64,000 bases of DNA. Source: Burkholderiaceae bacterium (GTDB lineage Bacteria > Pseudomonadota > Gammaproteobacteria > Burkholderiales > Burkholderiaceae_A). The stretch spans positions 62,001 through 126,000 of the forward strand of contig JAGYIP010000008.1 in NCBI GenBank assembly GCA_018402635.1. Reading direction: 5' to 3'. The position numbers and the translations under genes were made by a program. A model generated the notes under the pieces. It saw nothing but the letters and a program-made list of their open reading frames with translations. It was not told the origin of the DNA and ran no database searches. Of this stretch, positions 1 to 64,000 are shown one piece after another; the first letter of the stretch is position 1, and each line of letters opens with the position of its first letter.

Positions 1-105
1 CCCCGTTTAAGGGGCAGGACAACCAAAAAGACTACTAGTGTAACTTAAATCGAATTATGTAACTCAGGCCTTAGCGTCACAGCCTGCCAGGCAGAAGACA
101 AAAGC
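1..105. other. Intergenic stretch downstream of rpsQ, at window edge
   Basis: This 105-base stretch lies downstream of rpsQ, where the spc-type ribosomal operon (rplN onward) would be expected beyond the left edge. It opens with a small inverted repeat, CCCC-GTTTAA-GGGG at 1-14, and has an AT-rich middle (about 35-70). That composition would suit a promoter for the next operon, but I could not find a convincing pair of -35 and -10 boxes. No open reading frame of note is present. Confidence 0.4.
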
Positions 106-375
106 CTAGGCAACAACGGCCTTGGCGACAAGCTTGGTTACTTTCCAGGCCTTTGTTTTGGAAATAGGCCTTGTCTCGGCAATTTCCACGGTGTCACCGG
201 CCTGAACATTCGGGTCTTCGGAATGCGCATGGTACTTTTTAGAGCGGACCATGAACTTTCCATAAAGGGGATGCTGTAAACGACGTTCAACCAACACGGT
301 TACCGTCTTTTGCATTTTGTCACTAACGACGCGGCCAACAAGGGTGCGGGTTAATGAGGCTGTCTGAGCAGTCAT
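106..375 (-). CDS. rpsQ: 30S ribosomal protein S17
   Basis: The 89-residue protein is S17, a primary 16S rRNA-binding protein of the small subunit with an OB fold. The characteristic run [20 protein letters not shown] is near the N-terminus, followed by HPLYGKFM and a GDTVEI segment, as in bacterial S17. Length is normal for the family. It is the last gene of the S10-type operon in view; its start overlaps the rpmC stop by 4 bases, indicating translational coupling. Confidence 0.97.
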
Positions 376-563
376 GCGCTCTTCCTCTCGCGGATAATAG
401 TTTTAACTCGAGCAATATCACGGCGAACGCGGCCAAGCTGAGACGTATTAGAGAGCTGTTGGGTGCCGTGCTGCATACGCAGGTTGAAGTGGGCCTTAAG
501 AAGTTCGTTAAGTTCTTTGCCCAGATCTTCCACCGACTTGGTTCGAAGTTCTGCGTTGTTCAT
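372..563 (-). CDS. rpmC: 50S ribosomal protein L29
   Basis: The 63-residue protein is L29, a small helical-hairpin protein near the exit of the ribosomal peptide tunnel. The start [18 protein letters not shown] at 563 is chosen over an upstream in-frame extension because it gives the normal L29 length and N-terminus. Its stop overlaps the rpsQ start. The motif [16 protein letters not shown] near the C-terminus is the family signature. Confidence 0.96.
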
Positions 564-597
564 AGTCTGATCTCTGTAGAAAAAAGGCCCGGCTGGT

Positions 598-1014
598 TTA
601 ACGGCCAACCTGGCGCGTAACAAAGGTGGTAAGGAGGGGCAGCTTTGCTGCGGCAAGCCGAAAGGCCTCGCGCGCTAAGTCTTCCTGCACGCCGTCCATT
701 TCGTAGAGCACCTTGCCGGGCTGAATTTCGGCAACGTAGTACTCGGGGTTGCCCTTGCCGTTACCCATTCGAACCTCTGCGGGCTTTCTTGAAATGGGCT
801 TGTCGGGGAAGATGCGGATCCAGATGCGACCACCCCTTTTAATGTGCCGGGTCATGGCGCGTCGTGCTGCCTCAATCTGGCGCGACGTTAAACGGCCTCG
901 CGTGGTGGCCTTTAAACCAAATTCGCCAAAAGAGACATCGGCTCCTCGGGTAGCAAGACCTGTGTTGCGGCCCTTTTGTTCTTTGCGGTATTTACGACGT
1001 GCTGGCTGAAGCAT
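598..1014 (-). CDS. rplP: 50S ribosomal protein L16
   Basis: The 138-residue protein is L16, which binds 23S rRNA near the A site and helps assemble the peptidyl-transferase region. The N-terminus [17 protein letters not shown] and internal [13 protein letters not shown] and [20 protein letters not shown] stretches are diagnostic. Length matches the family. It sits between rpsC and rpmC in the standard S10 operon order. Confidence 0.98.
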
Positions 1015-1034
1015 AGTGGGTCCTTGAGGGGCGC

Positions 1035-1874
1035 TTAGGAGTTGGCCGGGCCATCGGTGGGCTTAGCGGGTGTGGCGGGCTGATCGGCAGCCGCTGCCTT
1101 ACGTACTCGTTTAACGACTGGTTTGGAGTCGTCTTGGCCGGGCTCTCCCGCTACGCGCGGCTTGCGGGCAGGGGGCCGCCGATTGGGCTTTTGATCGTCT
1201 TTGAACTCGGGTTCGGGTGCAGCAAGGGCAGTGGGTGCATCTGCGCGGCCCAGGGTGTCACCTTTGTAAACCCAGACCTTCACACCAATAATTCCATAGG
1301 TGGTTAGCGCCTCGGCAAAGCCATAGTCGATGTCGGCGCGCAGCGTGTGAAGAGGTACGCGACCTTCGCGATACCACTCGGTACGCGCAATTTCGGCACC
1401 ATTTAGGCGGCCCGCGCTCATAATTTTAATGCCCTGGGCGCCAAGCCGCATGGCATTTTGCATAGCGCGCTTCATGGCGCGACGGAACATAATTCGCTTT
1501 TCAAGCTGCTGGGTGATGCTCTCAGCAATAAGCTGCGCATCGACCTCGGGCTTGCGTATTTCTTCAATGTTGACGTGAACGGGCACGCCCATCATTTTGG
1601 AAAGCTGTGTTTTCAGGGCCTCAATGTCTTCGCCCTTTTTCCCAATGACCACACCAGGCCTGGCACTAAAAATAGTGATCTTCGCGTTTTTCGTCGGCCG
1701 CTCGATAAGAACTCGGCCAACGGCCGCAGACTTCAGCTTTTTCTTTAGGAAGTCACGGACCTTGATGTCCTCATTGAGCATGCGGCCGAAGTCACGATGT
1801 GAGGCAAACCAGCGCGACGACCAGTTGCGTGAGACAACAAGTCGAAAGCCGGTTGGATGTATTTTCTGACCCAT
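1035..1874 (-). CDS. rpsC: 30S ribosomal protein S3, with long C-terminal extension
   Basis: The 279-residue protein is S3, a small-subunit head protein at the mRNA entry channel. The N-terminus [18 protein letters not shown], the KH-domain segment [18 protein letters not shown] (around residue 70) and the C-terminal domain ending near [13 protein letters not shown] (around 205) are all present. The last roughly 65 residues form a low-complexity tail rich in Pro, Ala, Lys and Arg, so the protein is about 45 residues longer than E. coli S3. Long S3 tails are common in Burkholderiales, so this is unlikely to be a misread stop. Confidence 0.97.
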
Positions 1875-1889
1875 GAATTGGTTCCTGAA

Positions 1890-2219
1890 TTAGTTTCCGA
1901 CAGTGATGCTGATATGGCAGGTAGGCTTTTCGATGCGAACGCCGCGACCTTTCGCCCGAGCAGAAAAGCGACGAAGCTTGGTTCCGCGCTCGACCGTGAT
2001 GGTCTTCACCTTCAGCTCATCGATGTCGGCGCCATCGTTATGCTCGGCGTTTGCAATGGCGGACTCCAAAACCTTTTTAAGGATATCGGCCGCCTTTTTC
2101 TCGGTGAAAGTAAGCGTGTTTAAGGCCGATTCGACGGGCTTACCACGAATGAGGTCTGCAACTAATCGGCCTTTTTGAGCCGAGAGCCGCACACCACGAA
2201 GTTTTGCTGAGGTTTCCAT
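1890..2219 (-). CDS. rplV: 50S ribosomal protein L22
   Basis: The 109-residue protein is L22, which lines the nascent-peptide tunnel through an extended beta hairpin. [20 protein letters not shown] at the N-terminus and the C-terminal hairpin segment [17 protein letters not shown] are family signatures. Size and position between rpsS and rpsC are standard. Confidence 0.98.
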
Positions 2220-2234
2220 AAAAAGTCCTTGTGC

Positions 2235-2507
2235 TTACTTTTTCTTCTTGTCGGCCGCGTGACCTTTGAAGGTGCGCGTTAAGGCGAACTCACCGAGCTT
2301 GTGGCCAACCATGTTGTCGGTGATGAAGACAGGCATATGCTGTTTGCCGTTGTGCACAGCGATGGTTAGGCCGACAAACTCGGGCAGGATGGTTGAGCGG
2401 CGCGACCAGGTTTTGATGGGGCGCTTGTCTTTTATGGCAACGGCAGCATCGACCTTCTTAACCAGATGGTCATCAACAAACGGGCCTTTTTTCGCGGAGC
2501 GTGACAT
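2235..2507 (-). CDS. rpsS: 30S ribosomal protein S19
   Basis: The 90-residue protein is S19, which forms a complex with S13 in the small-subunit head. The N-terminus [19 protein letters not shown] and the central [20 protein letters not shown] and GHKLGEFA stretches are highly characteristic. Length is normal. It lies between rplB and rplV. Confidence 0.98.
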
Positions 2508-2526
2508 AGGGGTAACCTTTTAACCG

Positions 2527-3357
2527 TTATTTGCGCTTATGGCGGCTAGTGACAATCATGGAATTTGTACGCTTGTTACGACGCGTACGGTAGCCCTTGG
2601 TGGGCGTTCCCCAGGGGCTGACCGGCTCACGGGCTTCACCTGTGCGGCCCTCACCGCCACCATGCGGGTGGTCAACCGGGTTCATGGCCACACCACGAAC
2701 AGTAGGTCGAATGCCACGCCAACGGGTCGCACCGGCTTTGCCTAGCTGGCGAAGATTGTGCTCGCCGTTACCGACTTCGCCCAGGGTTGCCCTGCATTCC
2801 ACATGAACGCGACGCACCTCGCCCGAGCGCAGGCGTAACTGAGCGTAGCTGCCCTCACGAGCCAGAAGCTGCGCGCTGCCACCTGCGGAGCGGGCAAGCT
2901 GAGCACCCTTTCCGGGTAGCAGCTCGATGCAGTGAATGGTGGAGCCCACCGGAATATTGCGAATGGGCATTGCATTGCCTGAGCGAATAGGGGCTTCGGG
3001 GCCGCTCATTAGGCTTGCGCCAACCTCAAGCCCCTTGGGGGCGATGATGTAATGACGCTCGCCGTCGGCATAACAAAGCAGAGCAATGTGTGCACTTCGA
3101 TTGGGATCGTATTCAATACGCTCGACCTTGGCTGGAATGCCATCTTTCAGGCGACGGAAGTCGATTACCCGGTAGTGCTGCTTGTGTCCACCGCCGCGGT
3201 GACGCGTGGTGATACGACCAAGGTTGTTTCGGCCCGCGGTGGCCGACTGGGGCTCGATGAGCGCGGCAAAAGGCTTGCCTTTATGAAGGTCTGGATGCAC
3301 AACCTTGACCATGGCGCGCTGGCCGGCCGAGGTTGGCTTCATTTTGACGACGGGCAT
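2527..3357 (-). CDS. rplB: 50S ribosomal protein L2
   Basis: The 276-residue protein is L2, a 23S rRNA-binding protein needed for subunit joining and peptidyl-transferase activity. It has the N-terminal [14 protein letters not shown], the [20 protein letters not shown] block around residue 45, and the near-universal [14 protein letters not shown] motif near residue 225. Length is as expected. It begins immediately downstream of rplW. Confidence 0.98.
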
Positions 3358-3359
3358 GA

Positions 3360-3659
3360 TTAAGCGGCCTCCCCTGCAAAGTTAATTTCCTGGCCGGGTG
3401 CAAGGCAGACATAGGCTTTGCGCGTGTTACGACGGCGGCCGATGCTGCGGCCATAGCGCTTAACCTTGCCTCGCACGTTAATGGTGTTAACCGAGGCGAC
3501 CTGAACCTTAAACATGAGCTCGACCGCTGCCTTAATCTCGGGCTTTGTTGCGTCCGCAAGCACGCGAAAGGCTACCTGGTTATTGGACTCGCCAATTTGG
3601 GTGCTCTTCTCGGAGATGACCGGTGAGAGAAGAATCTTCATAAGCCGCTCTTGGTTCAT
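3360..3659 (-). CDS. rplW: 50S ribosomal protein L23
   Basis: The 99-residue protein is L23, which sits at the tunnel exit and docks trigger factor and [17 protein letters not shown] near the N-terminus and the [20 protein letters not shown] stretch are diagnostic. The ATG at 3659 overlaps the rplD stop in an ATGA arrangement. An in-frame ATG six codons later, just before [11 protein letters not shown], is an alternative start. Confidence 0.96.
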
Positions 3660-4276
3660 GACAACATCTCCTCAAACCGACCTAAAGCTGCTCGGGTAAT
3701 AACAACCTTGTCGAAGTAGATTAAGGACAAAGGGTCTGCAGCCTCGGGTTCAATGACAGCAATAGACTGCAGGTTGCGAGAGGCGAGGTAAAGGGTCTCG
3801 TCGAAGGCCTCGGTAATAAGAAGAACGGAGTCCATGCCCATTTGCTTGAGCTTATCGGCAACAAGCTTGGTCTTCGGGGCCTCGACTGAAAAGCTCTCGA
3901 CCACAACAAGTCGATCTTCCCGTGCAAGCTGCGAGAGAATGGAGCGCACGCCGGCACGGTACATTTTTTTATTCAGCTTGTGGCTGTAGTTCTCTTCGGG
4001 CGAATTTGGGAAGACCTTACCGCCTCCACGCCAAAGCGGGCTTGAGGCGCGGCCTACACGGGCGCGACCGGTGCCTTTTTGGCGCCAGGGCTTGCGGGTT
4101 GATTTATTAACCTCGCTTCGGTCTTTCTGTGCGCGGTTTGCACTGCGTGCATTGGCCTGGTAGGCCACAACAACCTGATGAACGAGCGGCTCGTTGAAGT
4201 CGCGGTTAAAAATAACATCGGCTGCCTCGACCTTGCCTGCAGACTGGCCCGAGTCGTTAATGAGAGTGAGTTCCAT
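3656..4276 (-). CDS. rplD: 50S ribosomal protein L4
   Basis: The 206-residue protein is L4, whose long loop reaches the peptide tunnel; in E. coli it also represses its own S10 operon. The loop segment [20 protein letters not shown] and the [21 protein letters not shown] segment are typical. Whether autogenous control exists here is not shown. The stop overlaps the rplW start. Confidence 0.97.
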
Positions 4277-4303
4277 GGTTTTTTGTCCCTTGCGCTGTTG
4301 CGA

Positions 4304-4969
4304 TTAGGCTTTTGTCGCCGAATGGGCCGAGGCCTGGCGAACAGCTGGACGAATAATGACGGTGCCCTGGCGTGAGCCGGGTACCGCACCTTTCAACAAC
4401 AAAAGGTTGCGTTCGGCATCCACGCGGGCAACCTCAAGGTTCTGCACGGTGCGGCGAACATTTCCGAGGTGGCCTGGCATTTTCTTGCCTGGAAAAACGC
4501 GGCCTGGGTCTTGCGCCATTCCTATGGAGCCCGGAACGTTGTGGGAACGAGAGTTACCATGCGACGCTCTTTGGGAGCTAAAGTGATGGCGCTTGATGGT
4601 TCCGGTAAAGCCCTTACCGATGGTTGTGCCGGTGACGTCAACCTTTTGGCCTGCCTCAAACATACTGGCCGCCAACGTCTGGCCCATGGCAAAGCCAGAG
4701 AGCTGATCATCGGCAAGCGCAAACTCGCCCATGATTTCAGCGGCCTGCACACCTGCCTTTGCGAAATGTCCGGCCAAGGGCTTGGTCACGCGGCTTGGTC
4801 TGCGACTTCCAAAGCCCACTTGCACGGCTGCATAGCCGTCGGTGGCGGTTGATTTAATTTGGGTAACACGGTTGTCAGACACATCGACCACCGTTACGGG
4901 AATGGAGTCCCCGTCGTCGGTGAAGATACGCGTCATGCCAACCTTGCGACCAATTAGTCCAAGGCTCAT
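4304..4969 (-). CDS. rplC: 50S ribosomal protein L3
   Basis: The 221-residue protein is L3, an early-assembly 23S rRNA-binding protein near the peptidyl-transferase centre. It carries [13 protein letters not shown] at the N-terminus and the conserved central loop around [15 protein letters not shown] and [15 protein letters not shown]. The latter includes the MPGHLG glutamine/histidine loop close to the A site. Length is in the family range. It is separated from rpsJ by an unusually long 160-base gap (see hairpin at 5086-5117). Confidence 0.97.
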
Positions 4970-5085
4970 TTTTTTCTCCGAATCCCAGCTTCGATTGGCT
5001 AGGAATGATGAAACAGCGTTACTTTTACTTCAAAAGCTTCTCGTGAACTTAATTTTGCACGAAAGCCTTCAAGTCTATACTAAGT

Positions 5086-5117
5086 TTGGCGGGTAGCGCA
5101 AGGTGAAGCCCCGCCAA
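5086..5117 (-). promoter_or_regulatory. Inverted repeat between rpsJ and rplC
   Basis: A perfect 8-bp inverted repeat, TTGGCGGG at 5086-5093 and CCCGCCAA at 5110-5117, has a 16-base loop and lies 12 bases past the rpsJ stop. No U-run follows on the transcribed strand, so it is not a classic terminator. It could be a processing, attenuation or translational control element in the otherwise compact S10 operon. Function is inferred from position only. Confidence 0.5.
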
Positions 5118-5129
5118 GGACTCCAAACC

Positions 5130-5438
5130 CTATTGCAGTTTAATTTCAACATCCACGCCCGCCGGAAGATCAAGCTTCATGAGGGCGTCTACGGTCTTGT
5201 CCGTTGGATCAACAATATCCATAAGGCGCTGATGGGTTCGAATCTCAAACTGGTCCCGCGAGGTTTTGTTCACGTGGGGGCTGCGCAGAATATCGAACCG
5301 ACGAAAACGAGTGGGCAGTGGAACGGGGCCTCGAACCACGGCACCGGTGCGCTTGGCGGTGTCGACGATCTCGATGGCGGACTGGTCGATGAGTTTGTAG
5401 TCAAAGGCCTTAAGCCGGATACGAATTTTCTGTTGCAT
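5130..5438 (-). CDS. rpsJ: 30S ribosomal protein S10 / NusE
   Basis: The 102-residue protein is S10, a small-subunit head protein that also acts as NusE in antitermination. The sequence [20 protein letters not shown] at the N-terminus and [19 protein letters not shown] centrally are diagnostic. It is the first gene of the S10 operon here. It is separated from the upstream tuf by an intrinsic-terminator-like hairpin, which suggests its own promoter in the 5439-5493 gap. Confidence 0.97.
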
Positions 5439-5493
5439 GGGTAACCCCTGAGAAGAACGTTAAAAGAGCGAGAAAGAACAAAATGAAAAACTA

Positions 5494-5517
5494 AAAGCCC
5501 AGTCGTGGGCTTTTTTT
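5494..5517 (-). terminator. Intrinsic terminator after first tuf gene
   Basis: The stem GCCCA / TGGGC with a 4-base loop is flanked by A and T runs that extend the pairing. On the minus strand the hairpin is followed by TTTTAG. It begins right at the tuf stop codon. The flanking A/T runs make it potentially bidirectional. It separates the str-type operon (rpsL-rpsG-fusA-tuf) from rpsJ. Confidence 0.75.
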
Positions 5518-6705
5518 ACTCAATCACTTTTGCGACGACGCCGGCACCCACGGTGCGGCCACCCTCACGGATGGCAAACCGCAGGCCCTGCTCCATGGCA
5601 ATGGGGTTGATCAGCGTGACAACCATCTTCACATTGTCGCCCGGCATCACCATCTCGGTGCCCGAGGGCAGCTCCACCGACCCCGTGACATCGGTCGTGC
5701 GAAAGTAAAACTGAGGACGGTAGTTGTTGAAAAACGGCGTGTGACGCCCACCCTCGTCCTTCGACAACACATAGACCTCGCACTCAAACTTCGTGTGCGG
5801 CATGATCGAACCGGGCTTGGCCAAGACCTGCCCACGCTCAACCTCCTCACGCTTGGTGCCGCGCAGCAACACCCCCACGTTATCGCCGGCCTGACCCTGA
5901 TCGAGAAGCTTGCGAAACATCTCCACGCCCGTGCAGGTCGTCTTGATCGTGTCCTTAATGCCCACAATCTCAATTTCTTCGCCCACCTTCACAATGCCGC
6001 GCTCCACACGGCCCGTGACCACCGTGCCACGGCCCGAGATGGAAAACACATCCTCAATGGGCATTAAAAGGCACCATCAATGGCGCGCTCAGGCGTGGGA
6101 ATGTAAGTATCCAGCGCCTCGGCCAACTTCATAATGGCCTCTTCTCCCAGCTCCCCCTTATCACCCTCGAGCGCAAGCTTGGCAGAGCCCTTCACAATGG
6201 GCGTGTCATCGCCAGGAAAATCGTATTTGGAGAGCAGCTCGCGCACCTCCATCTCAACAAGCTCAAGCAACTCAGCATCATCGACCATGTCGCACTTGTT
6301 CAAAAACACAATGATGTAAGGCACACCCACCTGGCGGGCCAACAAAATATGCTCGCGCGTCTGTGGCATCGGGCCATCGGCAGCCGAACAGACCAAAATG
6401 GCCCCATCCATCTGCGCCGCCCCCGTGATCATGTTCTTCACATAGTCGGCGTGCCCCGGGCAGTCCACGTGCGCATAGTGACGGTTGGAGGTCTCATACT
6501 CCACGTGCGCCGTGTTGATCGTAATGCCGCGGGCCTTCTCCTCGGGCGCTGCATCAATGGCCGCATAGTCCTTGGCCTCGCCCCCAAACTTGCTCGCCAA
6601 CACCGTCGTAATGGCCGCCGTCAACGTCGTCTTCCCATGGTCCACGTGACCAATCGTCCCTACGTTCACATGCGGCTTGGTCCGCTCAAACTTGCCCTTG
6701 GCCAT
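5516..6705 (-). CDS. tuf: Elongation factor Tu, copy 1 (single-base frameshift)
   Basis: EF-Tu delivers aminoacyl-tRNA to the ribosome as a GTPase. The N-terminal part (6064-6705) has [22 protein letters not shown] and NKCD. The C-terminal part (5516-6064) covers domains 2 and 3. The two halves are in different frames because the A run at 6066-6069 has four A's where copy 2 (22751-22755) has five. By eye the only other difference between the copies is a synonymous C/T at 5843. The break falls after AIDGAF, between domains 1 and 2. A sequencing or assembly deletion is the most likely explanation; a genuine broken copy backed by the intact second gene is possible. Confidence 0.93.
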
Positions 6706-6744
6706 AACTTTTTCCTTGTTGTTGGTGGTTAAACAATAATTGGT

Positions 6745-8844
6745 TTACTTGGCGCGACTGCTCATAACAGCCTCGGCAACGTTCCTGGGCGCCTCAGCGT
6801 AGTGCTTAAATTCCATGGTGTAGGTTGCGCGGCCCTGGGTAAGGGAGCGCAGGGTTGTGGAGTAGCCAAACATTTCAGCCAAGGGAACCTCCGCTTTAAT
6901 TTGCTTGCCGCCACCCACCATATCGTCCATGCCCTGAACCATTCCGCGGCGTGAGGACAGATCGCCCATCACCGTGCCGGCATAGTCCTCTGGGGTTTCG
7001 ACCTCAACGGACATCATGGGCTCAAGCAAAACGGGGCTTGCCTTGCGCATGCCGTCTTTAAAGGCCATGGAGCCTGCGAGCTCAAAGGCAATTTGGGAGG
7101 AGTCAACGTCGTGGTAGGAGCCATCGAACAAGGTGACTTTAATATCGACCACCGGAAAGCCTGCAAGCACACCGGCATTCATGGTGTCTTTGCAGCCCTT
7201 GTCGACCGAAGGGATGAATTCACGCGGCACCACTCCGCCCTTAATGGCATCGACAAACGCGTAGCCACCGCCCTCGGACTGCGGGTCGAGCTTAAGCCAG
7301 ACATGGCCATACTGGCCCTTACCACCGGACTGCTTGACATACTTGCCTTCAATTTCAACGGGCTTACGAATGGTTTCGCGGTAGGCCACCTGAGGCTTAC
7401 CCACAGTGGCCTCAACACCGAACTCACGCTTCATGCGATCGACGAGAATTTCAAGGTGAAGCTCGCCCATGCCTGAGATGATGGTCTGGCCCGACTCCTC
7501 ATCGGTTCGCACACGAAACGATGGGTCTTCTTTTGCCAGACGGTTAAGGGCAATGCCCATTTTCTCTTGGTCAACCTTGGTCTTGGGTTCCACCGCCTGA
7601 GAAATCACCGGCTCTGGAAACACCATACGCTCGAGAATAATTTCGGCATCGGGGTCGCAGAGGGTTTCGCCCGTGGTGACCTCTTTGAGGCCTACGGCAG
7701 CGGCAATGTCGCCTGCAAGAATTTCGGAGATTTCTTCGCGGTTGTTGGCGTGCATTTGCAGCAGTCGGCCAATGCGCTCTTTTTTGCCCTTAATGGGGTT
7801 GAGCACCGTGTCGCCCGATTTCAGAACACCCGAGTAGACGCGAATGAAGGTGAGCTGCCCAACAAAGGGGTCTGACATAAGTTTAAAGGCCAAGGCAGAG
7901 AACTTTTCCTTGTCGTCGGCCTTGCGGTCAAGCTCTTTGCCATCGGGGTCGATTCCGGTAACAGGGGGGATATCCACAGGGCTTGGGAGAAACTGAATAA
8001 CGGCATCAAGCATGCGCTGAACACCCTTGTTTTTAAAGGCCGTGCCGCAGAGCGTGGGCTGGATTTCGCAGGCAATGGTGCGGTCGCGAATGCCCTTCAT
8101 AATCATTTCTTCAGGGAGACTGCCGTTTTCGAGGTAGTGATTCATGATCTCCTCGTTTGATTCAGCGGCCGCCTCAAGCATCTTTTCGCGCCATTCCAAG
8201 GCCTGGTCTTTGAGCTCTGCTGGAACCTCACCGTACTCAAACTTGGTGCCTTGGCTCACCTCATCCCAGATGATCGTCTTCATTTTCACGAGATCGATGA
8301 CGCCTTTGAAGTTCTCCTCGGCCCCAATAGGAATAACAACAGGCACTGGGTTGGCCTTTAGACGGCCTTTCATCTGCTCGACCACTTTAAAAAAGTTAGC
8401 CCCCGTACGGTCCATTTTGTTCACAAAGGCAAGGCGCGGCACCTTGTACTTGTTGGCCTGACGCCATACGGTCTCCGACTGAGGCTGCACACCGCCCACT
8501 GCGCAATAGACCATGCAGGCGCCATCAAGCACGCGCATGGAACGCTCCACTTCAATGGTGAAGTCCACGTGTCCGGGGGTGTCGATGATGTTAATGCGAT
8601 GCTCGGGCAGCGAGGTGTCCATGCCCTTCCAGAAGCAGGTGGTTGCCGCCGAGGTAATGGTGATGCCCCGCTCTTGCTCTTGCTCCATCCAGTCCATGGT
8701 GGCTGCGCCATCGTGAACCTCACCGATCTTGTGGTTAATGCCCGTGTAAAAAAGAATGCGCTCGGTGGTGGTGGTTTTTCCGGCGTCAATGTGGGCGCTA
8801 ATGCCGATGTTGCGATAGCGGTCGATGGGGGTCTTACGAGCCAT
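6745..8844 (-). CDS. fusA: Elongation factor G
   Basis: The 699-residue protein is EF-G, the GTPase that drives translocation and, with RRF, ribosome recycling. P-loop [15 protein letters not shown] (about residues 17-31), DTPGHVDF and [10 protein letters not shown] are the G1, G3 and G4 motifs. The domain IV and V segments [20 protein letters not shown] and [17 protein letters not shown] are intact. Length is normal. It lies between rpsG and tuf, the usual str operon order. Confidence 0.98.
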
Positions 8845-8889
8845 AGTCTTCCTGTCTCTACAAGGAGGTTAAAACGTGACGGTGAAAGC

Positions 8890-9360
8890 TTAGAACCGGA
8901 AATGCGAGAAGGCCTTGTTGGCCTCGGCCATGCGATGAACCTCGTCTCGACGTTTCACTGCTCCGCCACGGCCCTCGGCGGCTTCAAGGAGTTCGCCCGC
9001 AAGCCTGAGGTTCATGGACTTCTCACCCCGCTTCTTGGCGGCCTCGCGCAGCCAACGCATGGCAAGGGCTGAGCGGCGCGCCGGCCGAACCTCAACGGGC
9101 ACCTGGTAGTTCGCGCCACCGACTCGACGACTTTTGACCTCGACGGCAGGCTTGGCGTTGATGAGTGCCTGCTGAAAGATTTCCATGGGATTTTTCTTGG
9201 CAACCTTCTCGATATGGTCGAAGGCGCCATAGACGATGCTCTCTGCCACGGCTTTTTTTCCGTGAAGCATGACCACATTCATGAATTTGGAGACTTCTTC
9301 GCTGCTGAACTTGGGGTCTGGCAGGATGATACGTTTTGGTACTTCGCGACGACGAGGCAT
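8890..9360 (-). CDS. rpsG: 30S ribosomal protein S7
   Basis: The 156-residue protein is S7, the primary assembly protein of the small-subunit head. [18 protein letters not shown] at the N-terminus and the [16 protein letters not shown] segment near residue 85 are signatures. In E. coli S7 represses the str operon by binding the rpsL-rpsG intercistronic RNA. Here that gap contains a strong 12-bp dyad (9427-9458), consistent with, but not proof of, similar control. Confidence 0.97.
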
Positions 9361-9426
9361 GTGTTTTCCTTGATTGAATCAATGAACGACGTTTCAGTTG
9401 GGTCTGACCCAGCCTGTTTTGGCGGG

Positions 9427-9458
9427 CTTGGTAAAGCGACTAAAACCGCTTTACCAAG
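9427..9458 (-). promoter_or_regulatory. 12-bp perfect hairpin in the rpsL-rpsG gap
   Basis: CTTGGTAAAGCG (9427-9438) and its exact complement CGCTTTACCAAG (9447-9458) enclose an 8-base loop, about 66 bases before the rpsG start. There is no U tract after it in the transcribed direction. Together with the adjacent terminator-like hairpin it makes this the most structured gap in the str operon. A role as an S7 autoregulatory target or processing site is inferred from the known E. coli arrangement. Confidence 0.6.
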
Positions 9459-9481
9459 TGGCCCAGGCCCTTACTCCACAT

Positions 9482-9511
9482 AAAAAACCTGGGGCCCAGC
9501 CAAGGGCCCCA
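9482..9511 (-). terminator. Terminator-like hairpin after rpsL
   Basis: The 8-bp stem TGGGGCCC / GGGCCCCA (9490-9511) has a 6-base loop. On the minus strand it is followed by GG and then six T's. It lies 15 bases past the rpsL stop. It would separate rpsL from rpsG-fusA-tuf or attenuate read-through between them. Confidence 0.75.
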
Positions 9512-9526
9512 AGGCAGAACAAAAAC

Positions 9527-9904
9527 TTAAGACTTCTTAGCCCGCTTCGCGCCGTACTTCGAGCGCGATTGCTTACGGTCTTTCACACCCTGAAGGTCGA
9601 GTGACCCGCGAACGATGTGGTAACGCACACCGGGAAGGTCTTTCACACGACCACCACGAATGAGCACAACCGAGTGCTCTTGAAGGTTGTGGCCTTCACC
9701 ACCAATGTAGCTAATAACCTCAAAACCATTGGTCAGTCGAACCTTTGCCACCTTACGAAGGGCAGAGTTCGGCTTTTTAGGCGTTGTGGTGTAGACACGC
9801 GTGCAGACACCTCGGCGTTGTGGGCAGGACTCAAGCGCTGGGCTCTTGCTTTTAATGGTCTCGCTCTCGCGCGGTTTGCGCACAAGCTGATTAATGGTGG
9901 GCAT
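9527..9904 (-). CDS. rpsL: 30S ribosomal protein S12
   Basis: The 125-residue protein is S12, located at the decoding centre. [13 protein letters not shown] at the N-terminus, [18 protein letters not shown] and [13 protein letters not shown] are diagnostic. The lysines in PKKPNSA and GRVKDLPG, where streptomycin-resistance substitutions occur, are the wild-type residues. The gene follows rpoC by 60 bases. Confidence 0.98.
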
Positions 9905-9964
9905 TGCTTGACTCGTCTTTCAATAAAATGGTTTTCTGTCAACTGGACAAAAGCCCTACATTCT

Positions 9965-12900
9965 TTAGCTTTCGCCCGTCTCTGTCAAGCCCTGTGAATC
10001 CTCTGAGGCCGACTCCTCGTCGGCTGCAGAGCTAAACAAGGCCTCGGCCTCAATGGCGGCCTGCTCAGCCAAGGTCTTAGCCTCGGCCGCCTCAGCCGTC
10101 TCCCGGTCTTTGCGGGCGCGATGGTAGGCAAGCCCCGTTCCTGCAGGAATAAGCCTACCCACAATCACGTTCTCCTTTAGGCCACGTAAGTCATCGCGCT
10201 TGCCCATGATGGCCGCCTCGGTAAGAACGCGGGTGGTCTCTTGGAAGGAGGCCGCCGAGATGAACGAGTCGGTCGACAAAGACGCCTTGGTAATTCCAAG
10301 AAGAATATTCTCGTGAATGGCCGCAAGCTTGTCTTCTGCAACAACCCGGTCGTTTTCCTCAAGAAGATCCGAGCGCTCAACCTGTTCCCCAGGAATAAAC
10401 CGCGTGCCGCCCGGGTCACTGATTTGAACCCGACGCAGCATCTGGCGAACGATGACCTCGATGTGCTTATCGTTGATCTTCACGCCCTGCAGACGGTAGA
10501 CGTCCTGAACCTCGTCCACAATGTAGCGGGCCAGCGCCTCGATACCAAGAAGGCGAAGAATGTCTTGGGGGTCGGCAGGGCCGTCCACAATAAGTTCACC
10601 CTTGTTCACAACCTGACCATCGTGGACCAAGACGCTCTTTTCTTTGGAGATAAGAAACTCCGAGGCCACGCCATCCATGTCGGTAATAACCAGGCGTTGC
10701 TTGCCCTTGGTGTCTTTTCCAAAAGAGACTGTTCCGGTGACTTCGGCAAGCATGCCGGCATCTTTGGGCGAGCGTGCCTCAAAGAGTTCGGCCACACGTG
10801 GCAGACCACCGGTGATGTCGCGGGTCTTTTGCGACTCGGTGGGAATTCGTGCAAGCACCTCGCCCACAGCAACGTCTTGGCCATCGCGCACCGTGATAAG
10901 CGCGCCCACTGGAAAGCTAATGTTCACCGAATGCTCGGTGCCAGCGATCTTGACCTCCTCGCCCGCACTGTCAATCAGCTTGACCTGGGGTCGGACGCCC
11001 TTGCTTGAGGCACTGCGACGCTTGGCGTCGATGACGACCAGAGTCGACAGGCCCGTGATGTCATCAATTTGTCTGGCAACGGTGGCGCCTTCTTCCACAT
11101 TCTCAAAGCGCACCGTGCCCGCATACTCGGTAATGATAGGACGGGTGAGAGGGTCCCAGGTGGCAAGAGTGGCACCGGCCTTAACAGACTGACCGTCGGA
11201 CATCATTAGCGTGGCGCCGTAAGGAACCTTGTGGCGCTCGCGCTCGCGGCCATTTTCATCAAGCACCAGAACCTCGCCAGAGCGCGAAATAACAACGGCC
11301 TCGCCCTTGGCGTTATTGACATAGCGCATGGTGGCGGTAAAGCCCACCAGGCCATTGGATTTCACTTCAATGGCCGACTGGGCGGCCGTACGGGATGCCG
11401 CACCACCAATATGGAAGGTGCGCATGGTGAGCTGCGTGCCAGGCTCACCAATGGACTGGGCGGCAATAACGCCGACCGCCTCACCCACGTTCACCAGATG
11501 ACCACGGCCAAGGTCGCGGCCGTAGCACTTGGCGCAAAGGCCGAATCGGGTCTCGCAGGTAAGGGCCGTGCGCACGCGGACCTCATCGATGCCCAGGAGA
11601 TCAATTTGGTCGACCGCATCTTCATCAAGAAGGGTGCCCGCCTCGTAGAGTGTTTCTTGCGTCTCGGGGTTCACAACCTCACTGGCCGTAACACGACCCA
11701 GAATTCGGTCGCGCAGGGCTTCAATCACCTCGCCGCCCTCAACCAAGGCCTTCATCACAATGCCGTTAGAGGTTCCGCAATCGTCCTCAATGACCACCAG
11801 GTCCTGGGTCACGTCAACAAGTCGACGCGTGAGGTAGCCCGAGTTCGCGGTTTTAAGCGCGGTGTCGGCCAGACCCTTTCGGGCACCGTGCGTGGAAATG
11901 AAGTACTGAAGGACGTTAAGACCTTCACGAAAATTCGCGGTAATTGGCGTCTCAATAATGGAGCCATCGGGCTTGGCCATGAGGCCTCGCATTCCGGCAA
12001 GCTGTCGAATCTGCGCAGCCGAGCCTCGCGCGCCTGAGTCGGCCATCATGTAGATGGAATTAAACGACTCTTGGCGAACCTCTTCGCCTTTGCTATCAAG
12101 CACGGTCTCACCGGCAAGCTGATCCATCATGGCCTTGCCAACCTGGTCACCAGCACGGCCCCAGATATCAACGACCTTGTTGTAACGCTCGCCCTGAGTA
12201 ACAAGGCCTGAGGCGTATTGCTGCTCGATTTCTTTGACCTCGGTTTCTGCGCGGGCAAGAATTTCTTTTTCTGAACCGGAACAAGCATATCGTCGACGCA
12301 GATGGAGATGCCCGCACGCGTTGCAAGTGAGAAGCCCGACTGCAGCAATTTGTCGGCAAAGATGACGGTGTCGCGAAGCCCGCAACGTCGAAACGATGCA
12401 TTAATAAGGCGAGAGATTTCTTTTTTCTTAAGCGCCTTATTCATCATGGCAAAGGCCATTCCGGGCGGAAGAATGCGCGAGAGCAATGCCCGGCCTGTGG
12501 TTGTCTCGTAGCGAACCAATCGGACTGCACCTTCAGGATGCTCCTCGGTGGCGCGGTCGCGCTCTTCAATACGAACCATAATGCGCGTGCCGAGCTCAAG
12601 CTGGGCATTGGCATAGGCGCGGTCGACCTCCGATACGTTGGCAAACATCATGCCCTCGCCCTTGCCATTGATCTTCTCGCGGGTGGCGTAGTACAGCCCA
12701 AGCACAATATCTTGCGAAGGAACGATGGACGGCTCACCGTTTGAGGGAAAGAGCACGTTGTTGGAGGCAAGCATGAGGGTGCGAGCCTCCATCTGGGCCT
12801 CGAGCGACAGGGGCACATGGACGGCCATCTGATCGCCGTCAAAGTCGGCATTGAAGGCTGCGCAGACAAGGGGGTGCAGCTGGATGGCCTTGCCCTCGAT

Positions 12901-14226
12901 GAGCACAGGCTCAAAGGCCTGGATGCCAAGCCTGTGCAGCGTTGGTGCCCGATTGAGCATCACAGGATGCTCACGAATAACCTCTTCAAGAATGTCCCAG
13001 ACCTCGGGGACTTGCTGCTCCACAAGCTTCTTGGCTGCCTTGATGGTGGTGGCCATGCCGCGCAGCTCAAGCTTGTTGAAGATAAAGGGCTTAAAGAGTT
13101 CAAGGGCCATGAGCTTGGGCAGACCGCACTGATGAAGCTTAAGCGTAGGGCCCACCACAATGACAGACCGGCCCGAGTAGTCGACCCGCTTGCCCAAGAG
13201 GTTTTGACGAAAGCGTCCGCCCTTGCCTTTGATCATGTCGGCAAGTGACTTCAGGGCGCGCTTGTTGGCCCCCGTCATGGCCTTGCCTCGGCGACCGTTG
13301 TCAAGCAAGGAGTCGACGGATTCCTGAAGCATGCGCTTTTCATTGCGCACAATAATTTCTGGCGCGCGCAGTTCAAGCAGACGCTTTAGGCGATTGTTTC
13401 GGTTGATGACCCGGCGGTAGAGGTCGTTGAGGTCGGAGGTGGCAAAACGTCCGCCATCAAGGGGCACGAGGGGTCGAAGCTCCGGAGGGAGAACAGGCAG
13501 AACTTCCAGGATCATCCACTCAGGCTTCACGCCTGACTTTTGGAAACCCTCGAGGACTTTGAGCCGCTTTGAAATCTTCTTAATCTTTGCGTCCGAGGAG
13601 GTCTCGGTGAAGTCTTTGCGTAGCTGCTCAATTTCGCGCTCAAGGTCGATGCTTCGAAGCAGTTCGCGAACGCCCTCGGCACCCATCTGGGCAACAAACT
13701 CGCCATCGCCATACTGCTCAACCTTGGCAATGTAGTCGTCCTCGGACATGATCTGACCACGCTTTAGGGGGGTCATGCCGGGCTCAACAACAACGAAGGC
13801 CTCGAAGTAAAGAACGCGCTCGATGTCACGTAGGGTCATGTCAAGAACCATGCCCATGCGCGAGGGCAAGGACTTCAGAAACCAGATGTGGGCCGTTGGG
13901 CTTGCGAGATCGATATGGCCCATGCGCTCTCGTCGCACCTTGGCCAAGGTGACCTCAACGCCGCACTTCTCGCAAATAACACCGCGATGCTTAAGACGCT
14001 TGTACTTGCCGCAGAGGCATTCGTAGTCTTTGACTGGGCCGAAAATTTTGGCGCAGAAAAGCCCATCGCGCTCGGGCTTGAAGGTTCGGTAGTTGATAGT
14101 CTCGGGCTTCTTTACTTCACCAAAGGACCAGGAACGAATCTTGTCGGGCGAGGCCAGACCAATTTTAATGGCATCAAACTGCTGGTCTTGCTGAACCTGC
14201 TTAAATAGATCGAGTAGGGCTTTCAT
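9965..14226 (-). CDS. rpoC: RNA polymerase beta' subunit (single-base frameshift)
   Basis: This is the beta' catalytic subunit of RNA polymerase. The N-terminal part (from 14226) has the zinc-binding [19 protein letters not shown] and the absolutely conserved catalytic loop [12 protein letters not shown]. The C-terminal part has the second zinc site ([19 protein letters not shown]) and the trigger-loop region [20 protein letters not shown]. The reading frame breaks after [10 protein letters not shown]: the T run at 12266-12270 needs one more base to continue into [17 protein letters not shown]. Because rpoC is essential, a missed base in a homopolymer is much likelier than a real split gene. 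The gene directly follows rpoB. Confidence 0.95.
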
Positions 14227-14249
14227 AGCGTGTCTTCCCTTTTAGCAAA

Positions 14250-17200
14250 TCAGTGGCGCTCGAGGTCAATGTCGATTCCGAGGGATCGAATTTCTTTGAC
14301 CAGAACGTTAAAGGACTCGGGCATACCGGCGTCAATGACATGGTCGCCTTTGACGATGTTTTCGTAGACCCGGGTTCGACCAGAGACATCATCGGACTTA
14401 ACGGTAAGCATCTCTTGCAGCGTGTAGGAGGCCCCGTAGGCTTCAAGCGCCCAGACCTCCATCTCGCCAAACCGCTGACCACCAAACTGCGCCTTACCGC
14501 CCAGAGGCTGCTGGGTAACCAAGGAGTATGGGCCTGTGGATCGGGCATGCATCTTGTCGTCCACCAGGTGGTGAAGCTTAAGCATGTGCATGTAGCCCAC
14601 GGTGGTGGGTCGATCGAAGGCATCACCTGTTCGGCCATCGTAAAGCTGGACCTGGGTGCGGGTTTGCGTAAGACCCATGCGTTTGGCAAGGTCATCGGGA
14701 TAGGCAAGCTTTAACATCTCGCGAATCTCATCCTCGGTTGCGCCATCGAAGACGGGTGTTGCAAAGGGCACCCCATCGGTGAGGTTCTTGGCAAGCTCGA
14801 GCAGTTCGGGCTCGCTTAGGCTCTTGACTTCTTCAGGCTTGCCGCTGGTGTTGTAAACCTTCTCAAGCAGGTCGCGAATTTCTTTGGTTGCAGCCTGCCT
14901 AGCAAGCATATCGCCAATGCGCTGGCCAATACCCTTTGCCGCCCAGCCAAGGTGGGTTTCGAGAATCTGGCCCACGTTCATTCGCGAAGGTACACCCAGC
15001 GGGTTGAGAACGATGTCAACAGGGGCACCGTCGGCCATATAGGGCATGTCTTCAACGGGAACAATACGGGAGATAACCCCCTTGTTACCGTGACGACCCG
15101 CCATCTTGTCACCCGGCTGAAGACGTCGCTTCACAGCCAGGTAGACCTTGACCATCTTCAGAGCGCCCGGCGGCAGTTCGTCGCCCTGGGTGAGCTTGCG
15201 ATGCTTTTCTTGATAGGCAAGATCGAACTGGTGACGCTTTTGGTCAAGCGACTCTTTAAGCGACTCAAGCTGACCGGCGGCTGATTCGTCGGCAAGGCGA
15301 ATGTCAAACCAGTGGTGCTTATCGATATCAGCCAGGTAGTCCGCTGTAAGCGCCGTTCCCTTGGCAAGCTTTTTCGGCCCACCGTTGGCTGGCTGGCCAA
15401 TAAGAAGCTTCTCGATTCGCTGGAACATGTCGGCCTCAACAATGCGAAGCTGATCGTTGAGGTCTTTTCGGAACCGGCCAAGCTCATCATCAATAATTTG
15501 CTGGGCACGCTTGTCGCGCTGGATGCCCTCGCGGGTAAAGACCTGCACATCAATGACGGTTCCACTCATGCCCGAGGGCACGCGCAAAGACGTGTCTTTC
15601 ACGTCAGAGGCCTTCTCACCGAAAATGGCGCGAAGCAGTTTTTCTTCCGGTGTAAGCTGAGTTTCACCCTTTGGAGTTACCTTGCCCACCAGAACGTCAC
15701 CGGCCTGAACTTCGGCACCGATGTAGACCACGCCTGACTCATCAAGCCGAGCCAGTTGGTTTTCTGAAAGGTTGGAGATGTCACGGGTGATCTCTTCGGG
15801 CCCAAGCTTGGTGTCGCGGGCAAAGATAGAGAGCTCCTCGATATGAACCGAGGTGTAGCGGTCTTCTGCCACAACGCGCTCAGAGATAAGAATGGAGTCT
15901 TCAAAGTTGTAGCCATTCCAGGGCATAAAGGCCACACGCATGTTCTGGCCAAGGGCAAGCTCCCCCATGTCGGTGGAGGCACCGTCGGCCACAACATCAC
16001 CGCGCTCAACCTTGTCGCCGCGCTTAACCAGGGGCCTTTGGTTAATGTTGGTGTTCTGGTTGGACCTTGAGTATTTAATAAGGTTGTAAATGTCCACGCC
16101 CGACTCACCGGCTGTGGCCTCGCTGTCGTTGACCCGAATGACGATACGGCGGGAATCGACATAGTCGACAAGGCCGCCTCGGCTTGCCTGAACCACGGTG
16201 CCAGAGTCGACCGCGCAGGTGCGCTCGACTCCGGTTCCGACCAAAGGCTTCTGGGGACGCAGGCAGGGTACCGCCTGACGCTGCATGTTGGAGCCCATGA
16301 GTGCACGGTTGGCGTCATCGTGCTCAAGGAAAGGAATGAGCGAGGCAGCTACCGACACAATCTGCGAAGGCGCGACGTCCATGTACTCAACCTTTTCCGG
16401 TCCAGAGAGTGTGGTTTCGCCATTGACACGCACCGAGACCAGGTCACCCTGAAGCTTGCCCGAGCCATCGACAGCCGCGTTGGCCTGCGCAATGACGTAC
16501 CGGCCCTCTTCAATGGCTGACAGGTAGTCGATCTCGTTGGTCACGCGGCGGTCCACAACCTTTCGGTAAGGCGTTTCAAGAAAACCGTAGTCGTTAAGGC
16601 GGGCATACAAGGCCAGCGAGTTAATAAGACCAATGTTTGGCCCCTCAGGGGTCTCGATGGGGCAGACACGACCGTAGTGGGTGGGGTGCACGTCACGCAC
16701 TTCAAAGCCTGCGCGCTCGCGGGTGAGGCCGCCCGGTCCAAGTGCAGAAACACGGCGCTTGTGGGTGATCTCGGACAAGGGGTTGGTCTGGTCCATAAAC
16801 TGCGAGAGCTGGGAAGACCCAAAGAACTCGCGAATGGCAGCCGAGATGGGCTTGCTGTTAATAAGGTCGTGAGGCTGAAGGTTGTCGGCCTCGGCCTGTC
16901 CAAGCCGCTCTTTAACCGCTCGCTCAACACGCACGAGCCCGGAACGGAACTGATTTTCGGCAAGCTCACCCACGCATCGCACGCGGCGGTTGCCCAGGTG
17001 ATCGATGTCATCGACCTCACCACGGCCGTTGCGCAGTTCAACAAGCAGCTTGATGGTGTCCAGAATGTCTTCGTGAGTTAGCACCGGCGAGCCAAGCACA
17101 TCCTCGCGGCTGAGCCTACGGTTAAATTTCATTCGGCCGACCTTCGAGAGGTCGTAGGAGTCTTCACTGAAGAAGAGCCTGTTGAAAAGGGCCTCGACCG

Positions 17201-18353
17201 CATCTTCGGTGGGAGGCTCGCCCGGGCGCATCATGCGATAAATGGCAACCCTTGCCGAGAGGGGATCGGGGGTTTCATCAAGCCTTAAGGTGGCAGAAAT
17301 GTAGGCGCCGTGATCGAGATCGTTGACGTGAAGGGTTGGAAGATCGCGAATTTTGGCGTCGCGCAGACGAACCAAAAGCTCTTCGGTGATTTCATCGTTG
17401 GCCTTGGCAACGATTTCACCTGTCTCTTCGTCAACCAGGTTAAGCGCAACAATTCGGCCAAGCAGGTAATCATCGGGAACCGAAACACGCTTAAGGCCAG
17501 ACTTCTCAATGTCGCGAATATGCTTGGCATTGATACGCTTGTCACGGGCAACCAAAACAGTGCCGTCTTTGTCGATGATGTCAAAACGAGCCTGCTCACC
17601 TTTTAAGCGCTCGGGAACAAGCTCCATCTGGGCACCATCGGGCATAAGCGCGAAATGGTCAAAGCTAAAGAAGTTAGCCAGAATCTGTTCGGGCGACAGG
17701 CCAAGCGCCTTCATAAGAATCGTGACGGGCATCTTGCGGCGGCGGTCAACGCGAAAGTAGAGAATGTCTTTGGGGTCGAACTCGAAGTCGAGCCAGGAGC
17801 CGCGATAAGGGATGATGCGAGCCGAGAACAAGAGCTTGCCCGAGCTGTGCGTTTTGCCGCGGTCGTGCTCAAAAAACACGCCCGGTGAACGGTGCAGCTG
17901 GCTGACGATGACGCGCTCGGTTCCGTTAATAACGAAGGAGCCGGTCTGTGTCATAAGAGGCATCTCACCCATGTAGGCCTCGTTCTCACGCGCCTCTTTA
18001 ATGGTGGGCTTTGCGGCCTCGCGGTCCATGATGACAAGCCTTACACGGGCACGCAGAGGTGCGGCGTATGTGAGGCCCCGCTGCTGGCATTCCTTGACAT
18101 CAAATGCAGGTTTGCCGAGCTGAAAGTTAACGAACTCAAGCTTGGCGTAACCGTTATGGCTAGATATCGGAAAGATGGAACTGAAGGCGGCCTGAAGGCC
18201 GTGGTTATCACGCTTGTCAGGCGCGATCTCGGCCTGTAAAAACTCCCTGTACGACTGAATCTGAGTCTCGAGCAGATAGGGTACCTGCAGCACAGGCGGG
18301 CGCTTTGCAAAGCTCTTTCGAATACGCTTCTTTTCAGTGAAGTTATAGGCCAT
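14250..18353 (-). CDS. rpoB: RNA polymerase beta subunit
   Basis: The 1367-residue beta subunit begins at [19 protein letters not shown] (18353), the usual N-terminus; an in-frame extension of 12 codons upstream is ignored. The rifampicin-binding region [20 protein letters not shown] and [11 protein letters not shown] carries wild-type residues at the common resistance positions. The C-terminal motifs [17 protein letters not shown] and [17 protein letters not shown] are intact. It is co-transcribed with rpoC (23-base gap). Confidence 0.98.
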
Positions 18354-18451
18354 GAAGGCTCCTTGAGGTCTGAAAAAACACGGGGTCAATCACAAACACC
18401 GACAAATTGGGTCCAACCATTGCGTTGCCAAAACCTAACTACGCTTAGAAG

Positions 18452-18544
18452 GGCTTTGCCATAACGGCTCGGCTCGGTTCGATGCAGAAAAAACTGCAGG
18501 AGCACGGCATGGCAAAGCCGGCCGTTGGCACAAGGCCAACGGCC
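18452..18544 (-). promoter_or_regulatory. Multi-hairpin structure in the rplL-rpoB gap
   Basis: Two perfect inverted repeats lie here. GGCCGTTGGC (18520-18529) pairs with GCCAACGGCC (18535-18544) across a 5-base loop. GGCTTTGCCAT (18452-18462) pairs with ATGGCAAAGCC (18509-18519) across 46 bases, and that interval itself contains TGCAG-A6-CTGCA. In E. coli this gap holds an attenuator and an RNase III processing site that lower rpoBC relative to rplJL. The same role here is inferred from position and structure. Confidence 0.6.
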
Positions 18545-18556
18545 CGACGCAAGGGT

Positions 18557-18940
18557 TTACTGCATCTCAACCTTGGCGCCAGCCTCTTCAAGCTGCTTTT
18601 TAAGGGCCTCGGCATCGGCCTTGGGGATGGCCTCTTTAACAGGCTTGGGGGCCCCATCAACCAGGTCTTTGGCTTCTTTAAGTCCAAGCCCAGTGGCTGC
18701 ACGAACAACCTTAATGACCTCAACCTTCTTCTCGCCCGCGGCCATAAGAATAACGTTGAACTCGGTCTTCTCTTCGACGGCGGCTGCGCCACCGCCGGCA
18801 GCAGGTGCAGCGGCAACAGCCACTGCAGCAGCGGCTGCCGATACACCGAACTTCTCTTCCATCATTTTGATGAGTTCAGAGAGATCGAGCACACTCATTG
18901 AGCCAACGGCCTCGAGGATTTCTTCTTTTGACATAGCCAT
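18557..18940 (-). CDS. rplL: 50S ribosomal protein L7/L12
   Basis: The 127-residue protein is the acidic stalk protein L7/L12, which recruits translation GTPases. The N-terminal dimerisation helices are followed by an Ala-rich hinge ([20 protein letters not shown], about 35-54). The C-terminal domain contains [20 protein letters not shown] and [21 protein letters not shown] second in-frame ATG two codons in ([10 protein letters not shown]) is an equally plausible start. It follows rplJ by 102 bases. Confidence 0.97.
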
Positions 18941-19042
18941 CTTTAATTACTCCATTTCATTGCGTTTAAGTTGTTTGCGTAGGATTCGGGGCACTGATCG
19001 TCTGTGCAAAGGGCTGAAGGCCGCGAAGGGCCAACACACCAC

Positions 19043-19573
19043 TTAAGCCTCCTGCTCTGCGCGCTGATCGCGCACGGCGGCAAGGGTACGAACGAAGGTG
19101 CCAGGAACCTGATTGAGGGTCTGAACAAAGGTCGCCACAGGCGCCTGCATGGTGCCCAGAAGCTTCGAGAGAAGCTCGTCTCTTGAGGGCAACGAGGCAA
19201 GTGCCTTTACGCCAGCTGCATCAAGCAGAGAATTTGGAAGGCTGCCACCCTTAATAACAAGGATGTCGTTGGTCTTCGCAAAATCGCACATGACGCGAGC
19301 CGCCGCGACTGGATCAACCGAAATGCCATAAATAAGCGGACCAACAAGCTGGTCGCTTAATTTATCGAACGGGGTGCCTGCGATGGAGCGTCTTACCAGG
19401 GTGTTTTTAAGCACCCGTAGATAGACATCCGCCGCACGCGCCTGTCGTCGCAGTTCGGTGATCTTGGCAACGTCCAGACCACGGTACTCTGCCAAGATGA
19501 CTGACTGGGCCTTGGCCAGTTCGGCCGAGACGTTGTCAATAACAGCAGATTTTGCAGCGCGGTTTAGTGCCAC
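19043..19573 (-). CDS. rplJ: 50S ribosomal protein L10
   Basis: The 176-residue protein is L10, the stalk base that anchors L7/L12 dimers. The N-terminal [20 protein letters not shown] and [12 protein letters not shown] segments are characteristic, and the C-terminal helix would bind L12. It is preceded by a 258-base leader (19574-19831), the usual place for autogenous control by the L10-L12 complex. Confidence 0.97.
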
Positions 19574-19831
19574 AGCTCACTCCTTAAAATGCCTCGGGCT
19601 ATCTGCCCTTGGCGGTTAAAACCGGCGACCTAGCGAACAACGGAGCAATCGAAACAACCTAAACTCGTTAACTTCGTGTCCTTCGGGACCGCCATCTCGG
19701 CTGGGACCGGCAGACCTGCCGGACATTAAGATGGACTAACCATTCAAGATCCATCCCCAACGGTCTTTGACAACCCGCCTGTGTTGCTTGAGCCGGTCAA
19801 GGCCTAGGCAACAAAGGCGGCCCAAAGTCTG
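19574..19831 (-). promoter_or_regulatory. rplJL leader, probable L10(L12)4-binding RNA
   Basis: The 258 bases between rplA and rplJ contain no gene. On the transcribed strand the middle folds into short GC-rich stems, for example GGCAG-GT-CTGCC around 19708-19719, and GTCC and GGAC segments that could pair around a bulged region. This matches the general design of the L10 leader that lets L10-L12 repress rplJL translation. I did not find a confident promoter inside it. Assignment rests mainly on position and length. Confidence 0.5.
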
Positions 19832-20539
19832 TTACGCCTGCTGTGCCTGCAGCAGGTTTTGTGTATCCACGCGAATGCCAGGGCCCATGGTTGTCGAAAT
19901 GGCAACCTTACGAAGGTAGACACCCTTGGACGAAGACGGCTTGGCACGATTGAGGGCTTCAATAAGAGCAACAAGGTTGGTCTTAAGTGCAGCCACATCG
20001 AAACTTGCCTGGCCGATGGTGCAGTGAATGATTCCCGCCTTGTCGGTTCGATACTGAACCTGACCGGCCTTGGCATTTTTCACTGCCTGAACAACGTCGG
20101 GCGTCACGGTTCCCACCTTGGGGTTCGGCATGAGCCCGCGCGGACCAAGAATTTGGCCAAGCTGCCCGACCAGACGCATCGCATCGGGCGAGGCAATGAC
20201 CACATCGAAGTCCAGTACACCGGCCTTGATGCTCTCGGCAAGGTCTTCCATGCCGACCTTTTCAGCGCCAGCAGCCCTGGCCTGATCGGCCTTTTCGCCC
20301 TGGGCAAAAACAGCCACGCGGGCTGTCTTACCAGTGCCGGAGGGAAGAACAATGGAGCCACGAACGATCTGGTCGGACTTCTTTGCGTCCACACCTAGCT
20401 GGACCGCAACATCCACTGATTCGGTAAATTTAGCCGTCGCGCAGTCTTTGGCAAGCGCCAAGGCCTCATCGGCGGAATAGTGCCTGGCCCGATCAACCTT
20501 GGATCGGATGGTCTGTGTGCGTTTTGCGAGTTTTGCCAT
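19832..20539 (-). CDS. rplA: 50S ribosomal protein L1
   Basis: The 235-residue protein is L1, forming the mobile stalk at the E site; in E. coli it represses rplK-rplA translation. The start [17 protein letters not shown] at 20539 is chosen over a 16-codon upstream extension that would overlap rpl[21 protein letters not shown] and [19 protein letters not shown] are family signatures. The rplK stop lies one base upstream, so the pair is coupled. Confidence 0.97.
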
Positions 20540-20540
20540 T

Positions 20541-20972
20541 TTAGAGGCCCTCCACCGTGATGCCCATGCTTCGGGCGCTGCCTGCAATGGTCATAACGGC
20601 GGCCCTCAGATCGGCGGCCGTAAGATCGGGCTGCTTAAGCTTGGCAATTTCCTCACACTGGGCAAGCGTTATGGAGCCCACCTTGTCGGAATGAGGCTTG
20701 GGCGACCCCTTGTCGATTTTTGCAGCCTTCTTAATCAAGATGGACGCAGGAGGCGTCTTCATAATGAATGTGAAGGACTTGTCGGCATAGGCCGTAATAA
20801 CGCAAGGAATGGGCAGGCCGGGCTCAACAGACTGAGTCTGGGCGTTAAAAGCCTTACAGAACTCCATGATGTTCAGGCCGCGCTGACCAAGGGCAGGGCC
20901 GATAGGAGGCGAGGGATTTGCCTTTCCAGCCGGGACCTGAAGCTTTATGTAACCGACGATCTTCTTTGCCAT
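20541..20972 (-). CDS. rplK: 50S ribosomal protein L11
   Basis: The 143-residue protein is L11, part of the GTPase-associated centre and needed for RelA activation. The sequence [21 protein letters not shown] near the N-terminus (proline-rich switch) and the RNA-binding C-terminal domain ending [13 protein letters not shown] are diagnostic. It is followed directly by rplA and preceded by nusG after 110 bases. Confidence 0.97.
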
Positions 20973-21082
20973 GATGGCTCCTTAAAATTGAGTGATAACG
21001 CAGCAACCTTTACGGCCAGTTCCTGCTCCTCGATTCGCCCGAAGGCGATAAAAAGCAAACAACCTACAAGCTACAACTAAAA

Positions 21083-21616
21083 CTACATCTTCTCGACCTG
21101 ACCAAACTCAAGCTCAACGGGCGTGGACCGTCCAAAAATAGTGACCGACACCCGCATGCGATTTTTTTCGTAGTTCACTTCCTCGACCTGGCCGTTGAAG
21201 TCGGTGAAAGGACCGTCTTTTACGCGAACAACCTCGCCCGCTTCGAAAAGGACCTTGGGCCTTGGTTTCTCAACGCCCTCTTGCATCTGGACCATGATCT
21301 TATCGACCTCGGCCTGTGAGATGGGCGAAGGCTTGCTTCCCGAGCCACCAAGAAAGCCAGTGACCTTATTGGTGTTTTTAACCAGATGCCAGCTCTGGTC
21401 GTTCATGTCCATTTCGACAAGCACGTAGCCAGGAAAGAACCTGCGCTCTGAGATGGCTTTCTGTCCGCCACGAATTTCAACAACCTCTTCAGTGGGAACA
21501 AGAATCTGACCGAAGTGATCTTGCATACCCGCGCGGTCGATACGCTCTTGAATGGCCTTAGCCACACTCTTTTCCATGCCTGAAAAGGCATGCACCACGT
21601 ACCAGCGTTTGGTCAT
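21083..21616 (-). CDS. nusG: Transcription antitermination factor NusG
   Basis: The 177-residue protein is NusG, which binds RNA polymerase to raise processivity and links it to Rho or the ribosome. The start [20 protein letters not shown] at 21616 gives the canonical NGN domain. [14 protein letters not shown] follows in that domain. The C-terminal KOW domain contains [20 protein letters not shown]. It is 2 bases downstream of secE, the usual secE-nusG pairing. Confidence 0.97.
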
Positions 21617-21618
21617 CG

Positions 21619-22005
21619 CTACTTCCATCCCAGCAACAAGTCGTACAACACCCACTCGAGGGACTTGTCAGTCAGCCAGAGAAAGAGTGCCATGATGAAT
21701 ACGAATAAAAAGACGATACCTGTTGTTTGCAGTGTCTCTTTACGCCCTGGCCAGACAACCCGCCTGGTCTCGTAGGCGGCTTCTTTTGAAAAGCCAACAA
21801 ACCGCCGGCCCGAAGGCGAAAAAATGGCAAGAAGACCGCCAACTAAAATACCCGCCAATAAAAGCCCAAGTGCCTGAAGGCTGGCATCACCCGACCAATG
21901 ATAGCCATAGACGCCCGCAAAAAACGCCGCAATGGCCGCCGCAAGCATGAGCTTGTCGGGCAGTCCAGAGGAGACGTCAGTAGGACTTGAGTTTGCAGAG
22001 GACAT
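21619..22005 (-). CDS. secE: Preprotein translocase subunit SecE
   Basis: The 128-residue protein is SecE, the essential clamp subunit of the SecYEG channel. Three hydrophobic segments are visible (about 18-36, 45-63 and 96-114), as in the long proteobacterial form. The conserved amphipathic region [22 protein letters not shown] precedes the last membrane helix. It directly precedes nusG. Confidence 0.96.
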
Positions 22006-22090
22006 GGTGGCCTAGGGTTTTATAAAAAAGCATCAAACGGGTTCAAGAATTCAGGGGCAAGGGCGCGGGGAGCCTGCCCAAAACAGGAGC

Positions 22091-22166
22091 TGGCAGGGGC
22101 AGAGGGAATCGAACCCCCAACCTTCGGTTTTGGAGACCGACGCTCTGCCAGTTGAGCTATGCCCCT
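22091..22166 (-). tRNA. tRNA-Trp (CCA anticodon)
   Basis: The 76-base gene folds as a cloverleaf with acceptor AGGGGCA / TGCCCCT, anticodon CCA in the loop CTCCAAA, the T-loop GGTTCGATTCC and an encoded 3' CCA. It lies between tuf copy 2 and secE, as in many proteobacteria. Confidence 0.97.
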
Positions 22167-22200
22167 AGAACCCTGCGTGACCCTGAATTCCAAACCTCTG

Positions 22201-23391
22201 CTACTCAATCACTTTTGCGACGACGCCGGCACCCACGGTGCGGCCACCCTCACGGATGGCAAACCGCAGGCCCTGCTCCATGGCAATGGGGTTGATCAGC
22301 GTGACAACCATCTTCACATTGTCGCCCGGCATCACCATCTCGGTGCCCGAGGGCAGCTCCACCGACCCCGTGACATCGGTCGTGCGAAAGTAAAACTGAG
22401 GACGGTAGTTGTTGAAAAACGGCGTGTGACGCCCACCCTCGTCCTTCGACAACACATAGACCTCGCACTCAAACTTCGTGTGCGGCATGATCGAACCGGG
22501 CTTGGCCAAGACCTGCCCACGCTCAACTTCCTCACGCTTGGTGCCGCGCAGCAACACCCCCACGTTATCGCCGGCCTGACCCTGATCGAGAAGCTTGCGA
22601 AACATCTCCACGCCCGTGCAGGTCGTCTTGATCGTGTCCTTAATGCCCACAATCTCAATTTCTTCGCCCACCTTCACAATGCCGCGCTCCACACGGCCCG
22701 TGACCACCGTGCCACGGCCCGAGATGGAAAACACATCCTCAATGGGCATTAAAAAGGCACCATCAATGGCGCGCTCAGGCGTGGGAATGTAAGTATCCAG
22801 CGCCTCGGCCAACTTCATAATGGCCTCTTCTCCCAGCTCCCCCTTATCACCCTCGAGCGCAAGCTTGGCAGAGCCCTTCACAATGGGCGTGTCATCGCCA
22901 GGAAAATCGTATTTGGAGAGCAGCTCGCGCACCTCCATCTCAACAAGCTCAAGCAACTCAGCATCATCGACCATGTCGCACTTGTTCAAAAACACAATGA
23001 TGTAAGGCACACCCACCTGGCGGGCCAACAAAATATGCTCGCGCGTCTGTGGCATCGGGCCATCGGCAGCCGAACAGACCAAAATGGCCCCATCCATCTG
23101 CGCCGCCCCCGTGATCATGTTCTTCACATAGTCGGCGTGCCCCGGGCAGTCCACGTGCGCATAGTGACGGTTGGAGGTCTCATACTCCACGTGCGCCGTG
23201 TTGATCGTAATGCCGCGGGCCTTCTCCTCGGGCGCTGCATCAATGGCCGCATAGTCCTTGGCCTCGCCCCCAAACTTGCTCGCCAACACCGTCGTAATGG
23301 CCGCCGTCAACGTCGTCTTCCCATGGTCCACGTGACCAATCGTCCCTACGTTCACATGCGGCTTGGTCCGCTCAAACTTGCCCTTGGCCAT
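22201..23391 (-). CDS. tuf: Elongation factor Tu, copy 2 (intact)
   Basis: This is an intact 396-residue EF-Tu. G1 GHVDHGKT, the switch region [15 protein letters not shown]3 DCPGHADY and G4 NKCD are in domain 1, and domains 2 and 3 are complete. It is nearly identical at nucleotide level to copy 1 at 5516-6705, in the same orientation about 15.5 kb away; by eye only a synonymous base and one homopolymer base differ. It sits in a tRNA-tuf-tRNA-secE context like E. coli tufB and is probably co-transcribed with the upstream tRNAs. Confidence 0.98.
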
Positions 23392-23497
23392 AATCCAGCT
23401 CCTGAAAACAAATGAAATGAATAAAAACGCGAAACCTTCGATCGATCGACGCGAGGTCTTGCAACACCCGACAACAACCCAAACCCTTCAATTTGTT

Positions 23498-23572
<75 letters not shown>

Positions 23573-23694
23573 ATAAAAAAACAAAAACTCACTGCTATTC
23601 CATGCTTCTAAAACACGCGCTAAACCCTTAACTCTAAACCCTAACCCAACAATTCTCTTTACAACCTCTACCTTCAGCCCAGGCCATCTCAAGC

Positions 23695-23768
23695 TGGAGC
23701 GGGTGAAGGGAATCGAACCCTCGTCATAAGCTTGGAAGGCTTCTGCTCTACCATTGAGCTACACCCGC
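23695..23768 (-). tRNA. tRNA-Gly (TCC anticodon)
   Basis: The 74-base gene has acceptor GCGGGTG / CACCCGC, anticodon loop CTTCCAA (anticodon TCC), T-loop GGTTCGATTCC and an encoded CCA. It lies between tRNA-Tyr and tRNA-Thr in the cluster. Confidence 0.97.
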
Positions 23769-23777
23769 GACACTCTG

Positions 23778-23863
23778 TGGTGGAGGAGGTTGGATTCGAA
23801 CCAACGTAGGCGTAAGCCAACAGATTTACAGTCTGCCCCCTTTAGCCACTCGGGCACCCCTCC
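23778..23863 (-). tRNA. tRNA-Tyr (GTA anticodon)
   Basis: The 86-base class II tRNA has a long variable arm, anticodon loop with GTA, T-loop GGTTCGAATCC and an encoded CCA. The acceptor stem GGAGGGG / CTCCTCC includes one G-T pair. It is the first gene of the Tyr-Gly-Thr-tuf transcription unit. Confidence 0.97.
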
Positions 23864-23877
23864 ACGACGAACCCGTA

Positions 23878-23906
23878 ACTATCCGACTTTCGGGGGCTTG
23901 TGTCAA
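23878..23906 (-). promoter_or_regulatory. Sigma-70 promoter of the tRNA-Tyr/Gly/Thr-tuf unit
   Basis: On the minus strand a perfect -35 TTGACA (23901-23906) is followed after 17 bases by GATAGT (23878-23883). It lies about 15 bases before the tRNA-Tyr 5' end. The GC-rich stretch after the -10 resembles a stringently controlled discriminator, which would suit a tRNA promoter. Confidence 0.75.
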
Positions 23907-23942
23907 ACGAAAATGGCTTTCTTCTCAGGCGCTTCGAGCAGC

Positions 23943-25028
23943 CTATTGCGGCTTAAAGGCATCGGGGTCCTCGATTGTTGGCTTGTTGAAGACATCGCGA
24001 ATCACAAGAAAGTCCAGCGCCCGGCCGGAGGGCTCGGAGAACAAAATACGCACGGGCAGGTTCTGGTCGGCTGCGTCAAGCCAGATTTCAATCTGACCCT
24101 CACGATTTGATTGCAGGCGCTCACTAACAAGCCGTACTGCAGTCACAACAATGCCGCCAGGTAGAACAATGTCCTCGGGCAGCTCGGCACGAAAACTTGC
24201 CTCGACAAAGCGACGTCGGCCGGCAATCGTTACCTCCGTGGTTCCGCCATACCGAAGGGAATCGGGATTGCGCTGACTTAGCCAGGAGAGCTGAAAAATG
24301 ATGCTAAGCCGGTCCTGAAAGTCTTGCGGAAGCTCCAGCGGCGCCTGGCCCTGCTCCAGAACAGCGGTTCCAGATTCCGCATCAAAGCGGCTTTCGGAGA
24401 CTCCGCGAAAGGGCGTCTGCTGGCGGTAGAGCTCGGGCCGAAGGCCCTGGTCATCAATTCGGCCCTTGCTCTCAAAGACAACCGGTTCACGAACAAAGAA
24501 GGCCGCCCAGCCTTCTGCCTTAGCCCAGAGTCGAAGTCGGTAGCGGTCTGGGCTGGGAAACTCCACCCATAGCTCACCCCGCCCGAGGGGGTCGCCATCA
24601 AGTGCGTAGCGACCAAGATAGGCCTGCACAGCCAGAACGCCCGAGACGGGCAGGCGCGGGCCTGCCCCCACCGGCCCCTGCCCAGCGGCCTCGACGGGCG
24701 CCGCATCGCTTGCCTCGGTCGCATCGGCCAAAGCGTCCACGGGCTGAACCTCTGAGAGATCGGGCTCAGGGCTTGGCTCTGGCTGCAGCTCTTGCTCGGC
24801 TGCCCCCATAGGCAGGACTGGTGTCTGGGCCGCGGGAGGCTCAGGTTCAGGCTGCGGAAGGTTGGGCTCGGGCTCAGGCTCGGGCTCGGGCGATGCAAGC
24901 TCAATGGCGATGGATTCAAGGCTTGGCAGGACCGAAATCACCGGTCGAAACAGGCCAATGCTTATCAGCCAGACAAGCAAGGCATGAACAAGGACCGACA
25001 GCGCTAGGCTGCCAAGAAAGGGTTTCAT
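23943..25028 (-). CDS. DUF3108 domain protein with TonB-like N-terminus
   Basis: This 361-residue protein has an N-terminal membrane anchor (MKPFLGSLALSVLVHALLVW). A Pro/Glu-rich spacer follows (ASPEPEPEPEPNLPQPEPEP, about 45-65) with a further acidic Ala/Pro stretch to about residue 130. The C-terminal domain is DUF3108-like: it starts around AYLGRYALDGDPLGRGELWV and includes GILFSEPSGRALDFLV-type ending (here RILFSEPSGRALDFLVIRD). The anchor plus Pro/Glu linker resembles TonB, suggesting a periplasm-spanning protein, but no TonB C-terminal domain is seen. Function is not established. It is divergent from phaM with only 30 bases between starts. Confidence 0.75.
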   Translation of the reverse strand: MKPFLGSLALSVLVHALLVWLISIGLFRPVISVLPSLESIAIELASPEPEPEPEPNLPQPEPEPPAAQTPVLPMGAAEQELQPEPSPEPDLSEVQPVDALADATEASDAAPVEAAGQGPVGAGPRLPVSGVLAVQAYLGRYALDGDPLGRGELWVEFPSPDRYRLRLWAKAEGWAAFFVREPVVFESKGRIDDQGLRPELYRQQTPFRGVSESRFDAESGTAVLEQGQAPLELPQDFQDRLSIIFQLSWLSQRNPDSLRYGGTTEVTIAGRRRFVEASFRAELPEDIVLPGGIVVTAVRLVSERLQSNREGQIEIWLDAADQNLPVRILFSEPSGRALDFLVIRDVFNKPTIEDPDAFKPQ

Positions 25029-25058
25029 TGGGCGGCTGCTCGCATTACACTGAACCGA

Positions 25059-25568
25059 ATGGATATGCCAAAAGACCCTTTCGCATTTTTCAAGACCGCC
25101 TGGCCCGGATTCCAGTCTGCGGGAGGGTCGATGGCCTCCATGGCCATGGCCAGTTCCGACCCGGCAGAGCTTGAAAAACGCATTGCCGATCTAAAAACCG
25201 TTGAACAATGGCTCGACTTTAACCTGACTCTGTTGCGTACGACCATTCAGGGCCTGGAGATCCAAAGGGGTACCTTGCTTGCCCTCAAGGCTTGGCAAAA
25301 CCAAGGGTCCGAATCCGACGCTGCAAGCACAGACGGCAAGGACCCTGGCGCCGATGCGAACCTTTGGTGGACGGCCATGCAAGACCAGTTTCAGCAGCTT
25401 ATGCAGGCCGCACAGAACCTTCAAACCGAGGCTGCGTCGGCCTCTGGCTTTCAGGCTGCAGGCGCCTCAAAAGACGGTCAGGGTTCATCCGAACGATCGG
25501 CCAAGAAAAAGCCTGCTGCTAAAAAACCAGCCCGGGCTTTTGCTGCAAAGGCTGTTAAGCGACCCTAG
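25059..25568 (+). CDS. PhaM-like polyhydroxybutyrate granule protein
   Basis: The 169-residue protein resembles PhaM of Burkholderiales, which activates PHB synthase and ties granules to the nucleoid. The central block ELEKRIADLKTVEQWLDFNL and LTLLRTTIQGLEIQRGTLLA (about 30-70) is the recognisable core. The C-terminus is a Lys/Ala/Pro tail (KKKPAAKKPARAFAAKAVKRP-like, positions about 148-169) typical of DNA binding. No phaC, phaA or phaB is in the window, so the PHB link rests on family resemblance. A second ATG two codons downstream is an alternative start. Confidence 0.75.
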   Translation: MDMPKDPFAFFKTAWPGFQSAGGSMASMAMASSDPAELEKRIADLKTVEQWLDFNLTLLRTTIQGLEIQRGTLLALKAWQNQGSESDAASTDGKDPGADANLWWTAMQDQFQQLMQAAQNLQTEAASASGFQAAGASKDGQGSSERSAKKKPAAKKPARAFAAKAVKRP

Positions 25569-25591
25569 GCGAGCCTCGGCCTCCCAAGTGG

Positions 25592-26525
25592 CTAGAGCGA
25601 GTGGCGGTGGCGCCAGTCGAGGACTGACTTGGTTAGATCTGAAAATTCGGTGACAACGCGAATGCCATCGGGTGCCCTACGGCTAAGCACAGGGCAACGC
25701 CCTCCCGCCCAGATTTCAACAGACTTCGGCAGCTTAGCCCGCAGCTCGGTAAGGCCATCAACTACGAGCGTCGGGTTCATGACCGGTGAAAACGAGAGCA
25801 CGACCAGATCGATGTCCTGGGCTTGTGCAGCAAGCACGATGTCCCAGACTGGCGTCTGGACGCCTAGAGAAAAACAACGGCAGCCCTCTAGTGCAAGAAG
25901 GGCCTCCACCATAAGAAGGCCCATGCCATGGGGCTCGGATGGAAAGGTGGTTAGCAAGACCCTGGGGCGACTACCTGGCTGCGGAATGGTGCTGATGGCG
26001 TTGCGCAGAACAACCTGCATCGACTCCGTAAACAAATGCTCTTCATAAATCTCAAGCTGACCACGGGCCCAGGTATCGCCTACTTTTTCAGTCAGCGGGG
26101 CAACCAGTTCTGAGACAAAACGGGCAAGCCCCAGGCGCAGCACGCGTTGGCTTAGCTGGCGTCGAAGGTCTTCAATCTCATGCGATTTAAGAACATTCAT
26201 GAACTGATCAAGGTCGGCGGCCTGGTCTTCGGAGGCAATTGGCGCGGGCTGAGACACCGACTCTGCGAGAGCCTGAAGGTCTTCTAGGCTAAGGCCAATA
26301 ATTTTCCCAGGCCGATAACCAATGTCCATAAGGCGCCGTATGGCCCTAAGGCGGTCCACCTGGTCGATGGAGTAGATTCTTTCGCCAAAGTGATCGCGCT
26401 CGGGATTCGGAAACCCATAGCGCCGCTCCCAGACACGCAAGAGTGTCTTTCGAGAGCCCTGTGTCGCGCTCAACTGCAGCGATACTCAGGTGGATGGGGG
26501 CTTTGATGGGTTGATCCATAAGCAT
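25592..26525 (-). CDS. LitR/CarH-type MerR regulator, cobalamin photoreceptor (single-base frameshift)
   Basis: This is a MerR-family repressor of the LitR/CarH group, which uses adenosylcobalamin as a light sensor. Repaired length is about 310 residues. The HTH reads IAAVERDTGLSKDTL, then RVWERRYGFPNP. It is broken by one extra A on the plus strand at 26439-26440; the downstream frame alone could start at a TTG (26473) and would lack the first HTH helices. The B12 domain has the CarH-type W-x9-EH capping motif (WARGQLEIYEEH, W135 to H146 of the downstream frame). It also has PSEPHGMG with the likely cobalt-ligating His182, then SLGVQTP, VLSFSPV and AGGRCPV. Start ATG at 26525 (or 26519). It is divergent from gpx across a dyad operator. 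The shift may be a sequencing error, as in four other genes here. Confidence 0.85.
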
Positions 26526-26554
26526 TCGACAGAGTTGACGAGAAAACCCTTCTT

Positions 26555-26582
26555 TGTCATAGACAAATATTTGACCATGACA
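26555..26582. promoter_or_regulatory. 28-bp dyad operator between litR and gpx
   Basis: The outer arms TGTCAT (26555-26560) and ATGACA (26577-26582) and the inner palindrome CAAATATTTG (26564-26573) share one centre. Overall 12 of 14 base pairs match. It sits in the divergent promoter region, overlapping the -35 box of the gpx promoter. A MerR-type dimer or tetramer, most simply the adjacent LitR, is the expected ligand. That assignment is inference. Confidence 0.7.
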
Positions 26583-26599
26583 CGGTTACTGCCTAGTAT
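26571..26599 (+). promoter_or_regulatory. Promoter of the gpx-folE2-cfa operon
   Basis: TTGACC (26571-26576) and TAGTAT (26594-26599) are separated by 17 bases, a good housekeeping-type promoter 44 bases before the gpx ATG. Its -35 lies inside the dyad operator, so bound repressor would block RNA polymerase. The downstream leader has a small hairpin GGAC-AAAAA-GTCC (26624-26636) just before the start codon. The sequence does not show an ECF-type promoter. Confidence 0.65.
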
Positions 26600-26642
26600 A
26601 GAACTTCTAATTTCAAATGACTAGGACAAAAAGTCCCTCACC

Positions 26643-27242
26643 ATGACAAACTTGTTTAACCCCTTCCGTTTTCTACTGCTTGCCGGATTCTTTGTGCTTG
26701 CGCCCATGCTTGGTCTGACCATCAACCAGGCTCAGGCAGCCCCCTCTTCGGCAGGTTGTCCCGCACTGCTTAACCAGACCTTTGCGCAGCTCCAAGATGA
26801 CGAGCCTCGTTCGCTTTGCGAGTTTCAGGGCAAGGTCGTCTTGGTTGTGAACACCGCCAGCTTCTGTGGCTTTACTCAACAATACGAAGGCCTTGAGGCG
26901 CTCTATCGGAATTACAAGGACCAAGGACTTGTGGTTCTGGGCTTTCCTTCCAATGACTTTGGAAACCAAGAGCCGGGCTCGAACCAACAGATTGCTGAAT
27001 TCTGTTCCAATACCTTCTCAGTTCGCTTTCCCATGTTTGCCAAGACGAAGGTACGAGGGCCAGGCGCAAACCCACTATTTGCTGAGCTTGCTCGGCTTGC
27101 TGAAGCGCCTGGTTGGAATTTTCACAAATACCTCATTGGCAGGGATGGCAGGCTTGTCTCAAGCTATTCAAGTGCTGTCTCCCCTAATAGCCGTCGACTT
27201 CGTAGCGACTTACAGGCTGCCCTTAGCTCCAAACCCCTGTAA
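26643..27242 (+). CDS. Glutathione peroxidase family protein, exported
   Basis: The 199-residue protein is a thiol peroxidase of the glutathione-peroxidase (BtuE/Gpx) family, reducing organic or lipid hydroperoxides. It has a cleavable-type signal peptide (about 1-32, ending AQA). The mature core has VVLVVNTASFCGFTQQYEGL with the peroxidatic Cys, then GFPSNDFGNQEPG (usually FPCNQFG) and WNFHKYLIGRDG. Export would place it in the periplasm, near membrane lipids. No clear Shine-Dalgarno is seen; a small hairpin ends six bases before the ATG. First gene of the putative LitR operon. Confidence 0.85.
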   Translation: MTNLFNPFRFLLLAGFFVLAPMLGLTINQAQAAPSSAGCPALLNQTFAQLQDDEPRSLCEFQGKVVLVVNTASFCGFTQQYEGLEALYRNYKDQGLVVLGFPSNDFGNQEPGSNQQIAEFCSNTFSVRFPMFAKTKVRGPGANPLFAELARLAEAPGWNFHKYLIGRDGRLVSSYSSAVSPNSRRLRSDLQAALSSKPL

Positions 27243-27302
27243 CTTCCTCTGATCCCCTCTGATGCATTACAACGCTGCACGAAACATTAACGAAAGGCTG
27301 CC

Positions 27303-28100
27303 ATGAACGCACCCGAGAAGATTGACCAACTGCCCGATATCCAGTCAAGCCTTGATACCCGACGCCTTGCTATTCAGAAGGCAGGCATTCGTGGCATGCG
27401 CCATCCTGTGATGGTTCAAACCCCCACCGGGGCTCAGCCTTCGGTGGCCGATGTTGAGATGACAGTAGGCCTGCCGGCAGAGGCCAAGGGCACTCATATG
27501 TCACGCTTCATTGAGGTCTTTCAAGACCACGAGGCCCCACTTGGCTTTGAAAGCGTTAAGTCCCTCATGGCCAAGATGCTGACTCGGCTTGAGGCAGTTG
27601 AAGGCGAGCTTATCGTTCGCCTGCCTTACTTCACGCGCAAGCAGGCTCCTGTCTCGGGCGTAAGTTCGTTAATGGACTACGAAATGACCTGGACGGTTCG
27701 TCAGCTTGAGCAGTCCGAGGTTTTATTGAAGATGGTTGTGCCAGTGACAAGCCTCTGCCCCTGCTCCAAAAACATCTCCGACTATGGAGCCCACAACCAG
27801 CGCTCCCATGTCACCATCACCGCTCGGCTTAATTCCGAACTCAACCCCGAGGCCCTTATTCGCGTGGCCGAACAGGCTGCATCGTGCGAGCTCTGGGGGC
27901 TGCTTAAGCGTCCTGACGAGAAATACGTCACCGAACGCGCCTACGACAACCCCAAGTTTGTGGAAGACCTCGTACGCGACATTGCTCTAGGACTTCAACG
28001 GCTGCCTTGCGTTGATGGTTTTAGCGTGGAGTCTGAGAACTTCGAATCCATTCATAACCATTCGGCCTACGCAAAGATCGTTCATAACTTTGCCGACTAA
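27303..28100 (+). CDS. folE2: GTP cyclohydrolase FolE2
   Basis: The 265-residue enzyme is the type IB GTP cyclohydrolase, converting GTP to dihydroneopterin triphosphate for folate or pterin synthesis without strict zinc dependence. The active-site stretch SLCPCSKNISDYGAHNQRS contains Cys152 and Cys154; GIRGMRHPV and GTHMSRFIEV are further family signatures. It is 60 bases after gpx. In pseudomonads folE2-type genes are known among light/LitR-responsive genes, where the pterin may serve photolyase; no photolyase gene is in this window. Confidence 0.93.
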   Translation: MNAPEKIDQLPDIQSSLDTRRLAIQKAGIRGMRHPVMVQTPTGAQPSVADVEMTVGLPAEAKGTHMSRFIEVFQDHEAPLGFESVKSLMAKMLTRLEAVEGELIVRLPYFTRKQAPVSGVSSLMDYEMTWTVRQLEQSEVLLKMVVPVTSLCPCSKNISDYGAHNQRSHVTITARLNSELNPEALIRVAEQAASCELWGLLKRPDEKYVTERAYDNPKFVEDLVRDIALGLQRLPCVDGFSVESENFESIHNHSAYAKIVHNFAD

Positions 28101-29460
28101 GCCGCATGTTGTTGTTATTGGCTCGGGCATCGCGGGCCTATCCACCGCCTGGCATCTAAGGCACGAGGCTCGCCTAACCATTGTTGAGGCGGGCATGCGG
28201 CTCGGCGGGCACACCCACACCCGTTCGATCACTCTCAATGGCGTTACCGGGCCGGTGGATACCGGTTTTATTGTCTTTAATCATCAGACCTACCCGCTTT
28301 TCACGCCCTGGCTTGCCGAGCTTGGCGTTGAGACATCCGCCTCGGACATGTCATTTTCAGTCTCTGTGGACGAAGGGGCCTTTGAGTGGTCTGGTAGCAA
28401 CCTGCGTTCGGTCTTCGCTCAGCCGAGTAACGCACTTCGGCCTGGTTTTTGGGCCATGCTGCGCGAGATCTTAAAGTTCAACAAAAAGGCGCCTGAAGAC
28501 GCTGCTGCCATTGAGGCTGGCCTCAAGGCCAATGTCGGTCTGGGCAATTACCTTGATTCAGAGGGCTACAGCGAACTCTTTCAAAGGGCCTACCTGTTGC
28601 CCATGGCGGGGGCCATTTGGTCATGCCCCACCGAAACCATGCGCGGCTATCCCCTTACAAGTTTTGTTAGGTTCTGCAGCAACCACGGACTGCTTCAGGT
28701 GCAGAACCGGCCGCCCTGGTACACCCTAAGCCAAGGCAGTAATAGCTACATTGATGCCATGCTTCACCGCATGCGAGATGAGAAGGTCATGCCAGAGCTT
28801 CGGCTTAACCATCGGGTTGAGTCCCTTGCGCTGGGTCCCGCTTTGCTGGAAACTGATAACGGCCGACCTCACCACAGCCTTGAAGTTCTAGGCCACGACC
28901 AGCAGACCAACACGCCGTTTAAGCTCAATGCCGATGCCGTCGTGCTGGCCTGTCACTCCAACCAAGCCGCCCAGATTCTTAGCGGCACACAGCATCCTGC
29001 TCTGCCCATGCTGCATGCCATCAATTTCCAGCCCAACATCGCCTACCTGCACCTCGATGCCTCGCTCATGCCACGCCGTCGAGCAGCATGGGCCTCGTGG
29101 AATTATTTAAGTCAGACAAAACAAGAGGCGTCATCGGCGGTAAGCGTGACCTACTGGATGAATCGGCTTCAGCCGCTTGTCTTTGCGGAGGATGTCTTCG
29201 TAAGCCTGAACCCGCATCGTCCTCCTGACTCGAAGAAAACGCTTGAAGAAGTCAGCTACGAGCATCCCATCTTCAACGACGCAGCCGTCAAAGCGCAGGC
29301 CGGTCTTGAAGGTGTTCAGGGCAGCCAAGGGGTCTGGTTTGCTGGGGCATGGACGGGCTTTGGCTTTCATGAGGACGGTTTTCGGGCAGGAAAACAGGCT
29401 GCCGACTCTTTACGCAGCCGTGTCTGCGCGGCGCCGCAAGCGCTCGCCAAGGCGGCATGA
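28090..29460 (+). CDS. FAD-dependent amine-oxidase-like oxidoreductase
   Basis: This protein of roughly 456 residues belongs to the NAD(P)-binding/flavin amine-oxidase superfamily found beside DUF1365 and cfa genes. The Rossmann dinucleotide motif VVVIGSGIAGLSTAWHL is at the N-terminus, followed by EAGMRLGGHTHTR. The C-terminal FAD motif includes GVWFAGAWTGFGFHEDGF. The start is uncertain: no ATG precedes the Rossmann motif closely, and a TTG at 28090 overlapping the folE2 stop is used. It ends in an ATGA overlap with the DUF1365 gene. In alphaproteobacterial clusters similar proteins act on methylated or unsaturated acyl chains; substrate here is unknown. Confidence 0.85.
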   Translation: MPTKPHVVVIGSGIAGLSTAWHLRHEARLTIVEAGMRLGGHTHTRSITLNGVTGPVDTGFIVFNHQTYPLFTPWLAELGVETSASDMSFSVSVDEGAFEWSGSNLRSVFAQPSNALRPGFWAMLREILKFNKKAPEDAAAIEAGLKANVGLGNYLDSEGYSELFQRAYLLPMAGAIWSCPTETMRGYPLTSFVRFCSNHGLLQVQNRPPWYTLSQGSNSYIDAMLHRMRDEKVMPELRLNHRVESLALGPALLETDNGRPHHSLEVLGHDQQTNTPFKLNADAVVLACHSNQAAQILSGTQHPALPMLHAINFQPNIAYLHLDASLMPRRRAAWASWNYLSQTKQEASSAVSVTYWMNRLQPLVFAEDVFVSLNPHRPPDSKKTLEEVSYEHPIFNDAAVKAQAGLEGVQGSQGVWFAGAWTGFGFHEDGFRAGKQAADSLRSRVCAAPQALAKAA

Positions 29461-30260
29461 ACGAGTCCATCGCCCGTATTGTCTGGGGGCGAGTCGGCCA
29501 CACACGGTTTCGGCCCATCGTTCATCGGTTTAAGACGCGAGCCTTCTACCTACAACTTCCCCTTCGGTCAATGGAGCAGCAAGCCCAGCGCGGCGAGCTC
29601 ACTGCCAAGGGCGCTGGTCGCCTCTGGGCGGTTGACAAGTCAGCCCTGCTGTCGGTCTGGTCAAAGGACCATGGTGATGGCAGACCATTGCTCAAGTGGG
29701 CAGAAAACCAGCTTCAGGTTGCAGGCATTCATGATTCGGACGGTGAGATCTGGCTCACCACCTTCCCCCGCGTGCTTGGTTATGCCTTTAAGCCGGTGAG
29801 CTTTTGGTTCTGTGAACGCGGCAATGGCAGCCTGGCCGCCGTTATTGTGGAGGTCAACAACACCTTCCAGGGCCGGCATGTGTATGTTCTTAAGCCCGAC
29901 CAGGGCTATGCGAATGGTCAGACTCTGCATGCCGTTAAGGCCTTCTATGTTTCGCCATTTTTCGAGATCAAAGGCCGCTATGCCTTTCGCTTTTTTCGCA
30001 GCCTAAACCCGGGCGGTCAAGACCTTGCCCGTATCGATTACAGCAGCGAACCCCAGGCAGACAGTCGCTCAGTGGCAATCTCATCGAGCGAGCTTGACCT
30101 CACCACCTACTTAAGCGGGCGATCACGCCCACTTAACGGCTTCACCGCACTTTTGGCCTGGCTAAGCTTTCCAGCATTCAGTCTGAAGGTCATTGTTCAG
30201 ATTCACTGGCATGCCCTGCAGCTCTGGCTCAAAGGATGTCGCCTTGTTCCACGCACCTAA
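29457..30260 (+). CDS. DUF1365 family protein
   Basis: The 267-residue protein opens with RIVWGRVGHTRFRPIVHRFK and contains WLTTFPRVLGYAFKPVSFWF and VYVLKPDQGYANGQTLHAVKAFYVSPF-type blocks, the hallmarks of DUF1365. No biochemical function is firmly assigned to the family. It almost always lies between an amine-oxidase-like gene and a cfa gene, so a shared step in acyl-chain modification is likely. Start and stop are coupled to the upstream gene by an ATGA overlap. Confidence 0.88.
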   Translation: MNESIARIVWGRVGHTRFRPIVHRFKTRAFYLQLPLRSMEQQAQRGELTAKGAGRLWAVDKSALLSVWSKDHGDGRPLLKWAENQLQVAGIHDSDGEIWLTTFPRVLGYAFKPVSFWFCERGNGSLAAVIVEVNNTFQGRHVYVLKPDQGYANGQTLHAVKAFYVSPFFEIKGRYAFRFFRSLNPGGQDLARIDYSSEPQADSRSVAISSSELDLTTYLSGRSRPLNGFTALLAWLSFPAFSLKVIVQIHWHALQLWLKGCRLVPRT

Positions 30261-30282
30261 AGAAAATTAAAAAGACCCGCCT

Positions 30283-31623
30283 ATGCCTCCCTCCTCTGCG
30301 ACTCAACCCGTTCTCATTAACCCAGAAACAGAGGTGCTTCACGCCTCGGGCTCAACAAGCCCGGCCTCCCCAAGAACCAAAAGAGGCCTAAGCGGCCTAC
30401 GGGGCCTTCGCAGTCGGCTGGTTCTATCGGTGCTTAACCGGCTTCGAATAGGCCAGTTGCAGCTTGAACTTCCCGATGGCACCAGCCAGCTTATTTTGGG
30501 AAAAGACGACGCCCAAAGCCAGCGAGCCGACCTAAAAGTCCACCGCTGGCGAGCCCTTAGCGATGCTGGCCTTCGAGGCGACATTGGCTTTGGAGAGGCC
30601 TACATGCGCGGCGACTGGTCAAGCTCGAACCTATCCGCGCTCTTAGGCCTTTTTGCGGCCAATCGCAAGGTCATCGAGCCTGCAATTTATGGCAGCCCCA
30701 TAAGGCTTGTCTGGGATCGCCTGCAGCATCAGCTTCGCGCAAACTCCAGGCGACAATCCCGGCGCAACATTGAGTTTCACTATGACCTGGGCAATGACTT
30801 CTACACGCGATGGCTTGACCCAAGCATGACCTACTCAAGCGCCCTCTTTGACCGCACCGGACAATGGGGCTCTTTGGTGGACCTTCAAGACGGGCAGTTA
30901 CGAAAACTCGATCGGGTGATTGACTGCCTAGAGCAGGCCCCAACAATGTCTGGGTCTCAGCCCAAGGTTCTTGAAATTGGCTGCGGCTGGGGAGGTTTTG
31001 CCGAGCGGCTGTTGCAAAAAAAGGCCGCCCACTACACCGGACTTACGCTCTCGCCCGCGCAAAAGGCCTGGGCCGAAGATCGTATGCGCCAAAAGGGGTT
31101 TGGTTCGAAGGAAAAGGCTTGGCAGTTTCACCTTCAAGATTACCGCGACGCCCAAGACACGTTTGATGCGATTGTCTCCATTGAAATGATCGAGGCCGTT
31201 GGCCAGTCTTACTGGCCAACCTATTTTCAGACCCTGCACGACCGACTTCGCCCGGGGGGACGTGCCGTTATTCAGGCCATCGTTATAAAGGACGCTCTCT
31301 TTGCGCGCTACGCGCGCTCACCCGACTTTATTCAGAAGTACATCTTTCCTGGCGGCATGCTGCTCACCCCTTCGGCCATTCAGACCCAGGCCGAGCGTGT
31401 TGGCCTTAAGGCTGGGGAGCTCTTTGGCTTTGGGCTTGACTATGCGCGAACGCTGCGCGAATGGCTCGAGAGGTTCAACAAAGAAGAGCCCGCCATTCGA
31501 GCCCTGGGTTTTGATGACCGATTCTTCGCGATGTGGAGGTTTTACCTGGCCTATTGCGAGGCTGGCTTTGTTGCGGGTGACATTGATGTGGTTCAGGTCT
31601 GTCTCGATAAACCCAGCCTGTGA
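30283..31623 (+). CDS. cfa: Cyclopropane-fatty-acyl-phospholipid synthase family
   Basis: The 446-residue S-adenosylmethionine-dependent enzyme transfers a methylene or methyl group to unsaturated phospholipid acyl chains at the membrane. Family motifs are HYDLGNDFY (166-174), YSSALFD, the SAM site LEIGCGWGGFAERLL (230-244) and the EMIEAVGQSYWPTYF block. The N-terminal 50 residues are a less conserved extension. Whether it makes cyclopropane, methyl-branched or furan-precursor lipids cannot be told from sequence. It overlaps the next gene by 4 bases. Confidence 0.92.
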   Translation: MPPSSATQPVLINPETEVLHASGSTSPASPRTKRGLSGLRGLRSRLVLSVLNRLRIGQLQLELPDGTSQLILGKDDAQSQRADLKVHRWRALSDAGLRGDIGFGEAYMRGDWSSSNLSALLGLFAANRKVIEPAIYGSPIRLVWDRLQHQLRANSRRQSRRNIEFHYDLGNDFYTRWLDPSMTYSSALFDRTGQWGSLVDLQDGQLRKLDRVIDCLEQAPTMSGSQPKVLEIGCGWGGFAERLLQKKAAHYTGLTLSPAQKAWAEDRMRQKGFGSKEKAWQFHLQDYRDAQDTFDAIVSIEMIEAVGQSYWPTYFQTLHDRLRPGGRAVIQAIVIKDALFARYARSPDFIQKYIFPGGMLLTPSAIQTQAERVGLKAGELFGFGLDYARTLREWLERFNKEEPAIRALGFDDRFFAMWRFYLAYCEAGFVAGDIDVVQVCLDKPSL

Positions 31624-32291
31624 GCACTAAAAAAATGACACCAGCTCAGGCGCATAGGGCCTCAAGGCTGGTTGTGGGCGGCCTGATTGCCTGCGCGACC
31701 TTACTGGGTCATGCGCAGACCCAGCCCCAGGGCTCTGGTGAAACCTCGCAAAAGCCCATGGCCTCAGAGGCAGGCCGGGTTCGGACCTCGAGCGCTCCGC
31801 CAGCCCTTGCCGCGCCTGCCCCCTTGGTCAACTTGGTGGGCCAGCAGGCCCGGCTTTTAGGGGAGGGCAGACTGCGTTTTTTAGGGCTTACGGTCTACGA
31901 GGCGCGCCTTTGGTCGGATACGAAGTCAGAGCCAGGCCGGCTCTTTGAGCGGCCCTTGGCCTTAGAGCTCACCTATCGAACAGGCCTTCAAGGCAGCACC
32001 ATCACCGACTCCAGTCGCGATGAAATTCAAAGGCTTGGCCTGTCGATGAAGCCCGGCCAGCTTGAGTCCTGGGAGACCCAGATGCGCAGCATCTTCCCCA
32101 ATGTCGTCTCGGGGGACCGCATCCTTGGTATTCATCTGCCCAATCGTGGTGCTTTGTTTTTTCTAAATGACCAGCCCATTGGGCAGGTCAACGACTCGGC
32201 CTTCTCAGAGGCTTTTTTTAACATCTGGATCCACCCCGAGACACGCGTTGCTAGCCTTCGAAAAAAGCTGCTCTCCGGGCTTAACCCATAG
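31620..32291 (+). CDS. Chalcone-isomerase-like protein, exported
   Basis: The 223-residue protein has a GTG start overlapping the cfa stop (or ATG at 31635), a signal peptide ending near GHAQT, and a low-complexity linker. The fold domain starts LVNLVGQQARLLGEGRLRFL and includes LTVYEARLWSD and VVSGDRILGIHLPNRGALFF, as in bacterial chalcone-isomerase-like (CHI-like) proteins. Members of this superfamily include fatty-acid-binding proteins, so a lipid-handling role in the periplasm fits the operon. Catalysis on chalcones is not expected. Confidence 0.75.
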   Translation: MSTKKMTPAQAHRASRLVVGGLIACATLLGHAQTQPQGSGETSQKPMASEAGRVRTSSAPPALAAPAPLVNLVGQQARLLGEGRLRFLGLTVYEARLWSDTKSEPGRLFERPLALELTYRTGLQGSTITDSSRDEIQRLGLSMKPGQLESWETQMRSIFPNVVSGDRILGIHLPNRGALFFLNDQPIGQVNDSAFSEAFFNIWIHPETRVASLRKKLLSGLNP

Positions 32292-32317
32292 CCTGCGCCG
32301 GTCGCGCAGCCAAGTCC

Positions 32318-33691
32318 GTGCAGCGGGGTTTTAGGCTTCAGCTTGATGCGGCGCTCTACGGCCTGCCGGGCTTTGTTCTGGCCTTTGCCGCGCTGCCGCT
32401 CTACCTGCTCACCCCCTCCCTCTACTCAAACAGCTTTGGGCTGCCCTTGGCTGCAGTGGGGCTCGTGCTTATGGCCTGTCGGCTTACAGATGCCATTACC
32501 GATCCCTTGGTCGGCAGGCTGCTTGACCAGACCCAGGGGGCCCGGTTTCAGCGCTGGATGATTCCAAGCCTGGTTCTTCTAATGCTGGGATTTGCTGGCC
32601 TTATGAACCCGCCGAAGGCCTTGCTTGCCAGCGATATGCAGCCTGCTCTGCTCGCCTGGCTGGCGGCAACGGTGGTTATCGTCTCCCTTGCCAATAGCGC
32701 GGCCCAGCTTGCCCACCAGAGCTGGGCGATCTCCAGAGGAAAGAGTCTGCGGCAGCAGGCCCGGCTTATCGGCTGGCGCGAGGGTCTTACACTGCTTGGC
32801 GTGATGGTGGCCTCTGTGCTTGCTGCGCAGGCCTTGGTGCTGCCCATGACCGTCGGGGTCATTGGGGTTGGTCTTGTGGCCTTGGTTGTGCTTGTCAGGC
32901 TTCGGCCCGGACACAGCCTTGCCGCACGAGCACAAGCGGCAACAGCGGCCTCGACATTCGGAGATTGGCTTGGCCAACTTTTTTCAGGCTACCGACAGGT
33001 TTTTCATCCCCGCTACAAACAGCTCCTGCTTGCCCTTGGCATCAATGCCCTGGCCAACGCCATACCCGCGAGCCTGTTTCTTTTTTATGTGCGCGATGTG
33101 CTCAAGCTAACAGACCTGATGGCCGGGCTTTTGCTGCTGGCCTACTTCAGCACTGCCGCGCTTTCCATTCCCGCCTGGGGCTGGCTGATGGGCCGCTTCG
33201 GACCAAGGCAGTGCTGGCGCCTTGCCATGTTGGGCTCCATCCTGGCTTTTTTCTGGGCCACTTTCCTGGGTTCGGGCGATGCCCTTGGCTTTGGCGTAAT
33301 CTGTCTGATAACCGGCCTTGCTCTTGGCGCCGAGCTTATTGCGCCGTCGCTTTTCATTGGCCGAATTATCGAAGAGGCTGGGCATCGTGAGGCACTTGAG
33401 GGGCAATATTTCGGGCTTTGGAACCTGCTCGCTAAATCTGCCCTGGCCGTGGCAGCAGGCCTTGTGCTGCCGGCCCTCGCCCTGACCGGCTATGACCCAT
33501 CTGCGGCAATCGCCCAGGGTACCGAGCTTGTAAAAGAGATGGCCGCAGGCATCTCAGTATCAAGTCTTGCGCTTTTTTATGCGGGCCTTCCCTGCCTACT
33601 CAAGCTCATTGCCCTTGGCCTCATTCCCGCTTTCAATAAGGAGCCTTCCGATGCACTCTCCCACCCAGTTGCCCACCACCCTGCCCGTTAA
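32318..33691 (+). CDS. MFS transporter, GPH-like (sugar/cation symporter type)
   Basis: This 457-residue integral membrane protein has about 12 hydrophobic segments. The conserved early loop CRLTDAITDPLVGRLLDQTQG resembles the glycoside-pentoside-hexuronide family. Start is a GTG at 32318, 26 bases after the CHI-like gene; no nearer ATG is in frame. GPH-like transporters of this type recur in similar lipid/light clusters; the substrate is unknown and may be a lipid or lysolipid rather than a sugar. The last 41 bases overlap the DUF3833 gene. Confidence 0.82.
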   Translation: MQRGFRLQLDAALYGLPGFVLAFAALPLYLLTPSLYSNSFGLPLAAVGLVLMACRLTDAITDPLVGRLLDQTQGARFQRWMIPSLVLLMLGFAGLMNPPKALLASDMQPALLAWLAATVVIVSLANSAAQLAHQSWAISRGKSLRQQARLIGWREGLTLLGVMVASVLAAQALVLPMTVGVIGVGLVALVVLVRLRPGHSLAARAQAATAASTFGDWLGQLFSGYRQVFHPRYKQLLLALGINALANAIPASLFLFYVRDVLKLTDLMAGLLLLAYFSTAALSIPAWGWLMGRFGPRQCWRLAMLGSILAFFWATFLGSGDALGFGVICLITGLALGAELIAPSLFIGRIIEEAGHREALEGQYFGLWNLLAKSALAVAAGLVLPALALTGYDPSAAIAQGTELVKEMAAGISVSSLALFYAGLPCLLKLIALGLIPAFNKEPSDALSHPVAHHPAR

Positions 33692-34259
33692 AGAGCCCCG
33701 ACTTCCTAAAGGCCTGCGTCGCGTTATTCTTCTTGGCCTCATGGGCCTAACCGTCGGTCTTGGGCTCTCGGGCTGCGCAAGCCCTAAGCTTGAAGACTAT
33801 GCGGCAGAAAAGCCCGTGCTTGACCTTGAACAATACTTCGCAGGCCAGACAAAGGGCTGGGGCATTGTTCAAGATCGTTTCGGCCGTATTACCCGCCGCT
33901 TCGTCGTGGAGATTGATGGCCGCTTTGAAGGTGACCGTGGCGAGCTTGATGAGCGCTTCGTATGGTCCGACGGCGAGAAGCAAAGACGTGTCTGGCGGCT
34001 GCAGAAGGTGGGTCCGCAACAGTGGATTGGGGAGGCAGACGATGTCGTTGGCCAGGCACAGGGAAGGCTCTCGGGCAATGCGCTTCAATGGGGCTATACC
34101 TTGGCCGTGCCCATTGACGGTCGAACCATCGAGATGCAGTTTGACGACTGGATGGTGCTGGTGGACGACGAGGTGCTTATGAACCGAGCCGTTTTTAGCA
34201 AGTTCGGTATCCGCCTGGGTGAGGTCACCCTCTCTTTTCGTCGTCAAGGCGCGCCTTGA
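33651..34259 (+). CDS. DUF3833 family lipoprotein
   Basis: The 202-residue protein carries a lipoprotein signal (hydrophobic stretch VILLGLMGLTVGLGL followed by lipobox LSGC). The mature part has LDLEQYFAGQTKGWGIVQDR and GRITRRFVVEIDG, typical of DUF3833. Function of the family is unknown. ATG at 33651 is chosen because it precedes the signal with a basic n-region; it lies inside the 3' end of the transporter gene. The stop overlaps the SDR start (TTGA). Confidence 0.82.
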   Translation: MHSPTQLPTTLPVKEPRLPKGLRRVILLGLMGLTVGLGLSGCASPKLEDYAAEKPVLDLEQYFAGQTKGWGIVQDRFGRITRRFVVEIDGRFEGDRGELDERFVWSDGEKQRRVWRLQKVGPQQWIGEADDVVGQAQGRLSGNALQWGYTLAVPIDGRTIEMQFDDWMVLVDDEVLMNRAVFSKFGIRLGEVTLSFRRQGAP

Positions 34260-35104
34260 ACGCTTTGAACTCGCCTGCGGTTAAGGCAAAGGCCTCAGTG
34301 CCCAGCCTTCTCGAGCCCTTTCGGCCACTAAACGACCCCATTAAAGACTGGGCCAATCGAACCGTCTGGCTCGTGGGTGGATCCGAGGGCATTGGACTTG
34401 CCTTGGGTCAGGAACTCTTAGCCAGGGGTGCGCGACTTATTGTCTCTGCCCGGCGGGCCGACCGTCTACTTGAGGCCTTTCCGCAGGCAGAGGTCTTCAG
34501 ACTGGCTTGTGACATCGCACAGCCCGAGAGCCTGCGCTCGGCCTGTGCGTCGCTTGCAAGCGAAGGACGTGTTCCCGATGTTGTCTTTTGGGTGGCAGGC
34601 GTCTATTCGCCCATGCAGTCCTGGAACTTTGACCCCTATGAGGCCGAGAGAACGCTGCGTATTAATCTTTTGTCCTGCTACCACGGGCTGCACGAGGTTC
34701 TCAAGCTCTGGGAGAACAACCCAAGCCCTGCGCGACAGCCCCACTGGGTCTGGGTGTCGAGCGTTGCGGGCTACCGCGGACTTCCTCTGGCCATGGCCTA
34801 CGGGGCGGGAAAAGCGGCGCTTAATCAGCTTGCTGAGATCAACTACCTCGAGCTTCGCCCACGAGGCATTGGGGTAAGCCTGGTGCTGCCGGGCTTTGTA
34901 AAAACCCGGCTGACGGCCCAGAATGACTTTGCGATGCCCGCTCTGTTGAGCCCGGAGGATGCGGCCCGCTACACCCTCAACGGCCTCGCAAAGGGTGATT
35001 TTGAAATCCACTACCCTCGTCGCTTCACCCTTATTCTTAAATTGTTGCGCTGCCTGCCTTATGGCCTTTACTTTCGGCTCGTAGGGCGGTTACGCCAGGG
35101 ATAG
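34256..35104 (+). CDS. Short-chain dehydrogenase/reductase
   Basis: This 282-residue SDR has a TTG start overlapping the previous stop. The cofactor motif VGGSEGIGLALGQEL (Gly41, Gly42, Gly46 and Gly48 region) and the active site with Ser168/Ser169 and Tyr182-x3-Lys186 (AYGAGKAAL) are intact, so it should be catalytically active. Substrate is unknown; SDRs are part of the comparable light/singlet-oxygen clusters. Arg55-Gly-Ala-Arg after the nucleotide fold could suit NADPH, but this is a guess. Confidence 0.87.
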   Translation: MNALNSPAVKAKASVPSLLEPFRPLNDPIKDWANRTVWLVGGSEGIGLALGQELLARGARLIVSARRADRLLEAFPQAEVFRLACDIAQPESLRSACASLASEGRVPDVVFWVAGVYSPMQSWNFDPYEAERTLRINLLSCYHGLHEVLKLWENNPSPARQPHWVWVSSVAGYRGLPLAMAYGAGKAALNQLAEINYLELRPRGIGVSLVLPGFVKTRLTAQNDFAMPALLSPEDAARYTLNGLAKGDFEIHYPRRFTLILKLLRCLPYGLYFRLVGRLRQG

Positions 35105-35109
35105 CTGCC

Positions 35110-35613
35110 ATGACGACATTCGACACAGCCGGCTGGAAGGCGGAGTTCATGAGCCGGGCTGTAGCGCTCACGCCCGAGACGGTGGACCACTTCATGGGCC
35201 TCTATGCACAGGACTGCGACTTCTCGGACCCCTTTCATAGCCTTAAAGGACGCAAGGCCATTGCTCAGGCCTACCGGAGCATGTTTCTTAATCTCCATGC
35301 GCCCTGCTTCACTAACCTTGTCATTGCTGAGGTGACTTCTTTGCGTCCGCAGAGCAAGGCCGCGCCGGACGATGAGCCGCTTGAACTGGCCGCGCGCTGG
35401 GTGTTCCGATTTGCTGTGGGGCCGGGTAAGCCCATGCAGGCCATTGCGGGAACCAGTTGGCTTCTTGTGGACTGCAGGACAGGCCTAATAACACGTCATG
35501 AAGACCATTGGGACGCCGCCTCACTTTTTGAATCGTTTGGGGCCTTATCGTGGGCGGTGCGTTTCCTTCGCCAAAGGGTTGCTCGTGCCGCGCTTGTCAC
35601 CAACATGACTTGA
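35110..35613 (+). CDS. NTF2-like (SnoaL-type) protein
   Basis: The 167-residue protein has the cone-shaped NTF2/SnoaL fold signature: VDHFMGLYAQDCDFSDPFHS, LKGRKAIAQAYRSMF, and the strand GLITRHEDHWDAASL. Such proteins act as small enzymes or ligand-binding domains. It follows the SDR by 5 bases and belongs to the same transcript. A role on a hydrophobic lipid-derived intermediate is an inference from context only. Confidence 0.8.
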   Translation: MTTFDTAGWKAEFMSRAVALTPETVDHFMGLYAQDCDFSDPFHSLKGRKAIAQAYRSMFLNLHAPCFTNLVIAEVTSLRPQSKAAPDDEPLELAARWVFRFAVGPGKPMQAIAGTSWLLVDCRTGLITRHEDHWDAASLFESFGALSWAVRFLRQRVARAALVTNMT

Positions 35614-35635
35614 AAGATGCATAAAATAAGAGGCT

Positions 35636-36499
35636 ATGAAGTCAATCTCCGCCCACCACATGCTTTATCCCGAACTCTTTCGTGCCTTTGAGCGCGTGCG
35701 CTGGGATTTAGAAAACGACATTCACTGGTCGCAGTTCGATGCCACTCGGCTTAGTGACGAGCAGGCGCTTACCATCAAAATGAATGCCATTACCGAGTGG
35801 GCCGCCCTGCCCGCCACCGAAATGTTTCTTCGCGACAATCGTCACGACAGCGACTTCTCGGCATTCATGTCGGTCTGGTTCTACGAAGAACAGAAACACA
35901 GCCTGGTCTTAATGGAGTACCTGCGGCGGTTTCGCCCCGAGTTTCTACCCACCGAGGCCGAGCTTCATGCTGTTCGTTTTGAGTTCGACCCGGCCCCCGC
36001 CCTTGAGACGCTCATGCTGCATTTTTGCGGCGAGATCCGCCTCAACCACTGGTACCGGTGCGCCGCGCAATGGCACAGCGAGCCCGTCATTAAACAAATC
36101 TACGAAACCATCGCCAAAGACGAGGCCAGGCATGGGGGGGCCTACCTTCGCTACATGAAAAAGGCACTTGCCCAGATGGGCGACTCGGCACGTGCTGCCT
36201 TCTCAAAAATTGGTGTGCTCATGGCCTCGGCCCATCGAACGGCCAAGGCCTTGCATCCCACCAACCTGCATGTCAACGAGGCACTCTTTCCTAACGATAC
36301 GGTGCAAAGCCGGCTTCCCGAGCCCGGTTGGCTTGAGAGATGGCTCGATGAGCAAATTCAATTCGATGCGGGCTGGGAGAAAAAGGTTGCCGAGCGCATT
36401 TTGCACAACCTCTCCTTGCTCTTTGAGCAGCCCTTTAGCTCTGTGCAAGAGCTCAATCGGTTTCGCAAATCGTTTGCCCTAGCGGCTTCAGTCTCTTAA
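35636..36499 (+). CDS. Ferritin-like diiron protein, possible fatty-acid desaturase/oxygenase type
   Basis: The 287-residue, mostly helical protein carries two ExxH motifs, E85-Q-K-H88 and E163-A-R-H166, with extra acidic candidates E62 and E133 at the expected spacing. This is a complete carboxylate-bridged diiron ligand set, like acyl-ACP desaturases and R2-like proteins. There is no signal peptide. The gene is 22 bases after the NTF2-like gene and reads as the end of the operon. Its stop codon shares bases (TTAA) with the convergent coaX stop. Role in O2-dependent acyl-chain chemistry is inferred. Confidence 0.75.
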   Translation: MKSISAHHMLYPELFRAFERVRWDLENDIHWSQFDATRLSDEQALTIKMNAITEWAALPATEMFLRDNRHDSDFSAFMSVWFYEEQKHSLVLMEYLRRFRPEFLPTEAELHAVRFEFDPAPALETLMLHFCGEIRLNHWYRCAAQWHSEPVIKQIYETIAKDEARHGGAYLRYMKKALAQMGDSARAAFSKIGVLMASAHRTAKALHPTNLHVNEALFPNDTVQSRLPEPGWLERWLDEQIQFDAGWEKKVAERILHNLSLLFEQPFSSVQELNRFRKSFALAASVS

Positions 36500-37415
36500 A
36501 ACTGCGTCTGTCTCCAGGCTCTAAGGCCCTGCAAGACCAGACCAGGGGCATGCACCACAACAGGATTGCTGTTTTGGCCATCCAAAGATCTTTGGCCTGC
36601 CGCCTCAGAGGCAGCACGAAAGTCCTTTAGCCACTGACGGGCAAAGCCCCGTGCACCGCAACAAGGCCAGGCCGGCCCCGAGAAAAAACCCCCGAGACCT
36701 CTGCCTGGGCAATGCCTGCCTGCACAGCCCTTCGTGTCACCACTGGGCTTTTTGGGCCCAGGCCTGCTGCAGACTGGTTTAAGGCCATTGCCATCAGGCC
36801 ATAGCCGGGGCGAATGGTTCCTCCCTGAAAATAAAAACGGGTCGTGGCTTGCGATGACGAGGCGTCGATGCCAAGCCAGTCCACCACAGTGGCCGTACCT
36901 GCAGAGACCAAGACCACCGGCGCATCGGCCTGCCCATCGGCTGCAATCAGCCCTTGCCAGAGCCTGGGGCTTGCCACAAGACCCAACAGCGCTGCCCACC
37001 GATCCGAGCCCAGTTGCCGAGCCGTCCTGTAGCTGTTTAAAAGCTCAAGGGTGCCGCCAGAATAGGCTGGGACCGTGCCTGGACTGAGCGTTACCTTTGC
37101 CTGGCTCAGAAACTGCCTGGCCCGGCATCCAAAGAAGTTGCAGACAGCAGCAACCAGGGCTTCGGTTTGATGGGGTGGGGCGACCGAACAATAGACCAGC
37201 TCGAGCCCACGAGCTTGCAACCCTGTCGACCCAGCCGACGAACCTGGGTGGACCTGCTGGGCAATCGCCATTGCCATGGACGTTGCCATTGCCTTAGGGC
37301 TGCGCGCACCAGACTCCCACGGCACCGAGTAGACGGGCCCAAGCCTTTGCCTATTGGGCTGAGCAAGGCACCACTTCACCGCAGTGTTGCCCATATCGAC
37401 AAGCAGATGGTTCAT
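36496..37415 (-). CDS. coaX: Type III pantothenate kinase (single-base frameshift)
   Basis: CoaX phosphorylates pantothenate in the first step of coenzyme A synthesis. Residues MNHLLVDMGNTAVKWCLAQ hold the phosphate-binding DxGNT motif; LGSDRWAALLGLV, VLVSAGTATVVDWLG and GGTIRPGYGLM are further family motifs. The main frame would stop at 36627 after VHGALPVSG. One more base in the C run 36647-36650 restores VHGGFARQWLKDF and continues to VHAPGLVLQGLRAW at 36496, a normal CoaX C-terminus. A missed homopolymer base is likely. Start at the ATG before NHLLVDMGN is preferred over one six codons upstream. Confidence 0.85.
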
Positions 37416-37463
37416 AGAACTGCGCCTCGCCATTTATTTGGGGACCTTGGCATCATAAGGGGC

Positions 37464-38672
37464 ATGCGAGCAAGCCGCCGACATTCGTCAAAAGGTTCGA
37501 GCCTATGGGGTCTGTGGCTGGTTGCCCTGGGCTATGGGCTTGCGCTAACAAGCGTCAGCCTCTTTCCTTTTGTCGGCTGGCGGGATGCCCCGGGGCTGCC
37601 CTGGGCTTTTCTCGTCGAAGATCTGCCGCGCTACCGGACCCAGTTCGATATCTGGTCGAACCTGCTGGCTTACATTCCAATGGGTCTGGTCTGGGCAAGC
37701 CTTTTTAGTCGACTGAAACATCCAAGGAGCCAGGGTGCGAGCCCGACCTATGGCCCGATGCTCAAGGCGGTTCTGCTGTGCATCAGCCTATCTTTTTTAA
37801 TGGAATGCCTGCAGACCTACCTGCCCACCCGACGCGCCCAGTGGCTCGACCTTCTTACCAATAGCCTGGGTGGTCTTGCAGGCGCGCTTCTCTGGGCCTT
37901 GGGTCGACGTGTGCAGAGCATCTACCAGAGGCAGCGCCGTCCTTTTCGTGGAGTAATTTGCATGACACCTTTGCCAGGGGGGTGGCCCATTGGTCTTGGC
38001 CTGATGGGCCTATGGTTTTTTGCACAGGCAAGCGGTCAGAGCCCCTGGCTTGCCATGTCACGCAATTCTCTGGCGGCTCTTGGCTTGTCGACGCAGGTCT
38101 TTCATCTAAGTCCGGGAGGCGTTGCAATGATTGCCCTTGAGGCCGCTCTTACGGCAAGCCACCTGATCTGCCTGGCGGTGCTTATACGGCTTACTCTTTT
38201 GGGGCTTGGTAGCGCATGGGCCAATCGACTGCAGGCGCAATGGTCCATGGTGCTTGGCCTCACGCTCTTTGGGGCTGTTCTAATTCGTGGTTTCTGGATA
38301 TGGCAGCTCTTACCTGGCGCCTCTGGGGACGCCTTGCTTTTGCTTGACGCCCTGCGCGGATGGCTTAACCCGGGTGTTCAGACGGGTTTGTTTCTGGCAG
38401 GATTAATTGGAGCGGCAGCCTTCGCACTGGAGGAGCGAGGGCTTGCAAAGCTTGGGGTGGTGCTCATCTGTCTAGCGCTTGGCCTTTCGGCAGGCCTTGG
38501 CCCCTCGGAGAGCAGCTCAGCGCTTGCCGGATGGAGCACCCGACACTGGTCCAATCTTCAGGGGCTTGCCTATTTCTGCTTTGAGGCCTGGCCACTGGCC
38601 TTTCTTATGTGGATGCTGATGATCGCCAGTCAACAGTCTCCACAAAGCCTTGGTCGACGTGTTTCACGATAA
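37464..38672 (+). CDS. VanZ-like integral membrane protein
   Basis: The 402-residue protein has an N-terminal VanZ-like domain: LTSVSLFPFVGWRD, then FDIWSNLLAYIPMGLVWASL and LMECLQTYLPTRRAQWLDLL-NSLGG. Several further hydrophobic segments make the C-terminal half. The ATG at 37464 has an AAGGGG ribosome site just upstream; the frame continues open before it, antisense to coaX, and is ignored. Function is unknown; VanZ-type proteins are linked to cell-envelope or antibiotic phenotypes in Gram-positives. The ferredoxin gene follows by 17 bases. Confidence 0.83.
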   Translation: MRASRRHSSKGSSLWGLWLVALGYGLALTSVSLFPFVGWRDAPGLPWAFLVEDLPRYRTQFDIWSNLLAYIPMGLVWASLFSRLKHPRSQGASPTYGPMLKAVLLCISLSFLMECLQTYLPTRRAQWLDLLTNSLGGLAGALLWALGRRVQSIYQRQRRPFRGVICMTPLPGGWPIGLGLMGLWFFAQASGQSPWLAMSRNSLAALGLSTQVFHLSPGGVAMIALEAALTASHLICLAVLIRLTLLGLGSAWANRLQAQWSMVLGLTLFGAVLIRGFWIWQLLPGASGDALLLLDALRGWLNPGVQTGLFLAGLIGAAAFALEERGLAKLGVVLICLALGLSAGLGPSESSSALAGWSTRHWSNLQGLAYFCFEAWPLAFLMWMLMIASQQSPQSLGRRVSR

Positions 38673-38689
38673 GCAACGTAAAATACGGG

Positions 38690-38998
38690 ATGTCCTATTT
38701 TGAGCGTCATGTCTTTTTTTGTATTAACCAGCGCGACGGCGGTGCCGAATGCTGCGCCGAACTTGGCGCAGCCAATGCCCAAGCCCATGCAAAGGCAAGA
38801 CTTCAGGCCGCCAATGCCCATGGTCCGGGGAAGGTGCGGGCCAACCGGGCGGGCTGCCTTGACCGCTGCTCCGAAGGGCCAGTTTTGGTGGTCTATCCTG
38901 AAGGCATCTGGTACCGCTATGTCGATACCACCGACATTGATGAGATCGTCGATCGCCACCTTATTGGCGGTGAAACGGTTGAGCGACTGCGCATTTAA
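38690..38998 (+). CDS. Thioredoxin-like [2Fe-2S] ferredoxin
   Basis: The 102-residue protein is a thioredoxin-fold ferredoxin. Cys11, Cys21/Cys22 and the GCLDRC pair (Cys56 and Cys60) are placed to bind a [2Fe-2S] cluster. VLVVYPEGIWYRYVDTTD is the conserved C-terminal segment. The start MSYFERHVFFCINQR at 38690 is chosen for family length. It probably forms an operon with the VanZ-like protein, the hydrolase and the dac-like gene. Confidence 0.88.
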   Translation: MSYFERHVFFCINQRDGGAECCAELGAANAQAHAKARLQAANAHGPGKVRANRAGCLDRCSEGPVLVVYPEGIWYRYVDTTDIDEIVDRHLIGGETVERLRI

Positions 38999-39036
38999 TT
39001 TCAGGCCCCGTTGTTGAACCCCTTGCCCACGACCGT

Positions 39037-39732
39037 TTGAACGCTCAGACCGAACGCCTCATCATTCAGGGCCCTGCCGGCAACCTAGAACTGGCTGTCG
39101 ATCAGCCCGGGCAGGCAATCAAGCCCCTTGGCCTTGCTGTCATTGCCCATCCGCATCCCCTTTTTGGCGGCAACCTCGATCACAAGGTGGTCCAGACCCT
39201 GGTCCGTGCCTTTGTTGATCTTGGTATGGTCTGCGTGCGGCCCAATTTTCGCGGGGTTGGAAAAAGCCAAGGCAGCCATGCCCACGGCGAGGGTGAGCAG
39301 GAAGATCTCTGGGCGGCCTGGCAATGGGCCGAGGTACGCTATGCGGGGCTGGTCGGGCAGCGTCGCTGGATGGGTGGCTTTTCTTTCGGTGCTGCGGTTG
39401 CCAGTTTCGTCGCCCACCAGTGGCCCGACAGACGACCCTCGCTCGGTCTGCCGCCCATCAACCTTCAAGCCTGCATCCTTGTTGGGCTGGCGGTGACCCG
39501 GCTTACGCCTGCCGACCTAAGTGACCGCTCTGCTCTTGTTCACGGGGAGGACGATGAGGTTGTGCCGCTTCAGGCCGTCTACCGATTTGCCCAAGACCAG
39601 AAAAAACCCGTCATCGTCATGCCAGGGGCCGGCCATTTCTTTCATGGTCGACTCACCGAGCTGCGGGCTCTTATTCAGTTTGCCATTTACGGCCTTACTG
39701 CAGACCAGACACGCCAGGCCGACGGGGGTTAA
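39037..39732 (+). CDS. Alpha/beta hydrolase
   Basis: The 231-residue cytoplasmic hydrolase has the nucleophile elbow GFSFGAAV (GxSxG), a likely catalytic Asp in GEDDEVVPL and His in PGAGHFFHGRL. AHPHPLFGGNLDHKVV and RPNFRGVGKSQG fit the family of small proteobacterial hydrolases found next to this ferredoxin. The start is a TTG at 39037. Substrate is unknown. Confidence 0.87.
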   Translation: MNAQTERLIIQGPAGNLELAVDQPGQAIKPLGLAVIAHPHPLFGGNLDHKVVQTLVRAFVDLGMVCVRPNFRGVGKSQGSHAHGEGEQEDLWAAWQWAEVRYAGLVGQRRWMGGFSFGAAVASFVAHQWPDRRPSLGLPPINLQACILVGLAVTRLTPADLSDRSALVHGEDDEVVPLQAVYRFAQDQKKPVIVMPGAGHFFHGRLTELRALIQFAIYGLTADQTRQADGG

Positions 39733-39733
39733 C

Positions 39734-40963
39734 GTGAGCCTAAGAATGCCACTAGTAGCAGGCCTTGCCCTCTGTCTGGCCGTGTTCTTGGCCTTTAGCC
39801 CGGTCGCCAAGGCCCAGTCAGGCTCGAATTTCTGGCCCATGCCCAGTCAAATTTCTGCAGACTCCTGGCTTCTTATCGACCTCTCCACTGGCCAGACGCT
39901 CGCGAGCCTCAACGAGAACCAGCCCATGCACCCGGGAGGCCTCACCGCACTCATGACCTCCTACCTCACCTTCGCTGCCCTACGCGACAGGGTCATTCGG
40001 CTTGAACAGGTTATCCCTAGCCCGCCAGAGTCCGAAATCCCCCCGGGGCCCCGAATTTTTTTAGGCGCACAGGGTGCAAGTGTGAAGGAGCTTCTCGAAG
40101 GGGTTCTTGTTCTGGCAGCCCACGATGCTGGCCTGGCCCTGGCCCGCGCCATTTCAGGCTCTGAAGCCAGTTTTGTTAGTCTCATGAATCAGACAGCCCA
40201 GAAACTGGGCATGCGCCAGACGGTGTTTGTAAATGCAAGCGGCGCCTTTCATATCAACACACAAAGCTCTGCGCGCGATCTGGCCATCCTGGCCTCAACG
40301 CTCTTTCAAGACTTTCCCGATGCATTAACCTATTCAAGCCGCCGTGAAATTAGCTTTAATGGCATTCGTCAGACCAACCCCAACCGGCTTCTCTGGCTTG
40401 ACCGAAGTGTGGACGGCCTTATGGCCACCGACCTACCCGGCCGCTCAAGCGCCTTGGTTGCGGCAAAACGCCCCCAGCCCCTAGGGTCCCAGGAACAGGT
40501 TCAACGCCGGATGATGGTGGTGATAAGCCAGGCTGAAACCCCTGAAAAACGCGTGCAAGATGCCCAGAGGCTGCTTAACTTTGGCTATCAGCAGTTCGAC
40601 CTTATTCGGTTGTATCGGCAGAACGAGGTCTCGGCGGCCATCCGCGTTTACAAAGGCGCAATCGACTCCCTCAACACAGAGTTTCGTCAGGACGTGCTTG
40701 TTGCCATCCCAAGAAACCAACAAGGCGGTATTCGCTCCGAGCTTCAGCACCCACAAGGCGTGGTCGCTCCTATTGTCGCCAATCAGCCCGTTGGCGAGCT
40801 GCGTGTCTGGTTTGGCTCGCGTCAGATTCACAGCGTCTCCTTGGTTGCCGCCGAGTCCGTTCGGCCCGCCGGCCTTTTGGGCCGAGCCATTGACAGTCTG
40901 GTGTTATGGTGGAATTCATTAGGTTTTTCTCCTTCTGCTCAAGCAACAGGACCATCCCCATGA
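39734..40963 (+). CDS. D-Ala-D-Ala carboxypeptidase-like protein lacking all catalytic motifs
   Basis: This 409-residue protein has the PBP5/DacA architecture: signal peptide ending near SPVAKAQ, peptidase S11 domain, and a C-terminal PBP5-type beta domain. By alignment with PBP5 the SxxKxMT motif is HPGGLTALMT (Ser to Gly69, Lys to Ala72). The SGN motif is AAH (128-130) and the KTG motif is MAT (230-232). The surrounding framework (PG.LT.LMTSYL, EGVLVLAAHDAGLALA, VDGLMATDLPG) is well kept and the frame is intact. It should be unable to cleave D-Ala or bind beta-lactams covalently, so a structural or regulatory role is inferred. GTG start at 39734; ATG overlap with dat. Confidence 0.88.
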   Translation: MSLRMPLVAGLALCLAVFLAFSPVAKAQSGSNFWPMPSQISADSWLLIDLSTGQTLASLNENQPMHPGGLTALMTSYLTFAALRDRVIRLEQVIPSPPESEIPPGPRIFLGAQGASVKELLEGVLVLAAHDAGLALARAISGSEASFVSLMNQTAQKLGMRQTVFVNASGAFHINTQSSARDLAILASTLFQDFPDALTYSSRREISFNGIRQTNPNRLLWLDRSVDGLMATDLPGRSSALVAAKRPQPLGSQEQVQRRMMVVISQAETPEKRVQDAQRLLNFGYQQFDLIRLYRQNEVSAAIRVYKGAIDSLNTEFRQDVLVAIPRNQQGGIRSELQHPQGVVAPIVANQPVGELRVWFGSRQIHSVSLVAAESVRPAGLLGRAIDSLVLWWNSLGFSPSAQATGPSP

Positions 40964-41904
40964 ATGCAAGCTTTCTTGACCATGCCTTCGATTTGTCGTT
41001 TCCCGAGCAGCTCGACCCCAAGAGCATTGCCTACCTTAATGGCGAGTTCCTTGCCCTTGAAGAGGCCAAGGTGTCGGTGCTCGATCGCGGGTTTTTATTC
41101 GCCGATGGCATCTACGAGGTGGTGCCTGTTTATCGACGCAATCCGTTTCTCTGGAAGAATCATCTGCGCCGGCTGGTCAGAAGCCTAGCGGCCATTCAGT
41201 TGGCCTGCCCTCTTAGCGAAGAAGACTGGACAGAGCTGGTGCATCAGATGATTGAACACCAGCCCTTTGACGATCAGTTTATTTACCTGCAGATCACTCG
41301 CGGCTCGGCTCGGCGAGATCACGCCTTTCCTCAAAAGCTGCGGCCCACTGTTTTTGCCATGGCCACCGAATTTCATCGGCCCGGCCAGGCCGATCGAGAA
41401 AACGGTCTGAAGGCCATCACCGTTGACGATGAGCGCTGGCTGCGTTGCGACATTAAATCTGTTGCGCTTTTGGCCAATGTCCTGGCCCGCCAGAAGGCCG
41501 TTGAGCAAGGCGCTCACGAGGCAATACTCATTCGCGATGGTGTCGTTACCGAGGGCGCCTCAAGCAATATCTGGCTTGTTGTTGCGGGTGAGTTGCTTGG
41601 TCATCCCAGAAACAATCTTGCACTCGAAGGCATTCGCTACGGCCTCATCGAGGAACTTGCCAAGGGCTGCGGGCTTAAACTTAGCCTACGCGAACGCAGT
41701 CCAGACGATCTTGCACGTGCCAGCGAGGTTTTACTTAGCTCGGCAACCAAAGAGCTCTTGGCCATCACCTCCATTAATCAGGCGCCCGTGGCGCAGGGCC
41801 AGCCGGGGCCTGTGTTTCAGAAACTTCGCGCGGCCTATGACAAGGCCATTGAGATGCAATGCCCGAGGGCGCAGCTAGCCAAGGCGGCCTCTCCAACAGG
41901 CTAG
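40960..41904 (+). CDS. dat: D-amino-acid aminotransferase (PLP fold type IV)
   Basis: The 314-residue enzyme is of the branched-chain/D-amino-acid aminotransferase family. YLNGEFLALEEAKVSVLDRGFLFADGIYEVV near the N-terminus (positions about 26-56) and the PLP lysine in RCDIKSVALLANVLA (Lys166) are diagnostic; TEGASSNIWLV binds phosphate. It likely makes D-Ala or D-Glu from keto acids. The ATG at 40960 overlaps the dac-like stop. Family members also include aminodeoxychorismate lyase, but this gene neighbourhood favours dat. Confidence 0.88.
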   Translation: MNASFLDHAFDLSFPEQLDPKSIAYLNGEFLALEEAKVSVLDRGFLFADGIYEVVPVYRRNPFLWKNHLRRLVRSLAAIQLACPLSEEDWTELVHQMIEHQPFDDQFIYLQITRGSARRDHAFPQKLRPTVFAMATEFHRPGQADRENGLKAITVDDERWLRCDIKSVALLANVLARQKAVEQGAHEAILIRDGVVTEGASSNIWLVVAGELLGHPRNNLALEGIRYGLIEELAKGCGLKLSLRERSPDDLARASEVLLSSATKELLAITSINQAPVAQGQPGPVFQKLRAAYDKAIEMQCPRAQLAKAASPTG

Positions 41905-41912
41905 CCTTACAG

Positions 41913-42191
41913 ATGATGCCGATCCCTGACCCGCAAGAATCACTTATTGAATTTCCTTGCGAGTTCCCCATTAAGGTCATGGGCCTGCGGCGCGAAGGCT
42001 TCGCCCAAGAAATGCTCAATGCCCTTGCCGAGCTTGTGCCCGATATCGCCGCTGAAAAAATTGAAATGCGGGTGAGCAAACAGGCCACCTACATAAGCCT
42101 CACCATTTATGTTCAGACGCATTCAAAGGCCCATCTCGACCAAATCTACCTCTGTCTAACGGGTCATCCATGGGTCAAAGTGGTTCTCTAG
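41913..42191 (+). CDS. ybeD: DUF493/YbeD family protein
   Basis: The 92-residue protein is YbeD-like: SLIEFPCEFPIKVMGLRREGF and YISLTIYVQTHSKAHLDQIY are the family core. The fold is ACT-like and the protein is thought to be regulatory; its role is unproven. It is the usual gene between dac/dat and lipB. Two adjacent ATGs (41913 and 41916) are possible starts. It overlaps lipB by 22 bases. Confidence 0.88.
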   Translation: MMPIPDPQESLIEFPCEFPIKVMGLRREGFAQEMLNALAELVPDIAAEKIEMRVSKQATYISLTIYVQTHSKAHLDQIYLCLTGHPWVKVVL

Positions 42192-42826
42192 TTGTCTGGT
42201 CTTCAGGCCATGGCCTTGACTACCGGGTGGCCATCGAGCGCATGACAAGCTACACCCTTGGGCGCGACGAGCAGTCCAATGACGCCTTGTGGCCCGTTGA
42301 GCACTCCGCAGTCTTCAGTCTTGGCCTCGCAGCCCAGAAACATCATCTTCTAAACACAGGGTCCATTCCCGTTGTGCAGACAGACCGTGGGGGTCAGGTC
42401 ACCTACCACGGGCCAGGCCAGCTGGTGGTTTATTGCCTGTTGAATCTTCGTCGTTATCAGCTCACCGTGCGAAGCCTGGTAAGACTGCTCGAAGACGCGC
42501 TCATTGGCTTCATTGAGGGCCTCGGTATTAAGCCCGCCTATCGCGTGGTGGGAGCGCCCGGGGTCTATGTCAATTTTCAGCGCGAGCGCCATAAAATTGC
42601 GGCCCTTGGTCTGAAAATTAAAAATGGCTGCTCCTACCACGGCATTGCCTTAAACCTTCAGATGGATCTTGAGCCGTTTGAGCGAATCAACCCCTGCGGA
42701 ATACAAGGATTGAAGGTCACAGACCTGTCTAAAATGGGTGTTGCAATGCCATTGGACGAGGCGGCCCAGCGTGTCTGCCAGATCATCTCTGAAATGCTCT
42801 TAAGCCGAAGGCCTCATGACCACTAA
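42170..42826 (+). CDS. lipB: Octanoyltransferase LipB
   Basis: The 218-residue enzyme transfers octanoate from acyl carrier protein to lipoyl domains. [19 protein letters not shown], the lysine in [15 protein letters not shown] and the thioester Cys in [16 protein letters not shown] are present, so it should be active. It overlaps ybeD upstream and lipA downstream (11 bases), giving a tight lipoate operon. Confidence 0.96.
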
Positions 42827-43790
42827 CCAAAGCCCTTCCCCCGCCTCGCCTTCTGCAGCCGTTAAGAAGAAGGGGGCAGCGAAGACCCGCCTGATTCCTA
42901 TCGTTGCGCATACCGAAAGCATTGGCCCTAAGCCAAGCTGGATTCGCGTGAAGGCCCCGAGTCTGGGCTCGCGCTTTTTTGAGATTAAGGCTATTTTGCG
43001 GGAGCACCGTCTTCACACCGTCTGTGAAGAAGCCTCCTGCCCCAATATCGGAGAGTGTTTTGGAAAGGGCACGGCCACCTTCATGATCATGGGTGATCGC
43101 TGCACACGCCGCTGCCCTTTTTGTGATGTTGGTCATGGACGGCCAGACCCCCTGGATACCGAAGAGCCGCAGAACCTGGCCAAAACCATTGCGGCCTTAA
43201 AGCTGCGCTACGTTGTTGTCACAAGCGTAGACCGTGACGACCTAAAGGATGGGGGTGCCAGTCACTTCGTGCAATGCATTGAAGAAATTCGGGCTCGTGC
43301 GCCAAGCACGCAGATTGAGGTGCTTGTGCCCGATTTTCGTGGGCGGCTCGATCGTGCCCTTGATATTTTAATTACCGCCCCACCCGATGTTATGAACCAC
43401 AACCTTGAGACTGTTCCTAGGCTCTACAGAAAGGCGCGTCCGGGCTCCGACTACCTCCATTCCCTAAGGCTCTTAAAAGAGTTCAAGCAGCGCGTACCCG
43501 GTGTGCCCACCAAAAGCGGTTTAATGCTTGGGCTAGGTGAAACCAATGAGGAAATCGTTCAGGTCATGCACGATCTTCGCGCCCATGATGTCGACATGAT
43601 TACCATTGGCCAGTACCTTGCACCCTCCACCGCCCATCTGCCCGTTCTGCGCTATGTGAGCCTGGACGAGTTTGGGTTTCTTGAGGCCACAGCCAAGGAA
43701 TTAGGGTTTGCCCATGCAGCGGTGGGGCCCTTGGTACGCTCGTCCTACCATGCCGATCATCAGGCCGAACTGGCGGGCTTCGCATCGTAA
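42816..43790 (+). CDS. lipA: Lipoyl synthase LipA
   Basis: This 324-residue radical-SAM enzyme inserts two sulfurs into octanoyl-protein. The auxiliary cluster motif [12 protein letters not shown] (C-x4-C-x5-C), the radical-SAM motif CTRRCPFC and the C-terminal RSSYHAD serine are all present. An N-terminal extension of about 40 residues rich in Ser/Ala/Lys precedes the core. It follows lipB with overlapping reading frames. Confidence 0.97.
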
Positions 43791-43830
43791 AAGGTTAGGG
43801 CTTCAAGCCTTCGCCCATAAAGGCGGAAAC

Positions 43831-43863
43831 AAAAAAACGCAAAGCCCCACGCTTTTTCCGTTT
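43831..43863. terminator. Possible bidirectional terminator between lipA and tlpA-like gene
   Basis: In the convergent gap, AAAGC-CCCAC-GCTTT forms a short stem, flanked by AAACG and CGTTT that could extend it. A run of A's lies on one side and T's on the other. The stem is weak, and it abuts the stop codon of the minus-strand gene. Confidence 0.4.
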
Positions 43864-44356
43864 AAGTTGCTGCAGCAAGTTCTTGCATAAGCCATTGCCG
43901 AAGCGAATTAAAGTCGGGTTCTCCGACATAACGCCGCGTCACGTAGCCATTGCGATCGACAATAAAGGTTGTTGGCGTTACGGCCACATCACCCCAGGCC
44001 CTTGCCCAGGCCTGATCGAGGTCGTGAATAACCAGAAAGGGAAGGCCGCGGTCTAGAACAAACTGATTCAAAAAGTCGGGCCTGTCGTAGCTCATGGCCA
44101 CCGCCACGGTTTGAAAGCCCTTCTCGGCAAACTCTTCATGCAGGGCGATGAGCTCGGGCATTTCCTTTACGCAAGTAATGCAGCTGGTCGCCCAGAAATT
44201 AACCAGGTAGGGCTTGCCGCGCAGCGCTTCGGTGGAAACGAGCTGGCCTTTCAGGTCTTGAGATGCAACCACTGGGCTGGGTGAGGGCCTTAGGAAAGAC
44301 CACCAGGCGCCTGCGACCAGAATAAGGACAAGCCCAAGGGAAAGCCACTTCTTCAT
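43862..44356 (-). CDS. TlpA/ResA-like thiol-disulfide oxidoreductase
   Basis: The 164-residue protein has an N-terminal membrane anchor (MKKWLSLGLVLILVAGAWWS). A periplasmic thioredoxin-like domain follows with the CxxC pair Cys59-Ile-Thr-Cys62 in NFWATSCITCVKEMPEL. The DVAVTPTTFIVDRNG segment carries the cis-proline. Proteins of this kind reduce apo-cytochromes c or metal sites; the exact partner is unknown. It is convergent with lipA. Confidence 0.88.
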   Translation of the reverse strand: MKKWLSLGLVLILVAGAWWSFLRPSPSPVVASQDLKGQLVSTEALRGKPYLVNFWATSCITCVKEMPELIALHEEFAEKGFQTVAVAMSYDRPDFLNQFVLDRGLPFLVIHDLDQAWARAWGDVAVTPTTFIVDRNGYVTRRYVGEPDFNSLRQWLMQELAAAT

Positions 44357-44405
44357 TATGAAAGTCTCCTAGCCAAGGTTTCGAGTAATAAACCTTGGAC
44401 CATGA

Positions 44406-45080
44406 TTATGGCTTTGGGTTCTGTCCACGTGTCTCAGGGGGCGGGCCTCCGGCGTCAACGGCTCGCTCGATGGCCTTGCGTTGATCCTCCGAAATAATTT
44501 CAAAGGCCCGTACCACACGGCGAACCCCAGGAACGCGCGAGGTTAGGCTGGCCGCCTCGTTGGCCTCTTTTTCAGTAACCAGCCCCATAAGGTAGACGGT
44601 GGACGACTCGGTGACCACCTTAATGGCATTGGCATTGATGGAGCGGTGGTCGAGCAAGGTGAGCTTGACGCGCGTTGTAAGGTAGACGTCTTGGGTGTAG
44701 GAGACCGTGCCGGCGGGTCGAGAGAGCTGAATTTCATTAACCACCTGACGCACATTCTCAACCTTCGCCACAATCTCGCCAATTTCGAGCTTGGTTGCAG
44801 CATCGGGGGCAAAGCCTGTAATAAGGGCCGTTCGGTTAAAGCTCACGACGCTTGTTGAAATGGCCTTGTCGGAGCTAAACCTTTGGCGCAGACGACTGGC
44901 GGCCTTGAGCTCAATGGCCTGGTCTTCGGCCTGGGCGCCTGTTGTTCGTCGGTCACTCATGGACATTGCTCCTGCAACCATACCGGTTGCCACCACGGGA
45001 AAACAGCCCGGCAGCGCCAGGATAAACAAGGGGAGCATCAACAAGACGGGCCAGGTTGATCGAGAGGCAGGCAATTTCAC
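44406..45080 (-). CDS. BON-domain outer-membrane lipoprotein, DolP/YraP-like
   Basis: The 224-residue protein has a lipoprotein signal with lipobox LPGC, then two BON domains. The first includes RQRFSSDKAISTSVVSFNRT and VLITGFAPD-like ALITGFAPDA; the second includes TRVKLTLLDHRSINANAIKV and SSTVYLMGLVTEKEANEA. This matches DolP, which supports outer-membrane integrity. The nearby yraN (UPF0102) gene is the usual neighbour of this protein family. Confidence 0.88.
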   Translation of the reverse strand: MKLPASRSTWPVLLMLPLFILALPGCFPVVATGMVAGAMSMSDRRTTGAQAEDQAIELKAASRLRQRFSSDKAISTSVVSFNRTALITGFAPDAATKLEIGEIVAKVENVRQVVNEIQLSRPAGTVSYTQDVYLTTRVKLTLLDHRSINANAIKVVTESSTVYLMGLVTEKEANEAASLTSRVPGVRRVVRAFEIISEDQRKAIERAVDAGGPPPETRGQNPKP

Positions 45081-45138
45081 GTGGCAAGGCTCCTAAGAAG
45101 CAATTGTTAACCCCCATTCTAAATGCTTTAGGGTTTAT

Positions 45139-45522
45139 TCAGTACTGCGAATCACTAAGGCTAAAAGCAGCATTAATCCAGCTTATCTGCCCATTGGCAT
45201 CAAGACCAACCACGTCAAACCGGCAGGCGGGCAAGGTTTTCCAGCCCGTCTTTAACAGCCAACAACGGCTTGCATGAATAATACGGCGTTGCTTTTGCCA
45301 ATGCACCGACGCCAGCGCCCCGCCAAACCTAGCGTTCGTCCGTTGTCGAACCTCGACAAATACAAGCTGCTGGCCATCGCGCATAATAAGGTCAAGCTCG
45401 CCGCCTCGAAACAACTGATTCCTTGCAATCAGCGTGAGGCCCTGCGATTGCAAGAAAGTCAGGGCAAGGTCTTCGGCAGCCTGGCCTGCGGCGCGAGAGG
45501 AGATTGACGGCGGCAATGACAT
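45139..45522 (-). CDS. yraN: UPF0102 protein YraN
   Basis: The 127-residue protein has the YraN endonuclease-like core: RAAGQAAEDLALTFLQSQGL, then ARNQLFRGGELDLIMRDGQ and LVFVEVRQRTNARFGGA, with the Asp and Glu-x-Lys/Arg-type residues of a PD-(D/E)XK-like fold. Biological role is unknown. Start MSLPPSISSRAAGQ at 45522 is chosen over a 24-codon extension. Its start lies within the 5' end of the divergent rsmI gene. Confidence 0.87.
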   Translation of the reverse strand: MSLPPSISSRAAGQAAEDLALTFLQSQGLTLIARNQLFRGGELDLIMRDGQQLVFVEVRQRTNARFGGALASVHWQKQRRIIHASRCWLLKTGWKTLPACRFDVVGLDANGQISWINAAFSLSDSQY

Positions 45523-46466
45523 ACCAACAAAGCTTGACCACCAGGGCCCAGGCCGATCTATCACCCAACCGCTCAAGGCTTTATGTTGTTGCAACCCCCA
45601 TCGGCAATCTTGGCGATCTCAGTGCCCGAGCACGAGAAGTGCTGGCCCAGGCAGACGCCATCTGCGCGGAGGATACGCGTGTTTTCCGCCACCTCTGCAA
45701 GGCCGCAGGCTTATCGACCACCAAACGGCTGGTCAGCCTTCATGCCCACAACGAGATGGAAAAGATCGCCGAGGTGACGAGCCTTTTGCAGCAGAATCTG
45801 TCGGTGGCACTGGTGAGTGACGCGGGCACTCCAGGGCTCTCGGACCCCGGACAGCGTCTGGTGGCCGAGCTTTCCCGACAAGGCTTTGAGAGTGTCGCTG
45901 TTCCTGGTCCAAGCGCCCTAACGGCGGCCTTAAGTATTGGCGGGCTAAGGCCCGAGGACGATGAGCCGATTATGTTCTGGGGGTTTTTACCTGCTCGCAA
46001 AAAGCAGCGTCAAGACCAATTGGCCAGGCTCGCCCTTCTGCCAGGTCTTTCTGTTTTCTTTGAAAGCCCGCACCGTATCTTGGGCTGCCTTGAAGATGCC
46101 TTGCTTGCCTTTAACGAGGGGTCACAGGTGGTTGTGGCGCGCGAGCTGACCAAACGCTTTGAGACCTGCCTGAGGGGGTCGCTGACGGAAGTGGTTGCGA
46201 AACTCAAGGCCCAGAAACAGGCTACTGATGCCCAGGCCTTTAAGGGCGAATTTGTAGTGCTTGTTAAAAACCTGCTGAACCATTCGGGGCACGAGACAGC
46301 AACGGCTTACGAGCCATCGGAACAAACCCTACAGCCCCATGACCTTGTCTGGCTGAAAAGCCTATGCAGGCATTGCCCAAAACCTCTGGCTGCCAAGCTT
46401 GCTGCACAGGCCCTTGGGCTTAGTCGTGAACAGGCCTACCGGCTCGTGCTTCAGACACAGAGCTAA
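45516..46466 (+). CDS. rsmI: 16S rRNA 2'-O-ribose methyltransferase RsmI
   Basis: The 316-residue enzyme methylates the 2'-hydroxyl of C1402 in 16S rRNA. LYVVATPIGNLGDLSARA, AICAEDTRVFRHL, VSDAGTPGLSDPGQRLV and VPGPSALTAALSIGG are the conserved tetrapyrrole-methylase-type motifs. The ATG at 45516 is preferred; a TTG four codons upstream is possible. It diverges from yraN with overlapping 5' ends. Confidence 0.94.
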   Translation: MTYQQSLTTRAQADLSPNRSRLYVVATPIGNLGDLSARAREVLAQADAICAEDTRVFRHLCKAAGLSTTKRLVSLHAHNEMEKIAEVTSLLQQNLSVALVSDAGTPGLSDPGQRLVAELSRQGFESVAVPGPSALTAALSIGGLRPEDDEPIMFWGFLPARKKQRQDQLARLALLPGLSVFFESPHRILGCLEDALLAFNEGSQVVVARELTKRFETCLRGSLTEVVAKLKAQKQATDAQAFKGEFVVLVKNLLNHSGHETATAYEPSEQTLQPHDLVWLKSLCRHCPKPLAAKLAAQALGLSREQAYRLVLQTQS

Positions 46467-46492
46467 AAGCTTTATTAAAGGGCGGCGTGCGG

Positions 46493-47146
46493 CTAGCCTG
46501 CCTTGCGCTCTTTGTTAACAAGGTAATCAACCACGGCCAGCGCACGCTGGTGATGCCCGCCCACCATGGAGGGCGATGTGACATAGCGGCCATTGACTGC
46601 AAGTTGAGGCACGCCATCAATTCGATAGGCCTGCATTAAGGCGTTTGCGCGCTTCATCTGCGACTGAACCGAAAAAGACATCCAGGCCTTCTCGTAACGC
46701 GCGGGATCAACCCCATTGGCCTTGGCAAAACGTTTCTGATCTTCGAGGCTAAGAAGGGGCTTGCGTTCAACATGAATTGCCTCAAAGATTTTCGAAGCGA
46801 GCCTCTCGGCAATGCCCATGGACTCAAGGCTGTAAAAAAGGCGTTGATGGGTCTCTTCCCGAAAGGGGACATGAACCTTACGAAAGACCACGTCCTTGGC
46901 AAGGCTCGCCTTCCAGGAGGCCAAAGGGCCTTCAAAACTTTTGCAGTGCGGGCAGCCGTACCAGAAGAACTCAAGCACCTCGATTTTGTCGGCACTGGCA
47001 GTGGCAACCGCCTGACGAAGAACGCGGTAGTCAATGCCCTCATCAAAGCCCTGCGCCCATGCGGCTGGGCAGGCACCAAGCGCAGATAGACCAAGCAGGC
47101 CCAGACCGAGCTGACGACGCTTTACGTTTAAATTCGCTTCTCGCAT
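46493..47146 (-). CDS. dsbA: Thiol:disulfide interchange protein DsbA
   Basis: The 217-residue periplasmic oxidase introduces disulfide bonds into exported proteins. A signal peptide (about 1-32, ending AWAQ) precedes a thioredoxin domain with Cys65-Pro-His-Cys68 (FFWYGCPHCKSFEGP). YRIDGVPQLAVNGRYVTSP carries the cis-Pro loop. It follows the SPOR-domain gene and argS, a standard order in Burkholderiales. Confidence 0.95.
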   Translation of the reverse strand: MREANLNVKRRQLGLGLLGLSALGACPAAWAQGFDEGIDYRVLRQAVATASADKIEVLEFFWYGCPHCKSFEGPLASWKASLAKDVVFRKVHVPFREETHQRLFYSLESMGIAERLASKIFEAIHVERKPLLSLEDQKRFAKANGVDPARYEKAWMSFSVQSQMKRANALMQAYRIDGVPQLAVNGRYVTSPSMVGGHHQRALAVVDYLVNKERKAG

Positions 47147-47216
47147 AACAATTCTCCTTGTTCACTTATTGGGCGAAGACTTTTTTTAAAAGGCAGGTGA
47201 GCCCCACCAAATCGCT

Positions 47217-47831
47217 CTAGGGATTAAGACGAACCACCGTGGCCTCAAGTCCGTTTTGGGACAGACTGGACTTGGCGCGATTGAGTTCCTCAAAGTTTCG
47301 ATAGGGGCCAAGCCGCACTCGAAAGAAGACGGTCTCGTCCTTTTTGGTCTCAAGAATGTGGGCCTCAAAACCCATGAAGGCAAGCCGAACCCGCATCTGC
47401 TCGGCTTCATCAGCAGACTTAAAGGCTGCAACCTGCAAAAAGAACTGGCTGGCGGCAGACGATGCGGGCGCGGCCTGAGGCTTGCGTTCTTGGGCGGCCT
47501 GGCCGCCTAGGCTCTCAGGCTCGCCAGCCACCGGTGCAGTCGCGGGCCTGTCCTGCTTGCTGCCTTCGGCCAAAGCCGAGGGCTTGGCCATTGGGGCGGA
47601 CTCCACCAGCGGCTCGGGCAGCTGGGGTTGGGCACGCGGGATGGGCGCCGTCGCCGGCAAGCGTTCGGAATTCTGACTGGAAAGAATGCCCCGATCGACA
47701 AAGGGCACCGGGGCGCCGGTGACAAACATGGCAATAGCTGCCGCAATTACAAGGCCAAGCGTCAGGCCAAGAACAAAGGGCAGCAGGGCACTGCCCTGGG
47801 GTTCGGAGGCGGGCCTTGGTGACGTTGTCAT
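47217..47831 (-). CDS. SPOR-domain membrane protein
   Basis: The 204-residue protein has an N-terminal membrane helix (LPFVLGLTLGLVIAAAIAMF), a Pro/Ala/Glu-rich linker, and a C-terminal SPOR domain. The SPOR domain has FFLQVAAFKSADEAEQMRVR, MGFEAHILE and VRLGPYRNFEELNRAKSSL. SPOR domains bind denuded glycan strands at the division septum, so a cell-division (FtsN-like) role is likely. Its ATG lies 2 bases after the argS stop. Confidence 0.88.
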   Translation of the reverse strand: MTTSPRPASEPQGSALLPFVLGLTLGLVIAAAIAMFVTGAPVPFVDRGILSSQNSERLPATAPIPRAQPQLPEPLVESAPMAKPSALAEGSKQDRPATAPVAGEPESLGGQAAQERKPQAAPASSAASQFFLQVAAFKSADEAEQMRVRLAFMGFEAHILETKKDETVFFRVRLGPYRNFEELNRAKSSLSQNGLEATVVRLNP

Positions 47832-47833
47832 GC

Positions 47834-49636
47834 CTACATTCTATCGGGGGAAGAGACCCCAAGAATACCAAGCCCCCGCCGCAGCATGACGGCGGTGGCC
47901 GCAACAAGAAAGAGCCTGAGCCGACGGGTCAAGGGGTCGTCAACCAGAACACGATGGGCATTGTAAAAACCATGAAAATCTGCGGCCAGTTCTCTTAGAT
48001 AAAAGGCCAATAAATGGGGCGCGCAGTCATGCGCCGCCTGGCCAAGAAGACGGGGAAACTCGGCCATGCGTAGACAAAGAAACCGCTCTTTGTCCTGCAG
48101 CACAAGGCCCTGGGCCTGAAACAGGCTCTCGATCTCGTGGGCCTGGTCGACCAATAATTCAACCGACGTCTGGGCCTGGGCAAGCACGCTGCAACAGCGG
48201 GCATGGGCGTACTGAACGTAGTAGACAGGGTTCTCATCGGTCTGCGAGACCGCCAGGTCGACATCAAAGACAAACTCGGTATCGGGTTTTCGTGAGACCA
48301 GAAAGAACCTGACGGTATCCCTTCCCCTCTGAAGTTGCTGGGGGCTCGGCTGCCCGGCATCTGGCTCAAGAAGGCCTGAGGACCAGACGATGAGGTCGCG
48401 CAGGGTAACGTACTGGCCCGCGCGCTTAGAGATCTTCACCTCCTGACCGTGGCGCATCACGGTGACCATTTTGTGAAGCAGGTATTCGGGAAAGTCTTCG
48501 GGAACGCCGATGTTAAGTGCCTGAAGGCCCGCCCGAACCCTTGCCACTGTTCCATGGTGGTCGGAGCCCTGAATATTAATGGCGCGGGCGCAACCACGTT
48601 TAAATTTTTGTTCGTGATAGGCCACATCGGGAACAAAATAGGTGATGCCGCCGTCGGATTTGCGCATGACCCGATCTTTGTCATCGCCATAGCGCGTGGA
48701 GGCAAGCCAGAGTGCTCCCTCGCTCTCGTAGGCATCGCCCGATGCAGTGAGCCGATCAATCACTCCGCCAACATGGCCATCGGAATACAAGGACGACTCA
48801 AGGCTAAAGCGGTCAAAACTTACCCCGAAGGCTTCGAGGTCGAGGTCTTGTTCTCGACGCAGGTAGGCCACAGCGAAATGGCCAATGGCATCAAGGTCGT
48901 CCAGGCTGCCCGTGCCTGTTATCTGAAGACCGTCGGCCGTAACAATGGTCTCGCCCTCTTGGTAGGCCTTTGCAATATCCAAAATGTAGTCACCCCGATA
49001 GCCGTCCTGAGGAAAGGCAGGGTTATGCGGTTCGATGCCCTTGGCGCGGGCCTGCACCGAGAGGGCCAAATTGTTTATCTGAGCACCGGCATCGTTGTAG
49101 TAGAACTCTCGGGTAACCCTGTAGCCCTGGGTCTGAAGAACGGCTGCAAGGCAGTCGCCTAAGGCAGCCTGCCGGCCATGGCCCACGTGCAAGGGGCCGG
49201 TGGGATTGGCCGAGACAAACTCAACAATGACCTCGGGCGGGTTGTCTTGAACGACGCCGCCAAAATTGGGCTGGGCAAGGCAGCTGAAAACAAGCTGTGC
49301 GTAAACCGCGTCTTTGAATCGCAGGTTTACAAATCCAGGGGCTGCGGCACTGGCCGTCTCAAGGGTCTGGGCAAGCGCGGGGCTTTGGCTTAAGGCTCCC
49401 GCCAATGCGGTTGCGAGAGCCATAGGGTTTTGACCATAAGGCTTGGCCAGTCGCATAGCAATGTTGCAGGCCAGGTCACCGTGAGACAGCTGCCTGGGGC
49501 TCTGCAAGCTTTCATCAAGCTGTTCAAGGGTGGGGGGCTCAAGGGCTGAAGATTTCTCGGGGGCAAGCCCTTGCAGGGCCTTGACCAGTTCATGGCGAAG
49601 GTCTTTGAGAAATCTCTGTCTAAAAATCGGTGTCAC
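47834..49636 (-). CDS. argS: Arginyl-tRNA synthetase
   Basis: This 600-residue class I synthetase charges tRNA-Arg. The HIGH-type motif is ANPTGPLHVGHGRQAALGD, the KMSKS-equivalent is KISKRAGQYVTLRDL, and an N-terminal Add-1 domain and C-terminal DALR anticodon-binding domain (VQYAHARCCSVLAQAQ onward) are present. Length is normal. The tRNA-Arg(CCG) gene lies just upstream in the same orientation. Confidence 0.97.
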   Translation of the reverse strand: MTPIFRQRFLKDLRHELVKALQGLAPEKSSALEPPTLEQLDESLQSPRQLSHGDLACNIAMRLAKPYGQNPMALATALAGALSQSPALAQTLETASAAAPGFVNLRFKDAVYAQLVFSCLAQPNFGGVVQDNPPEVIVEFVSANPTGPLHVGHGRQAALGDCLAAVLQTQGYRVTREFYYNDAGAQINNLALSVQARAKGIEPHNPAFPQDGYRGDYILDIAKAYQEGETIVTADGLQITGTGSLDDLDAIGHFAVAYLRREQDLDLEAFGVSFDRFSLESSLYSDGHVGGVIDRLTASGDAYESEGALWLASTRYGDDKDRVMRKSDGGITYFVPDVAYHEQKFKRGCARAINIQGSDHHGTVARVRAGLQALNIGVPEDFPEYLLHKMVTVMRHGQEVKISKRAGQYVTLRDLIVWSSGLLEPDAGQPSPQQLQRGRDTVRFFLVSRKPDTEFVFDVDLAVSQTDENPVYYVQYAHARCCSVLAQAQTSVELLVDQAHEIESLFQAQGLVLQDKERFLCLRMAEFPRLLGQAAHDCAPHLLAFYLRELAADFHGFYNAHRVLVDDPLTRRLRLFLVAATAVMLRRGLGILGVSSPDRM

Positions 49637-49704
49637 GGGCTTTACTTTGATGGCTGCAAGAAACGGGCTGCGGCATGGGCGGCGTAAGAGATTTCAACTG
49701 CGAT

Positions 49705-49780
49705 TGGCGCGTCTGGCAGGAATCGAACCTGCGACCCTTGGCTTCGGAGGCCAATACTCTATCCACTGAGCTACAGACGC
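49705..49780 (-). tRNA. tRNA-Arg (CCG anticodon)
   Basis: The 76-base gene has acceptor GCGTCTG / CAGACGC, anticodon loop with CCG (CTCCGAA), T-loop GGTTCGATTCC and an encoded CCA. It reads CGG codons. It lies 68 bases before argS on the same strand, so tRNA and synthetase may share a transcript. Confidence 0.97.
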
Positions 49781-49794
49781 TCGTCATGCCTTCG

Positions 49795-49801
49795 TATAAT
49801 A
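49795..49801. promoter_or_regulatory. Overlapping divergent -10 boxes for tRNA-Arg and cytochrome c gene
   Basis: The heptamer TATAATA gives TATAAT on the plus strand (49795-49800) and TATTAT on the minus strand (49801-49796). Spacing suits both the tRNA-Arg 5' end (about 15 bases away) and the cytochrome gene. No strong -35 is visible for either direction, so the two promoters may compete. Confidence 0.5.
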
Positions 49802-49853
49802 CGCGGTAAGTTCTGTGGTTCCGGGTCTGCCCCCTTCTTTTTAGGATCGCTTT

Positions 49854-50393
49854 ATGTCTAATGCAAACAGCTCATCACACGCCTCCTCTGAGAATCATGA
49901 GGAGCATCAAAGCCCCATTCGAACGCCACAGCAGCTTATTGTGGTCGTGGCGCTCGCCCTCATTATTCCCGTCATCGTCATCGTCCTGCTAACGAAATAC
50001 GTTGGCGCCTCGGTGAAAGTGGGGGCAGGAAGTGATGCCTTAACGCCGCAGGCCATCGCCGAGCGTATTGCGCCCATTGGTCGGGTCGCCACAGCGCCGG
50101 AGGCGGCAACGGTTGCTGCAGCGGCCACCGTTGTGAAGGCCGCCCTGCGCTCAGGCTCCGAGGTCTACGGCGCGGCCTGCGCGGCCTGCCACACTGCAGG
50201 CGTGCTCGGAGCACCCAAAATGGGCGATGCCGGCGGCTGGAAGCCACGGCTTTCCACAGGGCTTGATGCGTTAGTTACCGCCTCCATTAAGGGTAAGGGG
50301 GCTATGCCTGCCCAGGGCGGCGGCGCCTATTCCGACGAAGAGATTAAAAAGGCGGTTATTCACCTCGTGAACGGCAGCGGCGGCTCGTTTTAA
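49854..50393 (+). CDS. Membrane-anchored class I cytochrome c (c5-like)
   Basis: This 179-residue protein has a membrane helix near the N-terminus (LIVVVALALIIPVIVIVLL, about 28-46), a periplasmic linker, and one haem-binding motif Cys109-Ala-Ala-Cys112-His113. The likely axial Met is in KGKGAMPAQGGG. It resembles cytochrome c5 and should carry electrons in the periplasm to a terminal oxidase. coq7 starts 3 bases after its stop, linking it to ubiquinone respiration. Confidence 0.9.
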   Translation: MSNANSSSHASSENHEEHQSPIRTPQQLIVVVALALIIPVIVIVLLTKYVGASVKVGAGSDALTPQAIAERIAPIGRVATAPEAATVAAAATVVKAALRSGSEVYGAACAACHTAGVLGAPKMGDAGGWKPRLSTGLDALVTASIKGKGAMPAQGGGAYSDEEIKKAVIHLVNGSGGSF

Positions 50394-50396
50394 ACA

Positions 50397-51056
50397 GTGT
50401 TCCGGGTTCTTTCATCACTCGATCGTGCCTTTGTAGGGCTCGATACGGCCTTACGAACACTGGCGGGCTCCCGTCCCTACGGCTCCGGGCGGCCTTCTCC
50501 GGCGGATGCCGAGGGGGCCAGCGCGGCCGGCTCACCAGTCCTTAGTCCCGAAGAGGCCAGGCATGCGGCTGCACTTATGCGCGTGAATCATGCGGGCGAA
50601 GTCTCTGCGCAAGCGCTCTATCAAGGGCAGGCGGCGGCCGCTGAGAACCCCGAGCTCTACAACCTGCTGCAGTCGGCCGCGCGCGAAGAGGCCGATCACT
50701 TGCGATGGACCGAGGAGCGTATTGAAGCGCTGGGTGGACGGGCCAGCCTGCTCAACCCGGTTTGGTTCGGTGGCGCATTTCTTCTGGGCTATCTTGCGGG
50801 TCGCATGGGCGGGCCAGTTTCGCTGGGCTTTTTATCGGAAACCGAGCGACAGGTGGAGGCCCATCTCGAGACACATTTGAAAAAACTACCTGCGGGCGAT
50901 GCCGCCTCGCGTCGCGTTCTTCAGCAAATGATTGCCGATGAAACTGAGCATGGGCTTAATGCCCGCCGCCATGGTGCCCAAGAATTGCCAGCCCTTGTTC
51001 GGGGCGCCATGCAGTCCTCTGGTCGTCTGCTTACAACAACAGCCTATTACATTTAA
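50397..51056 (+). CDS. coq7: Demethoxyubiquinone hydroxylase Coq7
   Basis: This 219-residue diiron enzyme hydroxylates the ring of the demethoxyquinol in ubiquinone synthesis. The ligand motifs NHAGEVSAQALYQGQ, REEADHLRWTEERI and MIADETEHGLNARRHG are intact; a hydrophobic segment (WFGGAFLLGYLAGRMG) fits membrane association. The start is a GTG at 50397, 3 bases after the cytochrome stop. It is convergent with priA with a 6-base gap. Confidence 0.93.
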   Translation: MFRVLSSLDRAFVGLDTALRTLAGSRPYGSGRPSPADAEGASAAGSPVLSPEEARHAAALMRVNHAGEVSAQALYQGQAAAAENPELYNLLQSAAREEADHLRWTEERIEALGGRASLLNPVWFGGAFLLGYLAGRMGGPVSLGFLSETERQVEAHLETHLKKLPAGDAASRRVLQQMIADETEHGLNARRHGAQELPALVRGAMQSSGRLLTTTAYYI

Positions 51057-51062
51057 ATAGTC

Positions 51063-53237
51063 TTAGGACAGGCCCAAGGGGTCAACGTCAACAATTAGGT
51101 CGCGCATGCCTTGCTCCTGGGCAATGGCAAGTGCAAGCTCCAAGCCTGCATTCAAAGGGGCTCGCCGTGGCGACTCTAAGACCATATGCCATCGGTATTG
51201 GTTCGCGCGTTTTTCGGGGTAGCTTGGACTCGGCCGGTGCACCTGGCAGTCCGCGGGCTTGCCTTTAACGAGCTCCTCGTACAACTTATTGAAATGGCCC
51301 TGCACGGTCGCCTCGCTGCGCGCGGTCATTCGTAGCGCTGCAATGTGCCCATAAGGGGGTAACAAGGCCTGTCGACGCTCTTCGAGCAGGGTGTTGAGAT
51401 AGGCGGCTGGGTCATCGCCTTGCAGGCCTTGAAACAAAGGATGGGTTGGGTAGCGTGTCTGCAGGAAGACGCGGGCCTGATCTTCATGGCGTCCCGCCCG
51501 GCCACTGACCTGAAGAAGCGTTGAAAAGAGCCATTCGGGAGCTCGGAATTCGGGGCTAAGCAATTGCGAATCAACATCAAGCACCACCACGGTGGAGAGG
51601 CCCGGAAGGTCATGCCCCTTGGCCAGTATCTGGGTTGCAAGAATCATCTCCGGCTTTGGCTGCTGCAGTTGTTTGAGCATCTGCGTCATCTTCTGTGTGG
51701 TGCCGGCGCTGTCGCTGTCAACGCGGGTTAAGGCATGGCCTGGAAAGGCGTCTCGGAGTTGATCCTCAAGCCATTGAATGCCCAGGCCCTGCCCCGTAAG
51801 TTCAGCAGCCCCGCAGGATGGGCAGCGTGGCTGAGGCCTTTTTGTAAGGCCACAATGATGGCAGACCATCTGCCATTGGCTTGCTTTTCTGTGAAGGACC
51901 ATGGAGACCGAACAGTGCTCGCAGCCTTGCGTCCATCCACAGGACGGGCAGCTTAATAAAGGGGCGTACCCACGACGATTTAGAAAGAAGAGAACCTGAC
52001 GCCCGCGCCCAAGTGTCTCCTCCACCGCCTGACGCACCGAGTCGGTAAGAACCCCCGCGCAGGCAATGCGCTCCTTGTTAAGGTCCACCATGGTTAAAGC
52101 CGCCTTAGGTGCGCCTGTGGCCTGTTTCAAAAGCCGAACAAGGCTATAGCGCCCCTTTTCAATTTGGGCCAAAGACTCCAAAGAGGGGGTTGCTGAACCC
52201 ATAACCAGATGTAGATTCTGCTGGGACGCGCAATAGGCTGCGAGGTCGCGCGCGGAATAACGCACTGACTCTTGGCTTTTGTAGGAGCTGTCATGCTCCT
52301 CATCCACGACAATCATTGCTAATCGTGGCAACGGCGTCATAAGGCTGAGTCGGGTACCCAAGATCAGTTTCGTAACACCATGAACAGCCTGCATCCAGGC
52401 CAAGGCGCGTTGGCGATCGGTCATCCCACTGTGCAAAATGCTTAAGGCGTCTGGTCCAAGGCCAAGGGCATCGAGCAGGCGAGACTTTAAGACGGGGGTT
52501 AGGGCAATCTCTGGCACCAGGTAAAGCACCTGCGCCTTGGGGGAGACCTGCCAGAGTCGCTTGATGAGCTCCACATAGACCAGGGTTTTGCCTGACCCGG
52601 TGACACCCTGAAGGTAGGCGGGGATGGGGCGTTTGTGGCCAGCCTGAGTAAGGCCAAGTGAGGCAGCAGCCTGCTCAATGGCCTGGGTCTGCTCAGTGGT
52701 CGGAACAAGGGTGATTTTTGAATCGGGCGGGCCGTTGCCTAAATGCGTGTTTTGCGTGTTTTGTGTGTTTTCGGGCGGCCCGATTGAGGCGGAGCCAAGC
52801 GTGTCAAGAAGCTTTTGCAGGGGTGCTCTTACCCGGGTCTCAGCCGGCTCGCATAAGGCCTGAAGGTTTTTGCTGCTTCGGATCCAGGCGGGAATTGCCA
52901 TGCTGAGGACCGAGCCCAGGCTCGAACGGTAGTAGTTTGCAATGAAGGTAAAAAACTCAAGCTGCGCCGCAGTGATTGCGGGAATAGCCGAAAACCGGCC
53001 TAAGGCCTGCCGGCGTTTGAAACGATCGCAGCCATCCGGTTGTTTATCTGGGTTGGTCACCACAGCCAGCAGAACACGCCTGGCAAAAGGCACCACAAGC
53101 CAATCACCTTGTCGCAGTTCAGGGCCCTGGTCGCTTGGTGTCGAAGGGGGGGCATCGTAATCAAACTCACCGAGCCCGGGGGCAACGACTGCAACCGACA
53201 CAACCTTAGGCTCAGACCGACTGGGTGACTGGGACAT
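51063..53237 (-). CDS. priA: Primosomal helicase PriA
   Basis: The roughly 724-residue 3'-5' helicase restarts stalled replication forks. Walker A is QGVTGSGKTLVYVEL, Walker B is VVDEEHDSSYK, and the zinc-binding cysteines lie in CPSCGWTQGCEHCSVSM and CHHCGLTKRPQPRCPSCG. The motif V/VI region is QILAKGHDLPGLSTVVVLDVD and QVSGRAGRH. Start MSQSPSRSEPKVVSVAVV at 53237 avoids overlap with hemE. It lies 20 bases after the hemE stop. Confidence 0.95.
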   Translation of the reverse strand: MSQSPSRSEPKVVSVAVVAPGLGEFDYDAPPSTPSDQGPELRQGDWLVVPFARRVLLAVVTNPDKQPDGCDRFKRRQALGRFSAIPAITAAQLEFFTFIANYYRSSLGSVLSMAIPAWIRSSKNLQALCEPAETRVRAPLQKLLDTLGSASIGPPENTQNTQNTHLGNGPPDSKITLVPTTEQTQAIEQAAASLGLTQAGHKRPIPAYLQGVTGSGKTLVYVELIKRLWQVSPKAQVLYLVPEIALTPVLKSRLLDALGLGPDALSILHSGMTDRQRALAWMQAVHGVTKLILGTRLSLMTPLPRLAMIVVDEEHDSSYKSQESVRYSARDLAAYCASQQNLHLVMGSATPSLESLAQIEKGRYSLVRLLKQATGAPKAALTMVDLNKERIACAGVLTDSVRQAVEETLGRGRQVLFFLNRRGYAPLLSCPSCGWTQGCEHCSVSMVLHRKASQWQMVCHHCGLTKRPQPRCPSCGAAELTGQGLGIQWLEDQLRDAFPGHALTRVDSDSAGTTQKMTQMLKQLQQPKPEMILATQILAKGHDLPGLSTVVVLDVDSQLLSPEFRAPEWLFSTLLQVSGRAGRHEDQARVFLQTRYPTHPLFQGLQGDDPAAYLNTLLEERRQALLPPYGHIAALRMTARSEATVQGHFNKLYEELVKGKPADCQVHRPSPSYPEKRANQYRWHMVLESPRRAPLNAGLELALAIAQEQGMRDLIVDVDPLGLS

Positions 53238-53257
53238 GCATGGCACCCCCTTGGGGG

Positions 53258-54316
53258 TTAGTTGCTTTTGGAGCTGAACTCCCGAACAGCCTGCACCAGG
53301 CATTGAACATTCTCGGGTGGTGTGAACTGCGAAATGCCATGACCCAAGTTAAAGATATGGCCAACACCAGGCTCAAGCTGTCCAAAGCTCTGAATGGTTC
53401 GGGCCACCTCGGCACGAATATGGTCTGGATGGCCAAGCAAGACCGCAGGGTCGAGGTTGCCTTGAATGGCGCACTGAGAGCCCACGCGAACACGGGCCTG
53501 GCCAAGATTGACCGTCCAATCAACGCCAAGGCCTGTGCATCCCGTTGCGGCGATTCGCTCAAGCCACAGGCCACCGCCCTTCACAAAAACAATGGTTGGC
53601 GTGTCGGGGAATTGCTGAGTAAGGGCGGCCACCACCTTGGACAAAAAGGCCTGGGAGAACCGACCAAATTGGGCGTCGGCCAAAAGACCACCCCAGCTGT
53701 CAAAAAGCATAATGGCCTGGGCGCCTTTGCGAACCTGCATGGCGCAGTACTGAATCACCAGCTCGGTCACTTTTTCAAGTAGAAAAAGTACCAGGTCGGG
53801 CCGGCTGTACAGCCATTGACGCACCTTTAAGAAGTCATCGCTGCTGCTTCCACCAGCCATCATGTAACAAACCAGTGTCCATGGGCTGCCCGAAAAACCA
53901 ATGAGCGGTACGCGATCGTTAAGTGCCTTACGGATGGTCTGAACCGCCTCGCCCACGTAGCTTAATTCTTGCTCGATATCGATGGCGGGAAGCCCACGAA
54001 TATCAGCCTCCGACCCAATGGCTTTTTTAAATCGAGGGCCCTCGCCTTCAACGAAATGCAGCCCAAGCCCGAGCGCATCCGGTACCGTAAGGATGTCTGA
54101 AAACAGAATGGCTGCGTCGAACCCATAACGGTCAATGGGCTGCAACGTAACTTCGCAGGCAAGGTCGGGCGACTTACATAGGGCCATGAAGTTGCCAGCC
54201 TTTTTACGCGTGGCATTGTATTCAGGCAGGTAGCGACCGGCCTGACGCATCAGCCAGACAGGCGTTCGGTCCACCGGCTCGCGCCGAAGGGCACGAAGGA
54301 AAAGGTCATTGGTCAC
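53258..54316 (-). CDS. hemE: Uroporphyrinogen decarboxylase
   Basis: The 352-residue enzyme decarboxylates uroporphyrinogen III to coproporphyrinogen III in haem synthesis. PVWLMRQAGRYLPEY near the N-terminus and GFSGSPWTLVCYMMAGG centrally are the two PROSITE-type signatures. Length is normal. It follows atpC after 62 bases in the same direction and may share the ATP synthase transcript. Confidence 0.97.
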   Translation of the reverse strand: MTNDLFLRALRREPVDRTPVWLMRQAGRYLPEYNATRKKAGNFMALCKSPDLACEVTLQPIDRYGFDAAILFSDILTVPDALGLGLHFVEGEGPRFKKAIGSEADIRGLPAIDIEQELSYVGEAVQTIRKALNDRVPLIGFSGSPWTLVCYMMAGGSSSDDFLKVRQWLYSRPDLVLFLLEKVTELVIQYCAMQVRKGAQAIMLFDSWGGLLADAQFGRFSQAFLSKVVAALTQQFPDTPTIVFVKGGGLWLERIAATGCTGLGVDWTVNLGQARVRVGSQCAIQGNLDPAVLLGHPDHIRAEVARTIQSFGQLEPGVGHIFNLGHGISQFTPPENVQCLVQAVREFSSKSN

Positions 54317-54378
54317 GTCAGTCTGTTCTTTCTGCGCAAAGAGCCGCCAAGCCGTAGCGCTTGAGCGCCCTGGTTGCG

Positions 54379-54801
54379 CTAGGCTCTTGTCTTGCCTTTT
54401 AACCGACGAATGGCCGAGAGCTGGGCAAAAGAAATGGCCAGCTCGGCCTGCGCCGAGGCGTAATTCATGTCGGACGATTTCGACTCAAGAGCCTGCTCGG
54501 CCAAACGCTTGGCCTCGTTCACCTTCGCCTCATCAAGGTCTTTGCCGCGAATGGCGGTGTCGGCCAGAACAGAGACTCCACCGGGCTGGACCTCAAGAAT
54601 GCCTCCAGCGACAAACAAGAGCTCTTCATCGCCATCTTCCATCTTTATGCGAACCGTGCCGGGACGAATGCGCGTAATAAGCGGAGCATGCCCGGGAAGA
54701 ATGCCAAGCTCGCCCTGCTCTCCTGGAAGGGCAACAAACTGCGCCTGTCCCGAGAAGACCTCTCCTTCGGCGCTTACAACATCAACCTGCAGGGTCTTCA
54801 T
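54379..54801 (-). CDS. atpC: ATP synthase epsilon subunit
   Basis: The 140-residue epsilon subunit of F1 couples rotation and can inhibit hydrolysis. It has the N-terminal beta-barrel segment [20 protein letters not shown] with [16 protein letters not shown], and a C-terminal helical hairpin ([17 protein letters not shown]). It is the last gene of the atp operon. Confidence 0.96.
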
Positions 54802-54855
54802 ACTGTCCTCACTTCCTTGGGCTGTGGGGCCGTGCTAATAATTGTGACAGGCGCC

Positions 54856-56295
<1,440 letters not shown>

Positions 56296-56300
56296 CTAAA

Positions 56301-57167
56301 TTAAACGGCTGCCGCGCCACCAACGATCTCTGAAAGCTCTTTGGTAATGGCCGCCTGTCGCGCTTTGTTATACGAAAGTTGAAGCTCATCAATAAGCTGC
56401 TTTGCGTTGTCAGAAGCAGCCTTCATTGCCACCATTCGAGCACTCTGCTCACAGGCCATGTTCTCGGAGACCGCCTGGTAAATGAGGGACTCAACATAGC
56501 GATTAATAAGATCGGAGAGCACCTGCTCGGCATCGGGCTCATACAAATAATCCCAGTCGTGGTTGGGGTCCATGTTGTCGAACTGGTCGTCGGGCAGAGG
56601 CAGAAGCTGGCGCAAAACGGGCTCTTGCTTCATGGTGTTGACGAACTCGTTGCTTGCAAGGTAGAGCACGTCAATCTTGCCTGTTACATAGTTATCAAGC
56701 TGAAGGCGAACGTTGTCGATGATCACCTCATGCGAGGGGCTGTCACCGAACTGGGCAAGCGAAGAAATGAGCCGGCCGCCGTTGCGGTTAAAGAAACTAA
56801 TGCCTTTGTTACCAAACGCCGAGATGTCAATTTCAATTCCCGATGCCGTCCACTGCTTCATCGACTGAACAACATAACGAAGGATGTTGGTGTTAAGACC
56901 ACCGCAGAGGCCCTTGTCGGTTGTTACAGCAATAAGGCCCACTCGCTTAACCTCACGCTTGACCATAAAGGGATGGACGTACTCGGGGCTTGCGTGACTT
57001 AGGTGCGAACAAATGGCAAGCACCTTGCGAACATAGGGGCGACCCGCACGCATACGCTCTTGCGCTCGCCGCATTTTCGAGGCGGCCACCATCTCCATGG
57101 CCTTTGTGATCTTGCGCGTGTTTTGCACGCTCTTGATCTTGCCTCGTATTTCTTTCGATCCTGGCAT
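56301..57167 (-). CDS. atpG: ATP synthase gamma subunit
   Basis: The 288-residue gamma subunit forms the rotating shaft of F1. The N-terminal helix [20 protein letters not shown] and the C-terminal [20 protein letters not shown] coil are signatures; [20 protein letters not shown] is the conserved middle block. It lies between atpA and atpD. Confidence 0.97.
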
Positions 57168-57222
57168 AAGCTTCCTGTGGCTTTAGGTTAAAGATGCGTC
57201 GAACATGGCCGCCCTTCGCTCT

Positions 57223-58771
57223 TTAATAAGCACCCGTTTTCTTAAAGGCCTCAATGGCCGCTCGCAACGCGGCTTCGTTGTCAGACGACAGGTCTTTCGC
57301 AGACTCAATGGCATTGACGAGATCGGCATGCGAGCTGGCCAGGTAGTCACGAAGTGCCCGCTCAAAGCTATTGGCTTTGGCAACCTCCACGTCATCCATG
57401 TAGTTGTTGTTGACTGCGAAAAGCGTCAGCCCCATCTCCCAGACCTGAAGCGGGTGGTACTGCACCTGCTTCATAAGCTCCGTCACCAGGCGGCCGCGTT
57501 CCAGCTGCTTGCGTGTCGTTTCATCGAGGTCTGAGGCAAACTGGGCAAAGGCCGCAAGCTCACGGTATTGGGCAAGGGCCAGTCGAACTCCAGCACCGGT
57601 GTCTTTACGCTTCATAAGCTTGGTCTGGGCGGCACCACCCACCCTGGAGACTGAAATGCCCGCATTCACCGCCGGACGAATACCTGAATTAAAGAGGTCC
57701 GTTTCAAGGAAGATCTGGCCGTCCGTAATGGAAATAACGTTGGTGGGCACGAAGGCAGACACGTCACCGGCCTGAGTCTCAATAATGGGAAGGGCAGTAA
57801 GCGAGCCGGTCTTTCCCTTCACCTCGCCATTGGTAAACTTTTCAACATACTCCTCGTTCACGCGTGCGGCGCGCTCGAGTAGGCGCGAATGTAAATAGAA
57901 GACATCGCCAGGAAAGGCCTCGCGGCCAGGGGGGCGACGTAAAAGTAGCGAAACCTGTCGATAGGCAACCGCCTGTTTCGAGAGGTCGTCGTAAACGATT
58001 AAGGCATCCTGCCCGCGATCACGGAAATACTCACCCATGGTGCAGCCCGAGTAAGCAGAAAGGTATTGCATGGCCGCCGACTCCGAGGCCGATGCCGCCA
58101 CAACAATGGTGTAGGCCATGGCACCCGTCTCTTCAAGCTTTCGCACCACGTTGGAGATCGTTGAGGCCTTCTGACCAATCGCCACGTAGACGCAGGTCAT
58201 GTCCTTGCCTTTTTGATTAATGATGGTGTCAACCGCCACGGCTGTTTTACCGGTTTGGCGGTCGCCAATAATTAGTTCGCGCTGGCCGCGGCCAATCGGG
58301 CACCATGGAGTCGATGGCCTTGAGCCCTGTCTGCACCGGCTGCGAAACCGACTTTCGGTAAATGACGCCCGGCGCCACCTTTTCAATAACGTCGGTCTGC
58401 TTGGCGTTGACCGCGCCCTTGCCATCAATGGGCTGACCAAGCGCATTGACCACACGGCCAATAAGTTCAGGGCCAACGGGAACATCAAGAATGCGGCCGG
58501 TGGCCTTCACAACATCGCCTTCGGAGATTGCGGTGTATTCACCTAGAATAACGGCGCCCACCGAATCGCGTTCAAGGTTAAGTGCAAGCCCCAGAGTCTG
58601 ATTCGGAAACTCGAGCATCTCGCCCTGCATGACATCGGATAGGCCATGGACTCGACAGATACCGTCTGTCACGCTGACGACCGTTCCTTGGTTGCGAGTG
58701 TTGGCCGACAGGTCAAGGCCTTTAATTTTCGACTTCAGTAACTCGCTAATTTCCGACGGATTTAATTGCAT
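57223..58771 (-). CDS. atpA: ATP synthase alpha subunit (single-base frameshift)
   Basis: The alpha subunit forms the non-catalytic nucleotide sites of F1. The N-terminus [20 protein letters not shown] starts at 58771. The frame breaks after LKAIDSMVP: an extra C on the plus strand near 58297 shifts it. Removing it gives [23 protein letters not shown] (P-loop) and the rest to 57223. Both flanking parts are conserved to the junction, so a one-base sequencing or assembly error is far likelier than inactivation of this operon gene. Repaired length (about 515) is normal. Confidence 0.95.
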
Positions 58772-58779
58772 GAGAACTC

Positions 58780-59325
58780 CTAGTTCAAAAGGGCGACGGT
58801 CATTTTCGAAAGCTTTTCACGAACGGAGGCATCCATTACCTCATCGCCCACCGAAATACGAACGCCCCCAATAAGCTCAGGGTCGACCGAAACGGAGAGC
58901 TTTACCTGGGACCCATACTTCGATTGAAGAAGCTTCGAGATGGACGCGATCTGATCGTCTGTAAGAGGAAAGGCCGAAGCAACCTCGGCATTTAATACCT
59001 GGGCCGCCTGGCTGGCCAGCTCACTAAACTGGCCGTAAACCTCAGGCAGCAAGGTTAGGCGTTTGTTTTTGGCAAGCAGTAGTAAAAAAGCGCGTTGCTC
59101 TGCGGTGGCCAGACCCGCCACAGAGACAATAAGATCAACCGACTGCTCGGGCGACATGCTGGGCAACTTAAACGCCTCTTGGGCCTCGGTGTTTTCCGCC
59201 ACCGAAGCGCAGCGCTCAAGGTAGCCCGTCCACAAGGCAAGGCTCTGGGCGAGGGAGCCCGACTCCGAGGCCACCTCGAAGGCTGCCTCGGCATAGGGTC
59301 TGGCCAATGTTGCGCGCTCGGCCAT
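58780..59325 (-). CDS. atpH: ATP synthase delta subunit
   Basis: The 181-residue delta subunit (OSCP-like) joins F1 to the peripheral b stalk. [18 protein letters not shown] at the N-terminus and [22 protein letters not shown] at the C-terminus are typical. It starts 2 bases after the atpF stop. Confidence 0.96.
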
Positions 59326-59327
59326 GG

Positions 59328-59801
59328 CTATTTCAATTCAGACTGCAACTGGGAAAGCAGCTCGGCATGGGCCTTGGCGTCAATCTCGCGGCGCAGAATT
59401 TGGGATGCCCCGGCAACGGCAAGCGTGGCCACCTCTGCCCTTAGTGCCTGCTTGGCAGACTGGGCCGCATTTTCAGCCTCCGCCTCCGCCTGCTGACGAG
59501 CTCGGGCCACAATGGATGTGGCCTCTGCACGAGCCTGTTCAATGATTGAGGCAGCTTGCTTTTCTGCCGAGCCACGTAGCTCGGAGACGGAGTCGCGTGC
59601 CTTCGTCATTTCCTCGGCTGCACGCCGTTCGGCCAGCACAAGATCAACATGCGCCTTTTCGGCTGCCGCTAGGCCATCAGAGATCTTTTTCGCGCGCTCG
59701 TCTAGGGCCCGAACAATAGGGGGCCAGACAAATTTCATGGTGAACCAGCCAAGAATAAAAAAAACCACAAGCTGTGCAAACAACGTCGCATTAATGTTCA
59801 C
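59328..59801 (-). CDS. atpF: ATP synthase b subunit
   Basis: The 157-residue b subunit has one N-terminal membrane helix (about 5-25, [19 protein letters not shown]), followed by a long charged coiled coil rich in Ala, Glu and Arg, as expected for the peripheral stator. Length is the normal F-type size. Confidence 0.96.
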
Positions 59802-59909
59802 AGCGTATTCCTAAGAAAAGAGACTAATCAAGAAGGGGCCCGGGAACCAGCAGACACTGGCATCTTGCATGCGCCCAGTGCGAAGAGGCCCCAGCCAGTT
59901 TTCAGGGCT

Positions 59910-60214
<305 letters not shown>

Positions 60215-61063
60215 CTAGTGATGATCGTGGGCCTGACCAACATAGACCAGCGTTAGCATCATGAAGATAAAGGCCTGCAGGGTAATAATTAGAATATGGA
60301 ACAAAGCCCAGGCCGTACCCGCAAGTACATGACCAAAGAAACCCATCACTGTGGCCGTGCCGCCTAGCAGGGCTATAAGTACGAACAAAAGCTCACCGGC
60401 GAACATGTTTCCAAAAAGTCGTAGGCCATGGGAGACCGTTTTAGCCAGGAACTCAATCATCTGCATCACAAAATTAATCGGCCAGAGCACGAAATGATTT
60501 CCGAATGGGGCCGTAAAGAGTTCATGAGTCCAGCCACCTAGACCCTTGATTTTGATGTTGTAGTAGAAACACATTAATAAAACGGCCAGTGCCATCCCCA
60601 CAGGAGTATTTACATCGGCTGTCGGAACCACACGCATGTAGGCATGCCCAGGATCAAAGCCTGCCGCTGCCAAACCAGCAGCCCAGAGTGACGGGATTAG
60701 ATCCACAGGGATTAAGTCCATGAAGTTAAGTAAAAAAACCCAGACAAAGACCGTAAGGGCCATCGGTGCAACAAACAGCCTAGAGGTCTCGCTATGAATC
60801 ACGCCCTTCGCCTGGTTATCCACCATCTCGACAAGCAGTTCCACAAAAGCTTGCAGGCGCCCAGGGACGCCGGAGGTTGCGGACTTTGCGGTACGCGCCA
60901 TGATGAACACGGCGAGAAGCCCCAGACTTAGGGACCAGAAAACGGAATCAATGTTAATTAGGCTGAAATCAACGATGTTCTTTTGCGCCTCACCGGTCTG
61001 GTTCAGATTGGTGAGATGGTGAACAACATATTCCGACGAGGTAGGAGCGCTGCCTGATGCCAT
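60215..61063 (-). CDS. atpB: ATP synthase a subunit
   Basis: The 282-residue membrane subunit forms the ion half-channels. About six hydrophobic segments are present. The essential Arg is in KTVSHGLRLFGNMFAGELL, and the C-terminal helix LIITLQAFIFMMLTLVYVG is typical. It follows atpI by 17 bases. Confidence 0.96.
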   Translation of the reverse strand: MASGSAPTSSEYVVHHLTNLNQTGEAQKNIVDFSLINIDSVFWSLSLGLLAVFIMARTAKSATSGVPGRLQAFVELLVEMVDNQAKGVIHSETSRLFVAPMALTVFVWVFLLNFMDLIPVDLIPSLWAAGLAAAGFDPGHAYMRVVPTADVNTPVGMALAVLLMCFYYNIKIKGLGGWTHELFTAPFGNHFVLWPINFVMQMIEFLAKTVSHGLRLFGNMFAGELLFVLIALLGGTATVMGFFGHVLAGTAWALFHILIITLQAFIFMMLTLVYVGQAHDHH

Positions 61064-61080
61064 GAAAACGAGACCCTTTC

Positions 61081-61533
61081 TTACCTCGAAGCCGGGCTGG
61101 CCGACTGAGACGTAATGACTTTGACGCGTTGGTTGAAGTCACGCTGACTGAAAGACCGAAAGACCGACAAACTTGACACGAATGGAACCAGATAAATGGC
61201 GGTCAGCGCAAAACAAAGCCCTGAAAGAAACCCTAACCAATTCAAGGGCGAGATCCAGGTCACTGCCATCCAAAGCAGTATGCAGCTAAGCAACAGTTTG
61301 AAAAAGTAAGCAACAAGAACCGAGGCAGAGGAGGTAAGAGCGCCTGGCTGCTGAGAACCAACAGCGCGACGAAGCTGCATCCAGACCACCATGGCCAGGT
61401 TCGCAAGCCAAATGGAACCACCGCCTGCCAAGGCCGACAAGGTTGCTTCACCCGAGCCATCCCATAGAAACATGGCCAGCGAGACGCCAATCACAACAAC
61501 GCCCTGAGCTGCAATAAATAGCTCCAAAATCAA
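61081..61533 (-). CDS. atpI: ATP synthase protein I
   Basis: The 150-residue protein has four predicted membrane helices (starting about 5, 34, 65 and 94) and short polar tails. AtpI is poorly conserved; GGGSIWLANLAMVVW and position as first gene of the atp operon support it. It is thought to help assemble the c ring. Confidence 0.85.
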   Translation of the reverse strand: MILELFIAAQGVVVIGVSLAMFLWDGSGEATLSALAGGGSIWLANLAMVVWMQLRRAVGSQQPGALTSSASVLVAYFFKLLLSCILLWMAVTWISPLNWLGFLSGLCFALTAIYLVPFVSSLSVFRSFSQRDFNQRVKVITSQSASPASR

Positions 61534-61608
61534 TGACTCGTCCTTATTTGTTCTTTGGGCCCCGTGCCAACGCCGAAGACCAAGGTATTAGGGAAAACCT
61601 AGCCTGCG

Positions 61609-61637
61609 AGTTTAAGTCGATCGGCCGAACCTGTCAA
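61609..61637 (-). promoter_or_regulatory. Promoter of the atp operon
   Basis: On the minus strand a perfect TTGACA (61632-61637) is followed after 17 bases by TAAACT (61609-61614). It is 76 bases before the atpI start, within the 124-base gap after parB. It is the only good promoter visible for the whole atpIBEFHAGDC run. Confidence 0.72.
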
Positions 61638-61657
61638 AGCATTGGCAGGCAGCCGCC

Positions 61658-62581
61658 TCATTCGAAATGATCCTTCTCGGTCGCGATTTGAAGCCGGTCT
61701 AGGAAGCCGTTAAGTTCATCAATGGAAGCAAAACTAAGACGAAGCTCGGCGCCTTTTCGCTTCGACAAAAGCACCACCGGCAGACCTAACGACTCCGCCA
61801 CCCGATTCTGCATGCTTATCCAGTCTGAGGAGAGTCGCATTAATGACCTGCCCCGGGGTTGGTGGCTGCCATCCGAAGAAACGCCTTCGACGGTCTGAAA
61901 GCCTAGGAGCTTCACGCGCTGCTCCACCTCCCTCACCGACAGGGCTTCAAGCTCAATGGTCTTCAAAAGGGAGCGCTGGGCAGACTCGGGAAGGCTGAGC
62001 ATGGCCCTGGCATGGCCTGCTTCAAGAACGCCTTGGGCGAGGGCTTTCTGCACCAAGGCACTGCACTGCAACAAGCGCAATAGGTTCGTAATGGCCGAGC
62101 GCGAGCGACCAAGCACTTCGGAGGCCTGTTCATGGGTGAGCTTAAACTCCTCGATCAGCCGCTCGATGCCTCGGGCCTCTTCAAGCGCATTGAGGTCCTC
62201 GCGTTGCAGGTTCTCAACCAGTGCCATGGCAAGCGCGGCCTTGTCGTCCACATCATGCACATAGACAGGAATTTCCGTTAAGCCCGCCAGCTTCGAGGCA
62301 CGAAACCGTCGCTCGCCGGCAATGATCTCGTACATGTCGGTGCCCTTGAGAGGCCTTACTGCAATAGGTTGGATAAGGCCTTGCGCCTTTATGGACTCTG
62401 CCAGTTCAGCAATCGCCTCCTCGGTGAAGACCTGACGGGGCTGATAGCGTCCAGCTTGCAGTTGGTCTAGCGAAAGGGTCTGGCTATTGGCAGTGGTCTG
62501 GTCCATGGAATTTGAGCCACCAAGCAAGGCCTCAAGTCCGCGACCAAGCCCGCGTTTCTTACCTGATTTGGGTGTAACCAT
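61658..62581 (-). CDS. parB: Chromosome partitioning protein ParB
   Basis: The 307-residue protein binds parS sites and spreads on DNA as a CTP-dependent clamp. MVTPKSGKKRGLGRGLEALLG is the usual N-terminus. The core has AGRYQPRQVF, the CTPase box II-type stretch IIAGERRFRASKLAGL, and the HTH LTHEQASEVLGRSRSAITNLLRLL-type region. The ATG at 62581 is preferred over a 76-codon extension that would run into parA. Confidence 0.95.
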   Translation of the reverse strand: MVTPKSGKKRGLGRGLEALLGGSNSMDQTTANSQTLSLDQLQAGRYQPRQVFTEEAIAELAESIKAQGLIQPIAVRPLKGTDMYEIIAGERRFRASKLAGLTEIPVYVHDVDDKAALAMALVENLQREDLNALEEARGIERLIEEFKLTHEQASEVLGRSRSAITNLLRLLQCSALVQKALAQGVLEAGHARAMLSLPESAQRSLLKTIELEALSVREVEQRVKLLGFQTVEGVSSDGSHQPRGRSLMRLSSDWISMQNRVAESLGLPVVLLSKRKGAELRLSFASIDELNGFLDRLQIATEKDHFE

Positions 62582-62606
62582 TAAGAAGTCCTTATACAAA
62601 AATGGT

Positions 62607-63398
62607 TTAGGCCTGGGTTGCCAGTCTGGGAATAAGCTTGAGCCGATCCATAAGCTCTTGTGCAAAGGCACGGTAGGCCACTGCACCTCGGGAGGTTGGG
62701 TCATAAGCAAGCACTGACTGACCATGGCTTGGGGCCTCGGCCAGCCGAACGTTACGAGGAATGACCGTATTAAAAACACGGTCTCCGAAGTGCTTAAGTA
62801 ACTGATCACTTACTTGTTGAGAGAGCATCATACGAGAATCAAACATGACCCGCAGAAGACCGATGATCTTTAGATCTTTGTTCAGGCCCCCATGCACCCG
62901 TTTAATGGAGTTAACCAGATCGGACAGGCCCTCAAGGGCAAAATACTCGCACTGCATGGGAATAACAACACCATGCGCCGCACAGAGGCCGTTTAAGGTA
63001 AGCAAGGAAAGCGAGGGCGGGCAGTCAATCAGCACGACATCGTAGTCCGCCGATGCGCCTCGAAGCGCATCGCGAAGTCGATGCTCACGCCTGTCGATGG
63101 AGACGAGTTCGACCTCTGCTCCCGCAAGCTCGCGATTTGAGGGTAAAAGGTCATAACCCGCGGGGCTTTGAATCAGGCTGTCTTTTAGCTCCGACAAGCC
63201 CAACAAGACAGGGTAAACCGACTGCTCAACCTCGGCCTTGTCTACGCCACTGCCCATGGTGGCATTGCCCTGGGGATCAAGGTCCACCAACAGTATTCGA
63301 CAGCCTAGGCTGGTTAACGAGGCGGCAAGATTAACCGCCGTTGTGGTTTTACCCACCCCACCCTTTTGGTTTGCAATGCAGAAAACCTGCGCTAGCAT
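62607..63398 (-). CDS. parA: Chromosome partitioning ATPase ParA/Soj
   Basis: The 263-residue ATPase moves origins with ParB. The deviant Walker A KGGVGKTTTAVNLAASL is at residues about 11-27, Walker B is VLIDCPPSLSLLTLN, and DLDPQGNATMGSG is present. The start overlaps the rsmG stop by 7 bases, and parB follows by 25 bases. This is the standard mnmG-rsmG-parA-parB order near an origin. Confidence 0.96.
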   Translation of the reverse strand: MLAQVFCIANQKGGVGKTTTAVNLAASLTSLGCRILLVDLDPQGNATMGSGVDKAEVEQSVYPVLLGLSELKDSLIQSPAGYDLLPSNRELAGAEVELVSIDRREHRLRDALRGASADYDVVLIDCPPSLSLLTLNGLCAAHGVVIPMQCEYFALEGLSDLVNSIKRVHGGLNKDLKIIGLLRVMFDSRMMLSQQVSDQLLKHFGDRVFNTVIPRNVRLAEAPSHGQSVLAYDPTSRGAVAYRAFAQELMDRLKLIPRLATQA

Positions 63399-64000
63399 GC
63401 GATTCCTTCCTTTGAAAGCCAGACCAGATGGGATGCCTCTTGGCCTGGCAGGTAAACCGGCGTGATGTTAAAAAGGCGCACGCCCAACGACGGGTCCGCT
63501 TGACAATAGCCGTGCTCACTGAGTCCAGTAATTCGATTAAGCTGGCCTGCCAGATACAGCCACATACCCGAAGGCACCAATAAATGGTGCGTCCAGTTAA
63601 TAAAGTCCCCAAGGCTAGCAAAGGCTCGACTTGAGACCACTTGGTAGGGCTCAAGGGGCTTAACCTGCCGAACATCGTCCTCAATCACAGCAACCCTTGA
63701 TCCCAGCTCCAACTGATGCACAACCCGGCGAAGAAAGGCTGCCTTCTTGCCCACTTTCTCAACCAAGGTCATGTGAAACAAAGGGCCCGCCATAATGGCC
63801 CATACGATGGCGGGCACCCCGGCCCCGGACCCCACATCCATGACGCGCAGTGGCCTGTCCGGCGAGGCCAGCTTTAGAGGCTCTGGATGAAAGTGCCTGA
63901 AGGTTAGCACCGACTCCACCAAATGACGGCGAACCTGCTCATGTAGATCATGAATGGCCGTTAGGTTGTGCACATGGTTCCAGGCGCGAAGAACGCGCAA
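63392..64000 (-). CDS. rsmG: 16S rRNA m7G527 methyltransferase RsmG (N-terminus cut by window edge)
   Basis: RsmG methylates G527 of 16S rRNA. The visible 202 residues include AWNHVHNLTAIHDLHEQVRR, the SAM motif VMDVGSGAGVPAIVWAI and VVSSRAFASLGDFINWT. The true start lies beyond position 64000; the codon at the edge could act as TTG but this is artificial. It overlaps parA. Confidence 0.93.
   Translation of the reverse strand: MRVLRAWNHVHNLTAIHDLHEQVRRHLVESVLTFRHFHPEPLKLASPDRPLRVMDVGSGAGVPAIVWAIMAGPLFHMTLVEKVGKKAAFLRRVVHQLELGSRVAVIEDDVRQVKPLEPYQVVSSRAFASLGDFINWTHHLLVPSGMWLYLAGQLNRITGLSEHGYCQADPSLGVRLFNITPVYLPGQEASHLVWLSKEGIAC

Follow-up and report, generated by a model that had tools for sequence, protein, structure and literature searches.

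A LitR-linked operon with a predicted furan fatty acid core and a conserved diiron protein in Burkholderiales

The window, by which we mean the whole 64,000-nucleotide stretch of Burkholderiaceae DNA that was analyzed, carries 11 tightly packed genes on one strand, with a gene for a LitR/CarH-type regulator diverging from them. As an explanation of the whole, we consider it probable that this is a furan fatty acid operon that LitR would repress and that light and vitamin B12 would govern. Junctions within the run span −47 to +60 bp, with 9 of 10 at 26 bp or less. The Pfam and NCBIfam profiles are, in order, MerR_1 with B12-binding_2 and B12-binding on the regulator, followed by GSHPx, FolE2, amino oxidase, DUF1365, CMAS, Chalcone_3, MFS_2 (GPH), DUF3833, SDR, SnoaL/NTF2-like, and a diiron protein (FA_desaturase_2). 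They agree with the initial annotation, whose 12 genes are all in place under the identities it gave them; its regulator with B12 residues, its lipid module, and, as an operator-like element, its operator have also held up, the lipid module being of the furan fatty acid type. The more likely starts appear to be the TTG at 28090 for ufaD and the ATG at 33651 for the DUF3833 gene. No Rfam family reaches its gathering score within 25000-37600.

Table 1. Coordinates of the LitR-linked run and its flanks, in window positions
Feature	Position	Strand	Basis or remark
phaM, left flank of older block	25059..25568	+	NCBIfam
litR, LitR/CarH-type MerR regulator	25592..26525	-	Frame broken within HTH
Palindrome TTGTCATAGACAA, proposed LitR operator	26554..26566	strandless	Sequence motif
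Sigma-70-like promoter of operon, TTGACC-N17-TAGTAT	26571..26599	+	4 bp past palindrome; similar boxes in relatives
gpx, glutathione peroxidase, signal-peptide-like N-terminus	26643..27242	+	Pfam; export read from sequence
folE2, GTP cyclohydrolase IB	27303..28100	+	Pfam, NCBIfam
ufaD-like flavoprotein (amine oxidase family)	28090..29460	+	Pfam; assigned by gene triad with accessible text of PMC7380195
ufaO-like protein (DUF1365)	29457..30260	+	Pfam
ufaM-like SAM methyltransferase (CMAS family)	30283..31623	+	Pfam
Chalcone-isomerase-like protein	31620..32291	+	Pfam
MFS/GPH transporter	32318..33691	+	Pfam
DUF3833 lipoprotein-like	33651..34259	+	Pfam
Short-chain dehydrogenase	34256..35104	+	Pfam
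NTF2/SnoaL-like protein	35110..35613	+	Pfam
Acyl-ACP-desaturase-like diiron protein	35636..36499	+	Most conserved gene of run
coaX (type III pantothenate kinase), right flank of older block	36627..37433	-	Pfam; NCBIfam matches under cut-offs

The recurrence of this gene order in relatives, Limnobacter and Parvibium, is new here, as are the ties of a palindrome and of a second GTP cyclohydrolase to LitR and the findings on the diiron gene that are given below. The comparison took in 29 loci of relatives, each centered on diiron. In 19 of them, seven or more of the 11 genes share a strand and keep their order, and 14 of these loci hold the full set. A further 3 have 8 to 10 genes but with the ufa run diverging from diiron, contig ends truncate 4, and diiron stands alone in the other 3. 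A search of genomes for the same order had been proposed as a check, and since 19 of 29 loci share it, the run is not a product of chance.

The lipid core has UfaD, UfaO, and UfaM homologues together, both at the domain level and by co-conservation with relatives. At the level of domains and gene triad it appears to match UfaD-UfaO-UfaM of Rhodobacter sphaeroides and Rhodopseudomonas palustris, where, in the accessible text of PMC7380195, a flavoprotein, a DUF1365 protein, and a CMAS-type methyltransferase likewise stand together and there make 9M5-FuFA, so the core is already known in kind. The same text numbers the R. palustris homologues contiguously (RPA2571, 2570, 2569), as ufaDOM is contiguous here, and has the other three operon genes of R. 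sphaeroides unneeded for the 9M5-FuFA product. The Rhodobacter core is a target of sigmaE-ChrR, responding to singlet oxygen (PMC6852236, accessible part), whereas here it lies beside LitR and has gained gpx, folE2, and the chalcone-like, NTF2-like, and diiron genes. A SigmaE-type promoter, TGATC-N16..19, was sought in four operon starts without LitR, giving one match (L058) and none in the three others.

UfaM has E. coli Cfa as its best solved relative. We take the canonical Cfa pocket to be C139, E239, H266, I268, and Y317. UfaM has Ser at the C139 position (46 of 47 rows, one being unreadable) and Gln at H266 (47 of 47), with the other three residues kept; the rows include the window and six duplicate contigs. 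The protein thus appears to be without the full canonical pocket. Membership of the CMAS family and the kinship to Cfa could be read as indicating a cyclopropane or simple methyl-branched product in place of a furan, which we regard as distinctly unlikely in view of these two substitutions and of the UfaD/UfaO homologues that adjoin ufaM on every uncut contig. The predicted UfaO fold, with pLDDT 84.7, has no PDB match at E ≤ 0.001, only weak nitrobindin-like ones.

The regulator scores over the Pfam cut-offs for all three of its domains, with 33.6 bits against 21.6 for the MerR_1 HTH, 29.6 against 23 for B12-binding_2, and 33.3 against 32.1 for B12-binding. Aligned to CarH, it has W131, E141, H142, and H177, the B12 residues of that protein (PMC11796333, accessible part). 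These are kept in 34 of 36 LitR rows, a count including the window and four duplicate contigs; of the two exceptions, L218 is without W, H142, and H177, and L163 is unreadable. The light signature is present at GxxW, EH, and GxxxP, with SxxH, Ser for Gly, in place of GxxH. On these grounds, the regulator is a probable LitR/CarH-type, vitamin B12-dependent light sensor, and a cob(I)alamin adenosyltransferase domain is encoded in the organism's own genome. Its score of 114.8 bits against the CarH equivalog NF052513, cut-off 400, is below the mark, and we would not file it as CarH itself. CarH of Thermus, Bacillus, and Myxococcus has the W, E, H, and H residues in common with it, and likewise a site of repressor type that overlaps or adjoins the −35 box, but there the targets are carotenoid genes and the site has tandem 11-bp repeats (PMC9304148, accessible part).

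The LitR frame is broken in the window. The open reading frame as listed, from a TTG at 26473, has the first half of the HTH in another frame; a long open piece runs 25592-26473, an N-terminal piece in the other frame reaches about 26525, and the break falls between DTL and RVWERRYG. By sequence, that TTG is not the natural N-terminus of LitR, and relatives G005 and G006 have the HTH in one frame. Taken at face value, the break would leave LitR dead and the operon constitutive, which strikes us as very improbable. The window also splits rpoC, an essential gene, across two frames, the closest relatives (94-95% identical) have an intact LitR frame, the palindrome is intact, and a second FolE2 is retained. 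The first two of these make the break probably an assembly error.

The palindrome TTGTCnnnGACAA (TTGTC-N3-GACAA) abuts the −35 box of the operon promoter. It is found in the gap between litR and the operon in 11 of 11 LitR-bearing genomes searched, each having only 1 to 7 such sites. The 4 LitR-less operon starts that could be read (L041, L053, L055, L058) all lack it, a contrast that amounts to about one evolutionary event because three of the four starts, and all four genomes of the cyclohydrolase comparison below, are of one genus. L041 retains the −35/−10 promoter without the palindrome; G024, also LitR-less, was left out since a contig end cuts its operon start. Some LitR loci of other families are without the palindrome; it is missing beside LitR in L063, L166, L218, and L230, and inside the family it is missing in L073. 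Within the family its presence tracks LitR, and it is a putative operator. As to the CarH alternative, two tandem 11-bp near-repeats (nnnnTnnACAn) occur in the window's family, but a third is not above shuffles, and the register is not kept in Limnobacter loci. Against mononucleotide shuffles, three tandem repeats in the window give 0.37, no better than shuffles, and of 34 intergenic regions (four duplicate contigs included) 32 gave no scan that reached 0.05, the exceptions being L166 and L218. We therefore take the palindrome, and not the CarH direct repeat, as the conserved element.

Away from the operon there are 27 palindrome sites in 14 genomes. The surroundings of seven were inspected and none is clearly the promoter site of a light gene, two lying upstream of a ccoN-like gene; a shared palindrome regulon was rejected on this basis. 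One site in the LitR-less G024 (L258) falls within an ORF that neighbors a photolyase-like one. The organism's own photolyase locus, on another contig, is without a site, and phrB is light-induced in the Pseudomonas LitR regulon.

That regulon belongs to class II LitR (PplR/PmlR), a LOV-dependent, B12-independent repressor with the operator TGTACA-N12-TGTACA, where light induces phrB, an SDR, an FAD oxidoreductase, ufaM, and a GTP cyclohydrolase (PMC9758184, accessible part, for this regulon throughout). Such proteins need no B12, the operon persists in genus g3, which is LitR-less, and L218 has lost three B12 residues, so one may ask whether the present LitR no longer senses B12 or light, the operon answering to oxidative signals or to another partner, as class II does with its LOV protein. 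We think this unlikely, given that the C-terminal B12-binding domain, absent in class II, is over cut-off here, that the palindrome is unlike the TGTACA sites, and that nearly all LitR rows keep the four residues.

The folE2 gene gives a second tie to LitR. Another GTP cyclohydrolase is encoded elsewhere in 12 of 12 genomes with LitR and operon folE2, and in 0 of 4 LitR-less genomes (one genus, 70-92% complete), where the operon FolE2 is the sole GTP cyclohydrolase found; the count of cyclohydrolases and LitR covers 18 genomes, leaving out G008. Gating of the operon copy would predict this pattern. FolE2, a folate/pterin enzyme and the only one of its kind found in those four relatives, is therefore not a lipid gene. 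In Pseudomonas, FolE shares an operon of its own with folM and folX, whereas here FolE2 is within the ufa operon (PMC9758184, accessible part).

The diiron protein scores 37.6 bits against 22.7 for FA_desaturase_2 (Pfam), and is the best-conserved member of the run, with two invariant ExxH motifs, E85-x-x-H88 and E163-x-x-H166. Its best structural matches are soluble acyl-ACP desaturases (PF03405; 1afr, 2uw1, 7t63), sharing the four-helix diiron fold at 15-17% identity, with TM 0.41-0.56 and E = 9e-4 at best. The resemblance is weak, and no assigned function for the enzyme was found in the literature. Among 80 named loci, rfaE2 is near diiron in 67, a phaM-like gene in 48, and ufaO in 23, and in 32 of 47 other loci rfaE2 is downstream on the same strand. 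Of 106 genomes, 30 have diiron but no DUF1365, and G213, a 1.2-Mb genome rated 100% complete, keeps diiron while lacking DUF1365. The protein thus belongs to an older phaM-diiron-rfaE2 block, and therefore its place at the operon end may be positional; because of this block, the diiron-DUF1365 association was rejected as proof of function. The single pathway that the initial annotation had drawn through all these genes is not supported in that form, given these counts and the role of FolE2. Its remark that gpx, folE2, and diiron together are unusual stands insofar as no report of the three in one ufa run was found in the literature, but LitR control of ufaM and folE, both light-controlled, is published for Pseudomonas (PMC9758184, accessible part).

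With the LitR-ufa cluster sitting between phaM and diiron in a phaM-diiron-rfaE2-coaX-birA block, we give about an even chance to diiron, and perhaps gpx and folE2, being mere positional neighbors, only the ufa genes forming a pathway. Other arrangements speak against this, namely the ufa operon in both orientations beside diiron, a litR-diiron pair with ufa not within 10 kb (L201), gpx-diiron pairs with no ufa in view (L167, L218, L229, L110), and differently ordered loci that put diiron next to a gene of the photolyase family (L155) or together with ufa and such genes (L156). Because diiron recurs in these varied companies, it may be an undescribed LitR-linked lipid (or pterin) oxygenase or desaturase of a general bacterial light response, FolE2 being duplicated so that one copy is light-controlled and the spare lost where LitR is lost; we hold this extension doubtful.

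Gene content and order, the promoter-like boxes, the ties of palindrome and second cyclohydrolase to LitR, and the B12-site residues are read from sequence. From them we infer that the genes are co-transcribed and respond to light and B12, which lipid they make, and what the chalcone-like, MFS, DUF3833, SDR, and NTF2 proteins do. In the LitR-repressed operon that we favor, a class-I-like LitR, an AdoCbl-binding MerR protein, would bind the palindrome and repress the gpx promoter in the dark, and light would break the AdoCbl Co-C bond, so that LitR comes off the DNA and transcription of the operon can proceed. UfaM would methylate a vaccenoyl phospholipid, UfaD would desaturate it, and UfaO would add O2-derived oxygen, giving a furan fatty acid as a quencher of singlet oxygen. 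Gpx, probably exported, would reduce peroxides, the extra FolE2 copy would raise pterin/folate supply in the light, and the diiron gene, in its older place next to rfaE2, would share the transcript.

These findings would carry the linkage of furan fatty acid genes to LitR beyond Pseudomonas, into several groups of Burkholderiales, with Limnobacter and Parvibium as named groups for testing. They supply a concrete predicted operator and a natural contrast between LitR-bearing and LitR-less relatives, in which the second GTP cyclohydrolase tracks LitR, and they single out a very conserved diiron enzyme.

All twelve genes named in the initial annotation, litR and the 11 operon genes divergent from it, are found in the window, and the identities given to them hold against domain and profile matches. 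Junctions between the operon genes run from -47 to +60 bp. The source genome is 1.96 Mb, rated 83% complete, and the nearest named loci, among the best 80 of at least 585, are Burkholderiales, Burkholderiaceae or Betaproteobacteria MAGs.

The initial annotation gave the regulator a CarH-type cobalamin domain. The long open piece of litR aligns with Thermus CarH across the MerR and B12 domains, both B12 domains exceed the Pfam cut-offs, and the W, E, H and H whose binding of AdoCbl in CarH is described as proven (PMC11796333) are retained; the GxxH motif reads SxxH. The score is far under the CarH equivalog cut-off, so we name it a class-I-like LitR and not CarH. Class II LitR, as described in PMC9758184, retains just one of two B12 domains, whereas the window's LitR has both. 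The N-terminal HTH half sits in another frame. Because litR is a single frame of 313-320 residues in two near relatives (94-95% identical), and the window's rpoC is likewise split, suggesting indel errors, the break is most likely an assembly error; in a third near relative, genome G010, litR is also broken, further along. A domain of cob(I)alamin adenosyltransferase, which is needed for AdoCbl synthesis, is found in the source genome.

Features of the window around litR and the operon, and the split rpoC
Feature	Positions	Strand or place	Remark
litR	25592-26525	-	divergent from operon
Perfect palindrome TTGTCATAGACAA	26554-26566		ends 4 bases before -35 box
Promoter-like site TTGACC-N17-TAGTAT	26571-26599	operon head	promoter scan
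Operon, 11 genes	26643-36499	+	gpx to diiron gene
Interval after diiron gene	36500-36626		rfaE2 missing; coaX next
rpoC, two overlapping ORFs in different frames	9965-14226	-	N-part 12130-14226, C-part 9968-12385

The palindrome in the litR-operon gap is a candidate operator. Alone, with up to 1 mismatch, it occurs 3 times in the window against 1.9 expected, not rarer than chance, and combined with the -35 box it has exactly one match. The promoter scan gives 3 promoter-like sites versus 3.3 in shuffles, so the site at the operon head has weight only because relatives have the same site. Whole-genome search of 14 genomes finds 0 to 7 exact palindromes in each, against 0 to 4 for the reversed control; in 11/11 LitR-bearing genomes one of them lies in the gap. 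None is found at the operon of LitR-less G014 and G020; the third LitR-less genome, G024, was left out of the judgement because its operon start is lost to a contig end.

Across loci fetched from relatives, operon starts with a divergent LitR were compared once the duplicate contigs L158, L160, L161 and L162 had been dropped; L201, L228 and other loci lacking a divergent partner fall outside this set. The palindrome is exact in 15 of 16 starts of the window's family, L073 being without it. Among 14 starts of other families it is exact in 7 (L059, L226, the Limnobacter loci L177, L181 and L186, and the MAGs L184 and L190), has one mismatch in 3, including Parvibium L163, and is absent in 4 (L063, L166, L218, L230). 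Readable LitR-less starts (L041, L053, L055, L058) have it in 0/4 with one mismatch allowed, and L041, from the window's own genus, retains the -35 and -10 boxes with the palindrome gone. This joint loss of LitR and palindrome is our best evidence, and leads us to take the palindrome as the putative LitR site. A scan for a three-repeat CarH operator failed against shuffles. In two genera a ccoN-like gene has the same palindrome a short way upstream (L255 4308 in G013; L256 4103 in G003), which may be chance within a conserved small gene, and in G024 it lies inside an ORF adjoining the 3' end of a photolyase-like ORF (L258 4585).

A gated operon should not hold the sole copy of a folate enzyme, and 18 genomes were searched for both GTP cyclohydrolase types. 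Those with LitR and operon folE2 have an additional cyclohydrolase elsewhere in 12/12 cases (G000, G002, G003, G004, G007, G011, G013, G015, G021, G026, G027, G034), whereas in the LitR-less G014, G020, G022 and G024 (4/4) the operon copy is the sole one found. The latter four are one genus, rated 70-92% complete, and LitR is absent from 7/7 genomes of it searched. G019 and G036, which have LitR but lack folE2 in the operon, carry a cyclohydrolase elsewhere in the genome. The contrast fits LitR gating of the operon.

The initial annotation proposed a search for the same gene order. Of 29 diiron loci fetched from relatives, 19 have 7 or more of the 11 genes on one strand in order, and 14 of those 19 have all 11. 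At L060, L061 and L063, 8-10 operon genes are present, and the ufa run and diiron are divergent; contig ends truncate L039, L056, L065 and L066; L057, L062 and L064 have diiron with other operon genes absent. In the best 80 of at least 585 named loci, at least 7 genes are in order in 14, six being duplicates of the 29-locus set. Averaged across 16 family loci, leaving out the close L038-L040 and the cut loci, identity to the window is 33-56% for ufaD, ufaO, ufaM, chalcone-like and MFS, 36-62% for DUF3833, SDR and NTF2-like, 58-73% for folE2, gpx and litR, and 80-87% for diiron. At L049 (G007) gpx and the chalcone-like, SDR and NTF2-like genes are unmatched; folE2, ufaD, ufaO, ufaM, MFS, DUF3833 and diiron are retained.

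Of five pocket positions in E. coli Cfa, the ufaM-like CMAS protein differs at two, C139 and H266. Over 47 CMAS rows, including the window and six duplicate contigs, Ser is at C139 in 46, one being unreadable, and Gln at H266 in all 47. In Rhodobacter, vaccenate chains are described as converted to furan fatty acid by UfaM, UfaD and UfaO, with DUF1365 contained in UfaO homologues and three further operon genes dispensable for the product (PMC7380195); in the window, members of these three families are adjacent to one another. Core sigmaE-ChrR targets are reported to include furan fatty acid genes (PMC6852236), singlet oxygen to induce CFA1, CFA2, GPX5 and a DUF1365 gene in Chlamydomonas (PMC4067076), and blue light to raise a CFA synthase gene in Vibrio cholerae, with MerR and ChrR mediating the response (PMC5241685).

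The diiron gene is in 106 and DUF1365 in 120 of 250 genomes of the order (both 76, diiron only 30, DUF1365 only 44, neither 100; Fisher p 1e-10, kinship ignored), at most 15 kb apart in 51 of the 76. Part of this closeness is explained by hitch-hiking from an older phaM-diiron-rfaE2-coaX block, since rfaE2 is near diiron in 67 and a phaM-like gene in 48 of the best 80 of at least 585 named loci (ufaO 23, gpx 20, litR 16, folE2 11), and rfaE2 is downstream on the same strand in 32/47 loci. Pure hitch-hiking is argued against by the ufa operon adjoining diiron in both orientations, by Noviherbaspirillum L201, with litR then diiron and no ufa gene within 10 kb, and by gpx-diiron pairs with no ufa genes in view at four loci (L167, L218, L229, L110). 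At L218 (8127-10816) the divergent gene is a LitR relative without W, H142 and H177, possibly a B12-independent mini version. As in the window, the nearest relative, L157, shows no rfaE2. In a 1.2-Mb genome with a completeness rating of 100% (L122, G213), diiron is present and DUF1365 is not, suggesting that diiron has an important role of its own.

In a sample of 274 genomes from the class, diiron is present in 7 that belong to other orders, at 64-71% identity. At L155 (7660-10479) a photolyase-family gene and one reading as dihydrofolate-reductase-like come after it on the same strand, and at L156 its neighbours are ufaD, ufaO, ufaM and a photolyase-family gene. The other five loci have no photolyase-family, dihydrofolate-reductase-like or ufa genes in the 9-16 kb fetched; SDR adjoins diiron in two of them, and only G471 of these genomes has DUF1365 anywhere. 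The diiron structure model (pLDDT 77.3) has acyl-ACP desaturases as best structural matches, weak ones (E 9e-4, TM up to 0.56).

On genomic evidence, the most likely mechanism is that LitR-AdoCbl would repress the operon at the palindrome in the dark and be released in light, and that the operon would then serve furan fatty acid synthesis, with peroxidase and pterin support. A LitR-linked ufa regulon as such is already known in kind; what is new in it is the candidate operator and the set of attached genes.
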